Source of the DNA: a virus | Length of the DNA stretch: 64,000 nt | Direction: 5' to 3' (one strand) | IMG/VR virus record: IMGVR_UViG_3300046171_000252 | Coordinates: 143,617-207,616 of that record | In this document: positions 1 to 64,000 of the stretch, piece by piece | Layout of the letters: every line of letters starts with the position of its first letter | Position numbering within the stretch: the first letter of the stretch is position 1 | Notes under the pieces: generated by a model | The model's database searches: none | What the model saw: the letters and a program-made list of their open reading frames with translations, nothing else | What the model was told of the DNA's origin: nothing | Made by a program: the position numbers and the translations under genes

Positions 1-1
1 G

Positions 2-286
2 GATCACTACCCTTTATATGTGCCACCGCATATTTCGGGTACAGAAGAGGTGAAAATAACTATTATGAAACCGACTCCTACTCAGGAAATGGAACAGCGC
101 ATTAGAATGCGATTTGCATTCGCAATGTCTTCCTTTGGTAGAATGTTCATGCCAAATAAAATCACACATGAGATGAGAGCACTTTGTAATGAATGGTCTA
201 TGATTGAAGAGCAACCACCTCAAGGTGATTTATATAAAGTAGATAGATATTTTTTGGAATTGTGGAAAAGTCGTGGTGAAGACTAA
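2..286 (+). CDS. 3' end of an unrecognised phage protein (partial)
   Basis: The frame is open from the first bases of the window to a TAA at 284-286, so this is probably the C-terminal part of a gene that begins upstream. An internal ATG at 65 follows a purine-rich AGAGGTG and could be a real start, giving a 73-residue protein. The visible part is rich in Met, Arg and Glu (for example MEQRIRMRFAFAMSSFGRMF) with no signal peptide or membrane segment. I do not recognise a family. A late promoter box follows it at 300. Confidence 0.6.
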   Translation, partial: DHYPLYVPPHISGTEEVKITIMKPTPTQEMEQRIRMRFAFAMSSFGRMFMPNKITHEMRALCNEWSMIEEQPPQGDLYKVDRYFLELWKSRGED

Positions 287-299
287 ACTAATTATATTT

Positions 300-307
300 T
301 ATAAATA
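300..307 (+). promoter_or_regulatory. T4-type late promoter box (TATAAATA)
   Basis: An exact TATAAATA octamer lies 35 nt upstream of the structural-type gene at 342. In T4-like phages this -10 element is read by host RNA polymerase carrying gp55. The match and position are visible; late expression is inferred. Confidence 0.7.
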
Positions 308-341
308 TCTTTAGGAAAAGATTCTTGCGGGTACAAAAACA

Positions 342-1436
342 ATGTCTCTTTGGGGAAAAAATGACAATAAACTTTCAACAGGAACAGTTTCGGTAAATCA
401 TGCTAACCGAACTGTAGTTGGAAGCGGAACAACTTTTGGAGTAGCAGGTAATGGTGTAGTTGGTGATATTATCCGATTCGGTCAACCATTAAGTGGTGCT
501 GATGGATATTTTGGAGAAGCAGTTATCGTATCCGTTGCCAGTACTTTATCAATTAAAATTGATTCAGTAGAAGGATTGAGTGCGCGAGATATTACCGATA
601 AAGCTTATCAGGTGACACAATCTCCAAAATCTACTCCTACTGATGCTGCTTTTAATAAGTTTTCAAGAGCAGTTGAAGAGCGTGGTGATCTCAAAATAAC
701 AACGGCAGTCAGTGGTGATGTCGCGGTTGGTGGAACTTCTATCACTATTACGGGTGATGCATCGGCATCTAGTCTTTTAGATAGTGACGTTCTTATCATC
801 ACTCATGGTGAGAGAAGAAAGAGGAGACAATTTAGTGAAGTCTATGGTATTGTAAGTGGTGGAAGCACTATTCTTGTTAAGAATGGATTGAAAGGCGTAC
901 ATAATATTTACAAAACTGATGGTACGGAATATAACATTGGTGCTAGTTCTATCATCCTTAGAGAGGCACTTTTCCGTACTGCTTTTGATGGTGGCATCGA
1001 TGGAGCACATATAGACGAACTTTCTGTAGGTGATACATTTACTGCTGGAACCAACTCCATTGGAATTGGAACCATAAACGATAGAACTGAAACGAGTGCT
1101 ACGGTTGTATTAAATACTGGTCTTACACAAAAAATTGATGCAAGTATTTTTGGAGCAAAAGTCACTATAAAGAGGGGAGCACTTAGTGGTTCCTTAGTTG
1201 AAGTTCGTGGTAAAGAAACTGTATCAGGTGATGAGACACAAGTTCTTGGTGTTTCAACTGATGGTACTGCACATGCTAATGGCAGTGCTTGGGAAGTTCC
1301 TCATGCTGGATGGGTGGGTGTTACGACATACATGGACATGCATGGAAATCTAAGAGTTAAGAAAGAAACTCTTGTTGCCATGTCTGGCATTGCAACTGGT
1401 AATGCACCAATCTACGATTCGAACCCATTTGCATAA
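342..1436 (+). CDS. Putative virion structural protein, 364 aa
   Basis: The 364-residue protein is rich in Gly, Thr, Val and Ser, with no signal peptide, membrane helix or cysteine clusters. This composition is typical of beta-rich phage head or tail decoration proteins. It starts at ATG 342, 35 nt downstream of a perfect late promoter box, which supports a structural role. The next gene begins 16 nt after its stop. I infer virion structural protein from composition, late promoter and position beside other cyanophage core genes. No catalytic motif is visible and the exact role is unknown. Confidence 0.55.
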   Translation: MSLWGKNDNKLSTGTVSVNHANRTVVGSGTTFGVAGNGVVGDIIRFGQPLSGADGYFGEAVIVSVASTLSIKIDSVEGLSARDITDKAYQVTQSPKSTPTDAAFNKFSRAVEERGDLKITTAVSGDVAVGGTSITITGDASASSLLDSDVLIITHGERRKRRQFSEVYGIVSGGSTILVKNGLKGVHNIYKTDGTEYNIGASSIILREALFRTAFDGGIDGAHIDELSVGDTFTAGTNSIGIGTINDRTETSATVVLNTGLTQKIDASIFGAKVTIKRGALSGSLVEVRGKETVSGDETQVLGVSTDGTAHANGSAWEVPHAGWVGVTTYMDMHGNLRVKKETLVAMSGIATGNAPIYDSNPFA

Positions 1437-1452
1437 TTTGTAATAATATAAT

Positions 1453-1824
1453 ATGAGATTTGATGAATTGAACGAAAGTAATTATTTACTTTTTGCTATA
1501 AAATTTTATAACAACCCTCAATCTGTTACTAGAGAAGATTTTGAGGATGATTTGAAGCGAATAAAATATATTAAAAGACTTCTGAAACGGTATAAAAATA
1601 CTGGTGAATTAAAAATTCATCTAATTTTAAATCATTTGACTGTATTGTTTAATGTATTTGATGAGGCTGCCGTGCCTCTTTTATTTTATAACTTAGAAAG
1701 AGAACTTTGGCCTTTCATAAAAAGTTTCTTATTATATTTGAATAGATTACCAGAATACCCATACACTGAAATAAATAGTATACAAGAAGATCTAAATTGT
1801 TTATCATCTCTTAATTCGGTCTAA
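1453..1824 (+). CDS. Conserved cyanophage hypothetical protein, 123 aa
   Basis: A 123-residue, mostly helical protein rich in Leu, Tyr, Phe and Lys (MRFDELNESNYLLFAIKFY at the start; a KRIKYIKRLLKRY basic helix near residue 38). It resembles a short protein commonly seen in T4-like cyanophages near this location; that is recollection of the family, not a search result. Its TAA shares one base with the ATG of the next gene at 1824, so translation is probably coupled. Function unknown. Confidence 0.65.
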   Translation: MRFDELNESNYLLFAIKFYNNPQSVTREDFEDDLKRIKYIKRLLKRYKNTGELKIHLILNHLTVLFNVFDEAAVPLLFYNLERELWPFIKSFLLYLNRLPEYPYTEINSIQEDLNCLSSLNSV

Positions 1825-2318
1825 TGGATAAAGTAGATACACTCATTACTAAAATTAGACAACTTAGAGAAGCAGCACCTACTAACTCTACTGGTGCTGG
1901 AATTGCTAGGTTTGATAAATTTCTATTTCCCATTGATGATGATACTTTAACTCAAGACTACCAAACTCCTGCTGAGGTTGGATTAGCAAAGGATGAGTTC
2001 ATGGGTGTATATCCTGTTATGAAGTTGCAACTCAATAAGAGTAGTGACGGACCTTCAATTGATTCTATGGTAGATGCGTCAAAGGAGTATATGAACGTGA
2101 TAGATGATAGAAGACTTAGTAATATTATGAATTTGTCCAGATCAATTAAAGAAGAGGTTGCAGCAGCACCTACGAATAATGTTGGTGGTGGTGCAATTGC
2201 CGGAACTGCACCTGCCGGTGATGATCCTCCGGTTAGGTTAAAGAAGAAAAGAAAACCAACACCAATTGGTCGCTATGGAACCCGTAGAACCTGGATGCAA
2301 AATCTCAGAAATGGATAA
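1824..2318 (+). CDS. Conserved cyanophage hypothetical protein, 164 aa
   Basis: The 164-residue product has an acidic, helix-prone first two thirds, an Ala/Gly/Pro-rich linker near residues 118-135 and a strongly basic tail (LKKKRKPTPIGRYGTRRTW). No membrane segment or catalytic motif is seen. Its start overlaps the previous stop and its end overlaps the next ATG (2311), so it sits in a coupled run of four small genes ahead of the primase. A structural or nucleic-acid-binding role is possible from the basic tail, but unproven. Confidence 0.6.
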   Translation: MDKVDTLITKIRQLREAAPTNSTGAGIARFDKFLFPIDDDTLTQDYQTPAEVGLAKDEFMGVYPVMKLQLNKSSDGPSIDSMVDASKEYMNVIDDRRLSNIMNLSRSIKEEVAAAPTNNVGGGAIAGTAPAGDDPPVRLKKKRKPTPIGRYGTRRTWMQNLRNG

Positions 2319-2697
2319 AGATAGCGTTAATTCAGCAATACTAGAAAGAGTTGAGAGAGTTGTAGAAGCACTGCAAGATAACTCCATCAAGATGGGTGAG
2401 TTATTAGCAGTTCATAATGAGAAATTAGATAAGCAAGATCGTATTGATGCAGTTCTCTTTGAGAAAATAGAATCCTTGCATAAGGATATGGATCGTGCCA
2501 CGGATGAAATAAAGAAAGGATGTGAAAGGGATATAAGAAAGATTGATGATCGTCTTCGTCTTATGGAAAAGAAGATGTGGAGCATTGCTGGTTCTCTCAT
2601 TGTAATATCATTTTTGGTTAGCGTGCCGGGTCAAAGAATTATGGCAAACGTCTTGACACCAAACGCATCACCGACTATAATAAGAGAAGCAAAATAG
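2311..2697 (+). CDS. Small coiled-coil protein with C-terminal membrane anchor, 128 aa
   Basis: I chose ATG 2311, which overlaps the previous gene's stop by 8 nt, over an upstream in-frame start at 2266 buried in that gene. Residues 1-85 form a charged, heptad-like helix; residues about 88-105 (MWSIAGSLIVISFLVSV) are one membrane segment, followed by a short tail. The layout resembles XhlA-like membrane-associated phage proteins, but the match is only architectural. Function unknown. Confidence 0.55.
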   Translation: MDKDSVNSAILERVERVVEALQDNSIKMGELLAVHNEKLDKQDRIDAVLFEKIESLHKDMDRATDEIKKGCERDIRKIDDRLRLMEKKMWSIAGSLIVISFLVSVPGQRIMANVLTPNASPTIIREAK

Positions 2698-2710
2698 TAA
2701 ATTATTTGTA

Positions 2711-3682
2711 ATGGATTTGGTTGACGCCAAATATATTGGACTAGTTTCTTCACGACTTAAGAAATTTAAGAGAATCAAGGAAAACCTTTTTAATTTTCGT
2801 TGTCCTATTTGTGGAGACTCGCAGAAGCAAAAAAATAAAGCACGAGGATATTTCTATCGTGTAAAAAATAACGTCAACTTCAAGTGCCATAATTGTGGTG
2901 CCAGTTTATCGTTTAATAATTTTCTTAAGCAGATAGATGCGACTCTTCACAAACAATATACACTTGAGAAATTCAAAGAAGGTCATACAGGAAAAAACTT
3001 TGTAGTTCAAGAACCTAAGTTTGAATTTACCAAACCTGTATTCAAAAAATCTCTAGGGTTGCCAAAGGCATCTTCAAGTCCTATTTCGTCAGAATATCTC
3101 ACAAAACGTGGGATAGATCCTGACAAGTTTTATTTTGCCGACAAGTTCATGGAGTGGACAAATAGTCAGAAATCAACCTTTGATAATATCATTAGGGATG
3201 AGAATCGCATTGTAATCCCAATGTATGATGAGGATAAAAATCTTATTGGTTTTCAGGGTAGAGCACTGGGCAAATCATTCACTAAATACATCACCGTAAT
3301 GTTGAATGAGGATGCACCAAAAGTATATGGACTTGACACTATTGACAAAAAATCTACCGTTTACATTACAGAAGGACCATTCGACAGCACGTTCATTTGC
3401 AACTCAATTGCTATGTGCGGAGCTGATGTTGATGTCAGTGGTTGGGGTATTAGCAATCCTGTTTGGGTCTATGATAACGAACCACGCAATCGAGAAATCG
3501 TCAATCGAATCAGTAGAACAATCGATAATGGCAACTCCATAGTGATTTGGCCAAATAACATAATTGAGAAAGATATTAATGATATGGTTCTTTCTGGACA
3601 TGATGTCATGTCTATGGTAAAATCAAACACCTACTCGGGTTTAGAAGCAAAAATTAAATTTAACAATTGGAAAAAAATATGA
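2711..3682 (+). CDS. 61: DNA primase, T4 gp61-like
   Basis: A 323-residue primase of the T4 gp61 type, which makes RNA primers on the lagging strand together with the gp41 helicase. The N-terminus carries a four-cysteine zinc ribbon (CPICGD near residue 33, then CHNCGA near residue 62). The centre has a TOPRIM-like core: IVIPMYDEDKNLIGFQGRA, then ITEGPFDSTF with the conserved Glu. Length is close to T4 gp61 (342 aa). The TGA stop overlaps the ATG of nrdA (ATGA), so replication and dNTP supply genes are translationally coupled. Confidence 0.9.
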   Translation: MDLVDAKYIGLVSSRLKKFKRIKENLFNFRCPICGDSQKQKNKARGYFYRVKNNVNFKCHNCGASLSFNNFLKQIDATLHKQYTLEKFKEGHTGKNFVVQEPKFEFTKPVFKKSLGLPKASSSPISSEYLTKRGIDPDKFYFADKFMEWTNSQKSTFDNIIRDENRIVIPMYDEDKNLIGFQGRALGKSFTKYITVMLNEDAPKVYGLDTIDKKSTVYITEGPFDSTFICNSIAMCGADVDVSGWGISNPVWVYDNEPRNREIVNRISRTIDNGNSIVIWPNNIIEKDINDMVLSGHDVMSMVKSNTYSGLEAKIKFNNWKKI

Positions 3683-5979
3683 CCAATGGAATCAATGTAA
3701 AAAAGCGCAACGGAAGAGGGAAGGAACCACTTCTTCTTGAGAAGATGCATAGAATGGTTGATGAGGCATGTACCGACCTTGCAGGAGTCTCTGCATCGCA
3801 GGTAGAGATGCAATCTGGTATTCAGTTCTATGATGGTATTACAACTGCAGAAATTCAAGAGATTTTGATTCGCTCTGCTTCAGACTTGATCGACTTAGAC
3901 CATCCTAATTATCAGTTTGTCGCTGCTCGTCTCTTATTGTTTTCTATCCGCAAGCAATTGTATGGACGTAGGCATGAAATTCCAAAGGTAAAGGACCATA
4001 TATCAAGTTGTGTAGAAAAGGGTGTATATGATCCAGAACTTTTAACTTTATATTCAGATGAGGAGTTTGATAAACTTCAGTCGTTTATCGACCATGATCG
4101 TGATTATTTGTTTACATTTGCCGGTCTTCGTCAGGTTGCGGATAAATACCTAGTGCAGGATAGAAGCAGCGGTGTTTTATATGAAACTCCACAGTTCATG
4201 TATATTTTGATTGCTGCTACAATTTTTTCAAAATATCCAAAAGAAACCCGTCTGGATTACGTTAAAAAATATTATGATGCAATCTCCAAACACAGACTCA
4301 ACATCCCCACGCCAATCATGGCAGGAGTTAGAACACCTCTTAGACAGTATGCCAGCTGTGTTCTTGTTGATGTTGATGACACCCTCGATAGTATCTTTAC
4401 TAGCGATATGGCTATTGGGAAATATGTTGCTCAACGTGCAGGCATCGGTATCAACGCAGGCAGAATCCGTGGCATCAACAGTAAGATCCGAGGTGGAGAA
4501 GTACAACACACAGGTGTTGTCCCGTTCCTTAAAAAGTTTGAATCAACTGTACGATGTTGCACTCAGAATGGGATTCGTGGTGGTTCCGCAACAGTCCACT
4601 TCCCAATCTGGCACATCGAAATCGAAGACATCCTAGTTCTTAAGAACAATAAGGGTACAGAAGACAACCGAGTGAGGAAACTTGACTACTCAATCCAAAT
4701 TTCAAAACTTTTCTACGAACGTTTCATTACGAATGGAGAGATTAGCTTATTCTCACCGAATGACGTACCAGGTCTCTATGATGCTTTTGGTACTGACGCA
4801 TTTGACGATTGCTATGTGGACTATGAATCAGATCAGTCTGTTCCAAGAAAGACTGTCAAGGCACAGGATCTCTTTCTAGACCTTTTAAAAGAAAGGGCAG
4901 AGACTGGTCGTCTTTACATTATGAATATTGACCACTGTAACTCTCATTCTTCTTTTATTGACAAAGTTGAGATGAGCAATCTATGTCAAGAAATTACTCT
5001 ACCTACGAAACCTTTACAACATATTGATGATGAAGATGGGGAAATTGCTTTGTGCATCCTTAGTGCTATTAACATTGGTAAAATTAGGGACCTTGAAGAT
5101 CTTGATGTTCTTTGTGATCTTGCTGTTAGGAGTCTTGATGAACTCATTGACTTTCAAGGATACCCCGTCAGAGCAGCAGAGATTGCCACTAAGGCACGTC
5201 GTTCGTTAGGAATCGGTTATATTGGTCTGGCACATTATCTTGCCAAACATGGAGTCAAATACGACCAACCAGATTCTTGGAAACTGGTTCATGATTTAAC
5301 TGAGGCATTCCAATACTATTTGATTCAGGCAACTGTCAACGTTGCAAAAGAAAAGGGTGCATGTGAATACAGTCATCGCACCAAGTACGGGAATGGAATT
5401 CTTCCGATTGATACATATAAACATGATGTAGATGAAATTGTGCCGAATGAGCTTCAGTACGATTGGGAGAGTCTTAGAACTCAGGTTTTGGAATACGGGG
5501 TACGGAACTCAACATTGTCCGCACAAATGCCTTCGGAGAGCAGTTCCGTTGTGTCAAACGCAACAAATGGAATTGAACCACCTAGAGGATACTTGTCCGT
5601 TAAGAAATCGAAGAAAGGTCCTTTGAAGCAAATAGTTCCACAATATGGAACCCTTAAAAATAATTATACGTTGCTTTGGGATATGCCTGGGAATACTGGG
5701 TATATTAATATTGTTGCAGTTATGCAGAAATTCTTCGATCAAGCAATTTCTGGAAACTGGTCCTATAATCCAGAGCATTATGAAAATTCTGAAGTTCCTG
5801 TTAGTGTAATGGCACAGGATCTTTTAACTACATATAAGTACGGTTGGAAGACCTCTTATTACCAAAATACATACGATAATAAAAACGATGAAGTAGAGGA
5901 ATCTACGGAGTCTCTTGATAGTTTAATTTCTCAATTAGAAAACGCGGAGGAGGAAGACTGTGAGTCTTGTACAATTTAA
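3679..5979 (+). CDS. nrdA: Class I ribonucleotide reductase, large (alpha) subunit
   Basis: The 766-residue alpha subunit reduces ribonucleoside diphosphates to dNDPs for phage DNA synthesis. An ATP-cone-like region lies at the N-terminus. The class I core is clear: an ASCVLVD cysteine, the active-site SNLCQEITLP motif (Asn-Cys-Glu) and a QMPSESSS / ATNGIEPPRG phosphate-binding stretch. The C-terminal tail ends in CESC, the redox-active pair that re-reduces the active site. I use ATG 3679 (ATGA overlap with primase) rather than an in-frame TTG at 3667. The 3' end overlaps nrdB. Confidence 0.97.
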   Translation: MTNGINVKKRNGRGKEPLLLEKMHRMVDEACTDLAGVSASQVEMQSGIQFYDGITTAEIQEILIRSASDLIDLDHPNYQFVAARLLLFSIRKQLYGRRHEIPKVKDHISSCVEKGVYDPELLTLYSDEEFDKLQSFIDHDRDYLFTFAGLRQVADKYLVQDRSSGVLYETPQFMYILIAATIFSKYPKETRLDYVKKYYDAISKHRLNIPTPIMAGVRTPLRQYASCVLVDVDDTLDSIFTSDMAIGKYVAQRAGIGINAGRIRGINSKIRGGEVQHTGVVPFLKKFESTVRCCTQNGIRGGSATVHFPIWHIEIEDILVLKNNKGTEDNRVRKLDYSIQISKLFYERFITNGEISLFSPNDVPGLYDAFGTDAFDDCYVDYESDQSVPRKTVKAQDLFLDLLKERAETGRLYIMNIDHCNSHSSFIDKVEMSNLCQEITLPTKPLQHIDDEDGEIALCILSAINIGKIRDLEDLDVLCDLAVRSLDELIDFQGYPVRAAEIATKARRSLGIGYIGLAHYLAKHGVKYDQPDSWKLVHDLTEAFQYYLIQATVNVAKEKGACEYSHRTKYGNGILPIDTYKHDVDEIVPNELQYDWESLRTQVLEYGVRNSTLSAQMPSESSSVVSNATNGIEPPRGYLSVKKSKKGPLKQIVPQYGTLKNNYTLLWDMPGNTGYINIVAVMQKFFDQAISGNWSYNPEHYENSEVPVSVMAQDLLTTYKYGWKTSYYQNTYDNKNDEVEESTESLDSLISQLENAEEEDCESCTI

Positions 5980-7144
5980 GATAAACAAAGAAAAAAAACC
6001 AGTGGTTGAATCCATGACTGTTTTTAACTCTGAGGAAGTTGACACTAAAAAGCAACCAATGTTTTTTGGTAAACCACTGGGTATTCAGAGATACGATTCT
6101 TATAAGTATCCAATTTTTGACAAACTCACAACGCAGCAGTTGGGATATTTCTGGAGACCAGAGGAAGTTTCTCTTCAGAAAGATCGTGCTGATTATCAAA
6201 CACTACGTCCAGAACAAAAGCATATTTTTACTTCTAACTTGAAGTATCAGATTATGCTTGATTCGGTTCAGGGTCGTGGTCCTGGTATGGCATTTATCCC
6301 ATATTGCTCTCTTCCTGAATTAGAGGCATGTATGGAGGTCTGGGGGTTCATGGAGATGATCCATAGTCGTTCATATACTCATATCATCAAGAACATTTAT
6401 CCTGACCCCTCTGATGTATTTGATCACATTCTGAATGATGATCGCATTGTTGAACGTGCCATGACGGTTACTCAGGCATATAATGAGTTTATTAATGCAG
6501 CACATCATTATGATAATTCTAATGATTGGCAACATGCATTGGAGCAAGTTCCTTATGCATTAGAATCCAGATATGAACTCAAGCGCAAACTCTTTAGAGC
6601 AGTTGCGAATGTTAATATCCTTGAAGGTATTCGCTTTTACGTATCATTTGCTTGTAGTTTTGCTTTTGGTGAACTCAAACTTATGGAAGGAAGTGCAAAG
6701 ATCATCTCACTGATTGCTAGAGATGAGAATCAGCATCTTGCTATTACTCAGAATATTCTGAAGAAGTGGAGAGAAGGTGATGATCCTGATATGAAAAAAA
6801 TCTTTAAAGAAGAAGAACAATGGTTGATTGGTGCATTTGAAAACTGTGTTAATCAAGAAAAACTTTGGGCAGAATATCTGTTCAAGAATGGTTCAATGAT
6901 TGGTTTGAATGATAAATTGCTTCAGCAATATGTAGAATGGATTGCCAATCGTAGAATGAAAGCAATTGGACTAAAACCAATCTATGACATACCCGCAAAG
7001 AATAACCCACTCCCCTGGACGGAACATTGGATTTCGTCGAAGGGTCTTCAAGTTGCTCCTCAAGAAACTGAGGTTGAGTCTTACATCGTCGGAGGAATCA
7101 AACAAGATGTCACCGAAAACACATTCGCAGGATTTAGTCTCTGA
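5960..7144 (+). CDS. nrdB: Class I ribonucleotide reductase, small (beta) subunit
   Basis: The 394-residue beta subunit houses the di-iron/tyrosyl radical cofactor that drives NrdA. Ligand-type motifs are visible: EVWGFMEMIHSRSYTHI, VNILEGIRFY and RDENQHLAIT, matching the ferritin-like NrdB core. Length is typical (T4 NrdB 388 aa). The start is GTG 5960, within the last codons of nrdA and preceded by a strong GGAGGAGG ribosome site, so the two subunits are co-translated. The 3' end overlaps a small acidic gene. Confidence 0.96.
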   Translation: MSLVQFKINKEKKPVVESMTVFNSEEVDTKKQPMFFGKPLGIQRYDSYKYPIFDKLTTQQLGYFWRPEEVSLQKDRADYQTLRPEQKHIFTSNLKYQIMLDSVQGRGPGMAFIPYCSLPELEACMEVWGFMEMIHSRSYTHIIKNIYPDPSDVFDHILNDDRIVERAMTVTQAYNEFINAAHHYDNSNDWQHALEQVPYALESRYELKRKLFRAVANVNILEGIRFYVSFACSFAFGELKLMEGSAKIISLIARDENQHLAITQNILKKWREGDDPDMKKIFKEEEQWLIGAFENCVNQEKLWAEYLFKNGSMIGLNDKLLQQYVEWIANRRMKAIGLKPIYDIPAKNNPLPWTEHWISSKGLQVAPQETEVESYIVGGIKQDVTENTFAGFSL

Positions 7145-7250
7145 TTCTGAAGAAGAAAAATCTTTAGAGGCATACAGAGAGGCAGCAAAATCGGATGCCT
7201 TTCTGTTTGGTGACTATGATGGATACTCTGCTTTTACTGAAGATAAATAA
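7107..7250 (+). CDS. Small acidic protein, 47 aa
   Basis: A 47-residue acidic protein (DSEEEKSLEAYREAAKSD in the middle) starting at ATG 7107 inside the 3' end of nrdB, with GGAGG 11 nt upstream. The overlap and strong ribosome site suggest co-translation with nrdB. No family is recognised. Confidence 0.6.
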   Translation: MSPKTHSQDLVSDSEEEKSLEAYREAAKSDAFLFGDYDGYSAFTEDK

Positions 7251-7270
7251 ATTCCAGATGATGGAGTGAT

Positions 7271-7711
7271 TTGACAGATTATGAAAATCCCTGGAAGTTT
7301 AAGGGAACCGATTTTTTATCTGAGAATATTGACGATAACTTCGGTTTTGTCTATCTCATTACAAATCTCAAAAACGGTCGCCAGTATATTGGAAGAAAAT
7401 ACTTCTGGTCAAATAGAAAGCCTAGAGGTAAATCTAGGAGAGTTAAATCTGAAAGCGACTGGAAAAAATACTACGGCAGTTCTGATGAACTTAACAAAGA
7501 CCGTAAAGAGATTGGAAACGAATTTTTTACAAGAGAAATTTTAAGTCTACATAAGACCAAAGGAAAGGTCAATTATGAAGAGACGAAACAACTTTTCATC
7601 AATAACGTTCTAACCGAAGCCCTTGACGACGGAGGACCTCTCTACTATAATAGCAATATTCTAGGAAGGTACATGAAGAAAAATTATGGTAACTTTGGAA
7701 CAAACTCTTGA
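7271..7711 (+). CDS. GIY-YIG-like endonuclease
   Basis: A 146-residue protein whose residues about 26-45 carry the GIY-YIG signature in the form FVYLITNLKNGRQYIGRK, followed by a basic region and YYGSSDEL, as in small phage GIY-YIG nucleases. T4-like phages carry such enzymes as Seg-type homing or DNA-processing nucleases; which applies here cannot be told. The best start is a TTG at 7271 with GGAG upstream at 7264; no in-frame ATG lies before the GIY-YIG motif. The 3' end overlaps the next gene. Confidence 0.75.
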   Translation: MTDYENPWKFKGTDFLSENIDDNFGFVYLITNLKNGRQYIGRKYFWSNRKPRGKSRRVKSESDWKKYYGSSDELNKDRKEIGNEFFTREILSLHKTKGKVNYEETKQLFINNVLTEALDDGGPLYYNSNILGRYMKKNYGNFGTNS

Positions 7712-7901
7712 ACGCAATTACCATTGGGTCATAGATCGTATTCATTATCTTTGTGAAATTGATAAGGAAAAAACATTAACTTTGGATGCTTTAGATGATG
7801 CTTATGCTATTCAAAAAGAATTCTCTGAATGGTTGGACCCAAACATAGATGATCATGATGTATTTTCTCTTGAATACATAGGAGATGACTCCTTGTCTTG
7901 A
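7686..7901 (+). CDS. Small acidic hypothetical protein, 71 aa
   Basis: A 71-residue acidic, helical protein (EQTLERNYHWVIDRIHYL near the start), with its ATG inside the end of the GIY-YIG gene. Its TGA stop is embedded in the -35 box (TTGACA) of the promoter for the downstream hydrolase gene. I do not recognise a family. Confidence 0.65.
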   Translation: MVTLEQTLERNYHWVIDRIHYLCEIDKEKTLTLDALDDAYAIQKEFSEWLDPNIDDHDVFSLEYIGDDSLS

Positions 7902-7926
7902 CAACCTTGAAATGATGTCCTATAAT
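7898..7926 (+). promoter_or_regulatory. Host-type sigma-70 promoter before the cell-wall hydrolase
   Basis: TTGACA at 7898-7903 and TATAAT at 7921-7926 are separated by exactly 17 nt, both perfect consensus. The TGA inside TTGACA is the stop codon of the preceding gene. Transcription would start near 7933, about 28 nt before ATG 7961. Confidence 0.85.
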
Positions 7927-7960
7927 ACGAAAGCACTGAAGAGGTTCCTTTTTTAATGGT

Positions 7961-8359
7961 ATGATTTTAGAAACACTCCTGGCACTAACGCCCATTGACT
8001 ACGACCATTTGGCAAGAGCAGTCAAGGTTGAAGCAGCCCCTAACACTATGGATGAATACTGTGTAGCAGTGTCTATCCTTAATCGTGTCAGATCTCCTCT
8101 TTACCCAAATACTGTTGCTGGCGTAGTTTATGCTCCCGGACAATATGAAGGATTTCGTTATTGGAGACCAGTTGCTTCTACAACTTTAGTGAATGAATTC
8201 AAATCTGATAAGGGAAGAGAAAACTTTCTCAAAGCATACAGTATCATTGGGGACCGAACAAGTTTCAAAGGACAGCGGATGCTACCGTATCGTGTTGTAT
8301 CAGAAGATCCAATGTGCGATTCAAAAGGCAATTTCTTCCATTATCACTGGCAGTCATGA
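7961..8359 (+). CDS. Cell-wall hydrolase, SleB-like
   Basis: A 132-residue protein matching the SleB-like hydrolase fold: LARAVKVEAAPNTMDEYCVAVSILNRV contains the catalytic Glu (VEA) and the conserved ILNRV strand, followed by YPNTVAGVVYAPGQYEGF and a C-terminal FFHYHWQS. Members cut peptidoglycan and are frequent in cyanophages, where they may act in lysis or host-wall penetration. It lacks a signal peptide. A perfect promoter lies directly upstream, and the next gene starts in a 4-nt ATGA-type overlap. Confidence 0.8.
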   Translation: MILETLLALTPIDYDHLARAVKVEAAPNTMDEYCVAVSILNRVRSPLYPNTVAGVVYAPGQYEGFRYWRPVASTTLVNEFKSDKGRENFLKAYSIIGDRTSFKGQRMLPYRVVSEDPMCDSKGNFFHYHWQS

Positions 8360-8643
8360 CCTATCCAGCACCAATTATTGCACCTTATGATGAGTGGTTC
8401 AGTGAACCAATTTTAACAGAAACTCAAATGGAGTATCAAAAACTAATGAAAGAATCTGGCGACGACATTATTGTAAATATGGATGGTGGAGTTGGTGGTT
8501 CTTGGAAAGTCGAAACTGAACCTGTCAATATTCATGAAGTGATGTATGATATGGCAACCAAAACTGGCAAGACTACAACTCAATTAGACCCTATTGGCGC
8601 ATCGGAAAATTTTCAAGGAGGTTCGGAAAATCTATATGGATAA
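8356..8643 (+). CDS. Hypothetical protein, 95 aa
   Basis: Starts at ATG 8356, overlapping the hydrolase stop (ATGA). The 95-residue protein is acidic with no membrane helix or catalytic motif; it includes NMDGGVGGSWKVETEPVN. It is co-transcribed with the hydrolase. Function unknown. Confidence 0.55.
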   Translation: MTYPAPIIAPYDEWFSEPILTETQMEYQKLMKESGDDIIVNMDGGVGGSWKVETEPVNIHEVMYDMATKTGKTTTQLDPIGASENFQGGSENLYG

Positions 8644-8857
8644 TGATTGGCGTTATAGTGAAGATAAATTAAAAATTCGTCAACAAGCACTTAGTATTCT
8701 TTTGAAAAAATATGGTTCTGAACTTAATTCAACAAGAGAATCTAAATACAAATCCCAATCTATATACGAATGTGCCCATGATTGGGTATCCCAAGGTAAT
8801 GTAAATTGTAATGGCATTGCCAAATACTACGAGGCTTATTATGCAAAAAGTAATTAA
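8636..8857 (+). CDS. Hypothetical protein, 73 aa
   Basis: A 73-residue, charged helical protein starting at ATG 8636, which overlaps the previous stop and follows an AAGGAGG ribosome site at 8615-8621. Two cysteines (YECAHDW and VNCNGIA) are present. No recognised family. Its end overlaps the next gene's start at 8841. Confidence 0.6.
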   Translation: MDNDWRYSEDKLKIRQQALSILLKKYGSELNSTRESKYKSQSIYECAHDWVSQGNVNCNGIAKYYEAYYAKSN

Positions 8858-9095
8858 TGTTTTAGCAGTCCTATCATTTGTAGGAACTGCAGGTATCGTC
8901 GGTGGCGGTACTGCACTATATCTCAATAAGGATTCTATTATTGAGAACGCAAAGAACCAAATTGCAGCAGCTGCCGGAGAAGCAATTGCTGGTGCTCTTC
9001 CTGGAATGATGGATTCTGCAATGCCAGAACTTCCTAGTGCCACTGGTGGTGCTCTACCACTTCCTACAACTACTGGACCCGCTCTACCTTTCTGA
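8841..9095 (+). CDS. Small membrane protein, 84 aa
   Basis: Starts at ATG 8841. Residues about 4-24 (VINVLAVLSFVGTAGIVGG) form one membrane segment or uncleaved signal; an Ala/Gly-rich region and a Pro/Thr-rich tail (ALPLPTTTGPALPF) follow. It lies between the SleB-like hydrolase and a secreted HExxH protein, so a role at the envelope is possible but inferred from context only. Confidence 0.6.
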   Translation: MQKVINVLAVLSFVGTAGIVGGGTALYLNKDSIIENAKNQIAAAAGEAIAGALPGMMDSAMPELPSATGGALPLPTTTGPALPF

Positions 9096-9096
9096 T

Positions 9097-9768
9097 ATGA
9101 AAAAGATTATTATGGCCTTGATGGCAGCATGTCTTGCTGTCCCTGCTGCAATTGCAGATCCTCTTAAAGATGAAGATTACTTCACCATGCATTCTATGGG
9201 ATGTATGATTCTTCAAGAGTGTACTGATGATGTAGATGAAGTGTCCTCTCTTCTGGATGTTTCTTCTCAGTATAATAACACTGAAGCATTTACTCCAGTA
9301 GCAAATGAGTTTAACAATATGCTTATGTCATTGAACCAAGTGGGAGTGAATGTATATCTTGCGGATGAGAAGTATTTTCCAGTAGGGCATCGTGGTGTCT
9401 ATCATACTGTTTCTAATAACTTCTTTTTAAATAGAAGGTTCATGAATCGTCCTGGTACACTGATGTCCGTGATGCGTCATGAAGGATGGCACGCTGCACA
9501 AGATTGTATGGCAGGGACTATTGATAATAGTTTGATTGCTATCATCAAACCTGAAGATCAAGTTCCACCACTATGGAAAGAGATTGTGGAACGTACATAT
9601 CCACCTTCAGCACAACCCTGGGAAGCAGAAGCAACCTGGGCAGGTAAGACTGAGGGTATGACTATGGCAGCACTGAGTGCATGTGCAACTGGTGAGATGT
9701 GGAATGTATATCCTCCTACACCACTGACTAGAGAGTATCTAGTCAAAGAAGGTTATATTTCTAAATAA
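9097..9768 (+). CDS. Exported HExxH-type putative metalloprotein, 223 aa
   Basis: The N-terminus (MKKIIMALMAACLAVPAAIA) is a classic cleavable signal peptide. Near residue 130, MRHEGWHAAQDC gives an HEGWH motif, the zincin HExxH pattern, and a downstream EAEATWAG offers a possible third ligand Glu. Several Cys residues suggest disulphides in the periplasm. A secreted zinc peptidase acting in host envelope breakdown is my inference; the family is not identified. It starts directly after the small membrane gene (1-nt gap); an in-frame upstream start at 9037 would bury the signal peptide. Confidence 0.65.
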   Translation: MKKIIMALMAACLAVPAAIADPLKDEDYFTMHSMGCMILQECTDDVDEVSSLLDVSSQYNNTEAFTPVANEFNNMLMSLNQVGVNVYLADEKYFPVGHRGVYHTVSNNFFLNRRFMNRPGTLMSVMRHEGWHAAQDCMAGTIDNSLIAIIKPEDQVPPLWKEIVERTYPPSAQPWEAEATWAGKTEGMTMAALSACATGEMWNVYPPTPLTREYLVKEGYISK

Positions 9769-9789
9769 AGGTGCGTTGCTCCATACGGA

Positions 9790-10233
9790 ATGCCGGAAGA
9801 AGTTAAGAAGGAAGATACCAAGAAAAAAGGTATTCTTGGAAAGATGAAGGAGGCAGCAAGTGACAAAGAAGAGCAGCTTGATATTCTTTCTACTTTTGTT
9901 AGGCTTGGCATCCTTGTTTGGAGCGGCGGAATACTCACGCTGGCGTACATCCAGTTACCACCTGTACTCGGTATTCCCGAGCAAAAACTAGATCCAACTT
10001 TTATCGCGAGTGTCTTTACTGGGGTGCTCGCGACTTTTGGTGTTCAGGCAGCAAAGAAAGGTGGCAATGGAAATGGTAATGGATCTTCCACTGGTGGTAT
10101 CAGTAAAGCAGATATGGAAAGATTGATTGCTGCTGCAGCACAAACTGCACCTGCTCAAACCATTCGTGTAGAGCAAGCACCAATCAAGTTCATCACTAAG
10201 GATGATGAACCACCCGTAAAACCTACCGTATAA
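9790..10233 (+). CDS. Two-helix membrane protein (holin-like topology), 147 aa
   Basis: Residues 1-30 are highly charged; two hydrophobic segments follow at about 33-56 (FVRLGILVWSGGILTLAYI) and 68-85 (TFIASVFTGVLATFGVQAA), separated by a short Pro-rich loop, then a Gly/Asn-rich linker and a soluble tail. Two helices plus charged ends fit a class II holin-like topology, and the gene follows a wall hydrolase and an exported HExxH protein. Holin function is inferred only; a membrane-bound structural role is equally possible. Confidence 0.6.
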   Translation: MPEEVKKEDTKKKGILGKMKEAASDKEEQLDILSTFVRLGILVWSGGILTLAYIQLPPVLGIPEQKLDPTFIASVFTGVLATFGVQAAKKGGNGNGNGSSTGGISKADMERLIAAAAQTAPAQTIRVEQAPIKFITKDDEPPVKPTV

Positions 10234-10237
10234 TCTT

Positions 10238-10806
10238 ATGACCTTCTTTAAATGGACTGCATTAGGAGTTGGTGGTGTTGTTGCCGTAGCACACATCGGT
10301 GTTTTGGGACACATCATTACATCAACCAAAGTGCCAGAAGCACCAGTTATTAATTTTCCTAGGGGAGATTATTCCTCATATAAAATTGAGGCAGATAAAG
10401 AAGGTTATAGTGTAGAGTATAAAGCAAACGACCCTGCTGTTCTTGAGTCCCAAAAATCTTATCTTTAGATAAAAATAAGAGCGGATTCTTCGGCGGAAAA
10501 ACTAATGAAGTTAGAAGAGAGTGGCGTAAAGATCAATTTACTATGGATGGCACTAGAAATATAGGAGGTGCCGTTGGAGACGGCGAGGGAAAGTCTGCAA
10601 AAGAAATAGAGTGTATCGTGGCGGACGCTGGAGCACGGTCACAAGGTGCGATGGCAGGAAGTAGTATTGCTGCTGGAGTCGGTGTTCCTGCTGTGATTGG
10701 AATCCCATATGTTGGATGGTTAGCAGCTGGTTGGGTAGCACTTTTGGGTGGTAGAGTAGGTTCTAATATTGGTTCTACTGTTGGTTCTGTGTTTAACGAT
10801 TGTTAG
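10238..10806 (+). pseudogene. Membrane-anchored protein split by an apparent frameshift
   Basis: Two open frames appear to be one gene. The first (10238-10468) has an N-terminal membrane segment (KWTALGVGGVVAVAHIGVLG) and a soluble domain ending at a TAG. The second frame continues through 10471 with no start codon until ATG 10543, yet its codons from 10471 read sensibly (KSGFFGGKTNEVRREW), and it ends at 10806 with a Gly-rich hydrophobic region (VGWLAAGWVALLGG). Adding one T in the CTTTAG at about 10463-10467 joins them into about 189 residues. A sequencing deletion is the simplest explanation; if real, the gene is broken. Function unknown. Confidence 0.55.
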
Positions 10807-10889
10807 TATTTTAAGGTCATGAAGTCATAACAAAAGGGGTAAAAATAAACGCTAATTGAATAGATAAGATATACTACGAAGTATATAAA

Positions 10890-11021
10890 ATGATCCCTCA
10901 ATTTGCACACTGGATCGGACAAAACCCTTTGTTAATTGAGTGTGGGAGCGTATTAATGCTTGCTCCCATAGCATACTACTGTAATGATTCTCTCAAGAAT
11001 CCTCAAAAATATAAAGAATAA
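10890..11021 (+). CDS. Tiny membrane protein, 43 aa
   Basis: ATG 10890 to TAA 11021 encodes 43 residues with a hydrophobic centre (LLIECGSVLMLAPIAYYC) and a charged tail. It sits in a run of three short membrane-type genes (10890, 11034, 11126) with small gaps or overlaps. No family is recognised; a coding call is supported by the hydrophobic design and tight packing only. Confidence 0.45.
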   Translation: MIPQFAHWIGQNPLLIECGSVLMLAPIAYYCNDSLKNPQKYKE

Positions 11022-11033
11022 TAATATAGAATT

Positions 11034-11129
11034 ATGAGCGCAATATTCGTGTTTTCCTTTGTTTCATTGCTGTGTTTTGCAATGCATATTACTTGGCCCC
11101 TACCACATAGGAGTGGGTTTAAAAAATGA
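11034..11129 (+). CDS. Tiny membrane peptide, 31 aa
   Basis: ATG 11034 encodes 31 residues beginning MSAIFVFSFVSLLCFAM, a single membrane segment with a basic end. Its TGA overlaps the next ATG at 11126 (ATGA), which argues that it is translated. Function unknown. Confidence 0.45.
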   Translation: MSAIFVFSFVSLLCFAMHITWPLPHRSGFKK

Positions 11130-11323
11130 ATTTACTACTAAGTCCTCATGTCAACCCAAATGATCCTGTGTGGTCGGTGATTCTATGCGTAATCATTGGT
11201 GTCGGATTGACACTGGGTTATGTTATATACATATTAAAGATATCATACATGGAGTTAGAAGATGGGCGCTATGGTTCCACCCAGCAGAAAAAGCTGCTAC
11301 AACTTCCGAGTGACGGAGATTAA
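11126..11323 (+). CDS. Small membrane protein, 65 aa
   Basis: A 65-residue protein with one strong membrane helix near residues 15-37 (VWSVILCVIIGVGLTLGYVI) and a polar C-terminal tail. Coupled to the preceding 31-aa gene by ATGA; its 3' end overlaps the nuclease gene start at 11262 by 62 nt. Function unknown. Confidence 0.6.
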   Translation: MNLLLSPHVNPNDPVWSVILCVIIGVGLTLGYVIYILKISYMELEDGRYGSTQQKKLLQLPSDGD

Positions 11324-11723
11324 TCGTGTTCTTGACGGGGATACTATTGATGTCACCATTGATCTTGGGTTTGATCTATACAAGAAAGAAAGAGTTAGAG
11401 TTGCAGGAGTTGATACGCCGGAGAAGAGAACTAGAAACTTAGAGGAGAAGGCACTTGGAATCGACGCAACCAACTGGCTCGAAGCGAAACTGGAAAGTAC
11501 TTTGGCTGGTGATGATGAGTTGTCTGTTAGGACTGAACTTGTTGGTGGCACTGGGAAATACGGGCGTCTTCTGGGTTGGCTTTACATTGGGGACGCAGAT
11601 GTGTCCCTCAACGAACAAATGATTGAGCAAGGTTATGCTCATCCATATGATGGAGGAACAAAGGACATGAACTTAGAAGCACTTAGAGAAATTAGGAGGG
11701 CACATGGTACGCTTGTTGACTAA
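11262..11723 (+). CDS. Thermonuclease (staphylococcal nuclease) family protein
   Basis: A 153-residue SNase-like nuclease. VLDGDTIDVTID and RVRVAGVDTPEKR give the OB-fold core with calcium-ligand Asp and catalytic Arg/Glu positions, and KYGRLLGWLYIGD plus the LNEQMIEQGYAHPY end are typical family blocks. Such enzymes cut DNA or RNA; in a lytic cyanophage it may help degrade host DNA for nucleotide reuse, which is inference. No signal peptide is visible, so it is likely cytoplasmic. Start ATG 11262 overlaps the upstream membrane gene; ATG 11271 is an alternative. Confidence 0.88.
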   Translation: MGAMVPPSRKSCYNFRVTEINRVLDGDTIDVTIDLGFDLYKKERVRVAGVDTPEKRTRNLEEKALGIDATNWLEAKLESTLAGDDELSVRTELVGGTGKYGRLLGWLYIGDADVSLNEQMIEQGYAHPYDGGTKDMNLEALREIRRAHGTLVD

Positions 11724-11844
11724 AATTAAAGATTGGGATAAGGCAATGGCAAATAAAATTCAGGACAAGTTTAACTTGACTGATTATCAGATGCTTTGTC
11801 TTGCATTTGGAAAAGGATTTATTATTGGAGCAATTCTATTATGA
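11704..11844 (+). CDS. Small protein with C-terminal hydrophobic helix, 46 aa
   Basis: ATG 11704 (inside the end of the nuclease gene) to TGA 11844 encodes 46 residues: a basic helical start, then a hydrophobic end (LAFGKGFIIGAILL). Its stop overlaps the next ATG at 11841 in an ATGA. No family is recognised. Confidence 0.5.
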   Translation: MVRLLTKIKDWDKAMANKIQDKFNLTDYQMLCLAFGKGFIIGAILL

Positions 11845-12044
11845 GAAGAGAAATGTTAGATGCTCTCAAGGCACTTGCTATTGGGAACATTAAAAAAGCA
11901 AAGATGAATATTGAAATTTATCTTGTCAATCCAGTTGGCATTGGTGAGCACCCAGATGTGCTTGGTGCAATCCAGGATCAAATTGATGCGATTGCAAAGG
12001 AAGAAGAACGTCTGGAAGTTATTAAAAAGTATTTGGAAGATTAA
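11841..12044 (+). CDS. Hypothetical protein, 67 aa
   Basis: A 67-residue, highly helical charged protein starting at ATG 11841, coupled to the preceding gene by ATGA. The sequence (MLDALKALAIGNIKKAKMN) suggests a helical hairpin; no motif is recognised. Confidence 0.6.
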   Translation: MRREMLDALKALAIGNIKKAKMNIEIYLVNPVGIGEHPDVLGAIQDQIDAIAKEEERLEVIKKYLED

Positions 12045-12047
12045 CTA

Positions 12048-12272
12048 GTGGACACATCTGACCTGGATGATTATTCCCTTGGAGATGGTGAATGGTACAC
12101 AGAAATGACACTTGGCATAGATGAGGTTCGTGCATTATATGAACATTTTTCTTTTGCTTTAGAAACTTGGCCGGGGTCTCCTAGAAGACCCACACATGAA
12201 CAAGAACTGCTTATGGTAATGAAAATGAGATTTTTTGCAATGCTACAGGATTATAATTTTTATAATAACTAA
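12048..12272 (+). CDS. Hypothetical protein, 74 aa
   Basis: A 74-residue acidic protein with a likely GTG start at 12048, 3 nt after the previous stop. It is rich in Tyr, Trp and Asp at the N-terminus, with a C-terminal helix rich in Met and Phe. It resembles small conserved proteins of T4-like cyanophages, but I cannot name a family. Confidence 0.6.
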   Translation: MDTSDLDDYSLGDGEWYTEMTLGIDEVRALYEHFSFALETWPGSPRRPTHEQELLMVMKMRFFAMLQDYNFYNN

Positions 12273-12281
12273 GAACTTATA

Positions 12282-13082
12282 ATGATTCCAGAAATCCAGT
12301 TAGGTAATATTGATATTGGAGTTAATCAAGTTAGTAATTTGATTATTAATGATACACCTGACTGGTTAAAAACTCCGCCTGCAGCAATGCCAATATACCC
12401 ACCCGTGACTACACAGGTGGGTGTTCCTATTGTTAATATACCTGGATGTGTTGAGTCTCACAGAGATAGTAGTGAGAATCAAACACTCAAAGAAGAAGAT
12501 AGAGATGGCGTCCAAGTATTCTGTGATGCAGGAACACCTAGCTATAGTCCAATAGATTATGATCCACGCAGACTAGAGATAACAACAACATCTCCGCCAC
12601 CCCCACCATACAAAGCACCTGATACAAAACCACCAGAGACACCCAAATCTCCTACACCACCACCTCCACCTGCGAAGGCAGAGTGTCCGAGTAGAGCACA
12701 AGAATTAAAAAACCCTGTAGGAAAGATCCTAGAGGGTAATAAAAAGATTACTAGGTATGAGACAGTCGGAAAAGAATGTCTTCCTGTATTTGAAAATTTA
12801 AATATACCGGATCAGATTGTCCAGAACATACCATCAGCAGGTGCAGTAACTGTTACCGCATCTATCGCTGTGGTGGCAACGACCTCGGCACTGCTTGCAA
12901 AACCTCTTGCTGATCTTTTGTTAAAAGTGGTGAAACCTGTGACGAAGAAAGTGGTGAAGAAGATTGCTGCCTTACGGGGTAAGAAACCCCCGGTACTGTC
13001 TGAGTCTGAGAGGAAGGCGGAGCAACGTGATCGGAACCGTGCGATAAAGGTCCTACGTTCGGCACTGAAACCGAAGGGATAG
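12282..13082 (+). CDS. Proline-rich membrane protein, 266 aa
   Basis: Residues 1-100 are polar, residues about 105-130 are a Pro/Thr-rich stalk (TSPPPPPYKAPDTKPPETPK), and a hydrophobic segment lies near residues 188-212 (VTVTASIAVVATTSALLA), followed by a strongly basic tail. Proteins of this layout are frequent in T4-like cyanophages and often called structural; that is family recollection. The last 221 nt overlap the 3' end of a convergent minus-strand gene, which is unusual. Confidence 0.6.
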   Translation: MIPEIQLGNIDIGVNQVSNLIINDTPDWLKTPPAAMPIYPPVTTQVGVPIVNIPGCVESHRDSSENQTLKEEDRDGVQVFCDAGTPSYSPIDYDPRRLEITTTSPPPPPYKAPDTKPPETPKSPTPPPPPAKAECPSRAQELKNPVGKILEGNKKITRYETVGKECLPVFENLNIPDQIVQNIPSAGAVTVTASIAVVATTSALLAKPLADLLLKVVKPVTKKVVKKIAALRGKKPPVLSESERKAEQRDRNRAIKVLRSALKPKG

Positions 13083-13875
13083 TATGACGATGTTGCTTGA
13101 CGGTATTAACATTTTGTACTACGACATCGGCACATATTTTAAAATAAGGACTTCTGGGATGGAAACTGATTCCTCTCTGCATTAATTCTCCACAATTCTT
13201 AAGTCTCGCAATCTCAAAATCTAATCTCTTATTGGCAACCAATTGTTGTTGCATTTGGATCTGAGTATCTGCTGCTTGTTTACAACGTTCTTGTAGTCCA
13301 CCATCAAGTGGGAAAGAAAGTGTTGCAGATAAACCAAGACTGGTACTGTAATTTCTACTATCACCAGTTCTCACTGGTTTTTGCCAGAGTTCACGGCCTG
13401 GATTATCGGGGACACCATCACCCTGCATTTCCATAACAATGATAGTCATGTCTGCACCATCTTCATAGGCACGAACAGTTTCTCCAGCAGTATTCGTATA
13501 TGTTCTATTATCATAGTGTGGTTCCCACGGCCAATTCTTTACTACCTTTTGAGTCTCTACTAACTGACCATTAAAATCTCTATTGTCATATTGAGGTTCC
13601 ATGTAGTGTGTTTCAAATGGATCCTTTTCATTACGAGCATGAGTAATGAATGGTGTGATGTTAGCAGTCGGACCTTGACAAGCAATACCCCCACCATATT
13701 GGTTAGTGATATATGGTCCTTGTAAGACCTGAATAGCTTGGTTCGTAACTGAGCCTGAACTATTAGCTATTGGGTTTGCTGTCGCACTTACACCCCCGAC
13801 ATCTGCCGCCAGTGTGGCAGGGACAGTCGCAAGTTGAGTTAGACATAGTACTATTGGGTAAAGATACTTGTTGTG
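12862..13875 (-). CDS. Exported cyanophage-type protein, minus strand (start uncertain)
   Basis: The minus-strand frame encodes about 338 residues from a signal-like stretch (KYLYPIVLCLTQLATVPATLA) into a mature region with VGGVSATANPIANSSGSVTN, FPLDGGLQERCKQAA and LKNCGELMQRGISFHPRSPY, blocks I associate with conserved secreted or structural cyanophage proteins. No ATG, GTG or TTG lies at a sensible place; the frame is open far upstream through the preceding gene, so the given end at 13875 is approximate and an indel or unusual start codon is possible. The C-terminal 73 residues overlap the convergent + strand gene. Confidence 0.6.
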   Translation of the reverse strand, partial: HNKYLYPIVLCLTQLATVPATLAADVGGVSATANPIANSSGSVTNQAIQVLQGPYITNQYGGGIACQGPTANITPFITHARNEKDPFETHYMEPQYDNRDFNGQLVETQKVVKNWPWEPHYDNRTYTNTAGETVRAYEDGADMTIIVMEMQGDGVPDNPGRELWQKPVRTGDSRNYSTSLGLSATLSFPLDGGLQERCKQAADTQIQMQQQLVANKRLDFEIARLKNCGELMQRGISFHPRSPYFKICADVVVQNVNTVKQHRHTIPSVSVPNVGPLSHGSDHVAPPSSQTQTVPGVSYPVRQQSSSPLSSSQVSPLLTKDQQEVLQAVPRSLPPQR

Positions 13876-14321
13876 TCGGTTACGCTGGTAACTTCTGTTG
13901 TTCTTTGAATCACAGTTTGATTTGTCACTCCTGGTCCCATGTAGGTCTGAGTGAACTGAAATGCTGCTCCTGGTTCTGCGATTGTGAAATTCTGTCCATT
14001 TAAATCGAGACCAGAGTTGGCACTTGTTACTTGCCCCTCTGTTCCTCCTAATGGATTCACTATCACTGAATTTGTTGTTGGGTTCGGACTCAGGGATTGT
14101 CCCCCGTTGGTCACGTTTGTTCCCGATACTGAATATTGCCATCCTGTTGCATAATCTATAGAGTTAATCGTCTCAGTCACTTTACTTGTCGTTTCCGTGT
14201 GACTCGTCATACTTCCCTGTGTGAAATTTGGGACCACGGGGACCGCCAGGGCAGCGGCAGGAATAAGACTTACTCCCACCGCAGACATCACAATATATAT
14301 GATTGTCTTTCCAGAAGTCAT
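13851..14321 (-). CDS. Exported protein of the minus-strand island, 156 aa
   Basis: A 156-residue protein with a signal peptide (IIYIVMSAVGVSLIPAAALA) and a Thr/Ser/Asn/Gly-rich mature region ending VTDTTSIFTQ. The ATG has a GGAGG ribosome site just upstream on the minus strand. It lies between two other exported proteins on the same strand and its 3' end overlaps the presumed start of the next gene. A structural or cell-surface role is plausible but not shown. Confidence 0.7.
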   Translation of the reverse strand: MTSGKTIIYIVMSAVGVSLIPAAALAVPVVPNFTQGSMTSHTETTSKVTETINSIDYATGWQYSVSGTNVTNGGQSLSPNPTTNSVIVNPLGGTEGQVTSANSGLDLNGQNFTIAEPGAAFQFTQTYMGPGVTNQTVIQRTTEVTSVTDTTSIFTQ

Positions 14322-14341
14322 GTTTTCTGACCTCCATTTAT

Positions 14342-14836
14342 TTAGTGTAGAATTGAGAGCTCACTTACGAATTGGCCAGTAGCATTCGTACCAGCTCCAC
14401 CAGCTGTCAAAGTAATTGCACCAGCAGTAGAGAGAGTACCTGCAAGAGAACCAGCAGCTCCTGCAGTTGTAGATGTAACATTACCAAAGTTTGCTACATC
14501 ACCAACAGTGACTGCACTAGTTGGAATCGCATCAGCCTGTGTGTAAGACTGAGAGAAACTAAAAGCACTACCAGGATTATCTTGAGTGGCAGCAATTGTA
14601 CCAGGAGCATAAACTCCACTACTAATTGCACCAGTAGAAATTGTATTAACTGTTGTTCCGTCAGTAGTATCTACACCGCTGCCTGAAATTGAAAATGTAC
14701 TGCCAAGTCTTGTGACATTAGAAGCAGCAGCATCAACGGTTAACTGAACACTAGAAGATATTTTATGAGTAAGAGCACCTGCATTTGCTGCTGGTGCGGT
14801 CATCAATAACATTATGAAAGGTAGAAACCGTTTCAT
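14342..14836 (-). CDS. Exported Ala/Thr/Gly-rich protein, minus strand, 164 aa
   Basis: I use the ATG whose first base is 14836; an in-frame TTG at 14848 is less likely. The signal peptide is MKRFLPFIMLLMTAPAANA. The mature part is low-complexity and beta-prone (Ala, Thr, Ser, Gly, Val) with no Cys. It is first of the three minus-strand exported genes, diverging from the tRNA promoter at 14877. Function unknown; similar paired genes occur in T4-like cyanophages as far as I recall. Confidence 0.65.
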   Translation of the reverse strand: MKRFLPFIMLLMTAPAANAGALTHKISSSVQLTVDAAASNVTRLGSTFSISGSGVDTTDGTTVNTISTGAISSGVYAPGTIAATQDNPGSAFSFSQSYTQADAIPTSAVTVGDVANFGNVTSTTAGAAGSLAGTLSTAGAITLTAGGAGTNATGQFVSELSILH

Positions 14837-14876
14837 ACTTTTTACCAAAAATGGTGTATAGGTATTTTTATTTAGC

Positions 14877-14905
14877 TTGACCTTTTTTTAATTTGGTGTT
14901 ATAGT
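14877..14905 (+). promoter_or_regulatory. Promoter upstream of tRNA-Arg
   Basis: TTGACC at 14877-14882 and TATAGT at 14900-14905, spaced by 17 nt, lie about 20 nt before the tRNA-Arg gene. One mismatch in each box relative to consensus. Confidence 0.7.
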
Positions 14906-14924
14906 ACCTAAAGATACAACAAAT

Positions 14925-14998
<74 letters not shown>

Positions 14999-15017
14999 TT
15001 GTCCTTTTCTATTTCTT

Positions 15018-15221
15018 ATGGGCAAATATGATTTTGGTGGGCAACCACCAATAGCAGTCAACATCCTCAGACTCATTAGTGAGTTAGAAGGTTCTTCCCA
15101 AATGCTTAAATATATGGGATTTGAAGAAGATATGAATGCGATCAATGAAATGAAGAAGAGATACTATAAACTCTACTTCAAGACCAATAAGGAAGAAAAG
15201 GCAAAAAACAATCCTCTGTAG
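15018..15221 (+). CDS. Small conserved hypothetical protein, 67 aa
   Basis: A 67-residue helical protein (MGKYDFGGQPPIAVNILRLI at the start, strongly charged C-terminus). It lies between two tRNA genes, and its last 10 nt, including the stop codon, overlap the 5' acceptor arm of tRNA-Asn. Function unknown. Confidence 0.65.
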   Translation: MGKYDFGGQPPIAVNILRLISELEGSSQMLKYMGFEEDMNAINEMKKRYYKLYFKTNKEEKAKNNPL

Positions 15222-15283
15222 CTCAGCGGTAGAGCCGACGACTGTTAATCGTCTGGTCGCAGGTTCGAATCCTGCCGGGGGAG
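15212..15283 (+). tRNA. tRNA-Asn (GUU)
   Basis: Acceptor TCCTCTG (15212-15218) pairs with CGGGGGA (15276-15282) with two G-T wobbles; discriminator G. Anticodon arm GACGA / CTGTTAA / TCGTC gives GTT. The T arm is GCAGGTTCGAATCCTGC. It overlaps the 3' end of the 67-aa gene and abuts the next promoter. Confidence 0.92.
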
Positions 15284-15312
15284 TTGACAGGATATTCATC
15301 TTGTCGTATACT
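15284..15312 (+). promoter_or_regulatory. Host-type promoter before tRNA-Gly
   Basis: TTGACA at 15284-15289 begins the base after tRNA-Asn ends; TATACT at 15307-15312 follows a 17-nt spacer. It would transcribe tRNA-Gly and possibly the exported beta-barrel-like gene. Confidence 0.8.
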
Positions 15313-15363
15313 ATGCTTGTCCGTGTGAAGGAAGTGTTTGAGGGATTTTTCTCTCACCACTCT

Positions 15364-15434
15364 GCGGGTTTAGTTTAGAGGTAAAACTAAAGGTTTCCAA
15401 CCTTTCGTCAGGAGTTCGATTCTCCTAACCCGCT
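15364..15434 (+). tRNA. tRNA-Gly (UCC)
   Basis: Acceptor GCGGGTT (15364-15370) pairs with AACCCGC (15427-15433), discriminator T. Anticodon arm AAAGG / TTTCCAA / CCTTT gives TCC. The T arm is AGGAGTTCGATTCTCCT. A 7-bp hairpin follows directly at 15436. Confidence 0.95.
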
Positions 15435-15435
15435 T

Positions 15436-15454
15436 TCGGATTCCCGTAATCCGA
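15436..15454 (+). other. Hairpin after tRNA-Gly
   Basis: TCGGATT (15436-15442) and AATCCGA (15448-15454) form a perfect 7-bp stem with a 5-nt loop just downstream of the tRNA. It may mark the processed 3' end of the tRNA transcript; there is no T-run, so it is not a standard terminator. Confidence 0.5.
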
Positions 15455-15460
15455 GCATAG

Positions 15461-15468
15461 TATAAATA
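15461..15468 (+). promoter_or_regulatory. T4-type late promoter box (TATAAATA)
   Basis: Exact TATAAATA 115 nt upstream of the beta-barrel-like exported gene at 15583. The intervening leader contains two further small hairpins (GGGAC/GTCCC at 15520-15535 and TGCGG/CCGCA near 15544-15562). Confidence 0.6.
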
Positions 15469-15582
15469 CTTAACCATTTGTCTTTCAGTAATTAAAGTAA
15501 CAAATGGTGATATTAACACGGGACAGTCGAGTCCCTATTCATCTGCGGGTATCCATTCCGCAAGTAACTAAAGGTAAAACAA

Positions 15583-15952
15583 ATGTTTAAAACGACTATC
15601 GCTGCAGCTGCCGCTGCAATTGCTCTTGCTCCAGCTGCTGCCCTAGCCGGTCCCTACGTCAACGTAGAGACAAATGCAGGTTGGGTTGGCGACGATTATA
15701 CTGCTGCCACGACAGATCTTCACGTAGGATTTGAAGGCGAAGTAGGTGCTGCTTCTTACTACGTCCAGGCTGGTCCTGCAATCGTCGCTGTTGACGGTGA
15801 AGAGACTGACACCCAGTTCTCTGGTAAAGGCAGGAGTTGGCGTCCCCGTTTCCGATGCTATCGGAGTATACGGTGAGCTCTCCTTCTTGACCGCAGAAGA
15901 CGATGATGATTTCGGTGTTGGTGGTAAGTTGGGCGTCAAGTACAACTTCTGA
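15583..15952 (+). pseudogene. Exported beta-barrel-like outer-membrane protein, one-base frameshift
   Basis: The frame begins with a signal peptide (MFKTTIAAAAAAIALAPAAA, cleaved near ALAG). The mature part alternates polar and hydrophobic residues like a small outer-membrane barrel, and the sequence ends GGKLGVKYNF, with the terminal Phe typical of outer-membrane proteins. The frame shifts at 15839-15840: AAAGGCAGG should read AAAGCAGG, one extra G. Correcting this gives about 122 residues. A late box and its own terminator flank it. The barrel call is inferred from pattern and the C-terminal Phe; similar short barrels occur in marine cyanobacteria and their phages. Confidence 0.6.
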
Positions 15953-15990
15953 TCTTCAATATAGACACATAAACATCTAGATGTTATACT

Positions 15991-16018
15991 GGGGGTGCGA
16001 CGGCATCCCCTTTTTTTT
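15991..16018 (+). terminator. Rho-independent terminator
   Basis: An 8-bp stem (GGGGGTGC with GCATCCCC, one G-T pair, GACG loop) is followed by eight T residues, 38 nt after the barrel gene's stop. Confidence 0.9.
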
Positions 16019-16083
16019 ATGAAAAAATATTTATAACTTTCATAACGAATCCAGGAACGCTGACCTCCCTTCTGTTACTGGGA

Positions 16084-16227
16084 ATGATAGCACTGATAGG
16101 GACACTGCATAACCATGCTCACTATGCAATGACTATGGATGCAGATTCTTACGTTAGACAATGGTGTAGAGCATCAGCAGAAAACAAAAAGACCTGCATT
16201 CGTTATGGTGGAGACATGGACTATTGA
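16084..16227 (+). CDS. Small membrane-anchored protein, about 47 aa (start uncertain)
   Basis: From ATG 16084 the frame gives MIALIGTLHNHAHYAMTMD, then a soluble, Cys-containing tail (WCRASAENKKTC) ending at TGA 16227. The frame is open upstream (LTSLLLLG precedes) but has no ATG, GTG or TTG there, so the true start may be non-standard or damaged. One N-terminal membrane helix is likely. Its stop codon lies inside the -35 box of the hli promoter. Confidence 0.55.
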   Translation: MIALIGTLHNHAHYAMTMDADSYVRQWCRASAENKKTCIRYGGDMDY

Positions 16228-16252
16228 CAAAACTTTATCTTTCCTATATAAT
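16224..16252 (+). promoter_or_regulatory. Host-type promoter of the hli cluster
   Basis: TTGACA (16224-16229) and TATAAT (16247-16252) with a 17-nt spacer, both perfect. The TGA in the -35 box ends the preceding small gene. Start of hli is 27 nt after the -10 box. Confidence 0.88.
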
Positions 16253-16279
16253 ATGTAAAGAAACATTACGGAGTGTATC

Positions 16280-16498
16280 GTGACTGTAACAACCAATGAT
16301 CGTGGACAACAGAATCTGTTTGCCAAAGAACCCCAGATGTACGTCTCTCAGACTGATGCAGAGCGTTACGGTTATGAGTCATATGCAGAACGTGCAGAGA
16401 AATTGAATGGACGCACTGCTATGCTTGGATTTGTTGCTGCTGTCATCTCTTATGCTACTTCCGGTAGTGTATTTTTCTTTGGTGTCTTCGGATTCTGA
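16280..16498 (+). CDS. hli: High-light-inducible protein (Hli)
   Basis: A 72-residue single-helix chlorophyll-binding protein. The signature AERAEKLNGRTAMLGFVAA carries the Glu and Asn-Gly-Arg that coordinate chlorophyll, in the one membrane helix. Hli proteins protect photosystems from excess light; cyanophage copies are thought to keep photosynthesis running during infection. The GTG start at 16280 follows ACGGAG and lies downstream of a perfect promoter. Its stop overlaps the ATG of the next tiny gene (16498). Confidence 0.95.
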   Translation: MTVTTNDRGQQNLFAKEPQMYVSQTDAERYGYESYAERAEKLNGRTAMLGFVAAVISYATSGSVFFFGVFGF

Positions 16499-16584
16499 TG
16501 ACTGAAGTTATTTTCACCGTCACGACAGTTGCTTTTTTCTGTCTTCTCGGTTATACTGTGGAACAACTTTCAGAAACCTACTGA
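16498..16584 (+). CDS. Tiny membrane peptide, 28 aa
   Basis: ATG 16498 to TGA 16584 encodes 28 residues: one membrane helix (VIFTVTTVAFFCLLGYTV) and a short acidic end. It is coupled at both ends by overlapping stop/start codons. The size and topology recall photosystem accessory peptides, but no specific family is recognised. Confidence 0.55.
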   Translation: MTEVIFTVTTVAFFCLLGYTVEQLSETY

Positions 16585-16811
16585 TGGAAAACTCTCTACT
16601 TGAAATTCTGACTTATTATGTAATTGGAGGAGCACTGCTTGTCGGTGCGCCAGCAGTATTCTTTTTCGTAGTCTTCATGTCAGCTCTTCAAAATACGAAG
16701 GGTCGCATGGTAGGATACAAAGACCACAAACAGTATGGTGACATTTCATCTTATGAGAATGCACCAGTAGACCAAAGCAAATTTTATTTTACACTAGGAG
16801 AAAACACATGA
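16584..16811 (+). CDS. Small membrane protein of the hli operon, 75 aa
   Basis: A 75-residue protein with one long hydrophobic segment near residues 8-33 (YYVIGGALLVGAPAVFFFVV) and a polar tail (KDHKQYGDISSYENAP). It lies between two hli genes with overlapping starts and stops, so it is presumably expressed with them at the thylakoid or cytoplasmic membrane. Function unknown. Confidence 0.65.
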   Translation: MENSLLEILTYYVIGGALLVGAPAVFFFVVFMSALQNTKGRMVGYKDHKQYGDISSYENAPVDQSKFYFTLGENT

Positions 16812-16915
16812 ACGAAAACGCAGAACGCATCAATGGTTGGGCAGCAATGATCGGAGTCATTGCCGCAATGGGTAGTTATGCAACAACAGGACAAATCATT
16901 CCAGGTATTTGGTGA
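16808..16915 (+). CDS. hli: Minimal Hli-like protein, 35 aa
   Basis: ATG 16808 to TGA 16915 encodes only 35 residues but keeps the Hli helix: NAERINGWAAMIGVIAAMG, with the Glu, Asn-Gly and Ala-Met pattern; the usual NGR is NGW here, so the Arg ligand partner is missing. It is the short cyanophage/Prochlorococcus type of Hli. Overlaps neighbours by 4 nt and 1 nt. Confidence 0.8.
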   Translation: MNENAERINGWAAMIGVIAAMGSYATTGQIIPGIW

Positions 16916-16983
16916 TGGGATTTGTAGTAGCAGCACTGCTGTTTCTTATTCCAATTGGTGCAGCAGTTAGGAAATCATCATGA
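16915..16983 (+). CDS. Tiny membrane peptide, 22 aa
   Basis: ATG 16915 to TGA 16983 encodes MGFVVAALLFLIPIGAAVRK plus two Ser: one hydrophobic helix with a positive end. Both ends overlap neighbouring start and stop codons, the main support for it being real. Confidence 0.4.
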   Translation: MGFVVAALLFLIPIGAAVRKSS

Positions 16984-17123
16984 GTATAGAATGGGCACAG
17001 GCAATTATTTTTTTCTTGGCACCCCTATTCTTTATGCTCCTCTTCATAGAAACTAATGAAGATGATGATGGACCACCAGATGGTGGAATGATGACGCCAG
17101 TATATGCACCAAACCCTGTGTAG
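16980..17123 (+). CDS. Tiny membrane protein, 47 aa
   Basis: ATG 16980 to TAG 17123 encodes 47 residues: a membrane helix (IIFFLAPLFFMLLFI), then an acidic and Pro-rich tail (NEDDDGPPDGGMMTP). It is last in the coupled hli run. Function unknown. Confidence 0.5.
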   Translation: MSIEWAQAIIFFLAPLFFMLLFIETNEDDDGPPDGGMMTPVYAPNPV

Positions 17124-17151
17124 TAACCAACACATTTAATTGACAGATAAT

Positions 17152-17189
17152 AATCTTACTGCTTAAATAAAGGCAGTAGGATTATTTTT
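17152..17189 (+). terminator. Terminator-like hairpin ending the hli operon
   Basis: AATCTTACTGC (17152-17162) and GCAGTAGGATT (17173-17183) form an 11-bp stem with one wobble and a 10-nt loop, followed by ATTTTTA. A TTGACA at 17140 overlaps it but has only a weak -10 partner. Confidence 0.65.
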
Positions 17190-17345
17190 ATGCCTCGCAA
17201 TTCAATAACAAAAGAACAATTAAAATGTGATGTTCTTAAATTAAAAAATCAATTGAAAGATGAGTTTTGTTCTGAATCTAAAAAAGAAATTGCAGACATG
17301 TATTTAAATTTAGTTCTTGACAAAATTAATGAGTATAGATTATAA
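17190..17345 (+). CDS. Small helical protein, 51 aa
   Basis: ATG 17190 to TAA 17345 encodes 51 residues, Lys- and Leu-rich with a heptad-like pattern (EQLKCDVLKLKNQLKDEF), probably a short coiled coil. It sits just before tRNA-Val. No family is recognised. Confidence 0.5.
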   Translation: MPRNSITKEQLKCDVLKLKNQLKDEFCSESKKEIADMYLNLVLDKINEYRL

Positions 17346-17356
17346 TATTGTCATGG

Positions 17357-17428
17357 GGGCGATTAGCGCAGCGGTAGCGCAGTTGCTTTACACGCAATTG
17401 GTCGGCGGTTCGAATCCGTCATCGCCCA
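17357..17428 (+). tRNA. tRNA-Val (UAC)
   Basis: Acceptor GGGCGAT (17357-17363) pairs with ATCGCCC (17421-17427), discriminator A. The anticodon loop TTTACAC between TTGC and GCAA stems gives TAC. The T arm is GGCGGTTCGAATCCGTC. A late promoter box begins at the next base. Confidence 0.94.
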
Positions 17429-17436
17429 TATAAATA
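17429..17436 (+). promoter_or_regulatory. T4-type late promoter box (TATAAATA)
   Basis: Exact TATAAATA starting one base after tRNA-Val and 39 nt before the ATG at 17475. Confidence 0.6.
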
Positions 17437-17474
17437 AATGAAATACTGAAGAAGTAAGATTTCATTATAAACCA

Positions 17475-17723
17475 ATGATTAAAATTAGGTGTCTCTCCTG
17501 CAACACGGAGTTAGTAAGCACTAGTAAAGTGCAATTTTGTGGATGTTCAAATCAAATGAGTATTGTAGATAATAAAATTGGTGCCAAAGATTTGGATAAA
17601 GTTGTAATGGTATCTAATAATATAGAAAGAAAAATTGATAGTCATTTTTCTAGAGATGAACTTTGCTATCAAGAAGAAAGGCGCAAACGTAAAATTCGTA
17701 AATTAGATTTTGAAATAAGATAA
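17475..17723 (+). CDS. Small zinc-ribbon-like protein, 82 aa
   Basis: An 82-residue protein with an N-terminal cysteine knuckle pair (RCLSCNTE and FCGCSNQM, CxxC and CxC), then a charged helical C-terminus (ERRKRKIRKLDFEIR). A zinc-ribbon regulatory or nucleic-acid-binding protein is likely. Similar proteins occur across T4-like cyanophages as far as I recall. A late box lies upstream. Confidence 0.65.
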   Translation: MIKIRCLSCNTELVSTSKVQFCGCSNQMSIVDNKIGAKDLDKVVMVSNNIERKIDSHFSRDELCYQEERRKRKIRKLDFEIR

Positions 17724-17798
17724 ATAATAATACTTAAATCCACAACTTACCGTGTAGCTTTTGGTGAGGAGGTTTAAGAGAAGCATTTTAAAATCAAA

Positions 17799-17939
17799 AT
17801 GACAGATAGATCTATTGGGTCTGAACTAAATGAGGTTCGCAAAAAACTCAATGATATAGAAAAGAAACAAGAGTTTCTTGAGAAAGTTATTCAATTAGAA
17901 AGAGAGAGGCAACAACGAAGAGGTGAAATACCTTCATAA
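17799..17939 (+). CDS. Small coiled-coil protein, 46 aa
   Basis: ATG 17799 to TAA 17939 encodes 46 residues with clear heptads (LNEVRKKLNDIEKKQEFLEK) and no hydrophobic membrane segment. A GAGGAGG lies at 17766-17772, too far for a normal ribosome site. Function unknown. Confidence 0.5.
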   Translation: MTDRSIGSELNEVRKKLNDIEKKQEFLEKVIQLERERQQRRGEIPS

Positions 17940-17949
17940 AATATAGTCG

Positions 17950-17978
17950 TTGCCGAAAAGTAAATAACATGCTATACT
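17950..17978 (+). promoter_or_regulatory. Putative promoter of a small RNA
   Basis: TTGCCG (17950-17955) and TATACT (17973-17978) are separated by 17 nt. No coding frame follows before the next promoter at 18073; a structured stretch does. Confidence 0.55.
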
Positions 17979-17984
17979 CAACAA

Positions 17985-18072
17985 GTTGAGAAATCAACTG
18001 CGGTAATCCCCTTGGCAGTTTAGGATTAGCGGCGATAGGAACTGCCGAGTGCCAGAATTAAAACTGGCACTC
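17985..18072 (+). ncRNA. Candidate structured small RNA
   Basis: The segment has its own promoter-like boxes and no open frame. GGCAGTT (18014-18020) pairs with AACTGCC (18040-18046); AACTGC (17996-18001) can instead pair with GCAGTT (18015-18020), giving two mutually exclusive stems. A perfect 9-bp hairpin, GAGTGCCAG (18047-18055) with CTGGCACTC (18064-18072), closes the 3' end just before the next -35 box. Location near hli genes and sugar epimerases recalls the wcaG RNA motif of cyanophages, but I cannot confirm the identity from sequence alone. Confidence 0.5.
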
Positions 18073-18101
18073 TTGACTACATAATTACTATACCGTATAA
18101 T
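18073..18101 (+). promoter_or_regulatory. Host-type promoter
   Basis: TTGACT (18073-18078), 17-nt spacer, TATAAT (18096-18101). It abuts the 9-bp hairpin of the candidate RNA and drives the two small genes at 18124 and 18339. Confidence 0.8.
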
Positions 18102-18123
18102 ACACAGGTAAACAAACAGGACA

Positions 18124-18342
18124 ATGGTACTGACTGAAAAATTCAAGAAAGACATTCAAACTCTTTGGGGAGCAGTGAATGGCGATTTTTATCTTGATGT
18201 AAAGAATCCAAAACTTTTCAAAAAAGTTCGTCGTTTTTATGAATCTCAGGGAGTCATCTTTTCTGATGATGCTCTTGATAATTATGAAATTTTGATTGAT
18301 TGTATTATTCAGGATCTAGAAACTAGTGAGGTTTCACGATGA
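18124..18342 (+). CDS. Conserved small hypothetical protein, 72 aa
   Basis: A 72-residue mixed-charge protein (FKKDIQTLWGAVNGDFYLD; later VRRFYESQGVIFSDDALDNY). It is 22 nt downstream of a strong promoter and its stop overlaps the next ATG. I recall similar proteins in cyanophages but no assigned role. Confidence 0.65.
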   Translation: MVLTEKFKKDIQTLWGAVNGDFYLDVKNPKLFKKVRRFYESQGVIFSDDALDNYEILIDCIIQDLETSEVSR

Positions 18343-18620
18343 ACGATCTAGATCCCAAGTCTGTTGTTTCAACAAAGACTACTGTCATTCACGAGAGGTT
18401 TCCCTATCGTTTTGTACAGAGAGGTTACATTCAATTGAATGGTAAACCTGACTTCCGTTTGCAAAAAGCAAATGAGTATACTAAGAAGTATTCTGACATT
18501 TATCTGTTTGACAATGGAGATCAGATGCTCCTTGCTATTGAAGACCCTGAGTACCCTAAATGGTTAGATCCAGATGGTGTTCCTTGTTATGTTAAAGACT
18601 CTGTGTCATTTGAAAACTAA
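18339..18620 (+). CDS. Conserved small hypothetical protein, 93 aa
   Basis: A 93-residue protein with several aromatic residues (HERFPYRFVQRGYIQLNG; YPKWLDPDGVPCYV), probably a small soluble beta-rich fold. Coupled to the previous gene by ATGA. The transcript would run from here into the structured leader at 18621. Confidence 0.65.
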   Translation: MNDLDPKSVVSTKTTVIHERFPYRFVQRGYIQLNGKPDFRLQKANEYTKKYSDIYLFDNGDQMLLAIEDPEYPKWLDPDGVPCYVKDSVSFEN

Positions 18621-18711
18621 GTCAACCCCCTGAGAGTTTCTTGCTTCTCTCAAGAGCAAGTGGCGTGCATGTAAAGACCTTCAGGGAGAGTTGCATAAAC
18701 TCTCCTTTTTT
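18621..18711 (+). ncRNA. Candidate structured leader RNA before the sugar-nucleotide cluster
   Basis: CCCTGA (18628-18633) pairs with TCAGGG (18681-18686); inside, CTTGCT (18640-18645) pairs with AGCAAG (18655-18660). The loop CTCTCA (18647-18652) is the exact complement of TGAGAG (18631-18636), giving a possible pseudoknot. The 3' end is an intrinsic terminator. Directly downstream is an epimerase/dehydratase gene, the genomic setting reported for the wcaG RNA motif in cyanophages. Identity with that motif is inference. Confidence 0.5.
18685..18711 (+). terminator. Intrinsic terminator upstream of the glycan cluster
   Basis: GGAGAGTT (18685-18692), loop GCATA, AACTCTCC (18698-18705), then six T residues. 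Perfect 8-bp stem. Confidence 0.88.
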
Positions 18712-18719
18712 GGTATAAT
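18691..18719 (+). promoter_or_regulatory. Promoter of the glycan cluster, overlapping the terminator
   Basis: TTGCAT (18691-18696) lies inside the terminator stem-loop; TATAAT (18714-18719) follows 17 nt later and just after the T-run. The first gene starts at 18749. Confidence 0.65.
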
Positions 18720-18748
18720 CTAAATATACGGACTAACAATATTTAAAT

Positions 18749-19770
18749 ATGAAAAGAGCATTGATTACTGGTGGTGCGGGGTTCATCGCACACCATTTGA
18801 TTTCCCAAATTTTAAAGAATACTGACTGGGAAGTTGTGACTCTTGATCGTCTTGATTTTAGTGGCAATCTGAACCGCCTTCAGGATGTTCTCCAAGAGTT
18901 TTCTCCAGAAGATCGCTCTCGTGTGAGAGTTGTATTTCATGATTTGAAAGCAGCAGTCAATCCACTTATTGCTGCCGATATTGGTAGAGTGGATTATATT
19001 CTGCATCTTGCTGCTGGTTCTCATGTCGATCGTAGTATTGATTATCCCATGGAATTTGTCATGGATAATGTTGTGGAACTTGCAACATCCTTGACTATGC
19101 TCGTGGTCTTGACCACATTGAGAGGTTTGTATACTTCAGCACTGATGAAGTATTTGGTCCTGCTCCTAATGGAATCAACTATGGTGAGTATGATAGGTAC
19201 AATTCTACCAACCCATATAGTGCAGCTAAGGCAGGTGGAGAAGAACTGGCAGTAGCATTTGAGAATACTTACGGACTTCCTGTATACATTACTCACACGA
19301 TGAATGTATTCGGTCAGCGTCAGCATCCAGAAAAGTTCATTCCGATGTGTATCAAGCGTGTTCGTGATGGTGAAGCAATCACCATTCATAGTGATGAGAC
19401 CAAAACAATTCCTGGTTCTCGTCATTATATTCATGCGGAGGATGTTTCTGATGCTCTGCTCTTCCTTCTGGCACAAGACACTGTGGTTGAAAATGGAAAC
19501 TATGGTGGTGCCAAGTGTCCTAAATTCAACATTGTTGGTGCCGAGGAACTAAACAACCTGCAACTGGCACAGATCATTGCAGATGTTCAGGGTAAAGAAC
19601 TCAAGTATGATATGGTTGATTTCCATTCCACACGTCCGGGACATGATCTTCGCTATGCACTTTCGGGTGAAAAAATGCGTAAGATGGGATGGGAACCAGA
19701 AAACATTCGTGATCGTATTCGTGAAGTTGTTGAGTGGACACTTGCCAATGAGCGTTGGATCAAACTATAA
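18749..19770 (+). pseudogene. NAD-dependent dehydratase/epimerase, RmlB-like, one-base frameshift
   Basis: An extended short-chain dehydrogenase of about 340 residues. Visible blocks: ITGGAGFIAHHL (NAD-binding GxxGxxx), FVYFSTDEVFG, YSAAKAGGEEL (YxxxK catalytic pair) and TMNVFGQRQHPEKFIP, all typical of dTDP-glucose 4,6-dehydratase. The frame breaks at about 19075-19076, where GTTGTGGAACT should read GTTGTGGGAACT; one G is missing. With that restored the gene is intact to TAA 19770. It likely supplies a 4-keto-6-deoxy sugar nucleotide, exact substrate unknown. First gene of the cluster, behind a terminator/promoter overlap. Confidence 0.8.
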
Positions 19771-19795
19771 TAGATAAAGGAGGTTTATTACTAAC

Positions 19796-20839
19796 ATGTC
19801 TGAATATACAAAGACGGCACTAGTTCTTGGTGCTGGTGGTTTTATCGGAAGTCACATGGTTAAGCAACTTCGTTCCGAAGGATACTGGGTTCGTGGTGTT
19901 GATTTAAAGCGTCCTGAGTTCTCTGACACGGAAGCAAATGAATTCATTCAAGGTGACTTGCGTGATAGAAGTTTTGTTCGCCGTTGCATTCGTACCACTG
20001 GCGTTAATGGTGGGTTCTATGCACAGATCGTAGATAAGTTTCTTTCACCTTTTGATGAGATTTATCAGTTTGCTGCTGATATGGGTGGTGCAGGTTTCGT
20101 ATTCACTGGTGAGAATGATGCAGACATCATGCACAATTCTGTGTCTATCAATCTGAATGTTCTTGAGGAACAACATCTACTTAATTTGGATAAGGATGTA
20201 AATAAAACTAAAATTTTCTATTCTGGTTCAGCATGTATGTATCCAGAACACAATCAACTAGACCCCGATAACCCCGACTGCCGTGAAGAATCAGCATATC
20301 CAGCAAACCCTGATTCGGAATATGGGTGGGAGAAATTATTTTCTGAGAGATTATACTTTGCTTATAATCGCAATCATGGTATTCCTGTCAGGGTGGCACG
20401 TTACCACAATATTTTTGGTCCCGAAGGAACCTGGGACGGTGGAAGGGAGAAGGCACCAGCTGCAATCTGCCGTAAAGTTGCTTACCTCCCGGAGTCAGGT
20501 GGAGCAATCGAGGTGTGGGGAGATGGCCTACAAACTCGTTCCTTCCTGTTCGTTGACGAATGCGTTGAAGCAACTAGAAGACTGATGGACAGTGACTTTA
20601 TGGGTCCTGTGAATATTGGTTCCGAAGAGATGGTTACTATTAACCAACTTGTAGATACTGCTGCTAAGGTTGCTGACAAGGAAGTCACCAAGATTCATAT
20701 TGATGGACCTCTGGGAGTTCGTGGACGCAACTCTAATAATGATGTGATCCGTAAGGAACTTGGGTGGGACTATTCTCAAACTCTTGAGGAGGGTATTCGT
20801 AAGACTTATAATTGGATTCAGGAACAAATTCAAAAATGA
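19796..20839 (+). CDS. GDP-mannose 3,5-epimerase-like enzyme
   Basis: A 347-residue NAD-dependent epimerase. LGAGGFIGSHMV is the dinucleotide site; FYSGSACMYPEHNQ, SEYGWEKLFSERL (YxxxK) and HNIFGPEGTWDGGREKAPAA match GDP-mannose 3,5-epimerase, better known from plants, where it makes GDP-L-galactose and GDP-L-gulose. AAAGGAGG lies upstream of ATG 19796. The substrate here is inferred from these blocks. Its TGA overlaps the next ATG (20836). Confidence 0.82.
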   Translation: MSEYTKTALVLGAGGFIGSHMVKQLRSEGYWVRGVDLKRPEFSDTEANEFIQGDLRDRSFVRRCIRTTGVNGGFYAQIVDKFLSPFDEIYQFAADMGGAGFVFTGENDADIMHNSVSINLNVLEEQHLLNLDKDVNKTKIFYSGSACMYPEHNQLDPDNPDCREESAYPANPDSEYGWEKLFSERLYFAYNRNHGIPVRVARYHNIFGPEGTWDGGREKAPAAICRKVAYLPESGGAIEVWGDGLQTRSFLFVDECVEATRRLMDSDFMGPVNIGSEEMVTINQLVDTAAKVADKEVTKIHIDGPLGVRGRNSNNDVIRKELGWDYSQTLEEGIRKTYNWIQEQIQK

Positions 20840-21903
20840 TTAAAATTTATACTTATTCTCACAATAGACCCGACCTAATCAAACCTCAATACGAAAGTCT
20901 TAAAAGACATATTAAAGATGACTTTGAATTTATCGTATTCAATAATGAACGGGCAGGATCTAATCCATTTAGTGGATACTCACCTGATAGAGTTCAGGAG
21001 ATTTTTGATGTTTGTAATGAGATTGGTATAGAATGTATCAGAGTTGACCTAGACCCTCAGTATCAGTTCATTAATGGATACAAACAATTTGAAGGTGATT
21101 CATTTACTGGTGATGGAAGTCAAGTTTGTGGGTATGCATTCACATGGGGATGGCAACATTACATCTCCAAGAATGATTGTATCTCTTTGATAATTGATTC
21201 TGATATGTTCTTCATCAAAGACATATCAATTGCAGAAATGATTGAAGGATACAACCTGTCTATCATTCCATCCTATAGATATAGTAGAAAATATAGTGAT
21301 GGTGATCCTGGAGAGATTGCTTTGAAGTATCCTTGGAATGGTATTGTCATTGCTGATATTCCTAATCTTCCCAATCCTTCTGAACTTAAATGGGATCTTG
21401 GAATATTCAACGGACAACCATGTGATGTTGGTGGAGGAGGACATAAGTATCTTTCTGATTATGAGAATGAATTAAAAATTAAATACATGGATCAGGTAAG
21501 CGTTCAAAGGGATGCTGACTCTGGGGATAAGCATAGTCCTCCTCCTGGATATATTGAAATGGGATTTAATGGATGCTCTCCAATGCATGTCAATCTTGTA
21601 GAGAAAGAGTTTCACATTCTTGATTACCAACATTCCGATACTCAAACTTTTCCTCATCAAAAGGAAAGAGAGAACTACTGGCAGTATGTTTATGATTGCT
21701 TTACTTACATGGTTGACTATGGAAGTTATTATCAGTTTCCCAAACCAACATTTATTGACTTGATAAAATTTGAGGAAGATGATAGTATGGAGGATGCATT
21801 CGTTCTACATTATAAAAATGCAAGCAATGGAAATGCTTGGCAATCTGATGATTATAATGCATTGAAAACAAGATCACTCAATAGAGTTTTAGGTGTAAAT
21901 TAA
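20836..21903 (+). CDS. Putative glycosyltransferase, 355 aa
   Basis: A 355-residue protein with a GT-A-like start (MIKIYTYSHNRPDLIKPQYE) and an acidic metal-site pattern, SLIIDSDMFFI (DxD), near residue 120. Acceptor-side regions are rich in Tyr, Trp and Asp. No signal peptide or membrane helix. Start ATG 20836 overlaps the epimerase stop. The family is not certain; it is called a glycosyltransferase from the DxD motif and cluster context. Confidence 0.6.
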   Translation: MIKIYTYSHNRPDLIKPQYESLKRHIKDDFEFIVFNNERAGSNPFSGYSPDRVQEIFDVCNEIGIECIRVDLDPQYQFINGYKQFEGDSFTGDGSQVCGYAFTWGWQHYISKNDCISLIIDSDMFFIKDISIAEMIEGYNLSIIPSYRYSRKYSDGDPGEIALKYPWNGIVIADIPNLPNPSELKWDLGIFNGQPCDVGGGGHKYLSDYENELKIKYMDQVSVQRDADSGDKHSPPPGYIEMGFNGCSPMHVNLVEKEFHILDYQHSDTQTFPHQKERENYWQYVYDCFTYMVDYGSYYQFPKPTFIDLIKFEEDDSMEDAFVLHYKNASNGNAWQSDDYNALKTRSLNRVLGVN

Positions 21904-22761
21904 ATGAATATTGCTATTTTAGGATCTGCTGGACAGATCGGTGCTTATCTAGAAGAGTATCTAAAAGAGAAAGGGCACGATGTTATTGGTGTTGATATAG
22001 TTGAAGGTCCACAGAATGATCTTCGTGTAACACCAAACACTTATGTTGAAAGTATTATTAAGAATGCAGACTTTGTATTCTTTCTATCTTTTGATGTGGG
22101 TGGTTCTCGCTATTTGAAAAAGTATCAACATACTTTTCAGTTCATTAATAACAATACTCGTATGATGGCAAATACTTTTGCCTTACTTGAGAAGTATCGG
22201 AAGAGGTTTGTGTTCGCATCATCTCAGATGAGTAACATGACTTATTCACCTTATGGTGTCATGAAGCGTGTTGGTGAACTTCATACCACAGCATTGAACG
22301 GATTGATTGTTAAGTTCTGGAATGTGTATGGTATTGAAAAAGATATGGAGAAGGCTCATGTGATTACTGACTTCATCCGTAAGGGATTCGAAGAAGGAGA
22401 ATTTGAAATGATGACTGACGGCACAGAAGAGCGTCAGTTCCTGTATGCCGAGGACTGCTGTGAGGCACTGGAAACTGTAATGGAAAACTTTACAGATTTC
22501 AAACCAGAAGACCCACTTCACATTACATCATTCCACTCTAATACTGTTAGAGAGATTGCTAATATTATCCAGGGTTGTTTTGGATTAATTGATAAGTATG
22601 ATGTAAAGATCAACTCTGGACTTGCTAAAGACAGTGTTCAGATGGATAAAAGAAATGAGGCAGACAATTATATTTTAAACTGGTGGGTTCCCAAGACTAC
22701 TATTGATGTGGGCATCAGAAAAGTATTCAACGAAATGAAGAAGGACTATGAGAATATTTGA
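21904..22761 (+). CDS. NAD(P)-dependent sugar epimerase/dehydratase
   Basis: A 285-residue extended SDR protein: MNIAILGSAGQIGAYLEEYL (Rossmann GxxGxxG), FASSQMSN and YGVMKRVGE (YxxxK), then KFWNVYGIEKD and a C-terminal substrate domain. It starts one base after the preceding stop. The substrate is not readable from sequence; it belongs with the other sugar-nucleotide enzymes of the cluster. Confidence 0.8.
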   Translation: MNIAILGSAGQIGAYLEEYLKEKGHDVIGVDIVEGPQNDLRVTPNTYVESIIKNADFVFFLSFDVGGSRYLKKYQHTFQFINNNTRMMANTFALLEKYRKRFVFASSQMSNMTYSPYGVMKRVGELHTTALNGLIVKFWNVYGIEKDMEKAHVITDFIRKGFEEGEFEMMTDGTEERQFLYAEDCCEALETVMENFTDFKPEDPLHITSFHSNTVREIANIIQGCFGLIDKYDVKINSGLAKDSVQMDKRNEADNYILNWWVPKTTIDVGIRKVFNEMKKDYENI

Positions 22762-23524
22762 TTGTTTTATTTTCAATCATGAGGTAGAACTCTTAGAAAT
22801 AAGAATGAATATCTTAAATGATTATGTTGATAAGTTTGTTATTACTGAAGGTAATATGACTTTCTCTGGACTACCCAAAGAGAGTCATTTTTTGAATAAC
22901 AAAGATAGATTTGCCAAGTGGGAAGATAAGATTATCTTAAATCAGATTGAATTACCAGATCTTGAAGGTCCATGGCACAGAGAAATCTATTCACGAAATG
23001 CTATGGTAAGACCTGACATTTTTAATGATGATGATCTGATTTTGATGAGTGATGGTGATGAGATTCCTAATCCCGAAATCTTAGAACATGCATCCGAGTG
23101 GGTCTCTGATGATACTCACTTCACATTTGAACAGTCTTGCTATGCATATTGGATAAACAATCTATACTCCAATAAGTGGTTTGGTAGTAGAGCAGCTACT
23201 TATAAACACATCAAAAATACTACAGTTGATGATATACGAGAAGGAACAGAGGATGAAAATAAGATATCTGGATCTATTATAACTAATGGTGGATGGCACT
23301 TTACGTATTTGGGTAATGAGGAACACATCCGACAGAAGATAAATTCATTCTGTGATAGACAATTTGATATTCCGGAAGTAACAGAGAACATCTCTAAGAA
23401 TCTGGAAAGCGGTCAGGATGTTCTTAACAGGTCTCATATCTCTTATCAAAGAGTAGAACTTGATGAGTCATTCCCGCAACATATTATTGACAACCAAGAA
23501 AAATATTCGCACTTAATTAAATGA
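22748..23524 (+). CDS. Glycosyltransferase, GT17-like
   Basis: A 258-residue protein matching the GT17 family (beta-1,4-mannosyl-glycoprotein N-acetylglucosaminyltransferase type): IFDCFIFNHEVELLEIRMN, FVITEGNMTFSG, and LILMSDGDEIPNPEIL, with the DGDE metal site. Phage and bacterial members are presumed to add a sugar to surface glycans. Overlaps the previous gene by 14 nt and the next by 4 nt. Confidence 0.8.
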   Translation: MRIFDCFIFNHEVELLEIRMNILNDYVDKFVITEGNMTFSGLPKESHFLNNKDRFAKWEDKIILNQIELPDLEGPWHREIYSRNAMVRPDIFNDDDLILMSDGDEIPNPEILEHASEWVSDDTHFTFEQSCYAYWINNLYSNKWFGSRAATYKHIKNTTVDDIREGTEDENKISGSIITNGGWHFTYLGNEEHIRQKINSFCDRQFDIPEVTENISKNLESGQDVLNRSHISYQRVELDESFPQHIIDNQEKYSHLIK

Positions 23525-24564
23525 TTGTTTCTGAAATTTATAATGGTTCTGGTCTTGGAAACCAGTTGTGGAATATCGTAGCACCACGATGTATTGCCGA
23601 GCATCGTGGATTTAGATGGGGTGTGCGAAGAGACACTAATAATAGTGCTCAGGGTAGTAGTAAAGTTCCTTCGGTTGGATTGAAAACATTTAAAGGATGT
23701 CAGTTCCTACCAGACATTGATTTTGGTGATGAAGTAATCGGTGGTGTCACCACTGTTGAAGGTCAAGAACCAGATGTTCTTCCTGATGGTATTGAATATT
23801 ATGCCAGAGAAAGAGTTGATGAATATCCTTTAGGTCTTCATGCTCTGTCTGGCGAAGATGCTATGATTTATGATGAACTTCTTTATAATACGATTCCTGA
23901 TAATACTAAGGTTGATGGAACATTTCAGAGACTGAGATATATTAATGATCGTCGTGATGACATTATTCAGTGGTTGAAACCTAGTATTACAGTCACAGAA
24001 TATAGTAGTGATGATTTTTGTGTAATTCAGTTCAGGGGTGGTGAGTATCTTATCACCTCTGCCTGGTGCCCTCCTGAGTATTACAGAATGGCAGCAGATA
24101 GAATGTTGGAGATTAATCCTAACATGAAGTTTGGCGTGATTACAGACGACCCAGAGAATGCACGAAAGTTTATTCCTTGGGCTCCGATTATCGGTTCCTC
24201 TGCAACCAGTGAAGTTGATCCACTTGCTCATCTACAGGGTTCGGGATTCTATGAATACAAGGGTGGTCCAATCGGTATTGATTATTCCATTCTTAATAAT
24301 GCAGTCAACTCTATTATTACTTCATCCACCTTTGCTTTTTGGCCAGCATGGACTAATACTAAAGCAGAGATTATCATTGCTCCTAAGTATTGGAATGATT
24401 ACAAACGTTCTGATGGATACTGGAGAGGCGATGATAACATTGTAGATGACTGGGATTATATTGATATGAAAGGTGCTATGATGAGTGGTGTGGATTGTAA
24501 GGAAGAGTATAGGAAGTATAGAAAAAAACATGCTTTCTATTTTAATAAACCCGAAGTTGTGTAA
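23521..24564 (+). CDS. Putative fucosyltransferase-like glycosyltransferase, 347 aa
   Basis: The N-terminus YNGSGLGNQLWN resembles the GxGNQ block of GT11 alpha-1,2-fucosyltransferases; FCVIQFRGGEYL may correspond to HVRRGDY and ITSSTFAFWPAW to NSSFSWWGAW. It is thus a distant relative of the two clear GT11 proteins in this cluster, but the key Arg-Gly-Asp element is altered to RGGEY. Function is inferred. Starts in an ATGA overlap. Confidence 0.55.
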   Translation: MIVSEIYNGSGLGNQLWNIVAPRCIAEHRGFRWGVRRDTNNSAQGSSKVPSVGLKTFKGCQFLPDIDFGDEVIGGVTTVEGQEPDVLPDGIEYYARERVDEYPLGLHALSGEDAMIYDELLYNTIPDNTKVDGTFQRLRYINDRRDDIIQWLKPSITVTEYSSDDFCVIQFRGGEYLITSAWCPPEYYRMAADRMLEINPNMKFGVITDDPENARKFIPWAPIIGSSATSEVDPLAHLQGSGFYEYKGGPIGIDYSILNNAVNSIITSSTFAFWPAWTNTKAEIIIAPKYWNDYKRSDGYWRGDDNIVDDWDYIDMKGAMMSGVDCKEEYRKYRKKHAFYFNKPEVV

Positions 24565-25244
24565 TGTTTAATACTGATAATATTCAGTCTGGTAATGACC
24601 CTTTTGACTATTGGATTCTTGATAACTTTTTAGATATTGAGGATGCAAAACAACTTAGTAAAGAATTCATTGACTATGATAGTCCTGCAGAGGACATCGT
24701 TCATTATCAAGGATGGATTGCCGAGAAGAAGACATGTAATAAGTGGGATAGATTTCCACCTTTAACTTACAAGGTCTTTACTAATTTACTGGCATCTAAT
24801 TTTATTTCTACACTTTCTGACATCACCGGAGTTAATCCTTTGTATCCTGACATTGGATTGCACGGTGGGGGTTGGCATATGCATGGAAAGGGTGGTAGAC
24901 TATCAGTTCACTTAGACTATTCTATTCATCCAAAATTGAACTTGCAGAGAAAACTAAATCTTATTCTATATCTTGAAGAAGATTATGATCCTGCATGGGG
25001 TGGCAGTCTTCAGTTCTGGTCTCATGACGAGAAGACGAAAAAACCAAAGGATAAGATAAGAGAAGTAGAACCAATCTTTAATAGAGCAGTTCTATTTGAC
25101 ACAACTCAAAACTCATGGCATGGATTTCCAGAACCAATCCATCCACCTGCAGGTAAGATGAGAAAAAGTTTCGCAGTATATTACATGACTGACATCACAC
25201 AAACTGCAGAAGAAAGATACAGAGCACATTATGTTGGAGTATAA
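24564..25244 (+). CDS. 2-oxoglutarate/Fe(II)-dependent oxygenase
   Basis: A 226-residue prolyl-4-hydroxylase-like oxygenase. LSVHLDYS provides the His-x-Asp iron ligands, SWHGFPEPI the distal His, and MRKSFAVYYM the Arg that binds 2-oxoglutarate; NLILYLEEDYDPAWGGSLQFW is the central jelly-roll. In a glycan cluster it may hydroxylate a sugar, lipid or peptide acceptor; the substrate is unknown. Its ATG shares a base with the previous stop. Confidence 0.85.
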   Translation: MFNTDNIQSGNDPFDYWILDNFLDIEDAKQLSKEFIDYDSPAEDIVHYQGWIAEKKTCNKWDRFPPLTYKVFTNLLASNFISTLSDITGVNPLYPDIGLHGGGWHMHGKGGRLSVHLDYSIHPKLNLQRKLNLILYLEEDYDPAWGGSLQFWSHDEKTKKPKDKIREVEPIFNRAVLFDTTQNSWHGFPEPIHPPAGKMRKSFAVYYMTDITQTAEERYRAHYVGV

Positions 25245-26012
25245 ATGCTAGACCTAAGAAAAGTTACTTTATTTGCAATCTATGTTCCTTGGGACAAATC
25301 AAATATTTCTGCTGAAGATTTTCAGGATGGTGAACAAGAAAAATCAATTGACAACGGACTTCGGGATACAATCAAAGCAATCTATACATGCATGGAGAGC
25401 GCAAAGTTTGGTGCTGTTCGGTTAATAACATCAAAAGAAGTTATTAATGAATATGCTGGCAAACTCTCCTCAGATGGAATCAGCGTTGAACTACCGAATA
25501 TTCCCATATGTAATATGAAAGATTATGCCAGATACATGATCTATCATCTAACAGAACATGTGGATACTAAATTTGTTTTAACAATTCAACATGATGGGTT
25601 TATTCTAAATCCAAGTGCATGGAGAGATGACTTCTTTGATTATGATTACGTTGGTGCTCCATGGCCATGGCGAGAGCAAGGATTTGTGACTCCTTTCGGG
25701 GAGCACATTGCTGTTGGTAATGGTGGTTTCTCACTGAGAAGTAAGAAACTTTTAGATGTTCCTGGTAAGGTTGATGTTCCTTTTGATGTTGTTGCCATGA
25801 ATGACTTCTATAAGATGTTTGGTGGGGTCAATTGGAATGAGGATGGAAACATCTGTGTGCATAATAGGCACATTTTTGAAGAGCAGGGATGTAAGTTTGC
25901 ACCTGTGGAGGTTGCAAAAGACTTCTCCCATGAAAGTCCATTAGATGTTAATCGCGGTATTATACCCTTTGGATATCATGGCAATTTGCCTGCAGGCGTA
26001 GTAATTAATTAA
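25245..26012 (+). CDS. DUF5672-like putative glycosyltransferase
   Basis: A 255-residue protein with the blocks I associate with DUF5672: FVLTIQHDGFILNP, YDYVGAPWPWREQG and VGNGGFSLRSKKLLD. Members sit in polysaccharide clusters and are presumed GT-A enzymes; QHDG may act as the acidic metal site. Starts immediately after the oxygenase stop. Activity is not established. Confidence 0.7.
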   Translation: MLDLRKVTLFAIYVPWDKSNISAEDFQDGEQEKSIDNGLRDTIKAIYTCMESAKFGAVRLITSKEVINEYAGKLSSDGISVELPNIPICNMKDYARYMIYHLTEHVDTKFVLTIQHDGFILNPSAWRDDFFDYDYVGAPWPWREQGFVTPFGEHIAVGNGGFSLRSKKLLDVPGKVDVPFDVVAMNDFYKMFGGVNWNEDGNICVHNRHIFEEQGCKFAPVEVAKDFSHESPLDVNRGIIPFGYHGNLPAGVVIN

Positions 26013-26021
26013 GGAGTTCAA

Positions 26022-26810
26022 ATGAAATTTGACATAGATCATTCCACACCATACTTCATGGAAATCTTCCAGAATGTATCTGATGATGATATGACTGGTG
26101 GTTCTGAGGCAATCAAAGTCATCTCTGAGTATCATAAGAAGAATCATTATCTTTTGAATACTGGTGCTGTGGGGTATGACCCACCTTCCTGGTCTGAGGA
26201 GGATAATGTATTCCCATCTGATGCCCCCGTGCATCCTATGACTCACATTGAGTGGGCTGCAATTCTGAAGAGCATGAATCTTGAAGGTGATGTTCTTGAA
26301 TTTGGTGTTGCATGTGGAGGAACGATTAGAGACATTGCCTTTATCAATCCCGACAAGAGGATTCATGGATTTGATCACTTTCAAGGACTAGAGCAAACTT
26401 CACAATTCATTCCGGATTATGCTGGTTGGCACGAAGGTGCATTCTGTCTTAATGGTCCTGAATATCCTCAGACCTATGAGCGTGTGATTGAAGACCTTTC
26501 TCAGTGGGATAATATTGGTATTGTGGTTGAGGATGTTCATAAACTTACCGAACCCGAAGAGTTTGAAATTGGTAAGATTTGTGCAGTGCATATTGATGTT
26601 GACATCTATGAACCAACAGTTTCATCACTGAAGTTTGTTGATAAGTGTGAGTGGGATAAAATCTATATGAGGTTTGATGACTGGCACGGACACGAACCTG
26701 ATTATGATTCACATGAAAGACTTGCATGTAAGGAGTGGATTGAGAAGAACAACTATACATTTGAACTTCTACGAAACGGATTGCATGGTGAGATGATTGT
26801 TTCACGATGA
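26022..26810 (+). CDS. TylF/MycF-like O-methyltransferase
   Basis: A 262-residue SAM-dependent methyltransferase. VLEFGVACGGTIRDIA is the glycine-rich SAM loop, IHGFDHFQGL and CAVHIDVDIYEPT resemble the metal-binding region of TylF-type sugar O-methyltransferases, and MRFDDWHGHEPD provides further acidic ligands. It probably methylates a sugar hydroxyl on the glycan product. AAGGAG precedes ATG 26022. Confidence 0.8.
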   Translation: MKFDIDHSTPYFMEIFQNVSDDDMTGGSEAIKVISEYHKKNHYLLNTGAVGYDPPSWSEEDNVFPSDAPVHPMTHIEWAAILKSMNLEGDVLEFGVACGGTIRDIAFINPDKRIHGFDHFQGLEQTSQFIPDYAGWHEGAFCLNGPEYPQTYERVIEDLSQWDNIGIVVEDVHKLTEPEEFEIGKICAVHIDVDIYEPTVSSLKFVDKCEWDKIYMRFDDWHGHEPDYDSHERLACKEWIEKNNYTFELLRNGLHGEMIVSR

Positions 26811-27607
26811 CTGTAGCATTTAATCATCTAGGTAAACTGGGGCAACTGGGAAACCAGATGTTTCAGTATGCTGCTACCAAGGGTATTGCATCTAAAGTAG
26901 GTGCTTCATTCATGATTCCCAATCATCAAGAAATTTTTGATGATGGCATAGGAAATCGATATACGATTCTATTGTTTGATGCATTCAAACTTACGAGTGC
27001 CACGAATCTTGGGACTCTGCAAACTGAAAAGTATGTCCAAGAACCAAAATTTGAATTTACCCCTGAATTTTTTGATCTTAACGGGTCAGAAGATTTTTCT
27101 TTGTGGGGATTCTTTCAGACTGAAAAATACTTCAAGCACATTGAAGATGAGATAAGAAATGACTTTGCTTTCCGTGATGAGATTGTGGAAGAGTGTAGTG
27201 CAATCATGGAGGGATTTGATAATCCAATAGCACTTCATGTTCGCAGAGGTGATTTTCTTCATAACTCTGGCAATCATCCCCCATTAGGACTTGAATATTA
27301 TGCCGAAGCATTAAAAAACTTTAATGATGATAGAGAGGTTATAATATTTTCTAATGACCCAGAGTGGTGTAAAGAGCAAGAGTTGTTTGAGAGTGATAGA
27401 TTTGCCGTGTCAGAAGGTGGCAATCAGTTCTATGATTTGTGCCTGATGTCTATGTGTAATGATTTTATTATTGCCAACTCATCATTCTCTTGGTGGGGTG
27501 CATGGTTAGCAAACAGGGGTAAGGTGATTGCTCCTAAGAAGTGGTTTGGACCTAATCTAAATCATGATACAAAAGATTTGTATTGTAACGACTGGAAAGT
27601 ATTATGA
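26807..27607 (+). CDS. Alpha-1,2-fucosyltransferase-like (GT11)
   Basis: A 266-residue GT11 protein: LGQLGNQMFQYAAT, ALHVRRGDFLHN (HxRRGD donor site) and NSSFSWWGAWLAN are the three diagnostic blocks. GT11 enzymes transfer L-fucose or a related deoxysugar from a GDP donor. No GDP-fucose synthesis pair is obvious in this window, so the donor may come from the host or the GDP-mannose epimerase. Overlaps both neighbours by 4 nt. Confidence 0.92.
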   Translation: MTVAFNHLGKLGQLGNQMFQYAATKGIASKVGASFMIPNHQEIFDDGIGNRYTILLFDAFKLTSATNLGTLQTEKYVQEPKFEFTPEFFDLNGSEDFSLWGFFQTEKYFKHIEDEIRNDFAFRDEIVEECSAIMEGFDNPIALHVRRGDFLHNSGNHPPLGLEYYAEALKNFNDDREVIIFSNDPEWCKEQELFESDRFAVSEGGNQFYDLCLMSMCNDFIIANSSFSWWGAWLANRGKVIAPKKWFGPNLNHDTKDLYCNDWKVL

Positions 27608-28311
27608 AAGTATCAATAGCATGTCCGACATTTGAATACTATGGTAGAGGTGTAGAAGTTCTGGATGATATGTTCAGGACTATTGCTGCTCAGACATTTA
27701 AGGATATTGAGGTTGTCATTTCAGATCACAGTAAAACCGATGTGATTGAAGATTACTGCAAAGAGAATGAGCACAACCTGAATATCAAATACATTCGCAA
27801 TGAGAATGGCAGAGGTAATCCTTCCATCAATACTAACAATGCGATTGATAATTGTAGTGGTGAGATTATTAAAATCTTTCAACAGGATGACTTCTTCTAT
27901 GATACAGAGGCAGTAGAGAAGATGTATGATGCCATGACAAACTCAGATGCTAAATGGTTTGTATGTGGTGCGGTCCATACTCGTGATGACGGACATACAT
28001 TCTTTAATCCCATGTATCCGAGATGGGATGATAAGATAATGCTAGAACCAGGTTATAACTTTATTGGTGGTGTATCTGTCACGGCAATCAAAAAAGAGGT
28101 GACTGTAAGGTATGACCCTGAACTCAGAATGTTACTGGATGTAGATTTTTACTATCAGAATGTGTTAAACTATGGTATGCCAATCTTCTATCGTGATACT
28201 TTGATTGTTAATAGAGTCCGAGATAATGATACTCTGATGGCAGAAGTGAGTGAAGAAGAGATTGAAGAAGAATTTCAGTATTGTTTCAAGAAGCATGGTA
28301 TTAGTAGATGA
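27604..28311 (+). CDS. Glycosyltransferase family 2
   Basis: A 235-residue GT2 enzyme: VSIACPTFEYYGRG, a DIEVVISDHSKTD nucleotide site, and IIKIFQQDDFFYD for the metal-binding acidic pair. Soluble, no membrane segment. ATGA-type overlap at both ends. Sugar specificity unknown. Confidence 0.85.
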   Translation: MKVSIACPTFEYYGRGVEVLDDMFRTIAAQTFKDIEVVISDHSKTDVIEDYCKENEHNLNIKYIRNENGRGNPSINTNNAIDNCSGEIIKIFQQDDFFYDTEAVEKMYDAMTNSDAKWFVCGAVHTRDDGHTFFNPMYPRWDDKIMLEPGYNFIGGVSVTAIKKEVTVRYDPELRMLLDVDFYYQNVLNYGMPIFYRDTLIVNRVRDNDTLMAEVSEEEIEEEFQYCFKKHGISR

Positions 28312-29141
28312 ATCATAAGTATTATTTTTCAGTTGCCGCAATGTTCAAGAATGAAAGTTGGACATTGAAGGAATGGGTTGAACACTATAAGTTGCATGGA
28401 GCAGATCATATCTATCTGGTAGATGACTTCAGTGATGATGATTATCTGCCTATCCTGCAACCTTATATTGATTCTGGATATGTGACTCTGTTTAAGAGTG
28501 ATGTAGATGAGAGATTTACGGGGCGACAAGTTCATGTCACGAATAAGTATTTCCTTCCTATTGCAAAAGAATCTAAGTGGATTGCACAGGTTGATGTAGA
28601 TGAGTTTCTGTATAGTCCAAAGGTTGTTGATATTAAAAAAATTCTAAAACAATATGAAGACTATGGTAGAGTAATTACTAACTGGGTATGGTTCAACTCT
28701 AATGATTTTATTGAACATCCTGAAGGTGGCATTGTCAATAACTTCAATAAGAGAGCAGAGTATAATGTAAGAGTCTGGGCTACATTGTATAGTCATGCCA
28801 ATCCAAAAGGACAGGATGAACCAGAGTGGCAGAACCTAGATGCTCCGAAGTGCATTGTGAATACTGACTTTGGTATTGAACATTTTGCAGTTCATGATGC
28901 ATTTAATAATGGAGAGACAATCAATCTATCATACAAGACAAATGAAAATGACCCAGAATTGCTTTTGAATCATTATCAATTACAATCTAGAGAGTATTGG
29001 GAAACTGTTAAGATGAATAGAGGTGATTGCAATCACTGGTATACTGGAAACAAAAGAGGATGGCACGCTTTCTATTCATTAGACGTTGGTAATATAATTG
29101 ATGACAGACTTAAAGAACAAAATATGGAGATAGTTCTATGA
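28308..29141 (+). CDS. Glycosyltransferase (GT92/GT2-like)
   Basis: A 277-residue protein with blocks of the GT92 / GT2_4 group: AMFKNESWTLKEWVEHYKLHG, IYLVDDFSDDD and WIAQVDVDEFLYSP (DxDE metal site). These enzymes add galactose or similar residues in eukaryotes and bacteria; specificity here is unknown. Coupled by 4-nt overlaps. Confidence 0.85.
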   Translation: MNHKYYFSVAAMFKNESWTLKEWVEHYKLHGADHIYLVDDFSDDDYLPILQPYIDSGYVTLFKSDVDERFTGRQVHVTNKYFLPIAKESKWIAQVDVDEFLYSPKVVDIKKILKQYEDYGRVITNWVWFNSNDFIEHPEGGIVNNFNKRAEYNVRVWATLYSHANPKGQDEPEWQNLDAPKCIVNTDFGIEHFAVHDAFNNGETINLSYKTNENDPELLLNHYQLQSREYWETVKMNRGDCNHWYTGNKRGWHAFYSLDVGNIIDDRLKEQNMEIVL

Positions 29142-30004
29142 CAATTGGAATGAATAATCTAGGCACGAATGGGAGACTGGGAAACCAGATGTTTCAATAT
29201 GCCGCACTAGTAGGTATTGCCAAACAAGGTGGATTTGATTTTAGAATCCCCGACCATTCAAAGGCAACATACTTTGACCGCAAATCTGGTCCAAATATTA
29301 TTACGGAGTATCATCAATTGCAGCACTGCTTTGAGATGCTCCATTGTGGTGATAGGTATGGACTGGTGGATGGTGATGAGATTGAATTGCATGAATCTCA
29401 TGAGTTCTGTGAGGAGTTATTCAATGAGTGTCCAAATCATGTATCCCTGAACGGATACTTTCAAACAGAAAAGTATTTTAAGAATGCAGAGAAACTTATC
29501 CGACTGGACTTTAGATTCAAGAAGCATATCATTGAAGAGGTTCAATCGCACTTCAAGGAATATCTAGATCAAAAACCTGTATGTATTTTGGTAAGAGATT
29601 TCAACCCAGAATTTGATTATCCAAATTGTGAGAACAATCATATCAATGTCTCACTAGAGTTTTATGAGAAGGCAATTGAATCCTTAGGTAAGGACAGAAC
29701 TTATATTGTATGCTCTAATAGTATTGACCTTTGTAAGAAGCAAAAGTTATTTCAAGGAGACAATTTTATCTTCAATGAGGTTGTTCCCGAAGAGATATAT
29801 AAAGGACACTTTGACTTATGTTTAATGTCAATGTGTCAGGACTTCATCGTTTCCAATAGCACATTTGGATGGTGGGGTGCCTGGTTAGGAAATGGAGAAG
29901 GGAAGAGAGTTATACTACCGTCCCCTTGGTATGGACCCGGACTTTCTCATATTAGTGTTGATGATTTGTATCCAGATGGATGGGAGAAAATTGAATGGAA
30001 GTAA
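29138..30004 (+). CDS. Alpha-1,2-fucosyltransferase-like (GT11), second copy
   Basis: A 288-residue paralogue of the protein at 26807: NGRLGNQMFQYAALVGIA and NSTFGWWGAWLGN are well kept. The donor motif HxRRGD is replaced by ILVRDFNPEF, so the usual Arg-Gly-Asp is missing; this copy may be changed in specificity or inactive. The gene end overlaps the next by 10 nt. Confidence 0.85.
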   Translation: MTIGMNNLGTNGRLGNQMFQYAALVGIAKQGGFDFRIPDHSKATYFDRKSGPNIITEYHQLQHCFEMLHCGDRYGLVDGDEIELHESHEFCEELFNECPNHVSLNGYFQTEKYFKNAEKLIRLDFRFKKHIIEEVQSHFKEYLDQKPVCILVRDFNPEFDYPNCENNHINVSLEFYEKAIESLGKDRTYIVCSNSIDLCKKQKLFQGDNFIFNEVVPEEIYKGHFDLCLMSMCQDFIVSNSTFGWWGAWLGNGEGKRVILPSPWYGPGLSHISVDDLYPDGWEKIEWK

Positions 30005-30768
30005 CAGTTGTAAGTCATGCCGGTATTGCCAATAGAATTAAGAATCTATTGAGTGCCATGGCACAACATGATAAAGTTTATACTCCACATGATACAATCT
30101 CATTTCTCTTTCCATCTATTTCTAAGGTAGATGAAGTTGTGAATCCTTATCCAGAGGATTGGAGATTGTATGTTGATCCTGAAGAAGAAAAATACATAGA
30201 CAACTACAAAACAATTGACCTGATGTATGAGAAGACTCCGCAGTATTTTGTGGATAAGTATCTCAATCTACTTGGAACTCTAGAAATCAATCAGGATATT
30301 CTTGATTATGTAAATGAGTTTACCGAATCTTGGGATGATATGGTTGGTGTTCATATTAGGTCATGGTATTGTGCCAAGAAAGTTTTTCATGATAATAGCA
30401 TCTTTGAAAGAGAGATAGATAGGTTAGCAGAAGACAAGAAATTCTTTTTCTGTTCTGACAACTCTGATGTCTATAAACATTTTGCAGACAGATATCCCGA
30501 CAGAGTAATTTTATACGATAGACAAATATTCAATGACCCCAAATTGGCTGAGTCCGGACATCATGATGATATTCAATTAACTACTGATGCCTTTATTGAG
30601 TTGTTGATACTATCCAAGTGTGCTACAATTGTTGGTACATATGCCAGTTCTTTTGATGAACTCGCATGGTGGATGAGTGGGTGTAAATCAAAAGTGATTA
30701 TACCAGAACCAATTAATTGTGAGCAAGAACTGAACAACTTTAACGATCTGATTTACGTAAAAAAATGA
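29995..30768 (+). CDS. Putative O-fucosyltransferase-like glycosyltransferase
   Basis: A 257-residue protein with SHAGIANRIKNLLSAM (GxxNR, as in NodZ/O-fucosyltransferase folds), MVGVHIRSWYC (HxR) and a C-terminal VGTYASSFDELAWW. It is clearly paralogous to the protein at 36220. The HxR block fits a GT-B fold enzyme using a GDP-sugar; this is inference. Confidence 0.65.
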   Translation: MEVTVVSHAGIANRIKNLLSAMAQHDKVYTPHDTISFLFPSISKVDEVVNPYPEDWRLYVDPEEEKYIDNYKTIDLMYEKTPQYFVDKYLNLLGTLEINQDILDYVNEFTESWDDMVGVHIRSWYCAKKVFHDNSIFEREIDRLAEDKKFFFCSDNSDVYKHFADRYPDRVILYDRQIFNDPKLAESGHHDDIQLTTDAFIELLILSKCATIVGTYASSFDELAWWMSGCKSKVIIPEPINCEQELNNFNDLIYVKK

Positions 30769-31523
30769 TTACATTAGAAGCAACGAAACAAGTGGCAGAT
30801 GATTCTCCGGATCATATCTGTCCGGTTGGTGCGATTAGAGATAACTTCACATCAGAGGGATTGATTGAAGAAGTCAAAGATGGATTTGAGAACGAACAAA
30901 TTTCCATGCTAGATCTTGGATGTGCCGGTGCTCAGTTTGTTGTTGATTTTATTAATAGAGGTGATATTGGTATAGGATTGGAGGGTAGTAGTAATTCTCT
31001 TGGTGGTATTGGTAAGGACAACTGGGATAAGTATCACAATAAAAATTTGTTCCTATGTGATATCACAAAAGATTATCAACTCTATGATGATGGAGAACCC
31101 ATGGAGTTTGATTTCATTCACTCGGAAGAAGTGTTTGAACACATTGCACCCGAAGATATTGACAACATGCTTATTAATATCTTTAAGCATCTGAAGGAGG
31201 GTGGTCTTTGTGTATTTGGAGTTTCTCTTGTTCCTGATGTAAGGAATGAGAAAGGTGAGGACATGGTGCCACCTTTTGCTCCAGAAGATAGAACTATCGG
31301 ATATGAAGGAGAACTCTTTACTCTTCATCAATCTGTGTTCCCTGCAACCTGGTGGAAAGAAAAAATTGAGTCAGCAGGGTTTAAAATTTTCGAGGAAGGA
31401 CTTCATGATGAGAACCACTTTGGATATCTTTTTAATCACATTGTTCGTGGTGCCGGATACTCTGGCAATGTTCCTGGTTATAAAGGATGGGATGAGTCCG
31501 CGTATTTCTGTTGCACAAAATGA
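30765..31523 (+). CDS. SAM-dependent methyltransferase
   Basis: A 252-residue class I methyltransferase: ISMLDLGCAGAQFVVDFI is the SAM-binding loop, followed by GIGLEGSS and DFIHSEEVFEHIAPEDID. Its N-terminus (DDSPDHICPVGAI) matches that of the protein at 33272, a paralogue within the cluster. Probably methylates a sugar; substrate unknown. Confidence 0.82.
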   Translation: MITLEATKQVADDSPDHICPVGAIRDNFTSEGLIEEVKDGFENEQISMLDLGCAGAQFVVDFINRGDIGIGLEGSSNSLGGIGKDNWDKYHNKNLFLCDITKDYQLYDDGEPMEFDFIHSEEVFEHIAPEDIDNMLINIFKHLKEGGLCVFGVSLVPDVRNEKGEDMVPPFAPEDRTIGYEGELFTLHQSVFPATWWKEKIESAGFKIFEEGLHDENHFGYLFNHIVRGAGYSGNVPGYKGWDESAYFCCTK

Positions 31524-32347
31524 TTGATCTTAAGAATTGTACTTTTATCATTCCCGTAAGGATTGAGAGTGAAGATAGAATGCGTAATGTTATTACAGTT
31601 CTGTGTTATCTTCTTGAAAACTTTGATACTAAAGTTATTCTCAAAGAAGTGGATGTAGAGTCTGTATTTCAGGAAGCAGTTCTACCACAAATTAAAGAAT
31701 ATCTTGGTGATGCACTTAACAATCTAACGCATGTCTTTGAGAAATCTGATGACCCTGTGTTCTATAGGATGAAGATTCTTAATGAAATGATTGATATGGC
31801 AGACACTCCAGTCATTGCCAACTATGACTGTGATGTTCTGTTCAGACCAGAAACATATACAGAATCGGTTGAGATGGTCATGAATGGATGTGATATTGTA
31901 TATCCATATGGATTTGGTGAGTATCAGAGACAAGTCTTTGCCGATGATGAAGATGTGAGTGAGTTTCTTTCTAATGATTTTAACTTTGACATCCTTGATA
32001 ATAAGTCAAAGATGTATGATGCTCAGTATGGGCACGTTCAATTTGTAGATAGAAAATCCTATATTGATGCAGGTATGGAGAATGAAAACTTCCGAGGTTC
32101 TTCTCCTGAAGATAAGGAGAGATTCTATAGATTTGAAAAAATGGGTTATAATGTTGGTAGAATAGATCATCAGGTTTATCACCTAGAACATAGTAGAGGT
32201 AGAAACTCTTGGCCAAATTCAGTTCAAGGCAATCCATACATGAGAGAAAACTTTGAGGTATGGGAATCAATTCAGAACATGTCTGGTGAAGAGTTGAGAG
32301 AATACTATTCCAATCAAGAGTATCTGAAAAAGTATGTTAATTGCTAG
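31520..32347 (+). CDS. Putative glycosyltransferase, 275 aa
   Basis: A GT2-like protein of 275 residues: NCTFIIPVRIESEDRMRNV at the start and VIANYDCDVLFRPE with the DxD metal site near residue 100; HVQFVDRKSYIDAG and FRGSSPEDKERFYR resemble the acceptor side of galactosyl-type GT2 enzymes. Start ATG 31520 overlaps the previous stop (ATGA). Confidence 0.78.
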   Translation: MIDLKNCTFIIPVRIESEDRMRNVITVLCYLLENFDTKVILKEVDVESVFQEAVLPQIKEYLGDALNNLTHVFEKSDDPVFYRMKILNEMIDMADTPVIANYDCDVLFRPETYTESVEMVMNGCDIVYPYGFGEYQRQVFADDEDVSEFLSNDFNFDILDNKSKMYDAQYGHVQFVDRKSYIDAGMENENFRGSSPEDKERFYRFEKMGYNVGRIDHQVYHLEHSRGRNSWPNSVQGNPYMRENFEVWESIQNMSGEELREYYSNQEYLKKYVNC

Positions 32348-33281
32348 TTGTCCATTAAGAATTTCCCTGTTCGGAGGTTCTACTGATAATCCATATTTCG
32401 TAGAGAAGTATGGGTATGGTTCTGTAATTAGTTTCACATGTGATCTTAAGACATATGTAACTATCAGTCAGGACAAAATTGGTTTCAATAAAGAACAACA
32501 CAAATATATCATCAACTATTCAAAGAGAGAGGAAGTCTCCAAGGTTGAGGATATACAGAATGAAGTTGTAAGAACTGTATTGGAGCATTTTAATATGCCA
32601 CCAGTACAGGTTACTCTTACCAGTGATGCTTATTCACAAGGAAGTGGATTGGCATCTTCGTCTTCTTATACAATAAGTCTTATCAAGGCATGTTCTTTGT
32701 TCTTGAAGATTACAATGACAGAAAGTGAGATATGTAAATTGGCATATCAACTTGAAAGAGTATATAATCCTTATTGTGGATATCAAGATCCGTATGGATG
32801 TGGTGTCGGTGGATTTAAAAGAATTGAATTCATGAATAATGATTGTATCAAGTATGAGTTTCTTCCAACAGAACTATTTGATAAGTATGATACTCATCTT
32901 ATCTTCACAGGTGTCACGAGAAACTCTAAGAAGATTCTTAAAAATGTAACTGATAATTTGGAGAAAGTAAAACCACTTCTTGACACAGTAGTCTGTGCAT
33001 ATCAAAGTCTTTCTCAAAATGACTATGAGTTGTTTTTCAAGTATCTAAATCATGGATGGCAACAAAAGAAAGAAACGAGTAGTTCAATATGTGAGAATGA
33101 ACTCATTAAAGAGATTGATTCTTCTTTGGAAAATAGTCCATCGGTCTTGTCGCATAAATTATGTGGGGCAGGTAATGGAGGATTTTTCTTAGTATTCTCT
33201 AATAAGGACAGCTTGAATATTCCTTATGAATCTGTTAGAATAAATGTATCGCCAAATGGGGTAACGGGTAGATGTCTTTGA
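32334..33281 (+). CDS. hddA: GHMP sugar kinase, D-glycero-D-manno-heptose 7-phosphate kinase-like
   Basis: A 315-residue GHMP kinase. CPLRISLFGGSTDNP is the N-terminal substrate motif of the HddA group, GSGLASSSSYTISL is the ATP-binding GLxSSS loop, and KLCGAGNGGFFLVF is motif 3. HddA phosphorylates heptose 7-phosphate at O1 in the GDP-heptose route. The presence of a GmhA-like isomerase and a HAD-nucleotidyltransferase fusion nearby supports this over galacto- or fucokinase. Overlaps both neighbours. Confidence 0.78.
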   Translation: MLIASCPLRISLFGGSTDNPYFVEKYGYGSVISFTCDLKTYVTISQDKIGFNKEQHKYIINYSKREEVSKVEDIQNEVVRTVLEHFNMPPVQVTLTSDAYSQGSGLASSSSYTISLIKACSLFLKITMTESEICKLAYQLERVYNPYCGYQDPYGCGVGGFKRIEFMNNDCIKYEFLPTELFDKYDTHLIFTGVTRNSKKILKNVTDNLEKVKPLLDTVVCAYQSLSQNDYELFFKYLNHGWQQKKETSSSICENELIKEIDSSLENSPSVLSHKLCGAGNGGFFLVFSNKDSLNIPYESVRINVSPNGVTGRCL

Positions 33282-34078
33282 TTACGTTAGAAACTGAAAA
33301 TCCTGTTGCGATTGATTCTCCCGATCATATTGCACCAGCAGGAACGATTGTAGATAATCGCACGAATGTTGATTATGTAAATGCAGTAAAGAATTACTTT
33401 GATAGACCATTCAAAGTATTGGATATGGGATGTGCTGGAGCACAGATGATTGCAGATTATATTGATGCTGGATATGTTGCCGTAGGACTTGAGGGTTCTA
33501 CGCATGTTCTTACGGGTGCAGGGTCTCACAACTGGGACAAGTATCATAATAAGAATCTATTCAATGTAGATTTGTCAAAACCATTTCAACTGAAAGAAGA
33601 TGGTGGGGACATGAAGTTTGACTTTATCCATAGTTGGGATGTTGTTGAGCATATTCATCCTGATGATCTGGGTGTCTGGTTTGATAATGTTAAGAATCAC
33701 CTGACAGATGATGGTGTGTTCTGTTGTGTTCTTGCAACTACTCCTGATTATGAAATGAAAGATGGTGAACTTGTAATTCGTCATCGGTCAATGTTCAACT
33801 CTGCGGAGTGGGTCAACATCTTCTTTGATAATGGATTTGAACTCTGCGTTGAGAATAATTGGCACTCTTATCCTGTGGGTAGAAACTATCCCGACAGTGT
33901 AAAACCACAATGCTATCATGAAGCAGCAGGTGTAGTCGGAACAGAAAATGGATTATACTTTGGTTATCTCTTTGGTGATGCTCAGTTCAGCAACCATGAC
34001 AACAAAGGTGCAAACATTTATTTCTGTGTAAGAAAAAAACAAAACCACGAACAGCGTATTCCATCTAACTGGGACTGA
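33272..34078 (+). CDS. SAM-dependent methyltransferase, paralogue
   Basis: A 268-residue methyltransferase: FKVLDMGCAGAQMIADYI (SAM loop), VGLEGSTHVL and DFIHSWDVVEHIHPDDLG correspond block for block to the protein at 30765, so the two arose by duplication. ATG 33272 lies inside the kinase 3' end (10-nt overlap). Confidence 0.82.
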   Translation: MSLITLETENPVAIDSPDHIAPAGTIVDNRTNVDYVNAVKNYFDRPFKVLDMGCAGAQMIADYIDAGYVAVGLEGSTHVLTGAGSHNWDKYHNKNLFNVDLSKPFQLKEDGGDMKFDFIHSWDVVEHIHPDDLGVWFDNVKNHLTDDGVFCCVLATTPDYEMKDGELVIRHRSMFNSAEWVNIFFDNGFELCVENNWHSYPVGRNYPDSVKPQCYHEAAGVVGTENGLYFGYLFGDAQFSNHDNKGANIYFCVRKKQNHEQRIPSNWD

Positions 34079-34081
34079 ATT

Positions 34082-34585
34082 ATGAATCCATTTAAAGAGT
34101 ATATTGAAGTTCTTGAATGTGCCCACATGGGCAATGAGTTTGAGAAGTTTCAAGAAGCATTCAAAAATCACAGCAGAATTATCATCCTTGGCAACGGAGG
34201 TAGCAGTTCAGTTGCATCTCATATCTCTCAGGACTATATGAAGTTCAGGGGTAAGAAAGTTTCGATTCTTTCTGACCCATCCATGTTGACCATGCTTACA
34301 AATGATTTTGGGTATGAAAATGCATATCAAAAGTTTCTAGAGTATTATGTGGAGGATGAAACTCTTGTTGTTCTGATGAGTTCTGGTGGAGAATCAAAGA
34401 ATATTTTGAATTGTTTAACCTGGTGTGAAGAAAACAAGGTCAACTATGGTATTCTGACGGGGTTCTCTCCTGAAAATACTATTAGAACTAGGGCAACCAA
34501 TGCCCTTTGGAATTACTATATCTCTAGTCAAGACTATGGTGTGGTAGAATGTGTTCATCAGATTTTCCTGCACGGAGTCGTATGA
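34082..34585 (+). CDS. gmhA: Sedoheptulose-7-phosphate isomerase-like (SIS domain)
   Basis: A 167-residue SIS-domain protein. IIILGNGGSSSVASHISQDYM is the sugar-phosphate binding segment typical of GmhA, VVLMSSGGESKNI the second, and QDYGVVECVHQIFLH the C-terminal helix with the catalytic His position. GmhA converts sedoheptulose 7-phosphate to heptose 7-phosphate, the first step to activated heptose; it is slightly shorter than usual (about 190). Sedoheptulose 7-phosphate is also a substrate of the TalC transaldolase in this window. Confidence 0.82.
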   Translation: MNPFKEYIEVLECAHMGNEFEKFQEAFKNHSRIIILGNGGSSSVASHISQDYMKFRGKKVSILSDPSMLTMLTNDFGYENAYQKFLEYYVEDETLVVLMSSGGESKNILNCLTWCEENKVNYGILTGFSPENTIRTRATNALWNYYISSQDYGVVECVHQIFLHGVV

Positions 34586-35334
34586 GATATTGCTTTGATA
34601 TTGATGGCACACTTTGCCATACTCCTTGCAATCCAGATGGACATGGTATGAGGTATGAAGAAGCAACTTCATTTCCATGGATGGTTGGTCATGTTAATCG
34701 TCTTTATGATGAAGGACATTACATTATTATGATGACTGCTCGTGGAAGAGGGTCTGGAATTGATCATGGTGATTTGACTCGCAATCAACTTGCAATGTGG
34801 GGATACAAGTATCATGAACTTGAACCTATGTTTCATAAACCAACTGCGGACCTTTTTATTGATGATAAGGGTATTGATGTAAATGAGTGGTTAAAACAAC
34901 AACCACAAACTAAAGGTGTTATTGCCGGTGCATTTGATGTTATTCATCCTGGATACATTAGAATGTTTTCTGAAGCAAAACAATACTGTAATCATTTAAC
35001 TGTTGCTCTTCATGTTGACCCATCCACCGAAAGGTCTCATAAACTTTCACCGGTCCAATCTGCCGATGAGCGTAAAGAGATTCTTCTGGGAATGAAGAAC
35101 ATTGATGATGTTGTTCTTTATAATAATGAGGAAGAATATCTGTCCTATCTCAAGAGTGGTGATTATGAGATTCGTTTTCTTGGCACAGACTATAAGGATG
35201 GAACATATTCAGGTAAAGAAATAGACATTGATATTGTTTGGTTGGATAGAGAAAATCATAATTACTCTACTACAAAACTAAAAACAGATATTTTTAAATC
35301 AATTTTACCAAGGGCATCTGAGAACTATGATTAA
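34582..35334 (+). CDS. HAD phosphatase-nucleotidyltransferase fusion
   Basis: A 250-residue two-domain protein starting at ATG 34582 (ATGA overlap). Residues about 1-105 are HAD-like: YCFDIDGTLCHT (DxD nucleophile), IIMMTARGRGSG and DLFIDDKGID. Residues about 115-250 are a cytidylyltransferase-type domain: AGAFDVIHPGYIRMF (HxGH motif altered to HPGY), FLGTDYKDG and YSTTKLKTDIF. Next to GmhA- and HddA-like genes it could dephosphorylate and activate heptose, combining the GmhB and HddC/HldE steps; this assignment is inferred. Confidence 0.72.
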   Translation: MRYCFDIDGTLCHTPCNPDGHGMRYEEATSFPWMVGHVNRLYDEGHYIIMMTARGRGSGIDHGDLTRNQLAMWGYKYHELEPMFHKPTADLFIDDKGIDVNEWLKQQPQTKGVIAGAFDVIHPGYIRMFSEAKQYCNHLTVALHVDPSTERSHKLSPVQSADERKEILLGMKNIDDVVLYNNEEEYLSYLKSGDYEIRFLGTDYKDGTYSGKEIDIDIVWLDRENHNYSTTKLKTDIFKSILPRASENYD

Positions 35335-36223
35335 AAGTTTAGTAACTGGAGGAGCAGGATTCATCGGATCTAATCTGGTGGATGCATTACTTGAACAAGG
35401 ACACATGGTCGTATGTGTTGATAATGAAAGTGCAAGTAATGAAGAGTTCTATTGGAATAGAGATGCTATTAACATTAAGGCAGATGTAACTGATTATAAA
35501 ATAATGAGAAACTGCATGACAGACATTGATTATGTTTTTCATCTAGCAGCAGAGTCGCGTCTTCAACCTGCAATTGAGAATCCAATTGAAGCTATTGTAA
35601 AGAACTGCGTTGGAACTACAACTATTCTGCAGTGTGCCAGAGAAGCAGGTGTAAAGAAAGTTATGTATTCTTCCACTTCTTCTGGATATGGAATGAACTC
35701 ATATCCGAATGTTGAAACACAACCAGATGATTGTTTGAATCCTTACTCTGCATCTAAGGTTGCAGCAGAAAAATTCTGTAAGATGTATACAGATCTATAT
35801 GGACTTAAGACTGTTGTATTCAGATACTTTAATGTATATGGAGAAAGGTCTCCTGTCTTTGGTCAGTATGCTCCTGTCATTGGAATCTTCCTGAAGCAAA
35901 AGAACGAAGGTCAACCTCTTACTATTGTGGGTGATGGGTCTCAAAGGAGAGACTTTATTCATGTGAAAGATGTTGCTGCCGCAAATATTCTTGCCGCAAC
36001 TGCTGATATTCCTGAGGAGTATTATGGTCAGGTGTTTAATATTGGTAGTAGTGACAGCATTTCTATTCAGGAGATTGCAAATCTAATTTCAGATGATCAG
36101 GTTTATATTCCGAAGAGAGAAGGTGAAATGGAGACTACTTTTGCTAATATAGATAAGGCAAAAGAAATTCTTGGTTGGACTCCCAAGATTAATGTTTCGG
36201 ATTGGATTCGTGAAAACCTATGA
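35327..36223 (+). CDS. NAD-dependent sugar epimerase (GalE/WbpP-like)
   Basis: A 298-residue extended SDR: LVTGGAGFIGSNLVDALL, YSSTSSGYGM, PYSASKVAAEKFC (YxxxK) and FRYFNVYGERSP, then RRDFIHVKDVAAAN. This fits a UDP-hexose 4-epimerase or related enzyme. The usual SSSVYG is STSSGYG here. It overlaps both neighbours and supplies sugar nucleotide to the cluster; substrate not certain. Confidence 0.83.
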   Translation: MIKSLVTGGAGFIGSNLVDALLEQGHMVVCVDNESASNEEFYWNRDAINIKADVTDYKIMRNCMTDIDYVFHLAAESRLQPAIENPIEAIVKNCVGTTTILQCAREAGVKKVMYSSTSSGYGMNSYPNVETQPDDCLNPYSASKVAAEKFCKMYTDLYGLKTVVFRYFNVYGERSPVFGQYAPVIGIFLKQKNEGQPLTIVGDGSQRRDFIHVKDVAAANILAATADIPEEYYGQVFNIGSSDSISIQEIANLISDDQVYIPKREGEMETTFANIDKAKEILGWTPKINVSDWIRENL

Positions 36224-37131
36224 GCAAGTTTGTAGTATTGAAGTCTGCGGGACTGGGTAATAGAATTAAGTTATATGTGTCTTACCTGCAGAGGTATGAC
36301 GAACTTTTGATTGAAAAGGAACCTGACTTATATCTCTTTGAGAATTTCAAGTTATGTAATAAGGAAGAGGATATCAAAATCTATCCTTGGACTCATTCTG
36401 GATGGAGACTTCTAGTTAATGAAGATGAGGTTCAATACTGCGACAAATACAAAACTATAGATCAACTCTATAATGATACTCCACAATACTTTATTGATAA
36501 GTATCTTCCTGTATGGCAGAAGTTAAGAATTCAACCAGACATTCAAAAGATTATTGACGACTTTACGCAGGACTGGGACAAGGAAGATATGGTTGGAATC
36601 CATGTTAGAACTAATCTGCCACCAGTTGATGACGGAAGTCGTAGTGTCTGGATGGACTATGAAGGATTTGAGAAAGAGATTGAGAAGTATCCATCTACTC
36701 AGAAGTTTTTCCTTGCCACAGACCATGAACCAATAGTCGGATATTACAAGTCTAGATATCCTGGACAGATTATTACATTCCCTAGGAACGATATTGTTAG
36801 GCACGACAATCATACTGATAATGTGAGTCAGACAATCGGTGCATTTCTTGATATGTATTTGTTGTCTCAATGCTATAAGAAGTTGATTCTTACATGGGGA
36901 ACTTCTTTCTCGGAATGTTCCTGGTGGTTTGGTGGATGTAGAGCTGAAGTGGTGATGCCAACACTTTGGGACAAAATTCCAACAGACTTTTACGATATCA
37001 TTTACAATAAGAAGAATGTGTCCTATAATCTAGGAGGAGAATCAGTCTTTGCTGAGGGTTGTCGCACGTATGCTCCTCTCAGTTTCGGAAATAACTACAC
37101 TATCAAAAATTGGATGGTCCATCATGAATAG
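36220..37131 (+). CDS. Putative O-fucosyltransferase-like glycosyltransferase, paralogue
   Basis: A 303-residue paralogue of the protein at 29995: KSAGLGNRIKLYVSYL, MVGIHVRTNLPPVDD and LTWGTSFSECSWWFGG align with its three blocks. It is about 45 residues longer, with a C-terminal extension. The HVR motif suggests a GT-B enzyme using a GDP-sugar. Coupled by ATGA at its start; its stop lies inside the nadE start region. Confidence 0.63.
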   Translation: MSKFVVLKSAGLGNRIKLYVSYLQRYDELLIEKEPDLYLFENFKLCNKEEDIKIYPWTHSGWRLLVNEDEVQYCDKYKTIDQLYNDTPQYFIDKYLPVWQKLRIQPDIQKIIDDFTQDWDKEDMVGIHVRTNLPPVDDGSRSVWMDYEGFEKEIEKYPSTQKFFLATDHEPIVGYYKSRYPGQIITFPRNDIVRHDNHTDNVSQTIGAFLDMYLLSQCYKKLILTWGTSFSECSWWFGGCRAEVVMPTLWDKIPTDFYDIIYNKKNVSYNLGGESVFAEGCRTYAPLSFGNNYTIKNWMVHHE

Positions 37132-37879
37132 GATAGAAGACTACAACAAATTAAAAATAGGTATTGTAACCTGGATTAAAGATTATGTTGAAAAGAATGA
37201 GATTAAATCCCTTGTTATAGGAGTATCTGGAGGAATTGATTCTGCAGTAGTCTCTACCTTATGTGCAGAAACAGGACTACCAACCTATGTGGTTGCCATG
37301 CCTCTGCATTCTAAAATTGAAAATAGTACATTATCAAGTGATCATTGTAAATTTTTGCAAGAGAGATACGCCAACATCAGGCATAACCGAGTAGAACTGT
37401 CGGGTGTTTATGATCAGTTCATGCACAGTTTAACTTGGTGGACTGGTGATAAATTTAATGGCAATGAACTCTCCAATGCAAATACAAAGTCTCGTCTTCG
37501 TATGGTGACTCTGTATCAAATTGCCGGATCTGTTGGTGGCATCGTTGTCGGCACCGGTAATAAGGTTGAAGATTATGGTGTAGGATTCTACACTAAATAT
37601 GGTGATGGCGGTGTTGATATAGCACCCATCGCAGACTTATACAAAACTGAAGTATGGGAACTTGGAAAGCATCTTAATATAGATAAACGAATTATAGATG
37701 CAAAACCAACGGATGGTCTGTGGAATGATGGACGAACTGATGAAGATCAAATTGGTGCATCCTATGAGGACTTAGAACATGCCATGGAATATGGTAATGG
37801 TCCTGCCGTAAGAATCTTGCATGATTATAACTGCAAGAACAAGCATAAGATGAACCCTATTCCGACTTTTAAATTATGA
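37124..37879 (+). CDS. nadE: NAD synthetase (ammonia-dependent)
   Basis: A 251-residue NadE. IGVSGGIDSAVVSTLCAETG is the SGGxDS pyrophosphatase loop; NTKSRLRMVTLYQIAG, VVGTGNKVEDYGVGFYTKYGDG and IAPIADLYKTEVWELG are the other diagnostic blocks. It amidates deamido-NAD to NAD. I use ATG 37124 because the upstream in-frame start at 37049 is buried in the previous gene. An NAD-making enzyme inside a cluster full of NAD-dependent epimerases and a dehydrogenase is suggestive; NAD supply for infection in general is the alternative. Confidence 0.9.
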   Translation: MNRIEDYNKLKIGIVTWIKDYVEKNEIKSLVIGVSGGIDSAVVSTLCAETGLPTYVVAMPLHSKIENSTLSSDHCKFLQERYANIRHNRVELSGVYDQFMHSLTWWTGDKFNGNELSNANTKSRLRMVTLYQIAGSVGGIVVGTGNKVEDYGVGFYTKYGDGGVDIAPIADLYKTEVWELGKHLNIDKRIIDAKPTDGLWNDGRTDEDQIGASYEDLEHAMEYGNGPAVRILHDYNCKNKHKMNPIPTFKL

Positions 37880-38988
37880 AAATTGGACTTATTGGTGCAG
37901 GAAGACTTGGTATCTGTCTTGCTCTCTTGATTGAAAGAGCAGGATATGATGTCTTAGTGTCTGATATCAGAGAAGACTACGTTTCTAATCTGAATAAAAA
38001 GAGAATTAATACCAATGAACCGGGGGTCGGATGGTATCTCAAACAAACTGAAAGATTTGAAGCAACCACCGACAATCAACGTGTCATCAATGAGTGTGAT
38101 ATTATAATTTGTCTTGTTGCAACTCCTTCTCTTGATGATGGTTCTTATGATGTAAGTTCTGTCTGGAAAGTTGTTGAAGACTTCAAGAGTTCATCTGCAA
38201 AACTAAGTGGTAAAACTTTTATAGTTGGTTGCACGACAAATCCAGGTGACTGCGAACAATTTGCAGAACAATTAGATTCCTTTGGTATTGATGTTTTCTA
38301 TAATCCAGAGTTTATTGCTCAGGGTTCTGTCATCAAAGATTTGCAGAATGCAGACATGGTTCTGATTGGTGGTGAAGGTAAGTATCTTGAAGAGATTAAA
38401 CAGATCTACTTTAAGATTCAAGTCAGTGCACCAAAAATTTATACGATGAGCACTACTGCTGCCGAACTTGTAAAGTTGGCAGTCAATTGTTATTTGACTA
38501 CTAAGATTTCATATGCCAATATGGTGGGCGAGGTCATGTCTCTGTCCGGAATGGGAGATGAAATAGAAGATGTTTTATCTGCTATTGGTGCTGATAGTCG
38601 TGTCGGGTCTAAGTATCTTAAGTTTGGATATGGGTATGGTGGTCCTTGTCTTCCTAGGGACAATCGTGCCTTTGCTGCTCATGCTAAAAAACTTGGATTG
38701 GAATATAATCTTGGGTCAACCACAGATAAATTTAATACCGAACACAATAAGTTTTTGGTTGACTGGGTAGTTCGCAATAATGAAAAAGAACTTCCTTTTG
38801 CTTTTTCATATGTTTCATACAAAGAAGGAACCGATATTGTAGAAGAAAGTCAACAATATCGTCTATGTCTTGAATTATTAAATCTTGGTTATAAAGTTTA
38901 TGTTGTGGATGATCTTGTAGAATCCCAATGTGATGATAGAATTATTTGGGGAATCCCTTCTGAAGAAGTATTTTGGATTGAATTATGA
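37876..38988 (+). CDS. UDP-glucose/GDP-mannose dehydrogenase family protein
   Basis: A 370-residue NAD-dependent sugar-nucleotide dehydrogenase: IGLIGAGRLGICLALLIE (NAD site), VGCTTNPGDCEQFAEQL, FYNPEFIAQGSVIKD, ELVKLAVNCYLTTKISYAN (catalytic Lys/Asn) and GYGYGGPCLPRDNRA with the catalytic Cys. It would oxidise UDP-glucose or a related sugar to a uronic acid. Slightly shorter than bacterial Ugd (about 390-440). Coupled at both ends. Confidence 0.88.
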   Translation: MKIGLIGAGRLGICLALLIERAGYDVLVSDIREDYVSNLNKKRINTNEPGVGWYLKQTERFEATTDNQRVINECDIIICLVATPSLDDGSYDVSSVWKVVEDFKSSSAKLSGKTFIVGCTTNPGDCEQFAEQLDSFGIDVFYNPEFIAQGSVIKDLQNADMVLIGGEGKYLEEIKQIYFKIQVSAPKIYTMSTTAAELVKLAVNCYLTTKISYANMVGEVMSLSGMGDEIEDVLSAIGADSRVGSKYLKFGYGYGGPCLPRDNRAFAAHAKKLGLEYNLGSTTDKFNTEHNKFLVDWVVRNNEKELPFAFSYVSYKEGTDIVEESQQYRLCLELLNLGYKVYVVDDLVESQCDDRIIWGIPSEEVFWIEL

Positions 38989-39702
38989 ATGATATCGGAG
39001 ACAAAAATAAAGCAATACATAAACTCAAAGGACTTCCTCACATCTACTGCATCAATCTAGATGACAAGGTAGATAGATGGGAATCAATGGAGTCTCAGTT
39101 TAAGTATTGGGAGATTGAAAATTATACTCGTGTGTCTGCTTATGATGGTCGTGAGGATGATCTTGGTTCAATGTTGAAGGGACGTTATCCTGATAATATG
39201 TCTTCTGGCGAGGTGGGGTGTGTTACATCTCATCTCAAAGCACTCAAAGAATTTTTGGATTCTGATGAAAAATGTGCTCTTATTATGGAAGATGATTGTG
39301 ATATCAATACTGTTAGTTACTGGCCTTTTTCTTGGAAGAACTTCTTTTGCAAAGTTCCTTATGATTATGATGTAGTTCAACTTGCAATCATTAATCCTGC
39401 ACAGGTTAATGTAAAAATGCATAGAAGGTTTGTCAATGATTTTTCTACAGGCATGTTATTTAATTAATCGTCGGTATGCTCAGAAGTTGCTTGATCTTCA
39501 TACCAGAGGCGATAAATACAAACTTGACAATGGAGTTAAACCTCGTGCTGTTGCCGATGATTTGATTTACAATTCTGGTAATACTTTTGCCATTCCACTC
39601 TTTCTTTATAAGATAGAGTTGGGTTCAGACATTCATGATGCTCATGTTGATGTATTTCATAAAAGCAGTTATGAAGGGTCTATGGAACTTCTGGAAAAAT
39701 GA
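38985..39702 (+). pseudogene. Glycosyltransferase GT25-like, one-base frameshift
   Basis: The first frame shows YCINLDDKVDRWESM, GEVGCVTSHLKALKEFL and CALIMEDDCDIN, the three blocks of GT25 (LPS beta-galactosyltransferase type). It stops early at 39467 after STGMLFN, while the next frame continues from STACYLINRRYAQKLLDLH to 39702. ACAGGCATG at 39450-39451 has one extra G compared with ACAGCATG. With this corrected the gene encodes about 238 residues. Last gene of the glycan cluster. Confidence 0.78.
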
Positions 39703-39787
39703 TGCATCATCTATTGAGGACTGGGATGGTCTGTTTGACTATGACCCATACTTTGGAACACTTCCTCCTGGATGGGAGGGCAAATGA
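39671..39787 (+). CDS. Tiny acidic/aromatic protein, 38 aa
   Basis: ATG 39671 (inside the GT25 3' end) to TGA 39787 encodes MKGLWNFWKNDASSIEDWDG followed by a Pro/Gly/Tyr-rich tail. The stop overlaps the next start. No family is recognised; coding is supported by packing only. Confidence 0.45.
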   Translation: MKGLWNFWKNDASSIEDWDGLFDYDPYFGTLPPGWEGK

Positions 39788-39960
39788 TGAATGATGATAG
39801 TGTAAATGATCTATGGGAAGATATGGCACGACTCAATATGCTTTATGAAGAGTTGTGCTGGGATCACGATGATGTCCTTGAATTTGTTCCTGACTATAAT
39901 GAGGACGTAATTGTCATCCGGAACAAAAGCAGGAAAAAATCATCCAGGCACAGGGGTTGA
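39784..39960 (+). CDS. Small conserved protein upstream of psbA, 58 aa
   Basis: I choose ATG 39784 (ATGA overlap); 39787 and 39772 are alternatives. The protein has an acidic helical start (NDLWEDMARLNMLYEELCWD) and a basic end (RNKSRKKSSRHRG). I recall similar short proteins in cyanophages, without function. Its TGA stop is inside the TTGACA of the psbA promoter. Confidence 0.6.
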   Translation: MMNDDSVNDLWEDMARLNMLYEELCWDHDDVLEFVPDYNEDVIVIRNKSRKKSSRHRG

Positions 39961-39985
39961 CAGAGACCCAAAACAGTGGTATTAT
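39957..39985 (+). promoter_or_regulatory. Host-type promoter of psbA
   Basis: TTGACA (39957-39962), 17-nt spacer, TATTAT (39980-39985) with an upstream TGG resembling an extended -10. The TGA of the -35 box is the preceding gene's stop codon. Confidence 0.78.
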
Positions 39986-39990
39986 AAATA
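39983..39990 (+). promoter_or_regulatory. T4-type late promoter box overlapping the psbA promoter
   Basis: Exact TATAAATA overlapping the last three bases of the TATTAT box, so psbA could be expressed from both an early host-type and a late start within a few bases. Confidence 0.65.
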
Positions 39991-40081
39991 AGTCAGCAGG
40001 TTAAGGAACCAACACATTTCTTAACAAGTCTTCACACCCCTCAAACCAAGACCTATAGGGTGTATAAAAACGTCTTTCATA

Positions 40082-40104
40082 CCTGTATCTAAGGGTGATA
40101 CAGG
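40082..40104 (+). promoter_or_regulatory. Hairpin in the psbA 5' leader
   Basis: CCTGTATC (40082-40089) and GATACAGG (40097-40104) form a perfect 8-bp stem with a 7-nt loop in the 160-nt psbA leader. An upstream CACCC/GGGTG pairing near 40034-40060 may extend the fold. A role in mRNA stability or translation control is possible but unproven. Confidence 0.5.
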
Positions 40105-40153
40105 AATAGTAAAACCATCATTTCCCTGATGATCTTACTTTTTTTTCAGTACA

Positions 40154-41239
40154 ATGGCTAACGCTACACTTCAACAAAATCAATCCCAATCGTCATGGAA
40201 TAACTTCTGTGATTGGGTCACAAGCACTGACAACCGTCTGTATGTCGGTTGGTTCGGAGTCCTCATGATTCCAACTCTGCTTGCTGCTACAAAATTTGCT
40301 TCATCGTTGCATTCGTTGCTGCTCCTCCTGTGGACATTGACGGCATTCGCGAACCAGTTGCTGGTTCACTCATGTATGGAAACAACATCATTTCTGGTGC
40401 TGTCGTCCCCTCTAGCAACGCAATCGGTCTCCACTTCTACCCCATCTGGGAAGCTGCATCTTTGGATGAATGGCTTTACAATGGCGGTCCTTTCCAACTG
40501 GTTATCTTCCACTTCCTTATCGGCATCTATGCATATATGGGACGTGAGTGGGAACTCTCTTACCGTTTAGGTATGCGTCCATGGATCTGTGTTGCATACT
40601 CTGCACCAGTCGCTGCTGCGAGTGCAGTATTCCTCGTCTATCCTTTCGGTCAAGGTTCTTTCTCTGATGCTATGCCTCTTGGTATCTCTGGTACTTTTAA
40701 CTACATGCTTGTATTCCAAGCAGAACACAATATCCTTATGCACCCGTTCCACATGCTCGGTGTTGCTGGGGTATTCGGTGGATCTTTGTTCTCTGCTATG
40801 CACGGAAGTCTCGTTACTTCCTCGCTTGTTCGTGAAACGACTGAAACTGAGTCACAGAACTATGGTTATAAGTTCGGTCAAGAGGAAGAGACCGTACAAC
40901 ATCGTTGCTGCCCACGGGTACTTCGGTCGCTTGATCTTCCAATACGCATCATTCAACAACTCCCGTTCCTTGCACTTCTTCCTTGCTGCATGGCCTGTTG
41001 TCGGCATCTGGTTCACCGCACTTGGCGTCTCCACGATGGCATTCAACCTGAACGGTTTCAACTTCAACCAGTCCATCCTTGATGGTCAGGGTCGTGTGTT
41101 GAACACCTGGGCAGACGTTCTGAATCGTGCTGGTCTTGGTATGGAAGTTATGCATGAGCGTAACGCACACAACTTCCCACTCGACCTTGCTGCTGCTGAG
41201 TCAACTCCTGTTGCACTCACCGCACCCACAGTCGGTTGA
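40154..41239 (+). pseudogene. psbA: Photosystem II D1 protein, broken by two apparent indels
   Basis: D1 binds the electron-transfer cofactors and Mn cluster of photosystem II; phage copies replace the rapidly turned-over host D1 during infection. All of D1 is present over three frames: the N-terminus to LLAAT, then [16 protein letters not shown] through FGQEEET, then [16 protein letters not shown] to the C-terminus [20 protein letters not shown] with the Mn-ligand His/Glu/Asp. ACAAAATTTGC at 40291-40294 has two extra A, and ACCGTACAAC at 40894 one extra G. Removing three bases gives exactly 360 residues, the normal D1 length, so sequence error is likely. A terminator follows. Confidence 0.93.
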
Positions 41240-41266
41240 TATATCTGCTATAATTAATAGGAAGCA

Positions 41267-41295
41267 AGGGGGGTCTTCGGATCCCCTCTTTTTTT
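41267..41295 (+). terminator. Terminator of psbA
   Basis: A G-rich stem (AGGGGG...TC with GATCCCCT, TTCG tetraloop) followed by a run of seven T, beginning 28 nt after the psbA stop. Confidence 0.88.
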
Positions 41296-41328
41296 ACTTA
41301 CAAATGTTAAGTTTAATTACTTATTCTC

Positions 41329-41592
41329 ATGAACGGAAAATTAGATCCAGAAGAAAGAATCTTGGATGATGTCTTACCAGAACCACCGAAATGGTTTTCT
41401 CAAACTTCTGACGAACCATATGATAGACATCACTATCGATTTGTGTATTCAGACGGTCAAAGTAAAATCTTTGAGAGTTATGAACGAGCACAACAAGAAT
41501 GGTTCAATCTTCCAACAGTATTCAAATCTCATATAGAAGTTTTGGATATTAAAAACAAAAAACAAAAAAATTTAAAAGGAGGTTTTAAATAG
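41329..41592 (+). CDS. Hypothetical protein between psbA and psbD, 87 aa
   Basis: An 87-residue acidic/basic protein ([36 protein letters not shown]; a Lys-rich end). It reads like a small soluble domain with no known motif. Its last codons contain the AAAAGGAGG ribosome site for psbD, and its TAG overlaps the psbD GTG start, so the two are co-translated. Confidence 0.7.
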
Positions 41593-42658
41593 TGACAACA
41601 TCAACATTAGTACAACAACAGGGGAGGGGATGGTTTGATGTACTCGACGACTGGCTTAAGCGGGATCGTTTCGTTTTTATTGGCTGGTCTGGACTTCTTC
41701 TTCTACCCACTGCTTATCTTGCTATTGGCGGTTGGCTTACTGGCACGACTTTCGTTACGAGCTGGTATACCCATGGTCTCGCTAGTTCCTATCTTGAGGG
41801 TGCAAACTTTCTTACAGCGTCAGTTAGCACTCCAGCTGACGCTATGGGTCATTCTCTTCTTCTTCTCTGGGGTCCTGAGGCTCAGGGGGATTTCGTCCGC
41901 TGGATCCAACTTGGGGGACTCTGGAATTTTGTGGCACTACACGGAGCATTTCGCCCTCATTGGTTTCATGCTTCGTCAATTCGAGTTGGCTAGGTTAATT
42001 GGAATCCGTCCCGTACAATGCTATTGCTTTCTCTGGGCCTATCGCTGTATTCGTGTCAGTGTGTTTCCTCATCTATCCTCTCGGACAGTCCAGCTTGGTT
42101 CTTTGCGCCGACGTTTCGGTGTCGCGGCGATATTCAGGTTCCTTCTCTTCCTACAGGGCTTTCCATAACTGGACGCTCAACCCATTCCATATGATGGGAG
42201 TTGCTGGTATACTGGGAGGAGCACTACTCAGTGCTATTCATGGCGTAACTGTAGAGAATACATTGTATGAAGATGGAGAGCAAGCAAATACCTTTAAGGC
42301 GTTTGATTCAACTCAGGAAGAGGAAACTTATTCTATGGTCACTGCAAACCGCTTCTGGTCGCAGATCTTCGGCATTGCGTTTTCTAACAAGCGTTGGCTT
42401 CATTTCTTCATGTTGTTTGTGCCTGTTATGGGTCTATGGACATCCAGTATTGGCATTATTGGTCTTGCTCTCAATCTTCGTGCTTACGATTTCGTGAGTC
42501 AAGAGATCAGAGCAGCAGAAGATCCTGAGTTTGAGACATTCTATACAAAGAATATCCTACTCAATGAAGGACTTCGTGCATGGTTGGCACCAGTTGATCA
42601 ACCACATGAGTCATTCGTTTTTCCAGAGGAAGTTCTTCCTCGTGGTAATGCTTTATAA
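41592..42658 (+). pseudogene. psbD: Photosystem II D2 protein, broken by five apparent indels
   Basis: D2 pairs with D1 in the photosystem II core. The GTG start at 41592 follows a strong GGAGG. Blocks in order over three frames: [84 protein letters not shown] and the end [10 protein letters not shown]. Extra bases appear at T 41949-41951, G 42013, T 42095-42096, T 42114-42116 and T 42160-42162; removing five bases restores one frame of about 353 residues. One extra Cys codon (SVCFLIYP) is also present. Five indels in about 215 nt suggest a low-quality stretch rather than evolution. Confidence 0.9.
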
Positions 42659-42672
42659 TATTTTTATATCGT

Positions 42673-42700
42673 GAAGCGATTAGAATTTTTTAATCGCTTC
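42673..42700 (+). terminator. Hairpin after psbD
   Basis: GAAGCGATTA (42673-42682) and TAATCGCTTC (42691-42700) form a perfect 10-bp stem, followed by a weak T-rich tail (ATTTATCCTTT). Likely terminator or mRNA 3'-end stabiliser. Confidence 0.7.
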
Positions 42701-42759
42701 ATTTATCCTTTAATAGGGATTCTTCTCATTAAAACTTCAACCTTAAACTTAAATAAGAT

Positions 42760-43014
42760 ATGATTAAATCACTCTTTAGTTTCATGTTTGCTGCTCTAAT
42801 GTGGGTGCAAGTTCCGCAGTGGAGTGACGACTGGTCTAAGTGTTCAGTTGATGTGCCAGACACAGCATGTCATTGGTATATCACTGCCCCTGATAGCACG
42901 ATGGGTGAAGGGTTCAGTTGGGCAAATGCTCCCTGGTTTAGTGTTGAAGGTCTCAGAGATATTGGAGAACTTCATGACACTATGGCATCAATTCAAAAAA
43001 GTTCCGAACTATGA
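42760..43014 (+). CDS. Exported small cyanophage protein, 84 aa
   Basis: An 84-residue protein with an N-terminal hydrophobic signal (LFSFMFAALMWVQVPQW), then SKCSVDVPDTACHWY with two Cys able to form a disulphide, and an aromatic-rich mature part. I recall similar proteins beside photosystem genes in cyanophages, with no known function. Coupled to the next gene by ATGA-type overlap. Confidence 0.65.
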   Translation: MIKSLFSFMFAALMWVQVPQWSDDWSKCSVDVPDTACHWYITAPDSTMGEGFSWANAPWFSVEGLRDIGELHDTMASIQKSSEL

Positions 43015-43226
43015 ATCACTATCTAGTATTTGTTTATGGTGTTTGCTTCGCACTTATTGGTGGTGCTGCATTCGCAATGATGTGGGCAAATATCATGTCA
43101 ATTGATATGAAACCCAGACCAATCAGACCAATCAAATCTAAACATCCTGAAGCACCTGAACCAGGTGAAGAGTTGATGTATGTAGATTTGACCAGAGAAA
43201 AACTTGAGGATTTGTATAATGATTAA
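43011..43226 (+). CDS. Small membrane protein, 71 aa
   Basis: One membrane helix near residues 5-28 (LVFVYGVCFALIGGAAFAMM), then a conserved-looking polar tail (KHPEAPEPGEELMYVDLTRE). Overlaps both neighbours by a few bases. Function unknown; expressed with the DoxX-like gene. Confidence 0.68.
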   Translation: MNHYLVFVYGVCFALIGGAAFAMMWANIMSIDMKPRPIRPIKSKHPEAPEPGEELMYVDLTREKLEDLYND

Positions 43227-43617
43227 GTCATTGGGATTTTTACTTCTTCGTTTATCAATAGGCATCATGCTTATTCATCATGGATACGAGAAACTAGAGA
43301 ACATTGAAAACTTTGCGGATGCATTTGTAAGACCATTACATCTTCCATTCCCAGTTTTCTTCTCATATATCGCAGCATTCTCTGAGATTGTGGGAAGTTG
43401 GTTTGTTATCTTTGGACTTGCTACTCGGTTCGGTGCCTTGGCAATCTTGGGCACTGTATCATTTGGAATCTATCATGCCTTAGTTACAGCAGGATTCAAT
43501 ATCTATTTGTTAGAACTTCTGGTTCTTTATTGGGGAGGTGCAGCATGTATCGTTCTCAATGGTGGTGGTAAGTTCTCAATAGATCATCTAATAGTAAGAC
43601 AATTTAATTCATTGTAG
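43219..43617 (+). CDS. DoxX-family membrane protein
   Basis: A 132-residue, four-helix membrane protein: LLLRLSIGIMLIHHGYEKLE is the DoxX signature helix, followed by FSYIAAFSEIVGSWFVIFGL and two further helices. DoxX-like proteins are linked to quinone or thiol redox systems in membranes; a role in cyanophage infection is unclear. Start ATG 43219 overlaps the previous stop; an in-frame upstream ATG is less likely. Confidence 0.82.
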   Translation: MIKSLGFLLLRLSIGIMLIHHGYEKLENIENFADAFVRPLHLPFPVFFSYIAAFSEIVGSWFVIFGLATRFGALAILGTVSFGIYHALVTAGFNIYLLELLVLYWGGAACIVLNGGGKFSIDHLIVRQFNSL

Positions 43618-43626
43618 AAAAACTGT

Positions 43627-43704
43627 ATGAAGAAAAATAGAGGATGTTGCGGAGCAGGATGTTATGACTGTCCATTCAAACCACCTCCTAGACCATCCTC
43701 TTGA
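43627..43704 (+). CDS. Tiny cysteine-rich protein, 25 aa
   Basis: ATG 43627 to TGA 43704 encodes only 25 residues: RGCCGAGCYDCPFKP has four Cys in a CC-x3-C-x2-C pattern, like the CCxxGCxxCP motif found in small bacterial DUF5522-type proteins. Metal binding is plausible. The stop codon is part of the -35 box of the purC promoter. Confidence 0.6.
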   Translation: MKKNRGCCGAGCYDCPFKPPPRPSS

Positions 43705-43729
43705 CGGGGGTGGTTTCTTATTGTATAAT
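43701..43729 (+). promoter_or_regulatory. Host-type promoter of purC
   Basis: TTGACG (43701-43706), 17-nt spacer, TATAAT (43724-43729). The preceding gene's TGA lies in the -35 box. A CCACC/GGTGG pairing across 43681-43713 may fold over the -35 region. Confidence 0.8.
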
Positions 43730-43754
43730 ATGAGGGTTAAACACCCTCTTTTTA

Positions 43755-44453
43755 ATGGAAGTAATTACAGAAGGCAAGGTTAAAACTGTTTATCGGGGTG
43801 ATGATGCACAGCAAGTCATTATTGAGTATCATGATAAAGTGACTGCTGGTAATGGAGAGAAGGAAGATCATCCTTTAGGAAAAGGATCTCTCTGTTGCAG
43901 CATCTCATCAATTATCTTTGAGAAACTTGCCAAAGAAAATATTCCAACACATTATATTAATATGGTTGGTGCTAATAAGATGGTATGTAAGAAGGTAGAA
44001 ATTGTCCCATTAGAAGTTATCTGTAGAAATCGTGCTGCCGGATCTATTGTTCGTGAGACAACTCTGGTAGAAGGTGCTCCACTACCACAACCGATTGTTG
44101 AGTTCTTTCTGAAAGATGATAGCAAACACGATCCTCTCCTAACACCAGACCGAGTGCGTCTGATGGGATATGATCCCGAACCTTTCATTGAGATGACCCT
44201 ACGGATTAACGATTATCTCAGGCAGATGTTCTACATCATGGGTATTGATCTGGTTGATTTTAAAGTTGAGTATGGTTATGATGCTCATGGTGATTTGTAT
44301 CTTGCCGATGAGATTAGTCCTGATAGTATGAGACTGTGGAAGATTGGTAGTGATGAGAGATTTGATAAAGACTTATTCAGGAATGACGAAGGTGATATTG
44401 TTCCTGCTTATCGTGAGATCCTTGACCGACTGCAACCACTTGCTATTCAATGA
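43755..44453 (+). CDS. purC: SAICAR synthetase
   Basis: A 232-residue PurC, which joins CAIR and aspartate in purine synthesis. ITEGKVKTVYRGDD is the ATP-binding start; EVICRNRAAGSIVRE, PIVEFFLKDDSKHDPLL, VDFKVEYGYD and ADEISPDSMRLW are the signature blocks. Normal family length. Cyanophages carry purC, purM and others to push purine flux for DNA synthesis. It has its own promoter; its TGA overlaps an HNH nuclease gene (ATGA). Confidence 0.96.
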   Translation: MEVITEGKVKTVYRGDDAQQVIIEYHDKVTAGNGEKEDHPLGKGSLCCSISSIIFEKLAKENIPTHYINMVGANKMVCKKVEIVPLEVICRNRAAGSIVRETTLVEGAPLPQPIVEFFLKDDSKHDPLLTPDRVRLMGYDPEPFIEMTLRINDYLRQMFYIMGIDLVDFKVEYGYDAHGDLYLADEISPDSMRLWKIGSDERFDKDLFRNDEGDIVPAYREILDRLQPLAIQ

Positions 44454-44902
44454 AACCTATTGTATGGATGGGCAAAGAACTTACCAACTATCTTATTAAA
44501 GAAGATGGTTCTGTCTTCAATGTAAAATTAAATCGTTGGTTGAAATCAAAAGTTCCAGATACTTATGGATATATGAGATATGGACTTCATGTTCCTTTGG
44601 ATTTCTATGAAGATTATAATTATAAAATCAATAATCCTAACGGAAGGACTAGGTGTGTGACAATTAGAACTCATAAAGCATTGATGAATACATTTCGTCC
44701 AGTAGATGAGTATCCTCCAATTCCAAAGGAGGATTGGGATAAATGTCCAGAATGTGCGAAACAATGGATTAGAGATACTGTTTATGTTGATCACATTAAC
44801 GGTGTGAGAACAGACAATCGTTTAGAAAATCTTTGTTATGTAACTCCTAGACAAAATTCAAATCATTATAAAAACAAACTAAATGAAACACAAAATCCCT
44901 GA
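44450..44902 (+). CDS. HNH endonuclease (homing-type)
   Basis: A 150-residue HNH nuclease of the NUMOD/HNH_3 kind: VYVDHINGVRTDNRLENLCYV carries the catalytic His and Asn residues, and CPECAKQW supplies a Cys pair. Such free-standing nucleases sit between conserved genes in T4-like phages; here it lies between purC and purM with overlapping ends. Confidence 0.88.
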   Translation: MKPIVWMGKELTNYLIKEDGSVFNVKLNRWLKSKVPDTYGYMRYGLHVPLDFYEDYNYKINNPNGRTRCVTIRTHKALMNTFRPVDEYPPIPKEDWDKCPECAKQWIRDTVYVDHINGVRTDNRLENLCYVTPRQNSNHYKNKLNETQNP

Positions 44903-45152
44903 TGAGATTAGAAAGAATGCTTTTGATTGCTTCAAGAGTTTGAATGCTGCTGAAAGAGCAGTTGTTATGTATGGTGAGGATGAGTATCGTAAATCATTGG
45001 ATCTTGAGAATGATGATGCTCCCTGTTGGAAGATTCCAAGTAAGGAATCCACAACATTTGTAGGTTGGAATCCTATGTGTATTCCCACAATGGATTACAT
45101 AGTATGGAAATTAAAACGTCGTGAACAAATTGCAAAAGGAGAAATTCACTAA
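44883..45152 (+). CDS. Hypothetical protein, 89 aa
   Basis: An 89-residue helical protein (IPDEIRKNAFDCFKSLNAA; FVGWNPMCIPTMDYIVWK). It overlaps the HNH gene end by 20 nt and its TAA shares a base with the purM start. No known family. Confidence 0.62.
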   Translation: MKHKIPDEIRKNAFDCFKSLNAAERAVVMYGEDEYRKSLDLENDDAPCWKIPSKESTTFVGWNPMCIPTMDYIVWKLKRREQIAKGEIH

Positions 45153-46084
45153 TGGATTATAAAACTTCTGGTGTTGATATTATTAAAGGTAGATCTTTTG
45201 TAGAGTATATTAAAGCACTATCACCTAACATTGGTGGGTTCAGTGGAATGATGGAGATCTCACCAGGATATGAGAAACCTGTTCTAGTATCTGGTGCTGA
45301 TGGTGTTGGAACCAAAATTAATATTTGTAGGATTGCTGATGATTACACTACTATTGGTCAGGACCTTGTTGCTATGTGCGTTAATGACGTTATATGTTCT
45401 GGCGCTAAACCATTATATTTTCTAGACTATATCTCTACCAAATCACTTGATGATAATGTTCGTGATATTGTTGATGGAGTTGCCACTGGTTGTGTGATGG
45501 CTGGAATGGAATTGTTAGGTGGAGAAACGGCAGAGCATTTTAGGCAAACTGATTATGACCTTGCCGGTTTCTGTACTGGTATTGTAGAGAAGAATGAGAT
45601 TATTGATGGTAGTAATATCCGGGCAGGTGATGTAGTTATTGGTATTGAGAGTAGTGGTCTTCATAGTAATGGATATACACTCATCAATGATATGCTATGG
45701 AGAAATAAAATCTTTTACAAAGAGATGCCTGAGTTGTTGGTGCCAACCACCATCTATGCTCGTCTCATTCAGCGCCTGTTGGACGAAGTTCCTATTCTAG
45801 GCATGGCACACATCACAGGTGGAGGACTGCCTGAGAATCTTCCTAGATGTATTCCTAAGGGTTTAGGTGTAGATTTTGACTATGATGCTTGGGAACGACC
45901 AGAACTGTTTAACAAGATTCAGGAGGCAGGAGACATTGCCGAGGAAGAGATGCGTAATGTATTCAATCTTGGTATTGGATTCTGTTTGGTAGTGCCACAA
46001 GAGGTGGCAGAATTAACTCAGGGTTTGATTGCTGATACTCCATTTGGTATGCGATCATGGATAATTGGGAGCATAAAAGATTGA
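45152..46084 (+). CDS. purM: AIR synthetase (phosphoribosylformylglycinamidine cyclo-ligase)
   Basis: A 310-residue PurM, which closes the imidazole ring in purine synthesis. LVSGADGVGTKINICRIAD is the ATP/substrate loop; QDLVAMCVNDVICSGAKPLYFLDY, LLGGETAEHF and HITGGGLPENLPR are diagnostic. Slightly shorter than bacterial PurM (about 345). AAAAGGAG precedes ATG 45152. Its TGA stop forms part of the ferredoxin promoter -35 box. Confidence 0.95.
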   Translation: MDYKTSGVDIIKGRSFVEYIKALSPNIGGFSGMMEISPGYEKPVLVSGADGVGTKINICRIADDYTTIGQDLVAMCVNDVICSGAKPLYFLDYISTKSLDDNVRDIVDGVATGCVMAGMELLGGETAEHFRQTDYDLAGFCTGIVEKNEIIDGSNIRAGDVVIGIESSGLHSNGYTLINDMLWRNKIFYKEMPELLVPTTIYARLIQRLLDEVPILGMAHITGGGLPENLPRCIPKGLGVDFDYDAWERPELFNKIQEAGDIAEEEMRNVFNLGIGFCLVVPQEVAELTQGLIADTPFGMRSWIIGSIKD

Positions 46085-46109
46085 CAAATATTACTGTGTG
46101 ATATATAAT
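46081..46109 (+). promoter_or_regulatory. Host-type promoter of the ferredoxin gene
   Basis: TTGACA (46081-46086), 17-nt spacer, TATAAT (46104-46109), both perfect; contains the purM stop codon. Confidence 0.87.
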
Positions 46110-46132
46110 ATTCACAACAAACAAAACGATAC

Positions 46133-46426
46133 ATGAACTATTCCATTACACTTAAAGCACCTGACGGCACCGAAAGTGTTATTGATTGTCCTGATGATTC
46201 TTACATCCTAGATGCTGCCGAAGAAGCAGGTATTGACCTCCCCTATTCCTGTCGTGCAGGTGCATGTTCTTCTTGTGCAGGTAAAATTCTAAGTGGTACT
46301 GTAGATCAAAGCGACCAATCGTTCTTGGATGATGATCAGATTGAGGCAGGATTTGCATTGCTGTGTGTATCGTATCCTACTAGTGATTGTGTGGTAGAGG
46401 CAGAAAAAGAAGAGGAACTTTACTGA
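46133..46426 (+). CDS. petF: Plant-type [2Fe-2S] ferredoxin
   Basis: A 97-residue ferredoxin. [16 protein letters not shown] gives three cluster cysteines and LLCVSYP the fourth, in the standard plant-type spacing. It takes electrons from photosystem I and could feed phage-directed reductases, including ribonucleotide reduction or bilin synthesis. It is monocistronic between two perfect promoters. Confidence 0.96.
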
Positions 46427-46433
46427 TAGGTTC

Positions 46434-46462
46434 TTGACAAATATTCTAATACCTTATATAAT
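46434..46462 (+). promoter_or_regulatory. Host-type promoter after petF
   Basis: TTGACA (46434-46439), 17-nt spacer, TATAAT (46457-46462). Drives three small genes and possibly the downstream tRNAs. Confidence 0.86.
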
Positions 46463-46486
46463 TAATCATATGAGAGACCAACAAGA

Positions 46487-46735
46487 ATGAATGATCAATT
46501 TGAAGATGGACTGGAAAGATACAAAAAAAGAATGAACAATATCAAGGAAGAAAAACTTGATTTTGAAGATATGGAACTTCTTCAACTGGAGTTCTATGTA
46601 AGTGAAATGGAGAAAAATTGTTCGATGGGCGGAGAGATTCGTCGTCATGAATCCATCTACAATAAAATCAAAAAAGAACAATCACGACGAATTCTTGTTA
46701 AACTTGAAGAAGAAGCACTCGGTAAATTTAAATGA
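46487..46735 (+). CDS. Coiled-coil hypothetical protein, 82 aa
   Basis: An 82-residue, very charged helical protein (LERYKKRMNNIKEEKLDFED) likely to form a coiled coil. Begins 25 nt after a perfect -10 box. Its stop overlaps the next ATG (ATGA). Function unknown. Confidence 0.65.
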   Translation: MNDQFEDGLERYKKRMNNIKEEKLDFEDMELLQLEFYVSEMEKNCSMGGEIRRHESIYNKIKKEQSRRILVKLEEEALGKFK

Positions 46736-46956
46736 AAGATCAACCAATCACAGTTGAAGACTACAAAGAGCACAGTCAAGAGTTCTTTGATAAGTATTTC
46801 TATGTTGCCAAAGAACTTGGTGAAGGTGCTAAGGCAGAAGACATCCTTAAAATTATGGAGTCTCTTGCTGGTGTTATTATGAAGAAAAGGTCTGAAACTA
46901 AAGTAGGACCTTTTGGATTTAATAAAAAAACTTCCGAGGAATCTGAGGAGGAGTGA
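46732..46956 (+). CDS. Hypothetical protein, 74 aa
   Basis: A 74-residue protein, acidic at both ends (ITVEDYKEHSQEFFDKYF; KKTSEESEEE), helical in the middle. Coupled on both sides by overlapping codons. No family recognised. Confidence 0.62.
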   Translation: MKDQPITVEDYKEHSQEFFDKYFYVAKELGEGAKAEDILKIMESLAGVIMKKRSETKVGPFGFNKKTSEESEEE

Positions 46957-47129
46957 TGGAAATATTCAGTATTGAAGAATGGGAAAAGAATTTTGATGAA
47001 CTCTTCAAGAGAGTAGAAGACGGAGAGACAATAGGTATAGTTAAAGAAGATGGTAAGGCAGCAGTGATGATGCCTGCCGATGATGAACTAGTGCGAATAC
47101 ACACTGAGAACAATAACGACGCTCAGTAG
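46956..47129 (+). CDS. Phd/YefM-like antitoxin-type protein, 57 aa (no toxin partner)
   Basis: ATG 46956 to TAG 47129 encodes 57 residues. IEEWEKNFDELFKRVEDGET and KEDGKAAVMMPADD match the prevent-host-death pattern (a helix ending in a RVxxGE turn, then a strand ending in AVxMP). Phd proteins neutralise a toxin and repress their own promoter; no toxin gene follows, only tRNAs. It may block a host toxin or act as a small repressor; this is inference. Confidence 0.65.
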   Translation: MEIFSIEEWEKNFDELFKRVEDGETIGIVKEDGKAAVMMPADDELVRIHTENNNDAQ

Positions 47130-47139
47130 TTCATCATCT

Positions 47140-47227
47140 GCTCGTGAGACTTGGTAGTCAGAGAGGTTTTATAAACCTTTTCCTCCAGATTAGAGGCTTT
47201 GAGATGGTTCAAATCCATCCACGAGTA
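47140..47227 (+). tRNA. Class II tRNA-like gene, isotype unclear
   Basis: Acceptor GCTCGTG (47140-47146) pairs with CACGAGT (47220-47226) with one G-T pair; the T arm is GATGG / TTCAAAT / CCATC; a long variable arm (CCTC/GAGG) makes it class II (Leu, Ser or Tyr). The anticodon loop reads TTTATAA, which by geometry gives TAT, an isoleucine-type anticodon that does not fit a class II body. The D arm is short. It may be degenerate, altered or contain a sequencing error. Confidence 0.6.
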
Positions 47228-47230
47228 TTT

Positions 47231-47303
47231 GCTTCCTTAGCAATCTGGTGAATGCAGCAAACTCATAATTTGCCTAAGGAGAGTTCGATCCTCTCAGGAA
47301 GCA
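47231..47303 (+). tRNA. tRNA-Met or Ile2 (CAU)
   Basis: Acceptor GCTTCCT (47231-47237) pairs with AGGAAGC (47296-47302), discriminator A. Anticodon arm GCAAA / CTCATAA / TTTGC gives CAT; T arm GAGAGTTCGATCCTCTC. The first pair is a normal G-C, so it is not the initiator; elongator Met and lysidine-modified Ile cannot be separated by eye. Confidence 0.9.
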
Positions 47304-47306
47304 TCC

Positions 47307-47391
47307 GCGAGTATGGCGGAATCGGTAGACGCACCAGACTTAAAATCTGTTGAGCATTGTGCTCGTGGGAGTTCAAGTCTCCCTACTCGCA
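47307..47391 (+). tRNA. tRNA-Leu (UAA)
   Basis: Acceptor GCGAGTA (47307-47313) pairs with TACTCGC (47384-47390), discriminator A. Anticodon arm CAGA / CTTAAAA / TCTG gives TAA, with a long variable arm as expected for Leu; D arm GGCGGAATCGGTAGACGC. Confidence 0.94.
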
Positions 47392-47423
47392 TTTCTATAT
47401 AAATTTACAAACATTTTTTTAAG

Positions 47424-48077
47424 ATGAAAATTTTTCTGGACACAGCAGACACAGAACTGATTCAAAAATATAATAATACTGGTTTGATTGATGGCATCAC
47501 CACCAATCCCACTTTGATTATGAAGAGTGGTAGAGATCCTGAGGATGTTTATCAAGAAATCAAGGACATGGGAATCAGAGACATTAGCATGGAAGTTGTT
47601 GGTAGTGCTGATGAAATGATTACCGAAGGAGTTCGTCTATTTGAGAAGTTTGGTTTCTGCACCACAGTTAAAGTTCCCATGACTCGTGATGGACTTGTGG
47701 CATGTAGTAAATTAACTGAAAAAGGTATTCGTGTTAATGTAACTCTTATCTTCTCTGCTGCACAGGCAGTTCTTGCTGCTCGTGCTGGTGCATATTATGT
47801 CTCACCTTTTGTTGGAAGACTTGATGACCAATCTATTGCCGGACTGGAAGTTGTAAGGTCTATCTCAGAACTCTATCGCATTCAAGGTGCTCCTACTCAG
47901 GTTCTTTCTGCATCTATTCGGAGTGTTCAGCGTGCAGTGAGGTCATGGTATAATGGTGCAAATGTTGTAACGATGCCACCAAGTATATTTGATCAGATGT
48001 ATGACCATATTCTAACCGATAAAGGTCTTGAAATTTTTGACCGTGATTGTGAAACAATCAAATCTAATATTGGGTAA
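47424..48077 (+). CDS. talC: Transaldolase (TalC type)
   Basis: A 217-residue small transaldolase of the cyanophage TalC kind. MKIFLDTADTELI and GITTNPTLIMKSG are the N-terminal blocks; TTVKVPMT carries the Schiff-base Lys, and SPFVGRLDD the phosphate site. TalC moves a three-carbon unit in the pentose phosphate pathway, directing carbon to ribose 5-phosphate and NADPH. It uses sedoheptulose 7-phosphate, also the substrate of the GmhA-like gene here. Follows three tRNA-like genes. Confidence 0.96.
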   Translation: MKIFLDTADTELIQKYNNTGLIDGITTNPTLIMKSGRDPEDVYQEIKDMGIRDISMEVVGSADEMITEGVRLFEKFGFCTTVKVPMTRDGLVACSKLTEKGIRVNVTLIFSAAQAVLAARAGAYYVSPFVGRLDDQSIAGLEVVRSISELYRIQGAPTQVLSASIRSVQRAVRSWYNGANVVTMPPSIFDQMYDHILTDKGLEIFDRDCETIKSNIG

Positions 48078-48103
48078 TAAATAAATGTAAGACGCAATCT
48101 TTT

Positions 48104-48475
48104 ATGCCTCTCTACAATACCTTTCAAGCCTATGTTTTCAATCTCCATACAGCAAAATCATCAGAGGCAAAAAGGTTATGGAGGCAACAGATAAAGGAAG
48201 AATGGGGTTATGAGTGTGCTTATTGTGGGTCTACACATCATCTTACAATAGATCACATCGTTCCAAGAGCCAAAGGTGGCACAGACTTTACTAAAAATTG
48301 TTTGTGTGCCTGTCACAAATGCAATCAAGATAAATCATATTCTCCTATGGAAGATTGGTATCTTTCACAGGAGTTTTTTGATGTTGATAGATATGAAAGG
48401 ATTAAAAACTGGATGAAACCAGAGGACCCTATGAATCTTTATCGTTATGGTTCTAGAACAAATAAGGTCTCTTGA
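48104..48475 (+). CDS. HNH endonuclease
   Basis: A 123-residue HNH nuclease: CAYCGSTHHLTIDHIVPRAKGG and CLCACHKCNQDKS contain the HNH metal core and two zinc-knuckle Cys pairs. Of the McrA-like type common in T4-like cyanophages, where it may be a DNA-processing or homing nuclease. Placed between talC and the tail-fibre genes. Confidence 0.9.
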   Translation: MPLYNTFQAYVFNLHTAKSSEAKRLWRQQIKEEWGYECAYCGSTHHLTIDHIVPRAKGGTDFTKNCLCACHKCNQDKSYSPMEDWYLSQEFFDVDRYERIKNWMKPEDPMNLYRYGSRTNKVS

Positions 48476-48481
48476 ATTTTT

Positions 48482-48489
48482 TATAAATA
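48482..48489 (+). promoter_or_regulatory. T4-type late promoter box (TATAAATA)
   Basis: Exact TATAAATA 47 nt upstream of the first tail-fibre gene; the expected late start at the structural block. Confidence 0.75.
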
Positions 48490-48492
48490 AAT

Positions 48493-48510
48493 CAGCAGTA
48501 TATACTGCTG
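48493..48510 (+). repeat. 18-bp perfect palindrome after a late promoter
   Basis: CAGCAGTATATACTGCTG reads the same on both strands and lies 3 nt after the late box, around the expected transcription start. It could be a protein-binding site or a 5' hairpin of the mRNA; it is not part of a gene. Confidence 0.6.
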
Positions 48511-48535
48511 TCCATGGTAAATACCGAATATTCGA

Positions 48536-50762
48536 ATGGCAACACCTATTAGAATTAAAAGGTCAGCTGTTGCTGGCAAGAAACCTACTACCTCAGACTT
48601 ACAGTTAGGCGAATTAGCTGTAAACTTTAATGATGGTAAAGTATTTCTCAAACAGGATACTAGCGGTGTCGGTGTTGGCACAAGAATTGTAGAAGTTGGA
48701 GCAGGAACTACAACTTTTGCCGGTAAGACTTTATTCGTTACTGAGAATGGTAATGATGATAATGATGGACTGAATGAAGGCAATGCAAAAGCAACGATTA
48801 AATCTGCTGTTGCCGCTGCTTCTGAGGGAGATACGGTTAAAGTATTTCCAGGAACATATGTAGAAAATAACCCAATTAATTTACCGGATAATGTTTCCGT
48901 AGAGGGAACTGAACTTCGTCGTTGTGTTGTCACACCACAAAATGGCGGACAAGATTTATTTTATGTTAGTCAAGGATGCCATCTAACAGACCTGAGTTTT
49001 GTTGGTGCTGCCGCAACTAATAATTCTGCTGCTGTTTCTTTCAGACCACTTGCTGGAGTATCATCTGATAGATTCTTTGATGCTGCCAGACTCATCCGTG
49101 AGAATATTGAATTTATTGCAGATGAAACTATTGGATATCTTGAGAGCACTGACTATCAGAATCCTGCAATCAGTGTAGATAATGCTTCTTTCAGAACAAA
49201 CATCAACCACGCAATGCGTTCCACTTGCCACGACATTACAAGAGGTGGCAACTCTAAATCTATTGGTGCTGGTCAATCATACTTCACTGGTGATAGTTTA
49301 ACCTCTGGAATTGGTGCAACACATATTGCTGCTCTGGAGTATTCGGTTGGTATTGCCAGATCATGTATCAACAATATTGGATTCTCAAAAACAAGTGGCG
49401 GAAACTATCAGACAAACTATACTCAGGTCAAGGACTTAAGTATTCAGAGTGATGGTGCATCCTATGATATTGGTAATTGTGCCAATGTTCTTTCGGCAGT
49501 CACTGTCTGTGTCGGTATTGTAACTGGTATTATTCAGAATGGTATTAATGGAGTTGCAGCAGCCACAGGATTCACCACAAACTTCCCTGGCAATAGTGGA
49601 ACAATCAACTCTGGCATTCTGACCGCATCACTGAGTCCTTTACAGGGAACTGGTATTATTACCAAAGGTCCTTACGTTAGAAACTGCACTAACTTTATTC
49701 CTGATAGTATCGGAGCAAGAATAGATGGATTCAATGCTGATGAAGGAGACCAAATAAACAGAATTGGTGTTCAAGGTTCATTCAACGTTGATTCTTATAC
49801 TCAATATAATCAAGGTGGTATCGGAGTTTCGGTAAGTAACGGAGCATATTGTCAGTTAGTTTCGCTCTTCACCATCTGTAATGACATTGCAGTTTCTGCC
49901 AGTGGCGGTGGTCAGTTAGATTTAACTAACTCAAACTCATCTTTCGGATCTCGGGGTCTTATTGCATTTGGTAGATCTGATGAAACATCCAAGGGCATTG
50001 ATCGTTATACAGGAATCGTCACTTCAACTGCCGCAGTAAGTCAGAGTCAGATTGTTGTTAGTGGTGTTGGAAGTAATAGACCCTATGATGGTCAGGCAAT
50101 TTTCTTTGATAGAAAATATAATGTAGTCAGAAAGATTGATATTACGAATGGTGGGTCTGGATATACTTCGGCACCAACTGTGACGGTTGCTGCACCTACT
50201 GGACCCGGAGTTGCCGTTCGTGCAACTGCGAGCGCAACAGTTGAGAATGGTGTTGTTACTGCAGTCAGAATATTAAGTAATGGTTCACAATATGAAGTTG
50301 TTCCTGCCGTCACTTTCTCTGGGGGGTGGTGCAGATGCTGCTGCCACGGCAGTGCTTGATCCAATTTATTATGAAGTTTCCTCGTCAACTGAACCATCTG
50401 CCGGTATCTCAACACTTACTTTGGTTCAGAATCTAAATAATGAAGTTGGAGTTGGATCAACAGCATTCTTTGCCAGACAGAGTTTACAAATTGTAAGTTC
50501 GCATTCATTCCAATACATCGGTGCAGGAAACACTATTGAACTAGCATATCCATCTCAAGGCGGAGTTGTTATTCAAGATAATGAAGTAATTGAAACTGAT
50601 GGTGCAAGAGTTGTATACACGAGCACCGACCAATCTGGTAATTTCAGAATTGGTGATGGTGTTGAAATCAATCAATCAACCGGAACAATATCCGGAAGCA
50701 TTTATGTCAAGAGTTTATTCACACAAGTAACACCATTCATTCTTGCATTAGGAGGAGATTAA
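48536..50762 (+). pseudogene. Tail fibre/spike protein with beta-helix, one-base frameshift
   Basis: An approximately 741-residue structural protein. The N-terminus (TPIRIKRSAVAGKKP; LQLGELAVNFNDGKVF) is the attachment module common to cyanophage fibres. ENGNDDNDGLNEGNAKATIK, then VFPGTYVENNPINLPD is the start of a pectate-lyase-like right-handed beta-helix. The frame breaks in a G6 run at 50321-50326: with five G the reading continues from VTFSGGGADAAATAV to the stop at 50762. It is the first gene after a late box, and likely recognises or cuts a surface polysaccharide; substrate unknown. Confidence 0.8.
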
Positions 50763-50766
50763 TCAA

Positions 50767-51108
50767 ATGGCAGTCGCAGCAGCAGCAGTAAACCAGTTCC
50801 AGACAATCACACACGTTGTTGGTATTAATACTGTTGGAATATACACAGCACCAACTGGATATACTGGTGTTGTTCTTTTAGCACAGGTGACAAACACCGA
50901 CTCAGTAACTAAGACTGTAAGTTTTGGTCATCGCAGAAGTGGAACTGATACAGAAATTGTTAAGAACTTGGCAATTCCTGCAAGTGATACTGCCAATCTT
51001 CTTCCGGGAAAGTTGGTTGTAGAAACTGGTGACACATTGACTATGGTTGGTAGCACTACCTCAACTTTGAAAGTTATTACTAGTGTTTTAGAAACATCAA
51101 ATCTCTAA
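50767..51108 (+). CDS. Small structural (fibre-associated) protein, 113 aa
   Basis: A 113-residue beta-rich protein (GIYTAPTGYTGVVLLAQVTN; NLLPGKLVVETGDTLTMVG). Similar strands occur in the C-terminal knob of the 1821-residue fibre encoded next, so it is probably a virion component of the fibre assembly. GGAGG precedes ATG 50767. No catalytic motif. Confidence 0.72.
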   Translation: MAVAAAAVNQFQTITHVVGINTVGIYTAPTGYTGVVLLAQVTNTDSVTKTVSFGHRRSGTDTEIVKNLAIPASDTANLLPGKLVVETGDTLTMVGSTTSTLKVITSVLETSNL

Positions 51109-51128
51109 TATTTTAATAAGTAGGTAAA

Positions 51129-54100
51129 ATGGCAGCACCAATTAGATTCCTTAGTGGAAGACAACAACAACAAAAAATTGGTATAGAAGGAAGTACTGAT
51201 AACCAAAAGGTATTAGAGGTTGTTGGTCAGGTTGGTATTGGCACAACAGTTTTTGAACCTTCCGTACAACTAGAAGTTCGCGGTGATGCATCAGTAAGTG
51301 GTGTTCTCACAGCAGGTAGTTTAAATATTACTGGAGATGGTGGTGTTCCTGCCAGTCTGACTGTTGAAACTTTAAATGCTACTGGTGTTTCTACATTTGG
51401 TGGTGCTGTTGATGTAAATGCCGGACTAGATGTAGATGGACAGTCTGATTTAGACGAATTGGTTGTTGCCGGTGTTGCAACCTTTAGTAATGCTGTAGAT
51501 ATTAATAGCACACTAGATGTAGATGGAGATACTCAATTAGATGATCTGAATGTTGCCGGTGTTTCCACATTCAGTTCTGTTGTCAATGCGACAGCTGCCG
51601 TCAATGCGACAGATATAATTAAAGGATACAAATATACTGCTGTTCCTTATGGAAGCACGGTTACACTTGCTGTCACTGTTGCAAGTAAGGATTCCACTCA
51701 CAGATATAATGGAACGGGAAGTGGAAATGGTTATGTAATTGATGGCATTCAGGCTCCATTTCTAACCCTAACACCTGGAAGAACATATAGATTCACGAAC
51801 AATAATACTGGGAGTCATCCTCTTAAGTTTTATCTTGAAGCAGATAAGACGACACTATATGAAACGAATGTTAATTTTCAGGATACATATACTGAAATAA
51901 CAGTAACTGATGAGACTCCAATAGTTCTCCATTATCAATGCACTGCTCATGGATACATGGGTAATGCGGTTCAGACAAATGCAAATGTTGTCAATACAAA
52001 CTATCCGGCAACAATTAGAAGCACCTTAGATGTTTCTGGTGTTTCAACCTTTACACAATTAGATGTCAGCACTGGTGGATTAGATGTTGATGGACTCACT
52101 AATTTAGATGAAGTCGTCGTTGCTGGTGTATCTACCTTTACTGGAAATATCGTTGCTGTTTCGGCAGAATTCAGTGGTAATGTAACGATTGCAGGAACCT
52201 TAACTGCGGAAGATAAGACCAATATAGATTCACTTGGAATTGTAACTGCAAGAACAGGAGTTAGAGTCGATGCTGGTGGTTTAATTGTAACTGCCGGTGT
52301 ATCTACATTCACTGATTCTGTAGACATTAATAATGGTGTTGGTGTAGTTGGTGGATTAACCGCAGATTCTTTAACTATCTCTGGAGTCACCACAGGAATT
52401 AATGCTGCCGGCATTTCATCATTCGTCAGAATAGATGTAGATGGTCAGGCTGATTTAGATGAACTGGTTGTTGCCGGTGTTGCTACATTCCAAGGTGCCG
52501 TTAATTTTGATGTTAATAGTGAAATTAATATTGGAACTGGCGTCACTATACTTGCTAATAACTTACATGTAACTGGTATTGTTTCTGCGGCACAGTTCAT
52601 CGGTGATGGTTCTGGTATTACGAATCTCCCTGGTATTAGTACCGTTGGTTCTTCATCTCTTACTGATGTTAATGTTTCTGGAACAACCACGACTGTTCAG
52701 TTAAGAGTCAGTGGTGTTGGAACTGCAGAAAAATTCTCTGTTAGTACAGGTGGATTTGACGTTGATGGTCAATCAGATCTTGATGAACTGGTTGTTGCCG
52801 GTGTATCAACCTTTAGTGCAAATACTTTTATCAATGCAGACCTTTCTGTCACCGGAGACATTGGTGCATCAGGAATCATTACTGCCACAGGAATTCAGTT
52901 AGTTGCCGGTAGTGGACTTGATGTTGGTGCCGTTGGTGTTCTGACTGCACTTTCAGTAGATGTCAGCACTGGTGGTATTGATGTAGATGGACAAGCAACC
53001 TTAGATGAAGTTGTAGTTGCTGGTGTTGCTACATTCAGTGCTCTTGCAGATGTTAATAATAGATTAGATGTTGCTGGTGGTGCTAATATTGATCAGTTAA
53101 ATGTTGCTGGTATTGCATCCTTCACTCAGTTAGATGTAAGCACTGGTGGTATTGATGTAGATGGACAGGCAACCTTAGATGAAGTTGTAGTTTCCGGTGC
53201 TTCAACATTTACTGGCACAGTTAAGATTGATGGAGCATTAGACATTGGTGTTGCCGGTGTTGATGTAGAGGGACTTACCAACTTAGATGAACTGATTGTT
53301 GCTGGTGTATCCACCTTTAGTAGCACTATTAATGGTAATGTAACTGGTAATCTAACTGGAACTGCATCAAATGCATCAGGTGCAACTGGAGACTTCTCAA
53401 TTGCAGATAAGATTGTTCATACTGGTGACACTAATACTGCTATCAGATTCCCTGCTGCCGATACATTCACTGTAGAGACTGGTGGTAGTGAAAGAGTTCG
53501 TGTAACTTCTGCCGGTAATGTTAATTTCTTAGGAAGTCTTGTTAATGTTAATGCGACTGGAGTTTCATCATTCGTCCAATTAGATGTTAGTACCGGTGGT
53601 TTAGATGTTGATGGACAAACTGATTTAGATGAACTTCAGGTTGCTGGTGTCTCCACATTCTCTGCCAAGGCAGTATTTAATACCGCATACCCATCCATAG
53701 ATGCCGACAATGAAATTCAAGTCGGCACTGCGATTCAACTGGGTAAAGCAGGTGTTATAACTGCAACATCATTCTCTGGTTCTGGTGCTAACCTGACTGG
53801 TATTGCCGCAACGGATCATGTATCCACATTTGACCTGGTTGTTGCCGGTGTCTCTACATTCGTTGGTTTTGCAACCTTTAGAGATGGATTACATGTTACT
53901 GGTGTATCTACCTTCGCTAATGCTGAATTCAATAATGTAACCACAGACTTCAATCTCACTGTTACAGGTTCAGCAGCTCTTAATGGACCTGTTACCCTAG
54001 GTTCGGATACATCAAATAGTATTCACTTCGGGGGTCGCGTTGACACTGGTATTACCCCTAAAGAAGATGATAAATACGATTTAGGTTCTTCCTCCTTGAA

Positions 54101-56594
54101 ATGGAAAGATCTTTATCTTGATGGGACTGCAAATATTGATGGACTAAATGTAACTGGTGTCTCTACATTCAATGATGATGTAAGAATACTTGCTGGTGGA
54201 TTAGATGTTACTGGTGTTGTTACTGCCACATCATTCTCTGGTTCTGGTGCAAACTTAACTGGTATTGGAACTCAAGCTACTAATGTTCAGGCACAATCAT
54301 TAACTGTTGCCGGTATTTCTACATTCAATAATGATGTAATCTTCAATAGTAGTGCAAACATTGTATTTGACAAGTCTGCTGATGCACTTGAGTTTGCGGA
54401 TACTGCAAAGGCAGTCTTTGGTGATAGTGATGACCTACAGATTTATCATAATAGTCATAGTTACATAGACCATGTAGGTGCAAATAACCTTCATATTAGA
54501 AATCAGACTGCTGACCAAGATATAACCATTCAGACTGATGATGGTTCTGGTAATCTTGCCACTTACTTCCAAGCTGAAGGTGCTAGTGGTAAAGCTTCAC
54601 TTCATTTCTACGGTGCTAAAAAACTTGCTACCAATACTGGTGGAATAGATGTTACTGGTGGCGTTAATGCAACTGGTGTCATAACTGCCACATCATTTGC
54701 TGGTGATGGTTCTGCACTGACCGGTATTGCCGCAACGGCCCATGTATCCACATTTGACCTAGTTGTTGCCGGTATATCCACATTCAATGATGATGTAAGA
54801 ATTACTGCTGGTGGCATTAATGCTGCAGGTGTTGTAACTGCCACCTCATTCTCTGGTTCTGGTGCAAACTTAACTAGTGTTGATGCCGCCACTCTGGATG
54901 GTGTTGACTCTACTTCCTTCCTTCGCAGTGATGCTGCTGACATTAAGACCTCTGGTAATCTAACATTTAATGATAATATTAAAGCTAGATTTGGTACTAG
55001 TAGTGACCTTGAGATTTACCATAATGGTACTGACTCTCACATCTCGAACACTAACGGTACTTTATACATCGATCAGGGCGTTGATGACACTGAGCTCGTT
55101 CTGAGATGCGACAATGGTTCTGGTGGATTAACGCAGTATATCCAATTGAATGGCGGTAATGGTGAAGTAAGACTTTATCATAACACTGGAGGTTTTGATG
55201 CAAAATTATCAACCAAATCTAGTGGAATAGATGTTAATGGTGGCGTTAATGCAACTGGTGTTATAACTGCCACATCATTCTCTGGTTCTGGTGCTAACCT
55301 GACTGGTATTGGAACGCAAGCTACTAATGTTCAGGCACAATCATTAACTGTTGCCGGTGTATCTACATTCAATGATGATGTAAGAATTACTGCTGGTGGT
55401 ATTAATGTTAGTGGTGTTTCAACATTCTCTGGAATTGCGACTCACATTGATACTTTACATGGACAAACATTAAAGATTGCCGGTGTTTCTACATTCCATG
55501 ATGCGGTTACAATAACAAAAGCATTAAATGCTTTAAATGTTAATGTTTTAACCACAAATCCCGCTATTAACATACAAAGAGATGGAACTACAAAAGGAAG
55601 TATTACGCCAGCATATGGTGAGTTTAGAGTACAAACAAGCAGTTCTGAAGATTTAGCACTTCAAGTAAATTCTTCTGGTGGAACTACTGGTGAAATATTT
55701 TTGAAGAGCAGTTCTCGCGAAATTCTTAAGGCGAGTCATAATGGTGGAGTTGCAGTTTCTGGAATTATTACCGCAACGGCAATTAATGTAGTTGCAGGTA
55801 GTGGACTAGATGCTGGTAATACTGGTGTTATTACTGCCACATCATTTGTTGGTGATGGTTCTGCACTGACCGGTATTGCTGCTGGTGGATCAGGAGAGTT
55901 TAATACTGGAATTACAAGTTCTAGGCAAATTGTTCCACTATCTTTTGAGTCAACGGTATTTACTTTCCCATCAACAGCAGGTAAACAATATGTAATTGAG
56001 TCTATTAATGTTGCGAATGTTGATGAGTCTGTTGGTGTCGGAACAACAGTTAATATTATCGCATCAATTCAGGATGCAACAGCAGGAGAACAAACTTATA
56101 TTGCTTATAATGTTCCTATCGTAACTGGTGGTTTGATTGAATTACTTAAGAATCCAATTGTTGCCGGTCCATCGGATGTAATTAGGATGTGGTCTACAAA
56201 TGATGCATATGTCGGAGTCAATAATGCCGCAGATGTTTATATGAATTTCACCGAACATAGTGATAGTACTGACTTTATTAGTAAGTTTGCCTCTACCGCA
56301 TCCGTTACTAGTACTGATACAACCACCCTATATACATCAACTTCTAATCCAACTGTAATTGAAAAAATTGGACTTGCAAATAGAACCGATATTGGTGATT
56401 TCCCAATTTCTATTAAAATTACAAACGGAACATCAACATCTTATCTTGCCAAAGATTTAATCATACCAAGATACTCTACTGTGGATATATTGGATAGACA
56501 AAAGAGAATTGAGACTGGTGCTAAAATTGAAGTTGAGGTTGGATCAACATCAACAATTGATATTATTATTGCCGGTAAGAAAATAACATCCTGA
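51129..56594 (+). CDS. Very large repetitive tail-fibre protein, 1821 aa
   Basis: The protein begins AAPIRFLSGRQQQQKIGI, then carries dozens of copies of a short beta-repeat with the core GLDVDGQ.DLDELVVAGVSTF. Around residues 188-282 a cupredoxin-like domain is inserted (His230, Cys271, His274, Met277). A middle region holds segments such as DSDDLQIYHNSHSYIDH seen in other cyanophage fibres, and the C-terminal 230 residues form a non-repetitive domain (FTFPSTAGKQYVIESINVA). It is likely the long adhesin that reaches the host surface. The DNA repeats here are prone to recombination and misassembly. Confidence 0.85.
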   Translation: MAAPIRFLSGRQQQQKIGIEGSTDNQKVLEVVGQVGIGTTVFEPSVQLEVRGDASVSGVLTAGSLNITGDGGVPASLTVETLNATGVSTFGGAVDVNAGLDVDGQSDLDELVVAGVATFSNAVDINSTLDVDGDTQLDDLNVAGVSTFSSVVNATAAVNATDIIKGYKYTAVPYGSTVTLAVTVASKDSTHRYNGTGSGNGYVIDGIQAPFLTLTPGRTYRFTNNNTGSHPLKFYLEADKTTLYETNVNFQDTYTEITVTDETPIVLHYQCTAHGYMGNAVQTNANVVNTNYPATIRSTLDVSGVSTFTQLDVSTGGLDVDGLTNLDEVVVAGVSTFTGNIVAVSAEFSGNVTIAGTLTAEDKTNIDSLGIVTARTGVRVDAGGLIVTAGVSTFTDSVDINNGVGVVGGLTADSLTISGVTTGINAAGISSFVRIDVDGQADLDELVVAGVATFQGAVNFDVNSEINIGTGVTILANNLHVTGIVSAAQFIGDGSGITNLPGISTVGSSSLTDVNVSGTTTTVQLRVSGVGTAEKFSVSTGGFDVDGQSDLDELVVAGVSTFSANTFINADLSVTGDIGASGIITATGIQLVAGSGLDVGAVGVLTALSVDVSTGGIDVDGQATLDEVVVAGVATFSALADVNNRLDVAGGANIDQLNVAGIASFTQLDVSTGGIDVDGQATLDEVVVSGASTFTGTVKIDGALDIGVAGVDVEGLTNLDELIVAGVSTFSSTINGNVTGNLTGTASNASGATGDFSIADKIVHTGDTNTAIRFPAADTFTVETGGSERVRVTSAGNVNFLGSLVNVNATGVSSFVQLDVSTGGLDVDGQTDLDELQVAGVSTFSAKAVFNTAYPSIDADNEIQVGTAIQLGKAGVITATSFSGSGANLTGIAATDHVSTFDLVVAGVSTFVGFATFRDGLHVTGVSTFANAEFNNVTTDFNLTVTGSAALNGPVTLGSDTSNSIHFGGRVDTGITPKEDDKYDLGSSSLKWKDLYLDGTANIDGLNVTGVSTFNDDVRILAGGLDVTGVVTATSFSGSGANLTGIGTQATNVQAQSLTVAGISTFNNDVIFNSSANIVFDKSADALEFADTAKAVFGDSDDLQIYHNSHSYIDHVGANNLHIRNQTADQDITIQTDDGSGNLATYFQAEGASGKASLHFYGAKKLATNTGGIDVTGGVNATGVITATSFAGDGSALTGIAATAHVSTFDLVVAGISTFNDDVRITAGGINAAGVVTATSFSGSGANLTSVDAATLDGVDSTSFLRSDAADIKTSGNLTFNDNIKARFGTSSDLEIYHNGTDSHISNTNGTLYIDQGVDDTELVLRCDNGSGGLTQYIQLNGGNGEVRLYHNTGGFDAKLSTKSSGIDVNGGVNATGVITATSFSGSGANLTGIGTQATNVQAQSLTVAGVSTFNDDVRITAGGINVSGVSTFSGIATHIDTLHGQTLKIAGVSTFHDAVTITKALNALNVNVLTTNPAINIQRDGTTKGSITPAYGEFRVQTSSSEDLALQVNSSGGTTGEIFLKSSSREILKASHNGGVAVSGIITATAINVVAGSGLDAGNTGVITATSFVGDGSALTGIAAGGSGEFNTGITSSRQIVPLSFESTVFTFPSTAGKQYVIESINVANVDESVGVGTTVNIIASIQDATAGEQTYIAYNVPIVTGGLIELLKNPIVAGPSDVIRMWSTNDAYVGVNNAADVYMNFTEHSDSTDFISKFASTASVTSTDTTTLYTSTSNPTVIEKIGLANRTDIGDFPISIKITNGTSTSYLAKDLIIPRYSTVDILDRQKRIETGAKIEVEVGSTSTIDIIIAGKKITS

Positions 56595-56606
56595 GGGTAG
56601 AGTAAA

Positions 56607-59600
56607 ATGGGAATAAGAAATGATGTATTTGGTTTAGAGCAGATTTACCAACTGCAGATAGAAGGGCAATGGTCCACGAAAGGAGATGTCTGGTTAACTC
56701 CGAGTCCTTTTGGTGCTCAGGCTCCTTTTGGTTACTTTAGTGGTGGTTCTAGTAATAGATCAGTAGTACAACGTATTGATTATTCTAATGATACAGCAAC
56801 GGCATCGGTAAGAGGGCCATTAAGTGCTGGTAGATATAATCATGCAGCAACAGGTAATGCTAATTTTGGATACCATAGTGGTGGTAGTCCTGCAAAATCA
56901 ACAGTAGAACGTATTGATTATGGTAATGATACTGCCACGTCATCACCAAAAGGGCCATTAAGTGCTGGTAGAAGAAACTTATCGGCAACAGGTAATGCTT
57001 CTTTTGGTTACTTTGGTGGTGGTAGTCCTGCTCCAAAAACAACAATAGATCGTATTGATTATTCTAATGACACCGCAACGGCAGCAGTCAAAGGACCATT
57101 AAGTTCTGCTAGATATTGGTCAGCGGCAGCAGGTAATGCTTCATTTGGTTACTTTGGTGGTGGATATATTGATAATACTCCTACAAAATCAACAGTAGAC
57201 CGTATTGATTATTCTAATGACACCGCAACAGCAGCAGTAAAAGGACCATTAAGTGTTGCTAGATATCGACTGGCAGCAACAGGCAATTCTTCTTTTGGAT
57301 ACTTTGGTGGTGGCAATGGTCCATTATCATCAGTAGACCGTATTGATTATAGTAATGACACCGCAACGGCAGCAGCAAAAGGACCATTGAGTGCTGCTAG
57401 ATATTCTATAGCAGCAACAGGTAATGCTTCCTTTGGATACTTTAGTGGTGGTTATGATAAAACATTAGTAGACCGTATTGATTATTCTAATGATACTGCA
57501 ACAGCAGCAGTCAAAGGACCGTTAAATTATGACTATATTAAAACTGCGGCATCAAGTCCTAAGGCAAATGCAGTCACAGGTTTAACAGTACTCTCAGCAT
57601 CATCACCAGCAAGAGAAAATGTAGTCCCACAAGGAACTGACTTTGGTTACTTTGGTGGTGGACGTAATCCAGCTGGATCTGGTACTGTATCAACAGTAAA
57701 CCGTATTGATTACTCAAATGATACAGCAACTGCATCAACAAAAGGACCATTAAGTAGTGCTAGATATAATGTTGCAGCAATAGGTAATGCTCCATTTGGA
57801 TACTTTGCTGGTGGTAATCCTTCAAGTGCAGTATCCACAGTAGACCGTATTGATTACTCTAATGACACCGCAACAGCAGCAGTCAAAGGACCATTAAGTG
57901 CTACTAGTGATGGTGCTGCTACTGTAGGCAATTCTGATTTTGGTTATTTTGCTGCTGCTGGTAATAAATCAACAGTAGACCGTATTGATTATACTAATGA
58001 CTCTGCAACGGCATTAGTCAGAGGACCATTAAGTTATTCAAGTTATGGTAGGGCAGGAACAGGTAATGCTGATTTTGGATATATTGGTGGAGGTGGTCCT
58101 ACATTATCAACAGTAAATCGTATTGATTATTCTAATGATACGGCAACGGCATCACCTAAAGGACCATTAAGTCTTGCTAGACGTACTATGGGAGCAACAG
58201 GTAATAGTTCTTTCGGATACTTTGGTGGTGCTTTCCCCGGTCCATATTCAACAGTAGACCGTATTGATTACTCCAATGATACTGCCACGGCATCAGTAAA
58301 AGGACCACTAAGTTCTGCTAGAGGTCAATTTGTAGCAACAGGTAATGCTTCCTTTGGTTACTTTGGTGGTGGATATGATGATAATCCCAATCAAACATCA
58401 ACAGTAGACCGTGTTGATTATTCTAATGACACCGCAACGGCAGTAGTCAAAGGACCATTAAGTGAAAAGATTCAGAACCATGCAGCATCAAGTTCCAGAG
58501 CAAATGCAATACCACTCAAAGGACCTGGTAGCTTAGAAGTTCCAATATCATTGGGTGCTTTTAGTCGTAATTTTGGACCACAAGGAACTGACTTTGGATA
58601 CTTTGGTGGTGGTGGTCCTGCTCCAAAATCAACAATAAACCGTATTGATTATTCTAATGACATGGCAACGACAGCAGTCAAAGGACCATTAGATGTTGCT
58701 AGAGCTTACTTAGCAGCAACCGGTAATCAAAACTTTGGTTACTTTGGTGGTAGTGTTGGTCCAAAATCATCAGTAGAACGTATTGATTATACTAATGATA
58801 CTGTAGAAGCATCACCAAAAGGACCATTGAGTGTTGCTAGATATTCTTTGGCAGCAACAAGTAATTCTTCCTTTGGTTACTTTGGTGGTGGAGGTCCTGG
58901 CCCATTCTCAACAGTAGATCGTATTGATTATTCTAATGATACTGCAACGGCATCAGTCAAAGGACCATTGAGTGTTGCTAGACATGGTTTGGCAGCAACA
59001 AGTAATTCTTCCTTTGGTTACTTTGGTGGAGGTATGCCTGGTAGTATTTCAACAGTAGATCGTATTGATTATTCAAATGATACCGGAACAACACCAACAA
59101 AAGGACCATTGAGTGCTGCTAGAAGATACTTGGGAGCAACGGGTAATGCCGACTTCGGTTACTTTGGTGGTGGAGGTCCTGGTAGTATTTCAACAGTAGA
59201 TCGTATTGATTATACTAATGATACTGCAACGGCATCAGTCAAAGGACCATTGAGTTATGGTAGAGATAACATAGCAGCAACGGGTAATGCTAATTTTGGT
59301 TATTTTGCTGCTGGTCCTAGTCCCAGTGCTGCATTATCAACAGTAGACCGTGTTGATTACTCTAATGACACCGCAACAGCATCAGTAAGAGGACCATTAA
59401 GTGTTAATAACTATGCTATGGGAGCAACAAGTTCCAGAGCCAATGGAATTCCGACTGAAAATATTGTAAATTATGCGGCAGGAACTCTAGGGACTCCTAA
59501 CACCGGTTACTTTGGTGGTGGTGAACCCGGATACATATCATTTGTAGAACGTATTGATTACTCTAATGACTCCGCATCGCCAGTAACAAAAGGACCATTA

Positions 59601-61376
59601 AGTGCTGGTAAATCTTTTATGGGAGCAACAAGTAGTGGTTCCTTTGGTTACTTTGGTGGTGGTTATGCAACATCAATTGGTAATCAATCAACAGTAGACC
59701 GTATTAGTTACCTAAACGATACTACAACGGCAGTAGTAAAAGGTCCATTGACTGGTGTTAAAGATGAATTAACAGCAACAGGCAATGCTTCCTTTGGATA
59801 CTTTGGTGGTGGACAATTGAATGGTTCTACTACACAAACAACAATAGACCGTGTTGATTTTTCTAATGATAGTGCCAATGCCGTAGCAAAAGGACCATTA
59901 AGTGTTGCTAGATATGGTTTGGCAGCAACCGGTAATCAAAACTTTGGTTACTTTGGTGGTGGTGGTCCTGGTTTTAAAAGCACAGTAGATCGTATTGATT
60001 ATTCCAATGATACGGCAAATGCATCACCAAAAGGGCCATTAAGTGCTGGTAGATATCGACTTGCAGCAACAGGTAATGCTTCCTTTGGTTATTTTGGTGG
60101 TGGTCGTAAATCACCTGGTGCGACAGTAGTATCAACAGTAGACCGTATTGATTATTCGAGTGATACTGAAACGGCAGTAGTAAAATCACCATTGCTTGTT
60201 GTTAAATTTGCTCATGCAGCAACTGGTAGTGCTGACTTTGGTTACTTCGGTGGTGGTGCTCCTGGACCATTATCAACAATAGACCGTATTGATTATTCTA
60301 ATGACACCGCAGCATTATCGGCAAAAGCGCCATTTACTTCTGGAAATGGTTATAGGAAGGAATTAACAGCAACAAGTGCCAGAGCAAACGGATTCGGTCA
60401 AATATCGGGTCAAATATTAGGTCCAGCACTGGTTTCTAATGCCGATGCAGTCGCAGGGTCATTTAATCCAACAACGTTTGGTTACTTTGGTGGTGGTCGC
60501 ACTACTCCTTCTGATATGTCAACAGTAGACCGTATTGATTACTCCAATGATACTGCCACGGCATCAGTCAAAGGACCATTAAGTCTTGCTAGAAAGCAAC
60601 TAGGTGCAGTAGGAAATTCATTTTTTGGATATTTTACGGGTGGTGAAACTCCTTCTGTAGTATCAAATGTAGACCGTATTGATTACTCCAATGACACCGC
60701 AACGGCAGTAGAAAAAGGACCATTAAGTGCTCCTAGAAGATATGGTGCCAATGCCGGTAATTCTGATCATGGATATTGGGTTGGTGGACTTACTCCTGGT
60801 ACTACATTAGCATCATTAGTAGATCGTATTGATTACTCTAATGACACTCCAACGACATTAGAAAGAGGACCATTGAGTCTTGCTAGAGCTATTCTAAGTG
60901 GAACTGGCAATGCTGACTTTGGTTACTTTGGTGGTGGTAATGTTCCTTCTCCTAGTGTCACATACTCTACAGTAGACCGTATTGATTATGCTAATGACAC
61001 TGCAACGGCAGTAGCAAAAGGACCATTAAGTGTTGGTAAATATGGTTCAGCAGCAACAGGTAATGCTTCATTTGGTTACTTTGCTGGTGGTTATACTCCT
61101 AGTGATCTTTCATCAGTAGATCGTATTGATTATTCTAACGACACCGCAACAGCATCACCAAAAGGACCATTGAGTCTTGCCAGAGATCAATTGGGAGCAA
61201 CAGGTAATGCTTCATTTGGTTACTTTGCTGCTGGTGCTACTTCTAGTGCAGTAACAACAGTAGACCGCATTGATTACTCTAATGACACTGCAACAGCACC
61301 GGCAAAAGGACCACTAAGTGTTGGTAGATGGACTCTAGCAGGAACCTCAGCAGCAGCAAATGCACTTCCACAATAG
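56607..61376 (+). CDS. Giant repeat protein with five blocks of six motifs, 1589 aa
   Basis: After a short N-terminus, the protein consists of 30 repeats of about 45-50 residues, each with FGYFGGG, then STVDRIDYSNDTATA, then KGPLS and an AATGNA turn. The repeats are grouped in five blocks of exactly six, separated by linkers that end each block with a SSRANAIP-like segment. Six repeats per block fit a six-bladed beta-propeller, so the whole could be five tandem propellers, perhaps glycan-binding. This kind of repeat is known from cyanophage tail proteins; the propeller is my inference. Confidence 0.82.
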   Translation: MGIRNDVFGLEQIYQLQIEGQWSTKGDVWLTPSPFGAQAPFGYFSGGSSNRSVVQRIDYSNDTATASVRGPLSAGRYNHAATGNANFGYHSGGSPAKSTVERIDYGNDTATSSPKGPLSAGRRNLSATGNASFGYFGGGSPAPKTTIDRIDYSNDTATAAVKGPLSSARYWSAAAGNASFGYFGGGYIDNTPTKSTVDRIDYSNDTATAAVKGPLSVARYRLAATGNSSFGYFGGGNGPLSSVDRIDYSNDTATAAAKGPLSAARYSIAATGNASFGYFSGGYDKTLVDRIDYSNDTATAAVKGPLNYDYIKTAASSPKANAVTGLTVLSASSPARENVVPQGTDFGYFGGGRNPAGSGTVSTVNRIDYSNDTATASTKGPLSSARYNVAAIGNAPFGYFAGGNPSSAVSTVDRIDYSNDTATAAVKGPLSATSDGAATVGNSDFGYFAAAGNKSTVDRIDYTNDSATALVRGPLSYSSYGRAGTGNADFGYIGGGGPTLSTVNRIDYSNDTATASPKGPLSLARRTMGATGNSSFGYFGGAFPGPYSTVDRIDYSNDTATASVKGPLSSARGQFVATGNASFGYFGGGYDDNPNQTSTVDRVDYSNDTATAVVKGPLSEKIQNHAASSSRANAIPLKGPGSLEVPISLGAFSRNFGPQGTDFGYFGGGGPAPKSTINRIDYSNDMATTAVKGPLDVARAYLAATGNQNFGYFGGSVGPKSSVERIDYTNDTVEASPKGPLSVARYSLAATSNSSFGYFGGGGPGPFSTVDRIDYSNDTATASVKGPLSVARHGLAATSNSSFGYFGGGMPGSISTVDRIDYSNDTGTTPTKGPLSAARRYLGATGNADFGYFGGGGPGSISTVDRIDYTNDTATASVKGPLSYGRDNIAATGNANFGYFAAGPSPSAALSTVDRVDYSNDTATASVRGPLSVNNYAMGATSSRANGIPTENIVNYAAGTLGTPNTGYFGGGEPGYISFVERIDYSNDSASPVTKGPLSAGKSFMGATSSGSFGYFGGGYATSIGNQSTVDRISYLNDTTTAVVKGPLTGVKDELTATGNASFGYFGGGQLNGSTTQTTIDRVDFSNDSANAVAKGPLSVARYGLAATGNQNFGYFGGGGPGFKSTVDRIDYSNDTANASPKGPLSAGRYRLAATGNASFGYFGGGRKSPGATVVSTVDRIDYSSDTETAVVKSPLLVVKFAHAATGSADFGYFGGGAPGPLSTIDRIDYSNDTAALSAKAPFTSGNGYRKELTATSARANGFGQISGQILGPALVSNADAVAGSFNPTTFGYFGGGRTTPSDMSTVDRIDYSNDTATASVKGPLSLARKQLGAVGNSFFGYFTGGETPSVVSNVDRIDYSNDTATAVEKGPLSAPRRYGANAGNSDHGYWVGGLTPGTTLASLVDRIDYSNDTPTTLERGPLSLARAILSGTGNADFGYFGGGNVPSPSVTYSTVDRIDYANDTATAVAKGPLSVGKYGSAATGNASFGYFAGGYTPSDLSSVDRIDYSNDTATASPKGPLSLARDQLGATGNASFGYFAAGATSSAVTTVDRIDYSNDTATAPAKGPLSVGRWTLAGTSAAANALPQ

Positions 61377-61410
61377 TATGCTATAATAAACAAAAGATTG
61401 ATTATATGAT

Positions 61411-62064
61411 ATGGGTATAATGATCGCACTCCCCTGTCACGGGGGAATTGTGAATGAAAAGACAACTATGAGTTTGTTTAATCTAGGCAAACTCTTAGTA
61501 AGAAATAATATTCCGCACGGTCTTCTCACTCAGGCAAACTCTTCCTTGATTACTCATGGAAGGTCTAAGTGTGCTAACTTTTTTATCAACAATACAGATC
61601 ATGAATATTTGTTTTTCCTTGATAGTGATATTGGATTTAATCCAGAAGATGTGCTAAGATTACTGAGTCATAATGAAAACATTGTTTCTGGCACATATCC
61701 AATGAAGACAATACCCATTCGGTATTGTGCTGATGTTCTTCAACCAGAAGAACGCAAGGGTGATTTACTCAAGGTTGGTGGAAATGGTATGGGATTTGTG
61801 ATGATTCATCGCAATGTCTTTGCCAATATCGCACAGAAGTTTCCATATCTTAAATACATACCATCAACTAAAGATAGTAATTATCCACCAACAGAAGCAG
61901 AGATGAATAACTCATATCATTACTTTGCAGAAGAAAAGATTGATGACAGTTTTGCATCAGAGGATAAAAGTTTCTTTTATCGTGCTAGAATGTCGGGGTA
62001 TACTCATTGGCTAGATACTACAATCAAATTACAACACGTCGGTTCACACGTCTTTACTGAATAA
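61411..62064 (+). CDS. Putative glycosyltransferase beside the fibre genes, 217 aa
   Basis: A 217-residue GT-A-like protein: IALPCHGGIVNEKTTMSLF, YLFFLDSDIGFNPEDVLRL with the DSD metal site, and a C-terminal AEEKIDDSFASEDKSFFYRA. Located right after the fibre genes, so it may glycosylate a virion protein; this is inference from context. Confidence 0.72.
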   Translation: MGIMIALPCHGGIVNEKTTMSLFNLGKLLVRNNIPHGLLTQANSSLITHGRSKCANFFINNTDHEYLFFLDSDIGFNPEDVLRLLSHNENIVSGTYPMKTIPIRYCADVLQPEERKGDLLKVGGNGMGFVMIHRNVFANIAQKFPYLKYIPSTKDSNYPPTEAEMNNSYHYFAEEKIDDSFASEDKSFFYRARMSGYTHWLDTTIKLQHVGSHVFTE

Positions 62065-62066
62065 TT

Positions 62067-63821
62067 ATGAAATCTGGTTCAACCGAAACTGCATATCATT
62101 TCCTTGCAGAACATTATCAATTTCCTGAAGATATTGAAGTAACTCATTTTCCAGAGGAACTGAAAAAATCTGACAAAAAATATAAAATTCTCTGGGCACA
62201 TCATGCATATGATCAACCAGTGTTTATTAATTTTGACCATAAAACAGTAGATCATATTGTTACGCCATCACACTGGGCAAAAGAAAATATTGTTAAATAT
62301 CACAATGTTCCGAAGGATAAAGTTACAGTAATTCCAACAGGTGTTTCTGACAAATTTACTTTCTCAGAAAATAAAACAAAAACTTTTATTCATACTTCTG
62401 TTCCTTATAAAGGTTTAGAATTAATGCCTGAAATTATTAGGAGAATTCATCAGAAACATCCAGATGCAAAGTTTAAAATCTTTTCATCAATGTCATTATA
62501 TGGTCAACAGAATGATCCTTATATTGAATTATATGAGGAGTTGAAGAAACTTCCTAATGTAGAATACTCTGCGGCAGTCGATCAAGAAGAATTGATTGAG
62601 TGCTATCAAGAATCTGCATTTTTTATTCATCCAAATATTTGGGAGGAAGTTTTCTGTGTTTCTATGGCAGAGGCAATGAAATGTGGTACATATCCAATTA
62701 TCACAAATATAGGAGCACTCTCCGAAGTTGCCGGTGATAACTTTGCTTCGGTTGTTCCTATTGATGGAACCCGAACACCCGCAAAATATGAAGTTACTGA
62801 AACCTTTCTAAATACATTTGCAGAGATTTGCTGTACTGCTTTAGATTATTTTGAGGGAGACAGAACATATTATAACCAAATCTCAAAATCTCTTTCTAAT
62901 CATATTTCACAGAAGTGTGACTGGAAAAAAATTGCACACCAGTGGAAAAAACTGATTACTAAAATTACAAGTGGAGAACCCATGACTACAGAAAACACTG
63001 AACTGTCTTATAATCCCGTCACTTCTGAGCAGGCAGTGATGGATGATGAATATCTTCAGCAAGCATTTGCCAATGTTCTGAGATGGGAAGATAGTGATAA
63101 GGAACTTGCACAGGGCAGAACTAATTTCCAGTTAGAAAAGTTTGCACTTCTTGATACTCATACCCTTCCTGTTGCCTTTGAGAACACTCTGAAGTCTCGT
63201 CGTCAGATGGCAGAGGGTTATATGTACAAACTCATTGAGATGAAAGAAAAGGTCCGTGAGTTTGACTTTAAGTGGGCAGATAAGGATAAAGCACAACCAA
63301 TTTTTTGGGAAGAAGGTGGACCCGGTGGTGGTTCCAAGAAACTGTGTTGGTTTGATTTAGATGAACTTACACTGTCTCATTATCTGAAGTCTTCTGAACT
63401 TGAGATTCGTGATCGTCTTCACCAGATGCAACATCTAGATAAGATTCTTGATAAATTGATGGAAAAGAATGATGGCAAACCAGTCACCCGAGAACAATTC
63501 CTTGATGCTGATGGGCAGTATTGGGAAAGAAGATTTGCCGATCAGGCTATGGATGAAATGATCGCGGCACAAACTGGCATCTCTATTGGTAACCTACACA
63601 GTATGCGTCGTGCTTCTGCACCTGCAATTGTTGATAAGAGAAATGAACTGCCAGAAGGTTATATGCCTCTGAATAAGATTCTTGAAAGTCCTCAAGGTAA
63701 GATGGACTTCCTGAATGATCTGCAGAAGAAAGTTCTCACAGGTATCCAAGAAGTTACTGGTGAAAATCTTGGTATGATTTCCGGTTCTCCAGAAGAGGAG
63801 CAAAAGAAACTCCAAGGTTGA
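62067..63821 (+). CDS. Glycosyltransferase fused to a cyanophage hypothetical domain, 584 aa
   Basis: Residues about 1-305 are a GT-B (GT4-like) enzyme: VTPSHWAKENIVKYHNVP, VTVIPTGVSDKF, FIHPNIWEEVFCVSMAEAMK (E-x7-E donor site) and YPIITNIGALSEVAG. Residues about 306-584 are an unrelated helical domain (MTTENTELSYNPVTSEQAV onward) with heptads and SEEEQ-type acidic ends. GGAG followed by ATG at 62983 sits exactly at the junction, so a separate second gene may have existed. Either a real fusion or loss of a stop codon; the second domain resembles stand-alone cyanophage proteins from memory. Confidence 0.75.
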   Translation: MKSGSTETAYHFLAEHYQFPEDIEVTHFPEELKKSDKKYKILWAHHAYDQPVFINFDHKTVDHIVTPSHWAKENIVKYHNVPKDKVTVIPTGVSDKFTFSENKTKTFIHTSVPYKGLELMPEIIRRIHQKHPDAKFKIFSSMSLYGQQNDPYIELYEELKKLPNVEYSAAVDQEELIECYQESAFFIHPNIWEEVFCVSMAEAMKCGTYPIITNIGALSEVAGDNFASVVPIDGTRTPAKYEVTETFLNTFAEICCTALDYFEGDRTYYNQISKSLSNHISQKCDWKKIAHQWKKLITKITSGEPMTTENTELSYNPVTSEQAVMDDEYLQQAFANVLRWEDSDKELAQGRTNFQLEKFALLDTHTLPVAFENTLKSRRQMAEGYMYKLIEMKEKVREFDFKWADKDKAQPIFWEEGGPGGGSKKLCWFDLDELTLSHYLKSSELEIRDRLHQMQHLDKILDKLMEKNDGKPVTREQFLDADGQYWERRFADQAMDEMIAAQTGISIGNLHSMRRASAPAIVDKRNELPEGYMPLNKILESPQGKMDFLNDLQKKVLTGIQEVTGENLGMISGSPEEEQKKLQG

Positions 63822-63822
63822 T

Positions 63823-64000
63823 ATGAACCAGAAGATTATTGTTGCTGATGACTTTTATGATATGGCACATCCATATTATAAAGGCATCGTAGAAGGTGAA
63901 CCAATTTTTACTGATGAAGCACCCCAGAAAATTTCACATCTTCTGGGTCGTGAGATAAAAGTAGAGAACTTATTTAATGAAGTTGCTTCATCCAATACTC
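63823..64000 (+). CDS. 5' part of an unrecognised protein (cut by the window end)
   Basis: ATG 63823 begins MNQKIIVADDFYDMAHPYYK and runs in frame to the window end. The VADDFYD start resembles the N-terminus of oxygenase-like (DUF6445-type) proteins of cyanophages; too little is visible to be sure. Confidence 0.5.
   Translation, partial: MNQKIIVADDFYDMAHPYYKGIVEGEPIFTDEAPQKISHLLGREIKVENLFNEVASSNT

Follow-up and report, generated by a model that had tools for sequence, protein, structure and literature searches.

Six-bladed kelch propellers such as those of Keap1, KLHL12, KLHL20 and the designed SAKe6 are rings of four-stranded blades with a double glycine in strand B, in which the chain begins with a B strand and ends with an A strand. 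The kelch motif is defined by this double glycine plus a spaced tyrosine and tryptophan. Phages also encode kelch propellers: phage vB_PcaM_CBB has three such proteins (CBB_550, CBB_552 and CBB_554), and mass spectrometry confirmed CBB_552 in the virion (PMC5259590). Two further kinds of repetitive protein are relevant. Pereira and Lupas (2022, PMC9218822) described highly repetitive beta-propellers with amplified, near-identical blades, sometimes enough for several rings, and tandem arrays of whole BACON domains, shaped by domain duplication and horizontal transfer, occur near phage tail genes (PMC6949934). Taken singly, kelch propellers of phages, tandem domains of tail proteins and propellers of repetitive sequence are already known; we found no report in the open-access literature of arrays quantised in six-blade units with exchange of whole cassettes.

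The protein studied here resembles each of these systems in part. It shares blade architecture, strand order and a predicted ligand face of B-C and D-A loops with the Keap1-type propellers, but is only about 20% identical to them, lacks the characteristic kelch tryptophan and a BTB domain, does not reach the Pfam Kelch thresholds, and appears to consist of five tandem propellers whose blades are near-repeats within a block. It matches the CBB proteins in fold (A0A1L2CVR7, A0A1L2CVR1), but the matched CBB chains are 265-285 aa long, about one propeller, without a repeated array or near-identical blades. A described relative is in Synechococcus phage S-SKS1 (AGH31792 and its neighbours; M4QT40, M4QQ43), where three genes of the same family (39% identity) have an N-terminal peptide of the same type and blocks of six joined by the linker GGASERIKGSRT, but two propellers per gene rather than five. 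In the S-SKS1 record (HQ633071.1, record ends, 200-208 kb) these genes are deposited as several short, frame-broken ORFs, and the start and end of the record lie within one of them and overlap by 24 nt. Unlike the arrays of Pereira and Lupas, which repeat over their whole length and have, for instance, 15 (7+8) or 47 blades, the present family is quantised in sixes, has linkers between rings and is found in more than 100 viral genes. BACON arrays differ in fold, and are made of single domains rather than rings of sub-repeats.

The window, the 64,000-nucleotide stretch analysed here, forms the final 64 kb of a virus record of 207,616 bp. The features considered below are the following.

48482 to 48489, plus strand: TATAAATA, resembling a T4 late promoter, 54 nt upstream of the tail-fibre block; a weak candidate (6 matches in the window, 4.65 expected)
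48536 to 56594, plus strand: tail-fibre block directly upstream of the propeller gene (48536-50359, 50280-50762 and 51129-56594; phrog_17885, phrog_30742 tail fiber protein)
56607 to 61376, plus strand: gene of the five-propeller protein, a single ORF of 1589 aa (phrog_19111, function unknown)
56607 to 56726, plus strand: N-terminal peptide of about 40 aa, locus-specific, IRNDVFGLEQIYQLQIEGQW; candidate docking peptide, low model confidence
56727 to 57575, plus strand: predicted propeller 1, repeats 1-6, ending in AASSPKANAV
57576 to 57641, plus strand: linker 1 (...PQGTD)
57642 to 58514, plus strand: predicted propeller 2, repeats 7-12
58515 to 58592, plus strand: linker 2 (LKGPGSLEVPISLGAFSRNFGPQGTD)
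58593 to 59453, plus strand: predicted propeller 3, repeats 13-18, the block used for structure prediction
59454 to 59501, plus strand: linker 3 (TENIVNYAAGTLGTPN)
59502 to 60395, plus strand: predicted propeller 4, repeats 19-24
60396 to 60476, plus strand: linker 4 (...GPALVSNADAVAGSFNPTT)
60477 to 61373, plus strand: predicted propeller 5, repeats 25-30, ending in TSAAANALPQ and then the stop
61411 to 63821, plus strand: two glycosyltransferase-like genes, between the five-propeller gene and the next kelch paralogue

The gene has a Shine-Dalgarno-like GAGGG 5' of its ATG, and its product matches the phrog_19111 profile over five stretches (E 6.8e-263). The repeat unit reads FGYFGGG-(variable)-STVDRIDYSNDTATASxKGPLS-(variable)-LAATGNAS. 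We counted 30 cores of the RIDYSND type (R[IV][DS][YF]xND) and 30 strands of the FGYFGGG type ([FTH]GY[FWIH]); both counts agree exactly with the five blocks of six repeats proposed in a preliminary description of this DNA. Within blocks the distance from core to core is 45-51 aa, and it rises to 76, 77, 67 and 82 aa at the four block crossings (core 6 to 7, 12 to 13, 18 to 19 and 24 to 25). The borders given in that description (57570, 58500, 59450 and 60390) lie within about 15 nt of the block ends that we computed, at 57575, 58514, 59453 and 60395. It had also proposed that an ASSxANAxP-like segment closes each block, and such a segment is present at all five block ends (AASSPKANAV, AASSSRANAIP, GATSSRANGIP, TATSARANGF and AGTSAAANALPQ followed by the stop). 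Rather than being a separate element, this segment supplies its own block with the sixth A strand: read in kelch strand order, a block starts with B-C-D, runs through A-B-C-D five times and ends in a single A (AxSxxANA).

That the six-fold grouping reflects tandem six-bladed beta-propellers had been suggested from the repeat count, and the predicted structure of one block supports it. We modelled block 3 (58584-59453) with AlphaFold2, using an alignment of 64 blocks, and obtained a six-bladed propeller with a pLDDT of 93.1 and a pTM of 0.92, in which residues 277-283 form a strand. Foldseek matched this model over its full length to SAKe6, Keap1 and KLHL12 (TM 0.82-0.86, both lengths about 290); in the viral library, it matched proteins of S-SKS1 as well as kelch proteins from further phages and from poxviruses. 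A phmmer search against solved structures had the designed six-bladed kelch propeller SAKe6 as its top match (E 6.5e-9), with KLHL12 at E 5.8e-5. Sequence profiles are less generous: no Pfam Kelch family matched the window protein up to E=1, and the relatives reach 20.9 bits against Kelch_4, below its cut-off of 21.6. The double glycine (columns 6-7 of the repeat) and a tyrosine (column 21) are nearly invariant, and the conserved tryptophan is absent. The model supports a six-bladed kelch-type beta-propeller by fold, not by Pfam threshold. A prediction for the N-terminus with propellers 1 and 2 (659 aa, 16 rows) was poor (pLDDT 55, pTM 0.44), so the arrangement of neighbouring propellers as a string is assumed; AlphaFold is known to collapse likewise on long repetitive propellers (PMC9218822).

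If each block closes a ring, the number of repeats per block should be the same in related genes, and the comparison of relatives showed no free variation in block size; only the number of blocks changes. In a first set of 18 relatives and paralogues, all 69 of 69 blocks had six repeats, with one divergent repeat filled in by hand in each of the near-identical genes L008 and L010. A widened search gave 135 ORFs that are complete and no shorter than 250 aa, and 123 of them have an exact multiple of six repeats: 6, 12, 18, 24, 30 and 36 repeats occur in 6, 84, 13, 8, 7 and 5 ORFs, corresponding to 1 to 6 propellers. After clustering at 80%, 114 of 127 clusters consist purely of multiples of six. 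Nearly all of the non-multiples are frame breaks or contain divergent blades that the profile missed. We set aside L015/L019 and L063 as frame breaks, S-SKS1 because its frames are broken in the deposited record, and L157, L153, L055 and L054 because they have 12 or 18 repeats once the missed blades are counted by eye. The real candidate exceptions are L152, with 7 repeats, and L143, with a first block of 4 followed by a broken frame; in both cases the contig is short, comes from a metagenome and has repeats that resemble one another, and assembly collapse is the likely cause. The S-SKS1 gene that runs across the record ends is the remaining possible exception, with a count of 6+6 or 6+7. The nearest annotated divergent relatives, in the AG-345 single-cell viruses (about 27% identity), have three blocks of six when counted by eye. 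A query of the viral contigs with the AG-345-type protein returned no relatives, and a search of 84,980 bacterial and archaeal genomes with the cassette gave pattern matches, none of which was confirmed.

Whole propellers also appear to move between genes. The syntenic kelch genes encode 5/5/5 propellers in the window virus and 4/6/4 in L001, while the flanking DNA is 85-89% identical. Linkers are position-specific, and a four-block relative has a hybrid linker whose first part resembles linker 2 and whose last part resembles linker 3 (IPLKGPGILEVPVSMA/TGTYGTPNT), as if exactly one propeller had been gained or lost with the breakpoint inside the linker. Single propellers are 92-98% alike in pairs of genes whose similarity elsewhere is 36-70%, and the edges of the shared stretch lie in the linkers. 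For example, block 1 is 96% identical between L005 and L007, where other block pairs are 37-50% identical, and the edges of the BLAST match fall at the block ends (match at 7710-8600 of L007, 96%; block 1 of L007 at 7719-8594). Block 2 and block 3 are each 98% identical between L007 and L010, while blocks 1-2 of L010 are 100% identical to those of L008; block 3 of L052 is 92% identical to that of L003. Within the window virus itself, propeller 2 is 84% identical to block 2 of the paralogue at G000:C1:1157-5869, and the other block pairs of these two genes are 58-69% identical. Because repetitive genes in metagenome assemblies may be chimeric, the exchange cases at 96-100% are weakened; the 84% case, which lies within one genome, and the 92% case are less open to that explanation.

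Variation within the propellers is concentrated in two places. We computed entropy column by column over 382 repeats and found peaks at columns 8-13 (the B-C loop, 2.0-3.7 bits, of variable length) and columns 36-41 (the D-A loop, 2.0-3.6 bits). The columns of the strands and of the A-B and C-D loops are mostly below 2 bits; isolated columns, for instance 15, 30, 42 and 47, are higher. The bottom face of a kelch propeller, which bears the binding pocket, is built from the B-C and D-A loops (PMC6650413); judged from the repeat alignment, the variability would therefore lie on one face of the ring. Five pairs of genes sharing a cassette differ at 57 of 351 amino-acid sites in these loops and at 33 of 1022 sites in the scaffold. 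In the two more diverged pairs, the only ones of the five in which the excess is clear, pN equals or exceeds pS in the loops (0.15-0.30 vs 0.08-0.26), and in the scaffold it is much lower than pS (0.06 vs 0.25; 0.02 vs 0.17).

The neighbourhood of the gene is one of tail-fibre genes. The stop of the preceding tail-fibre gene is 12 nt from the ATG of the five-propeller gene. That preceding gene (51129-56594) encodes a protein of 1821 aa with many short repeats of the LDVDGQxxLDELxVAGVSTF type. The first tail-fibre gene (48536-50762) appears to be broken up: phrog_17885 is matched by each of two frames, 607 and 160 aa long, that overlap. Its equivalent in L050 is a single ORF of 1053 aa. Among the relatives, L050 has a baseplate-wedge/tail-fibre connector and tail fibres ahead of its kelch gene, and in L120 a baseplate/tail-fibre connector gene is one ORF away. 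The window virus has three kelch genes (5+5+5 propellers), of which the two paralogues come next, beyond the junction of the record ends. Over 814 bp these ends (63187-64000 of the window and G000:C1:1-814) agree at 99.3% identity, which makes the map circular in effect and places the three genes close to one another. The third paralogue (L019:7336-12058, that is, G000:C1:7336-12058) has a frame break near 8270-8300, in blade 6 of propeller 1, and its remaining four propellers are open in another frame; decay, switching and sequencing error are alike possible. With genes for ribonucleotide reductase, transaldolase, purM and SAICAR synthetase, and with T4-type tail-fibre and baseplate families, the virus looks like a large cyanomyovirus near S-SKS1.

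We think it likely that the protein is a virion-borne, multivalent adhesin made of exchangeable six-bladed kelch-type propeller cassettes, five in this case; its virion location and ligand are proposed from the genomic context, the precedent of CBB_552 and the analogy with BACON arrays. Five independent propellers, joined by linkers, would form a rod or string behind the short locus-specific N-terminal peptide. Blade 1 of each ring would combine strands B-C-D from the start of the block with the closing A strand from its end, as in Keap1, and the ability of every block to close a ring of its own would be the reason why the repeats come in sixes. In each propeller, about 70 residues of the B-C and D-A loops would make up a binding face. 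Each of the three kelch loci has its own conserved N-terminal peptide, relatives included, and this peptide may dock the protein; as the sole query against annotated phages, it retrieved S-SKS1 and chance matches only. Docked in this way, the protein and its two paralogues may be carried next to the tail fibres, on the tail or baseplate, and give the virion a multivalent grip on glycans or other structures of the host surface. Host recognition would then diversify by mutation of the loops, by conversion between blades, and by gain, loss and exchange of whole cassettes through recombination in the linkers.

Several side observations concern genes for sugar and protein modification. A cluster of about twenty consecutive genes of polysaccharide type (160-370 aa) lies at 19796-39467 of the window, in a phage genome; those sampled encode sugar-nucleotide enzymes of the epimerase and UDP-glucose dehydrogenase types, GT11-like glycosyltransferases and a methyltransferase. 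Sulfotransferase genes are close to kelch genes in three lineages. In four lineages a 2OG-Fe(II) oxygenase gene lies just 3' of the kelch gene (L019:12088, L066:10567, L088:7852 and L120:12484), and its product might modify the adhesin, for example at loop prolines.

The propellers could instead be a passive structural or decorative element of the virion, such as a whisker, a sheath or a capsid decoration, with the loops varying under relaxed constraint rather than under selection for a ligand. We regard this as rather improbable. That the hairy jumbo phage CBB has kelch proteins, one of them (CBB_552) a virion component, would suit such a role, as would the Foldseek matches to kelch-like proteins annotated 'virion structural protein' in Noxifer, PhiPA3 and Phabio, and loops that drift while the scaffold and linkers are conserved. 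However, relaxed constraint does not account well for hypervariability on one face, where the more diverged pairs have a pN no lower than pS, or for the exchange of propeller cassettes, and the genes adjoin tail-fibre genes, not head genes. An intracellular role, as a multivalent scaffold or host-takeover factor like the poxvirus kelch proteins, is very unlikely in our judgement: the bottom faces of eukaryotic kelch propellers do bind proteins, and poxvirus proteins are among the fold matches, but the cullin-ubiquitin system that those proteins serve is absent from bacteria, the window protein has no BTB-like partner domain, and the gene is within a tail-fibre block and has relatives in which the propeller is joined to LamG or Gly-rich tail modules.

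The remaining alternative concerns the number six itself. Had the blocks arisen as fresh whole-block copies, blades should show position-specific ancestry, and there is no such signal: between blocks, blades at the same position are hardly closer than blades at different positions (0.570 vs 0.559; 0.207 vs 0.210 in variable columns), and in several genes blades at differing positions are more than 90% identical. Although block number does move in whole-block steps, it is therefore extremely improbable that the six-fold grouping is a by-product, devoid of structural meaning, of the recent duplication of one ancestral six-repeat block, since the blocks are not fresh copies, blade number stays at six despite active recombination of blades, and six is kept in relatives of only about 27% identity. 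Ongoing recombination at the level of blades with a constant blade number argues instead for selection on ring closure.

Taken further, the adhesin reading would extend to a combinatorial system in the large marine viruses of this group, a proposal that we make tentatively and hold with less than even confidence. Each virus would usually have three genes, each encoding a locus-specific N-terminal peptide and 2 to 6 swappable propellers, for up to 90 blades and 15 hypervariable faces per virus; whole rings would be swapped, gained and lost through the linkers, with ring size held at six by selection. The adhesin reading itself suggests a route by which marine viruses may alter which cells they adhere to. 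The protein would also be a natural modular binding scaffold whose evolving unit, the closed six-blade ring, is readable from sequence, so that selection on ring closure is directly measurable in the wild. For phrog_19111, a family that is annotated with no function and occurs in hundreds of marine viral contigs, there is now a predicted structure and a likely role.

The cassette is not confined to the usual gene. Relatives replace propellers with, or join them to, lectin-like Laminin_G_3 domains or a Gly-rich tail protein. In marine virus AG-345-L05 (L054:13605-16352) a Laminin_G_3 domain lies between two propellers, and two sister genes there have a third propeller in that place. A single six-bladed propeller of this family occurs inside a Gly-rich tail-type protein and inside a Laminin_G_3 protein (L068:4087-7206 and L062:839-2521). 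L051:1156-1443 (G001) is a remnant of a gamma-type kelch gene, in which the N-terminal peptide and about one repeat are followed by a stop.
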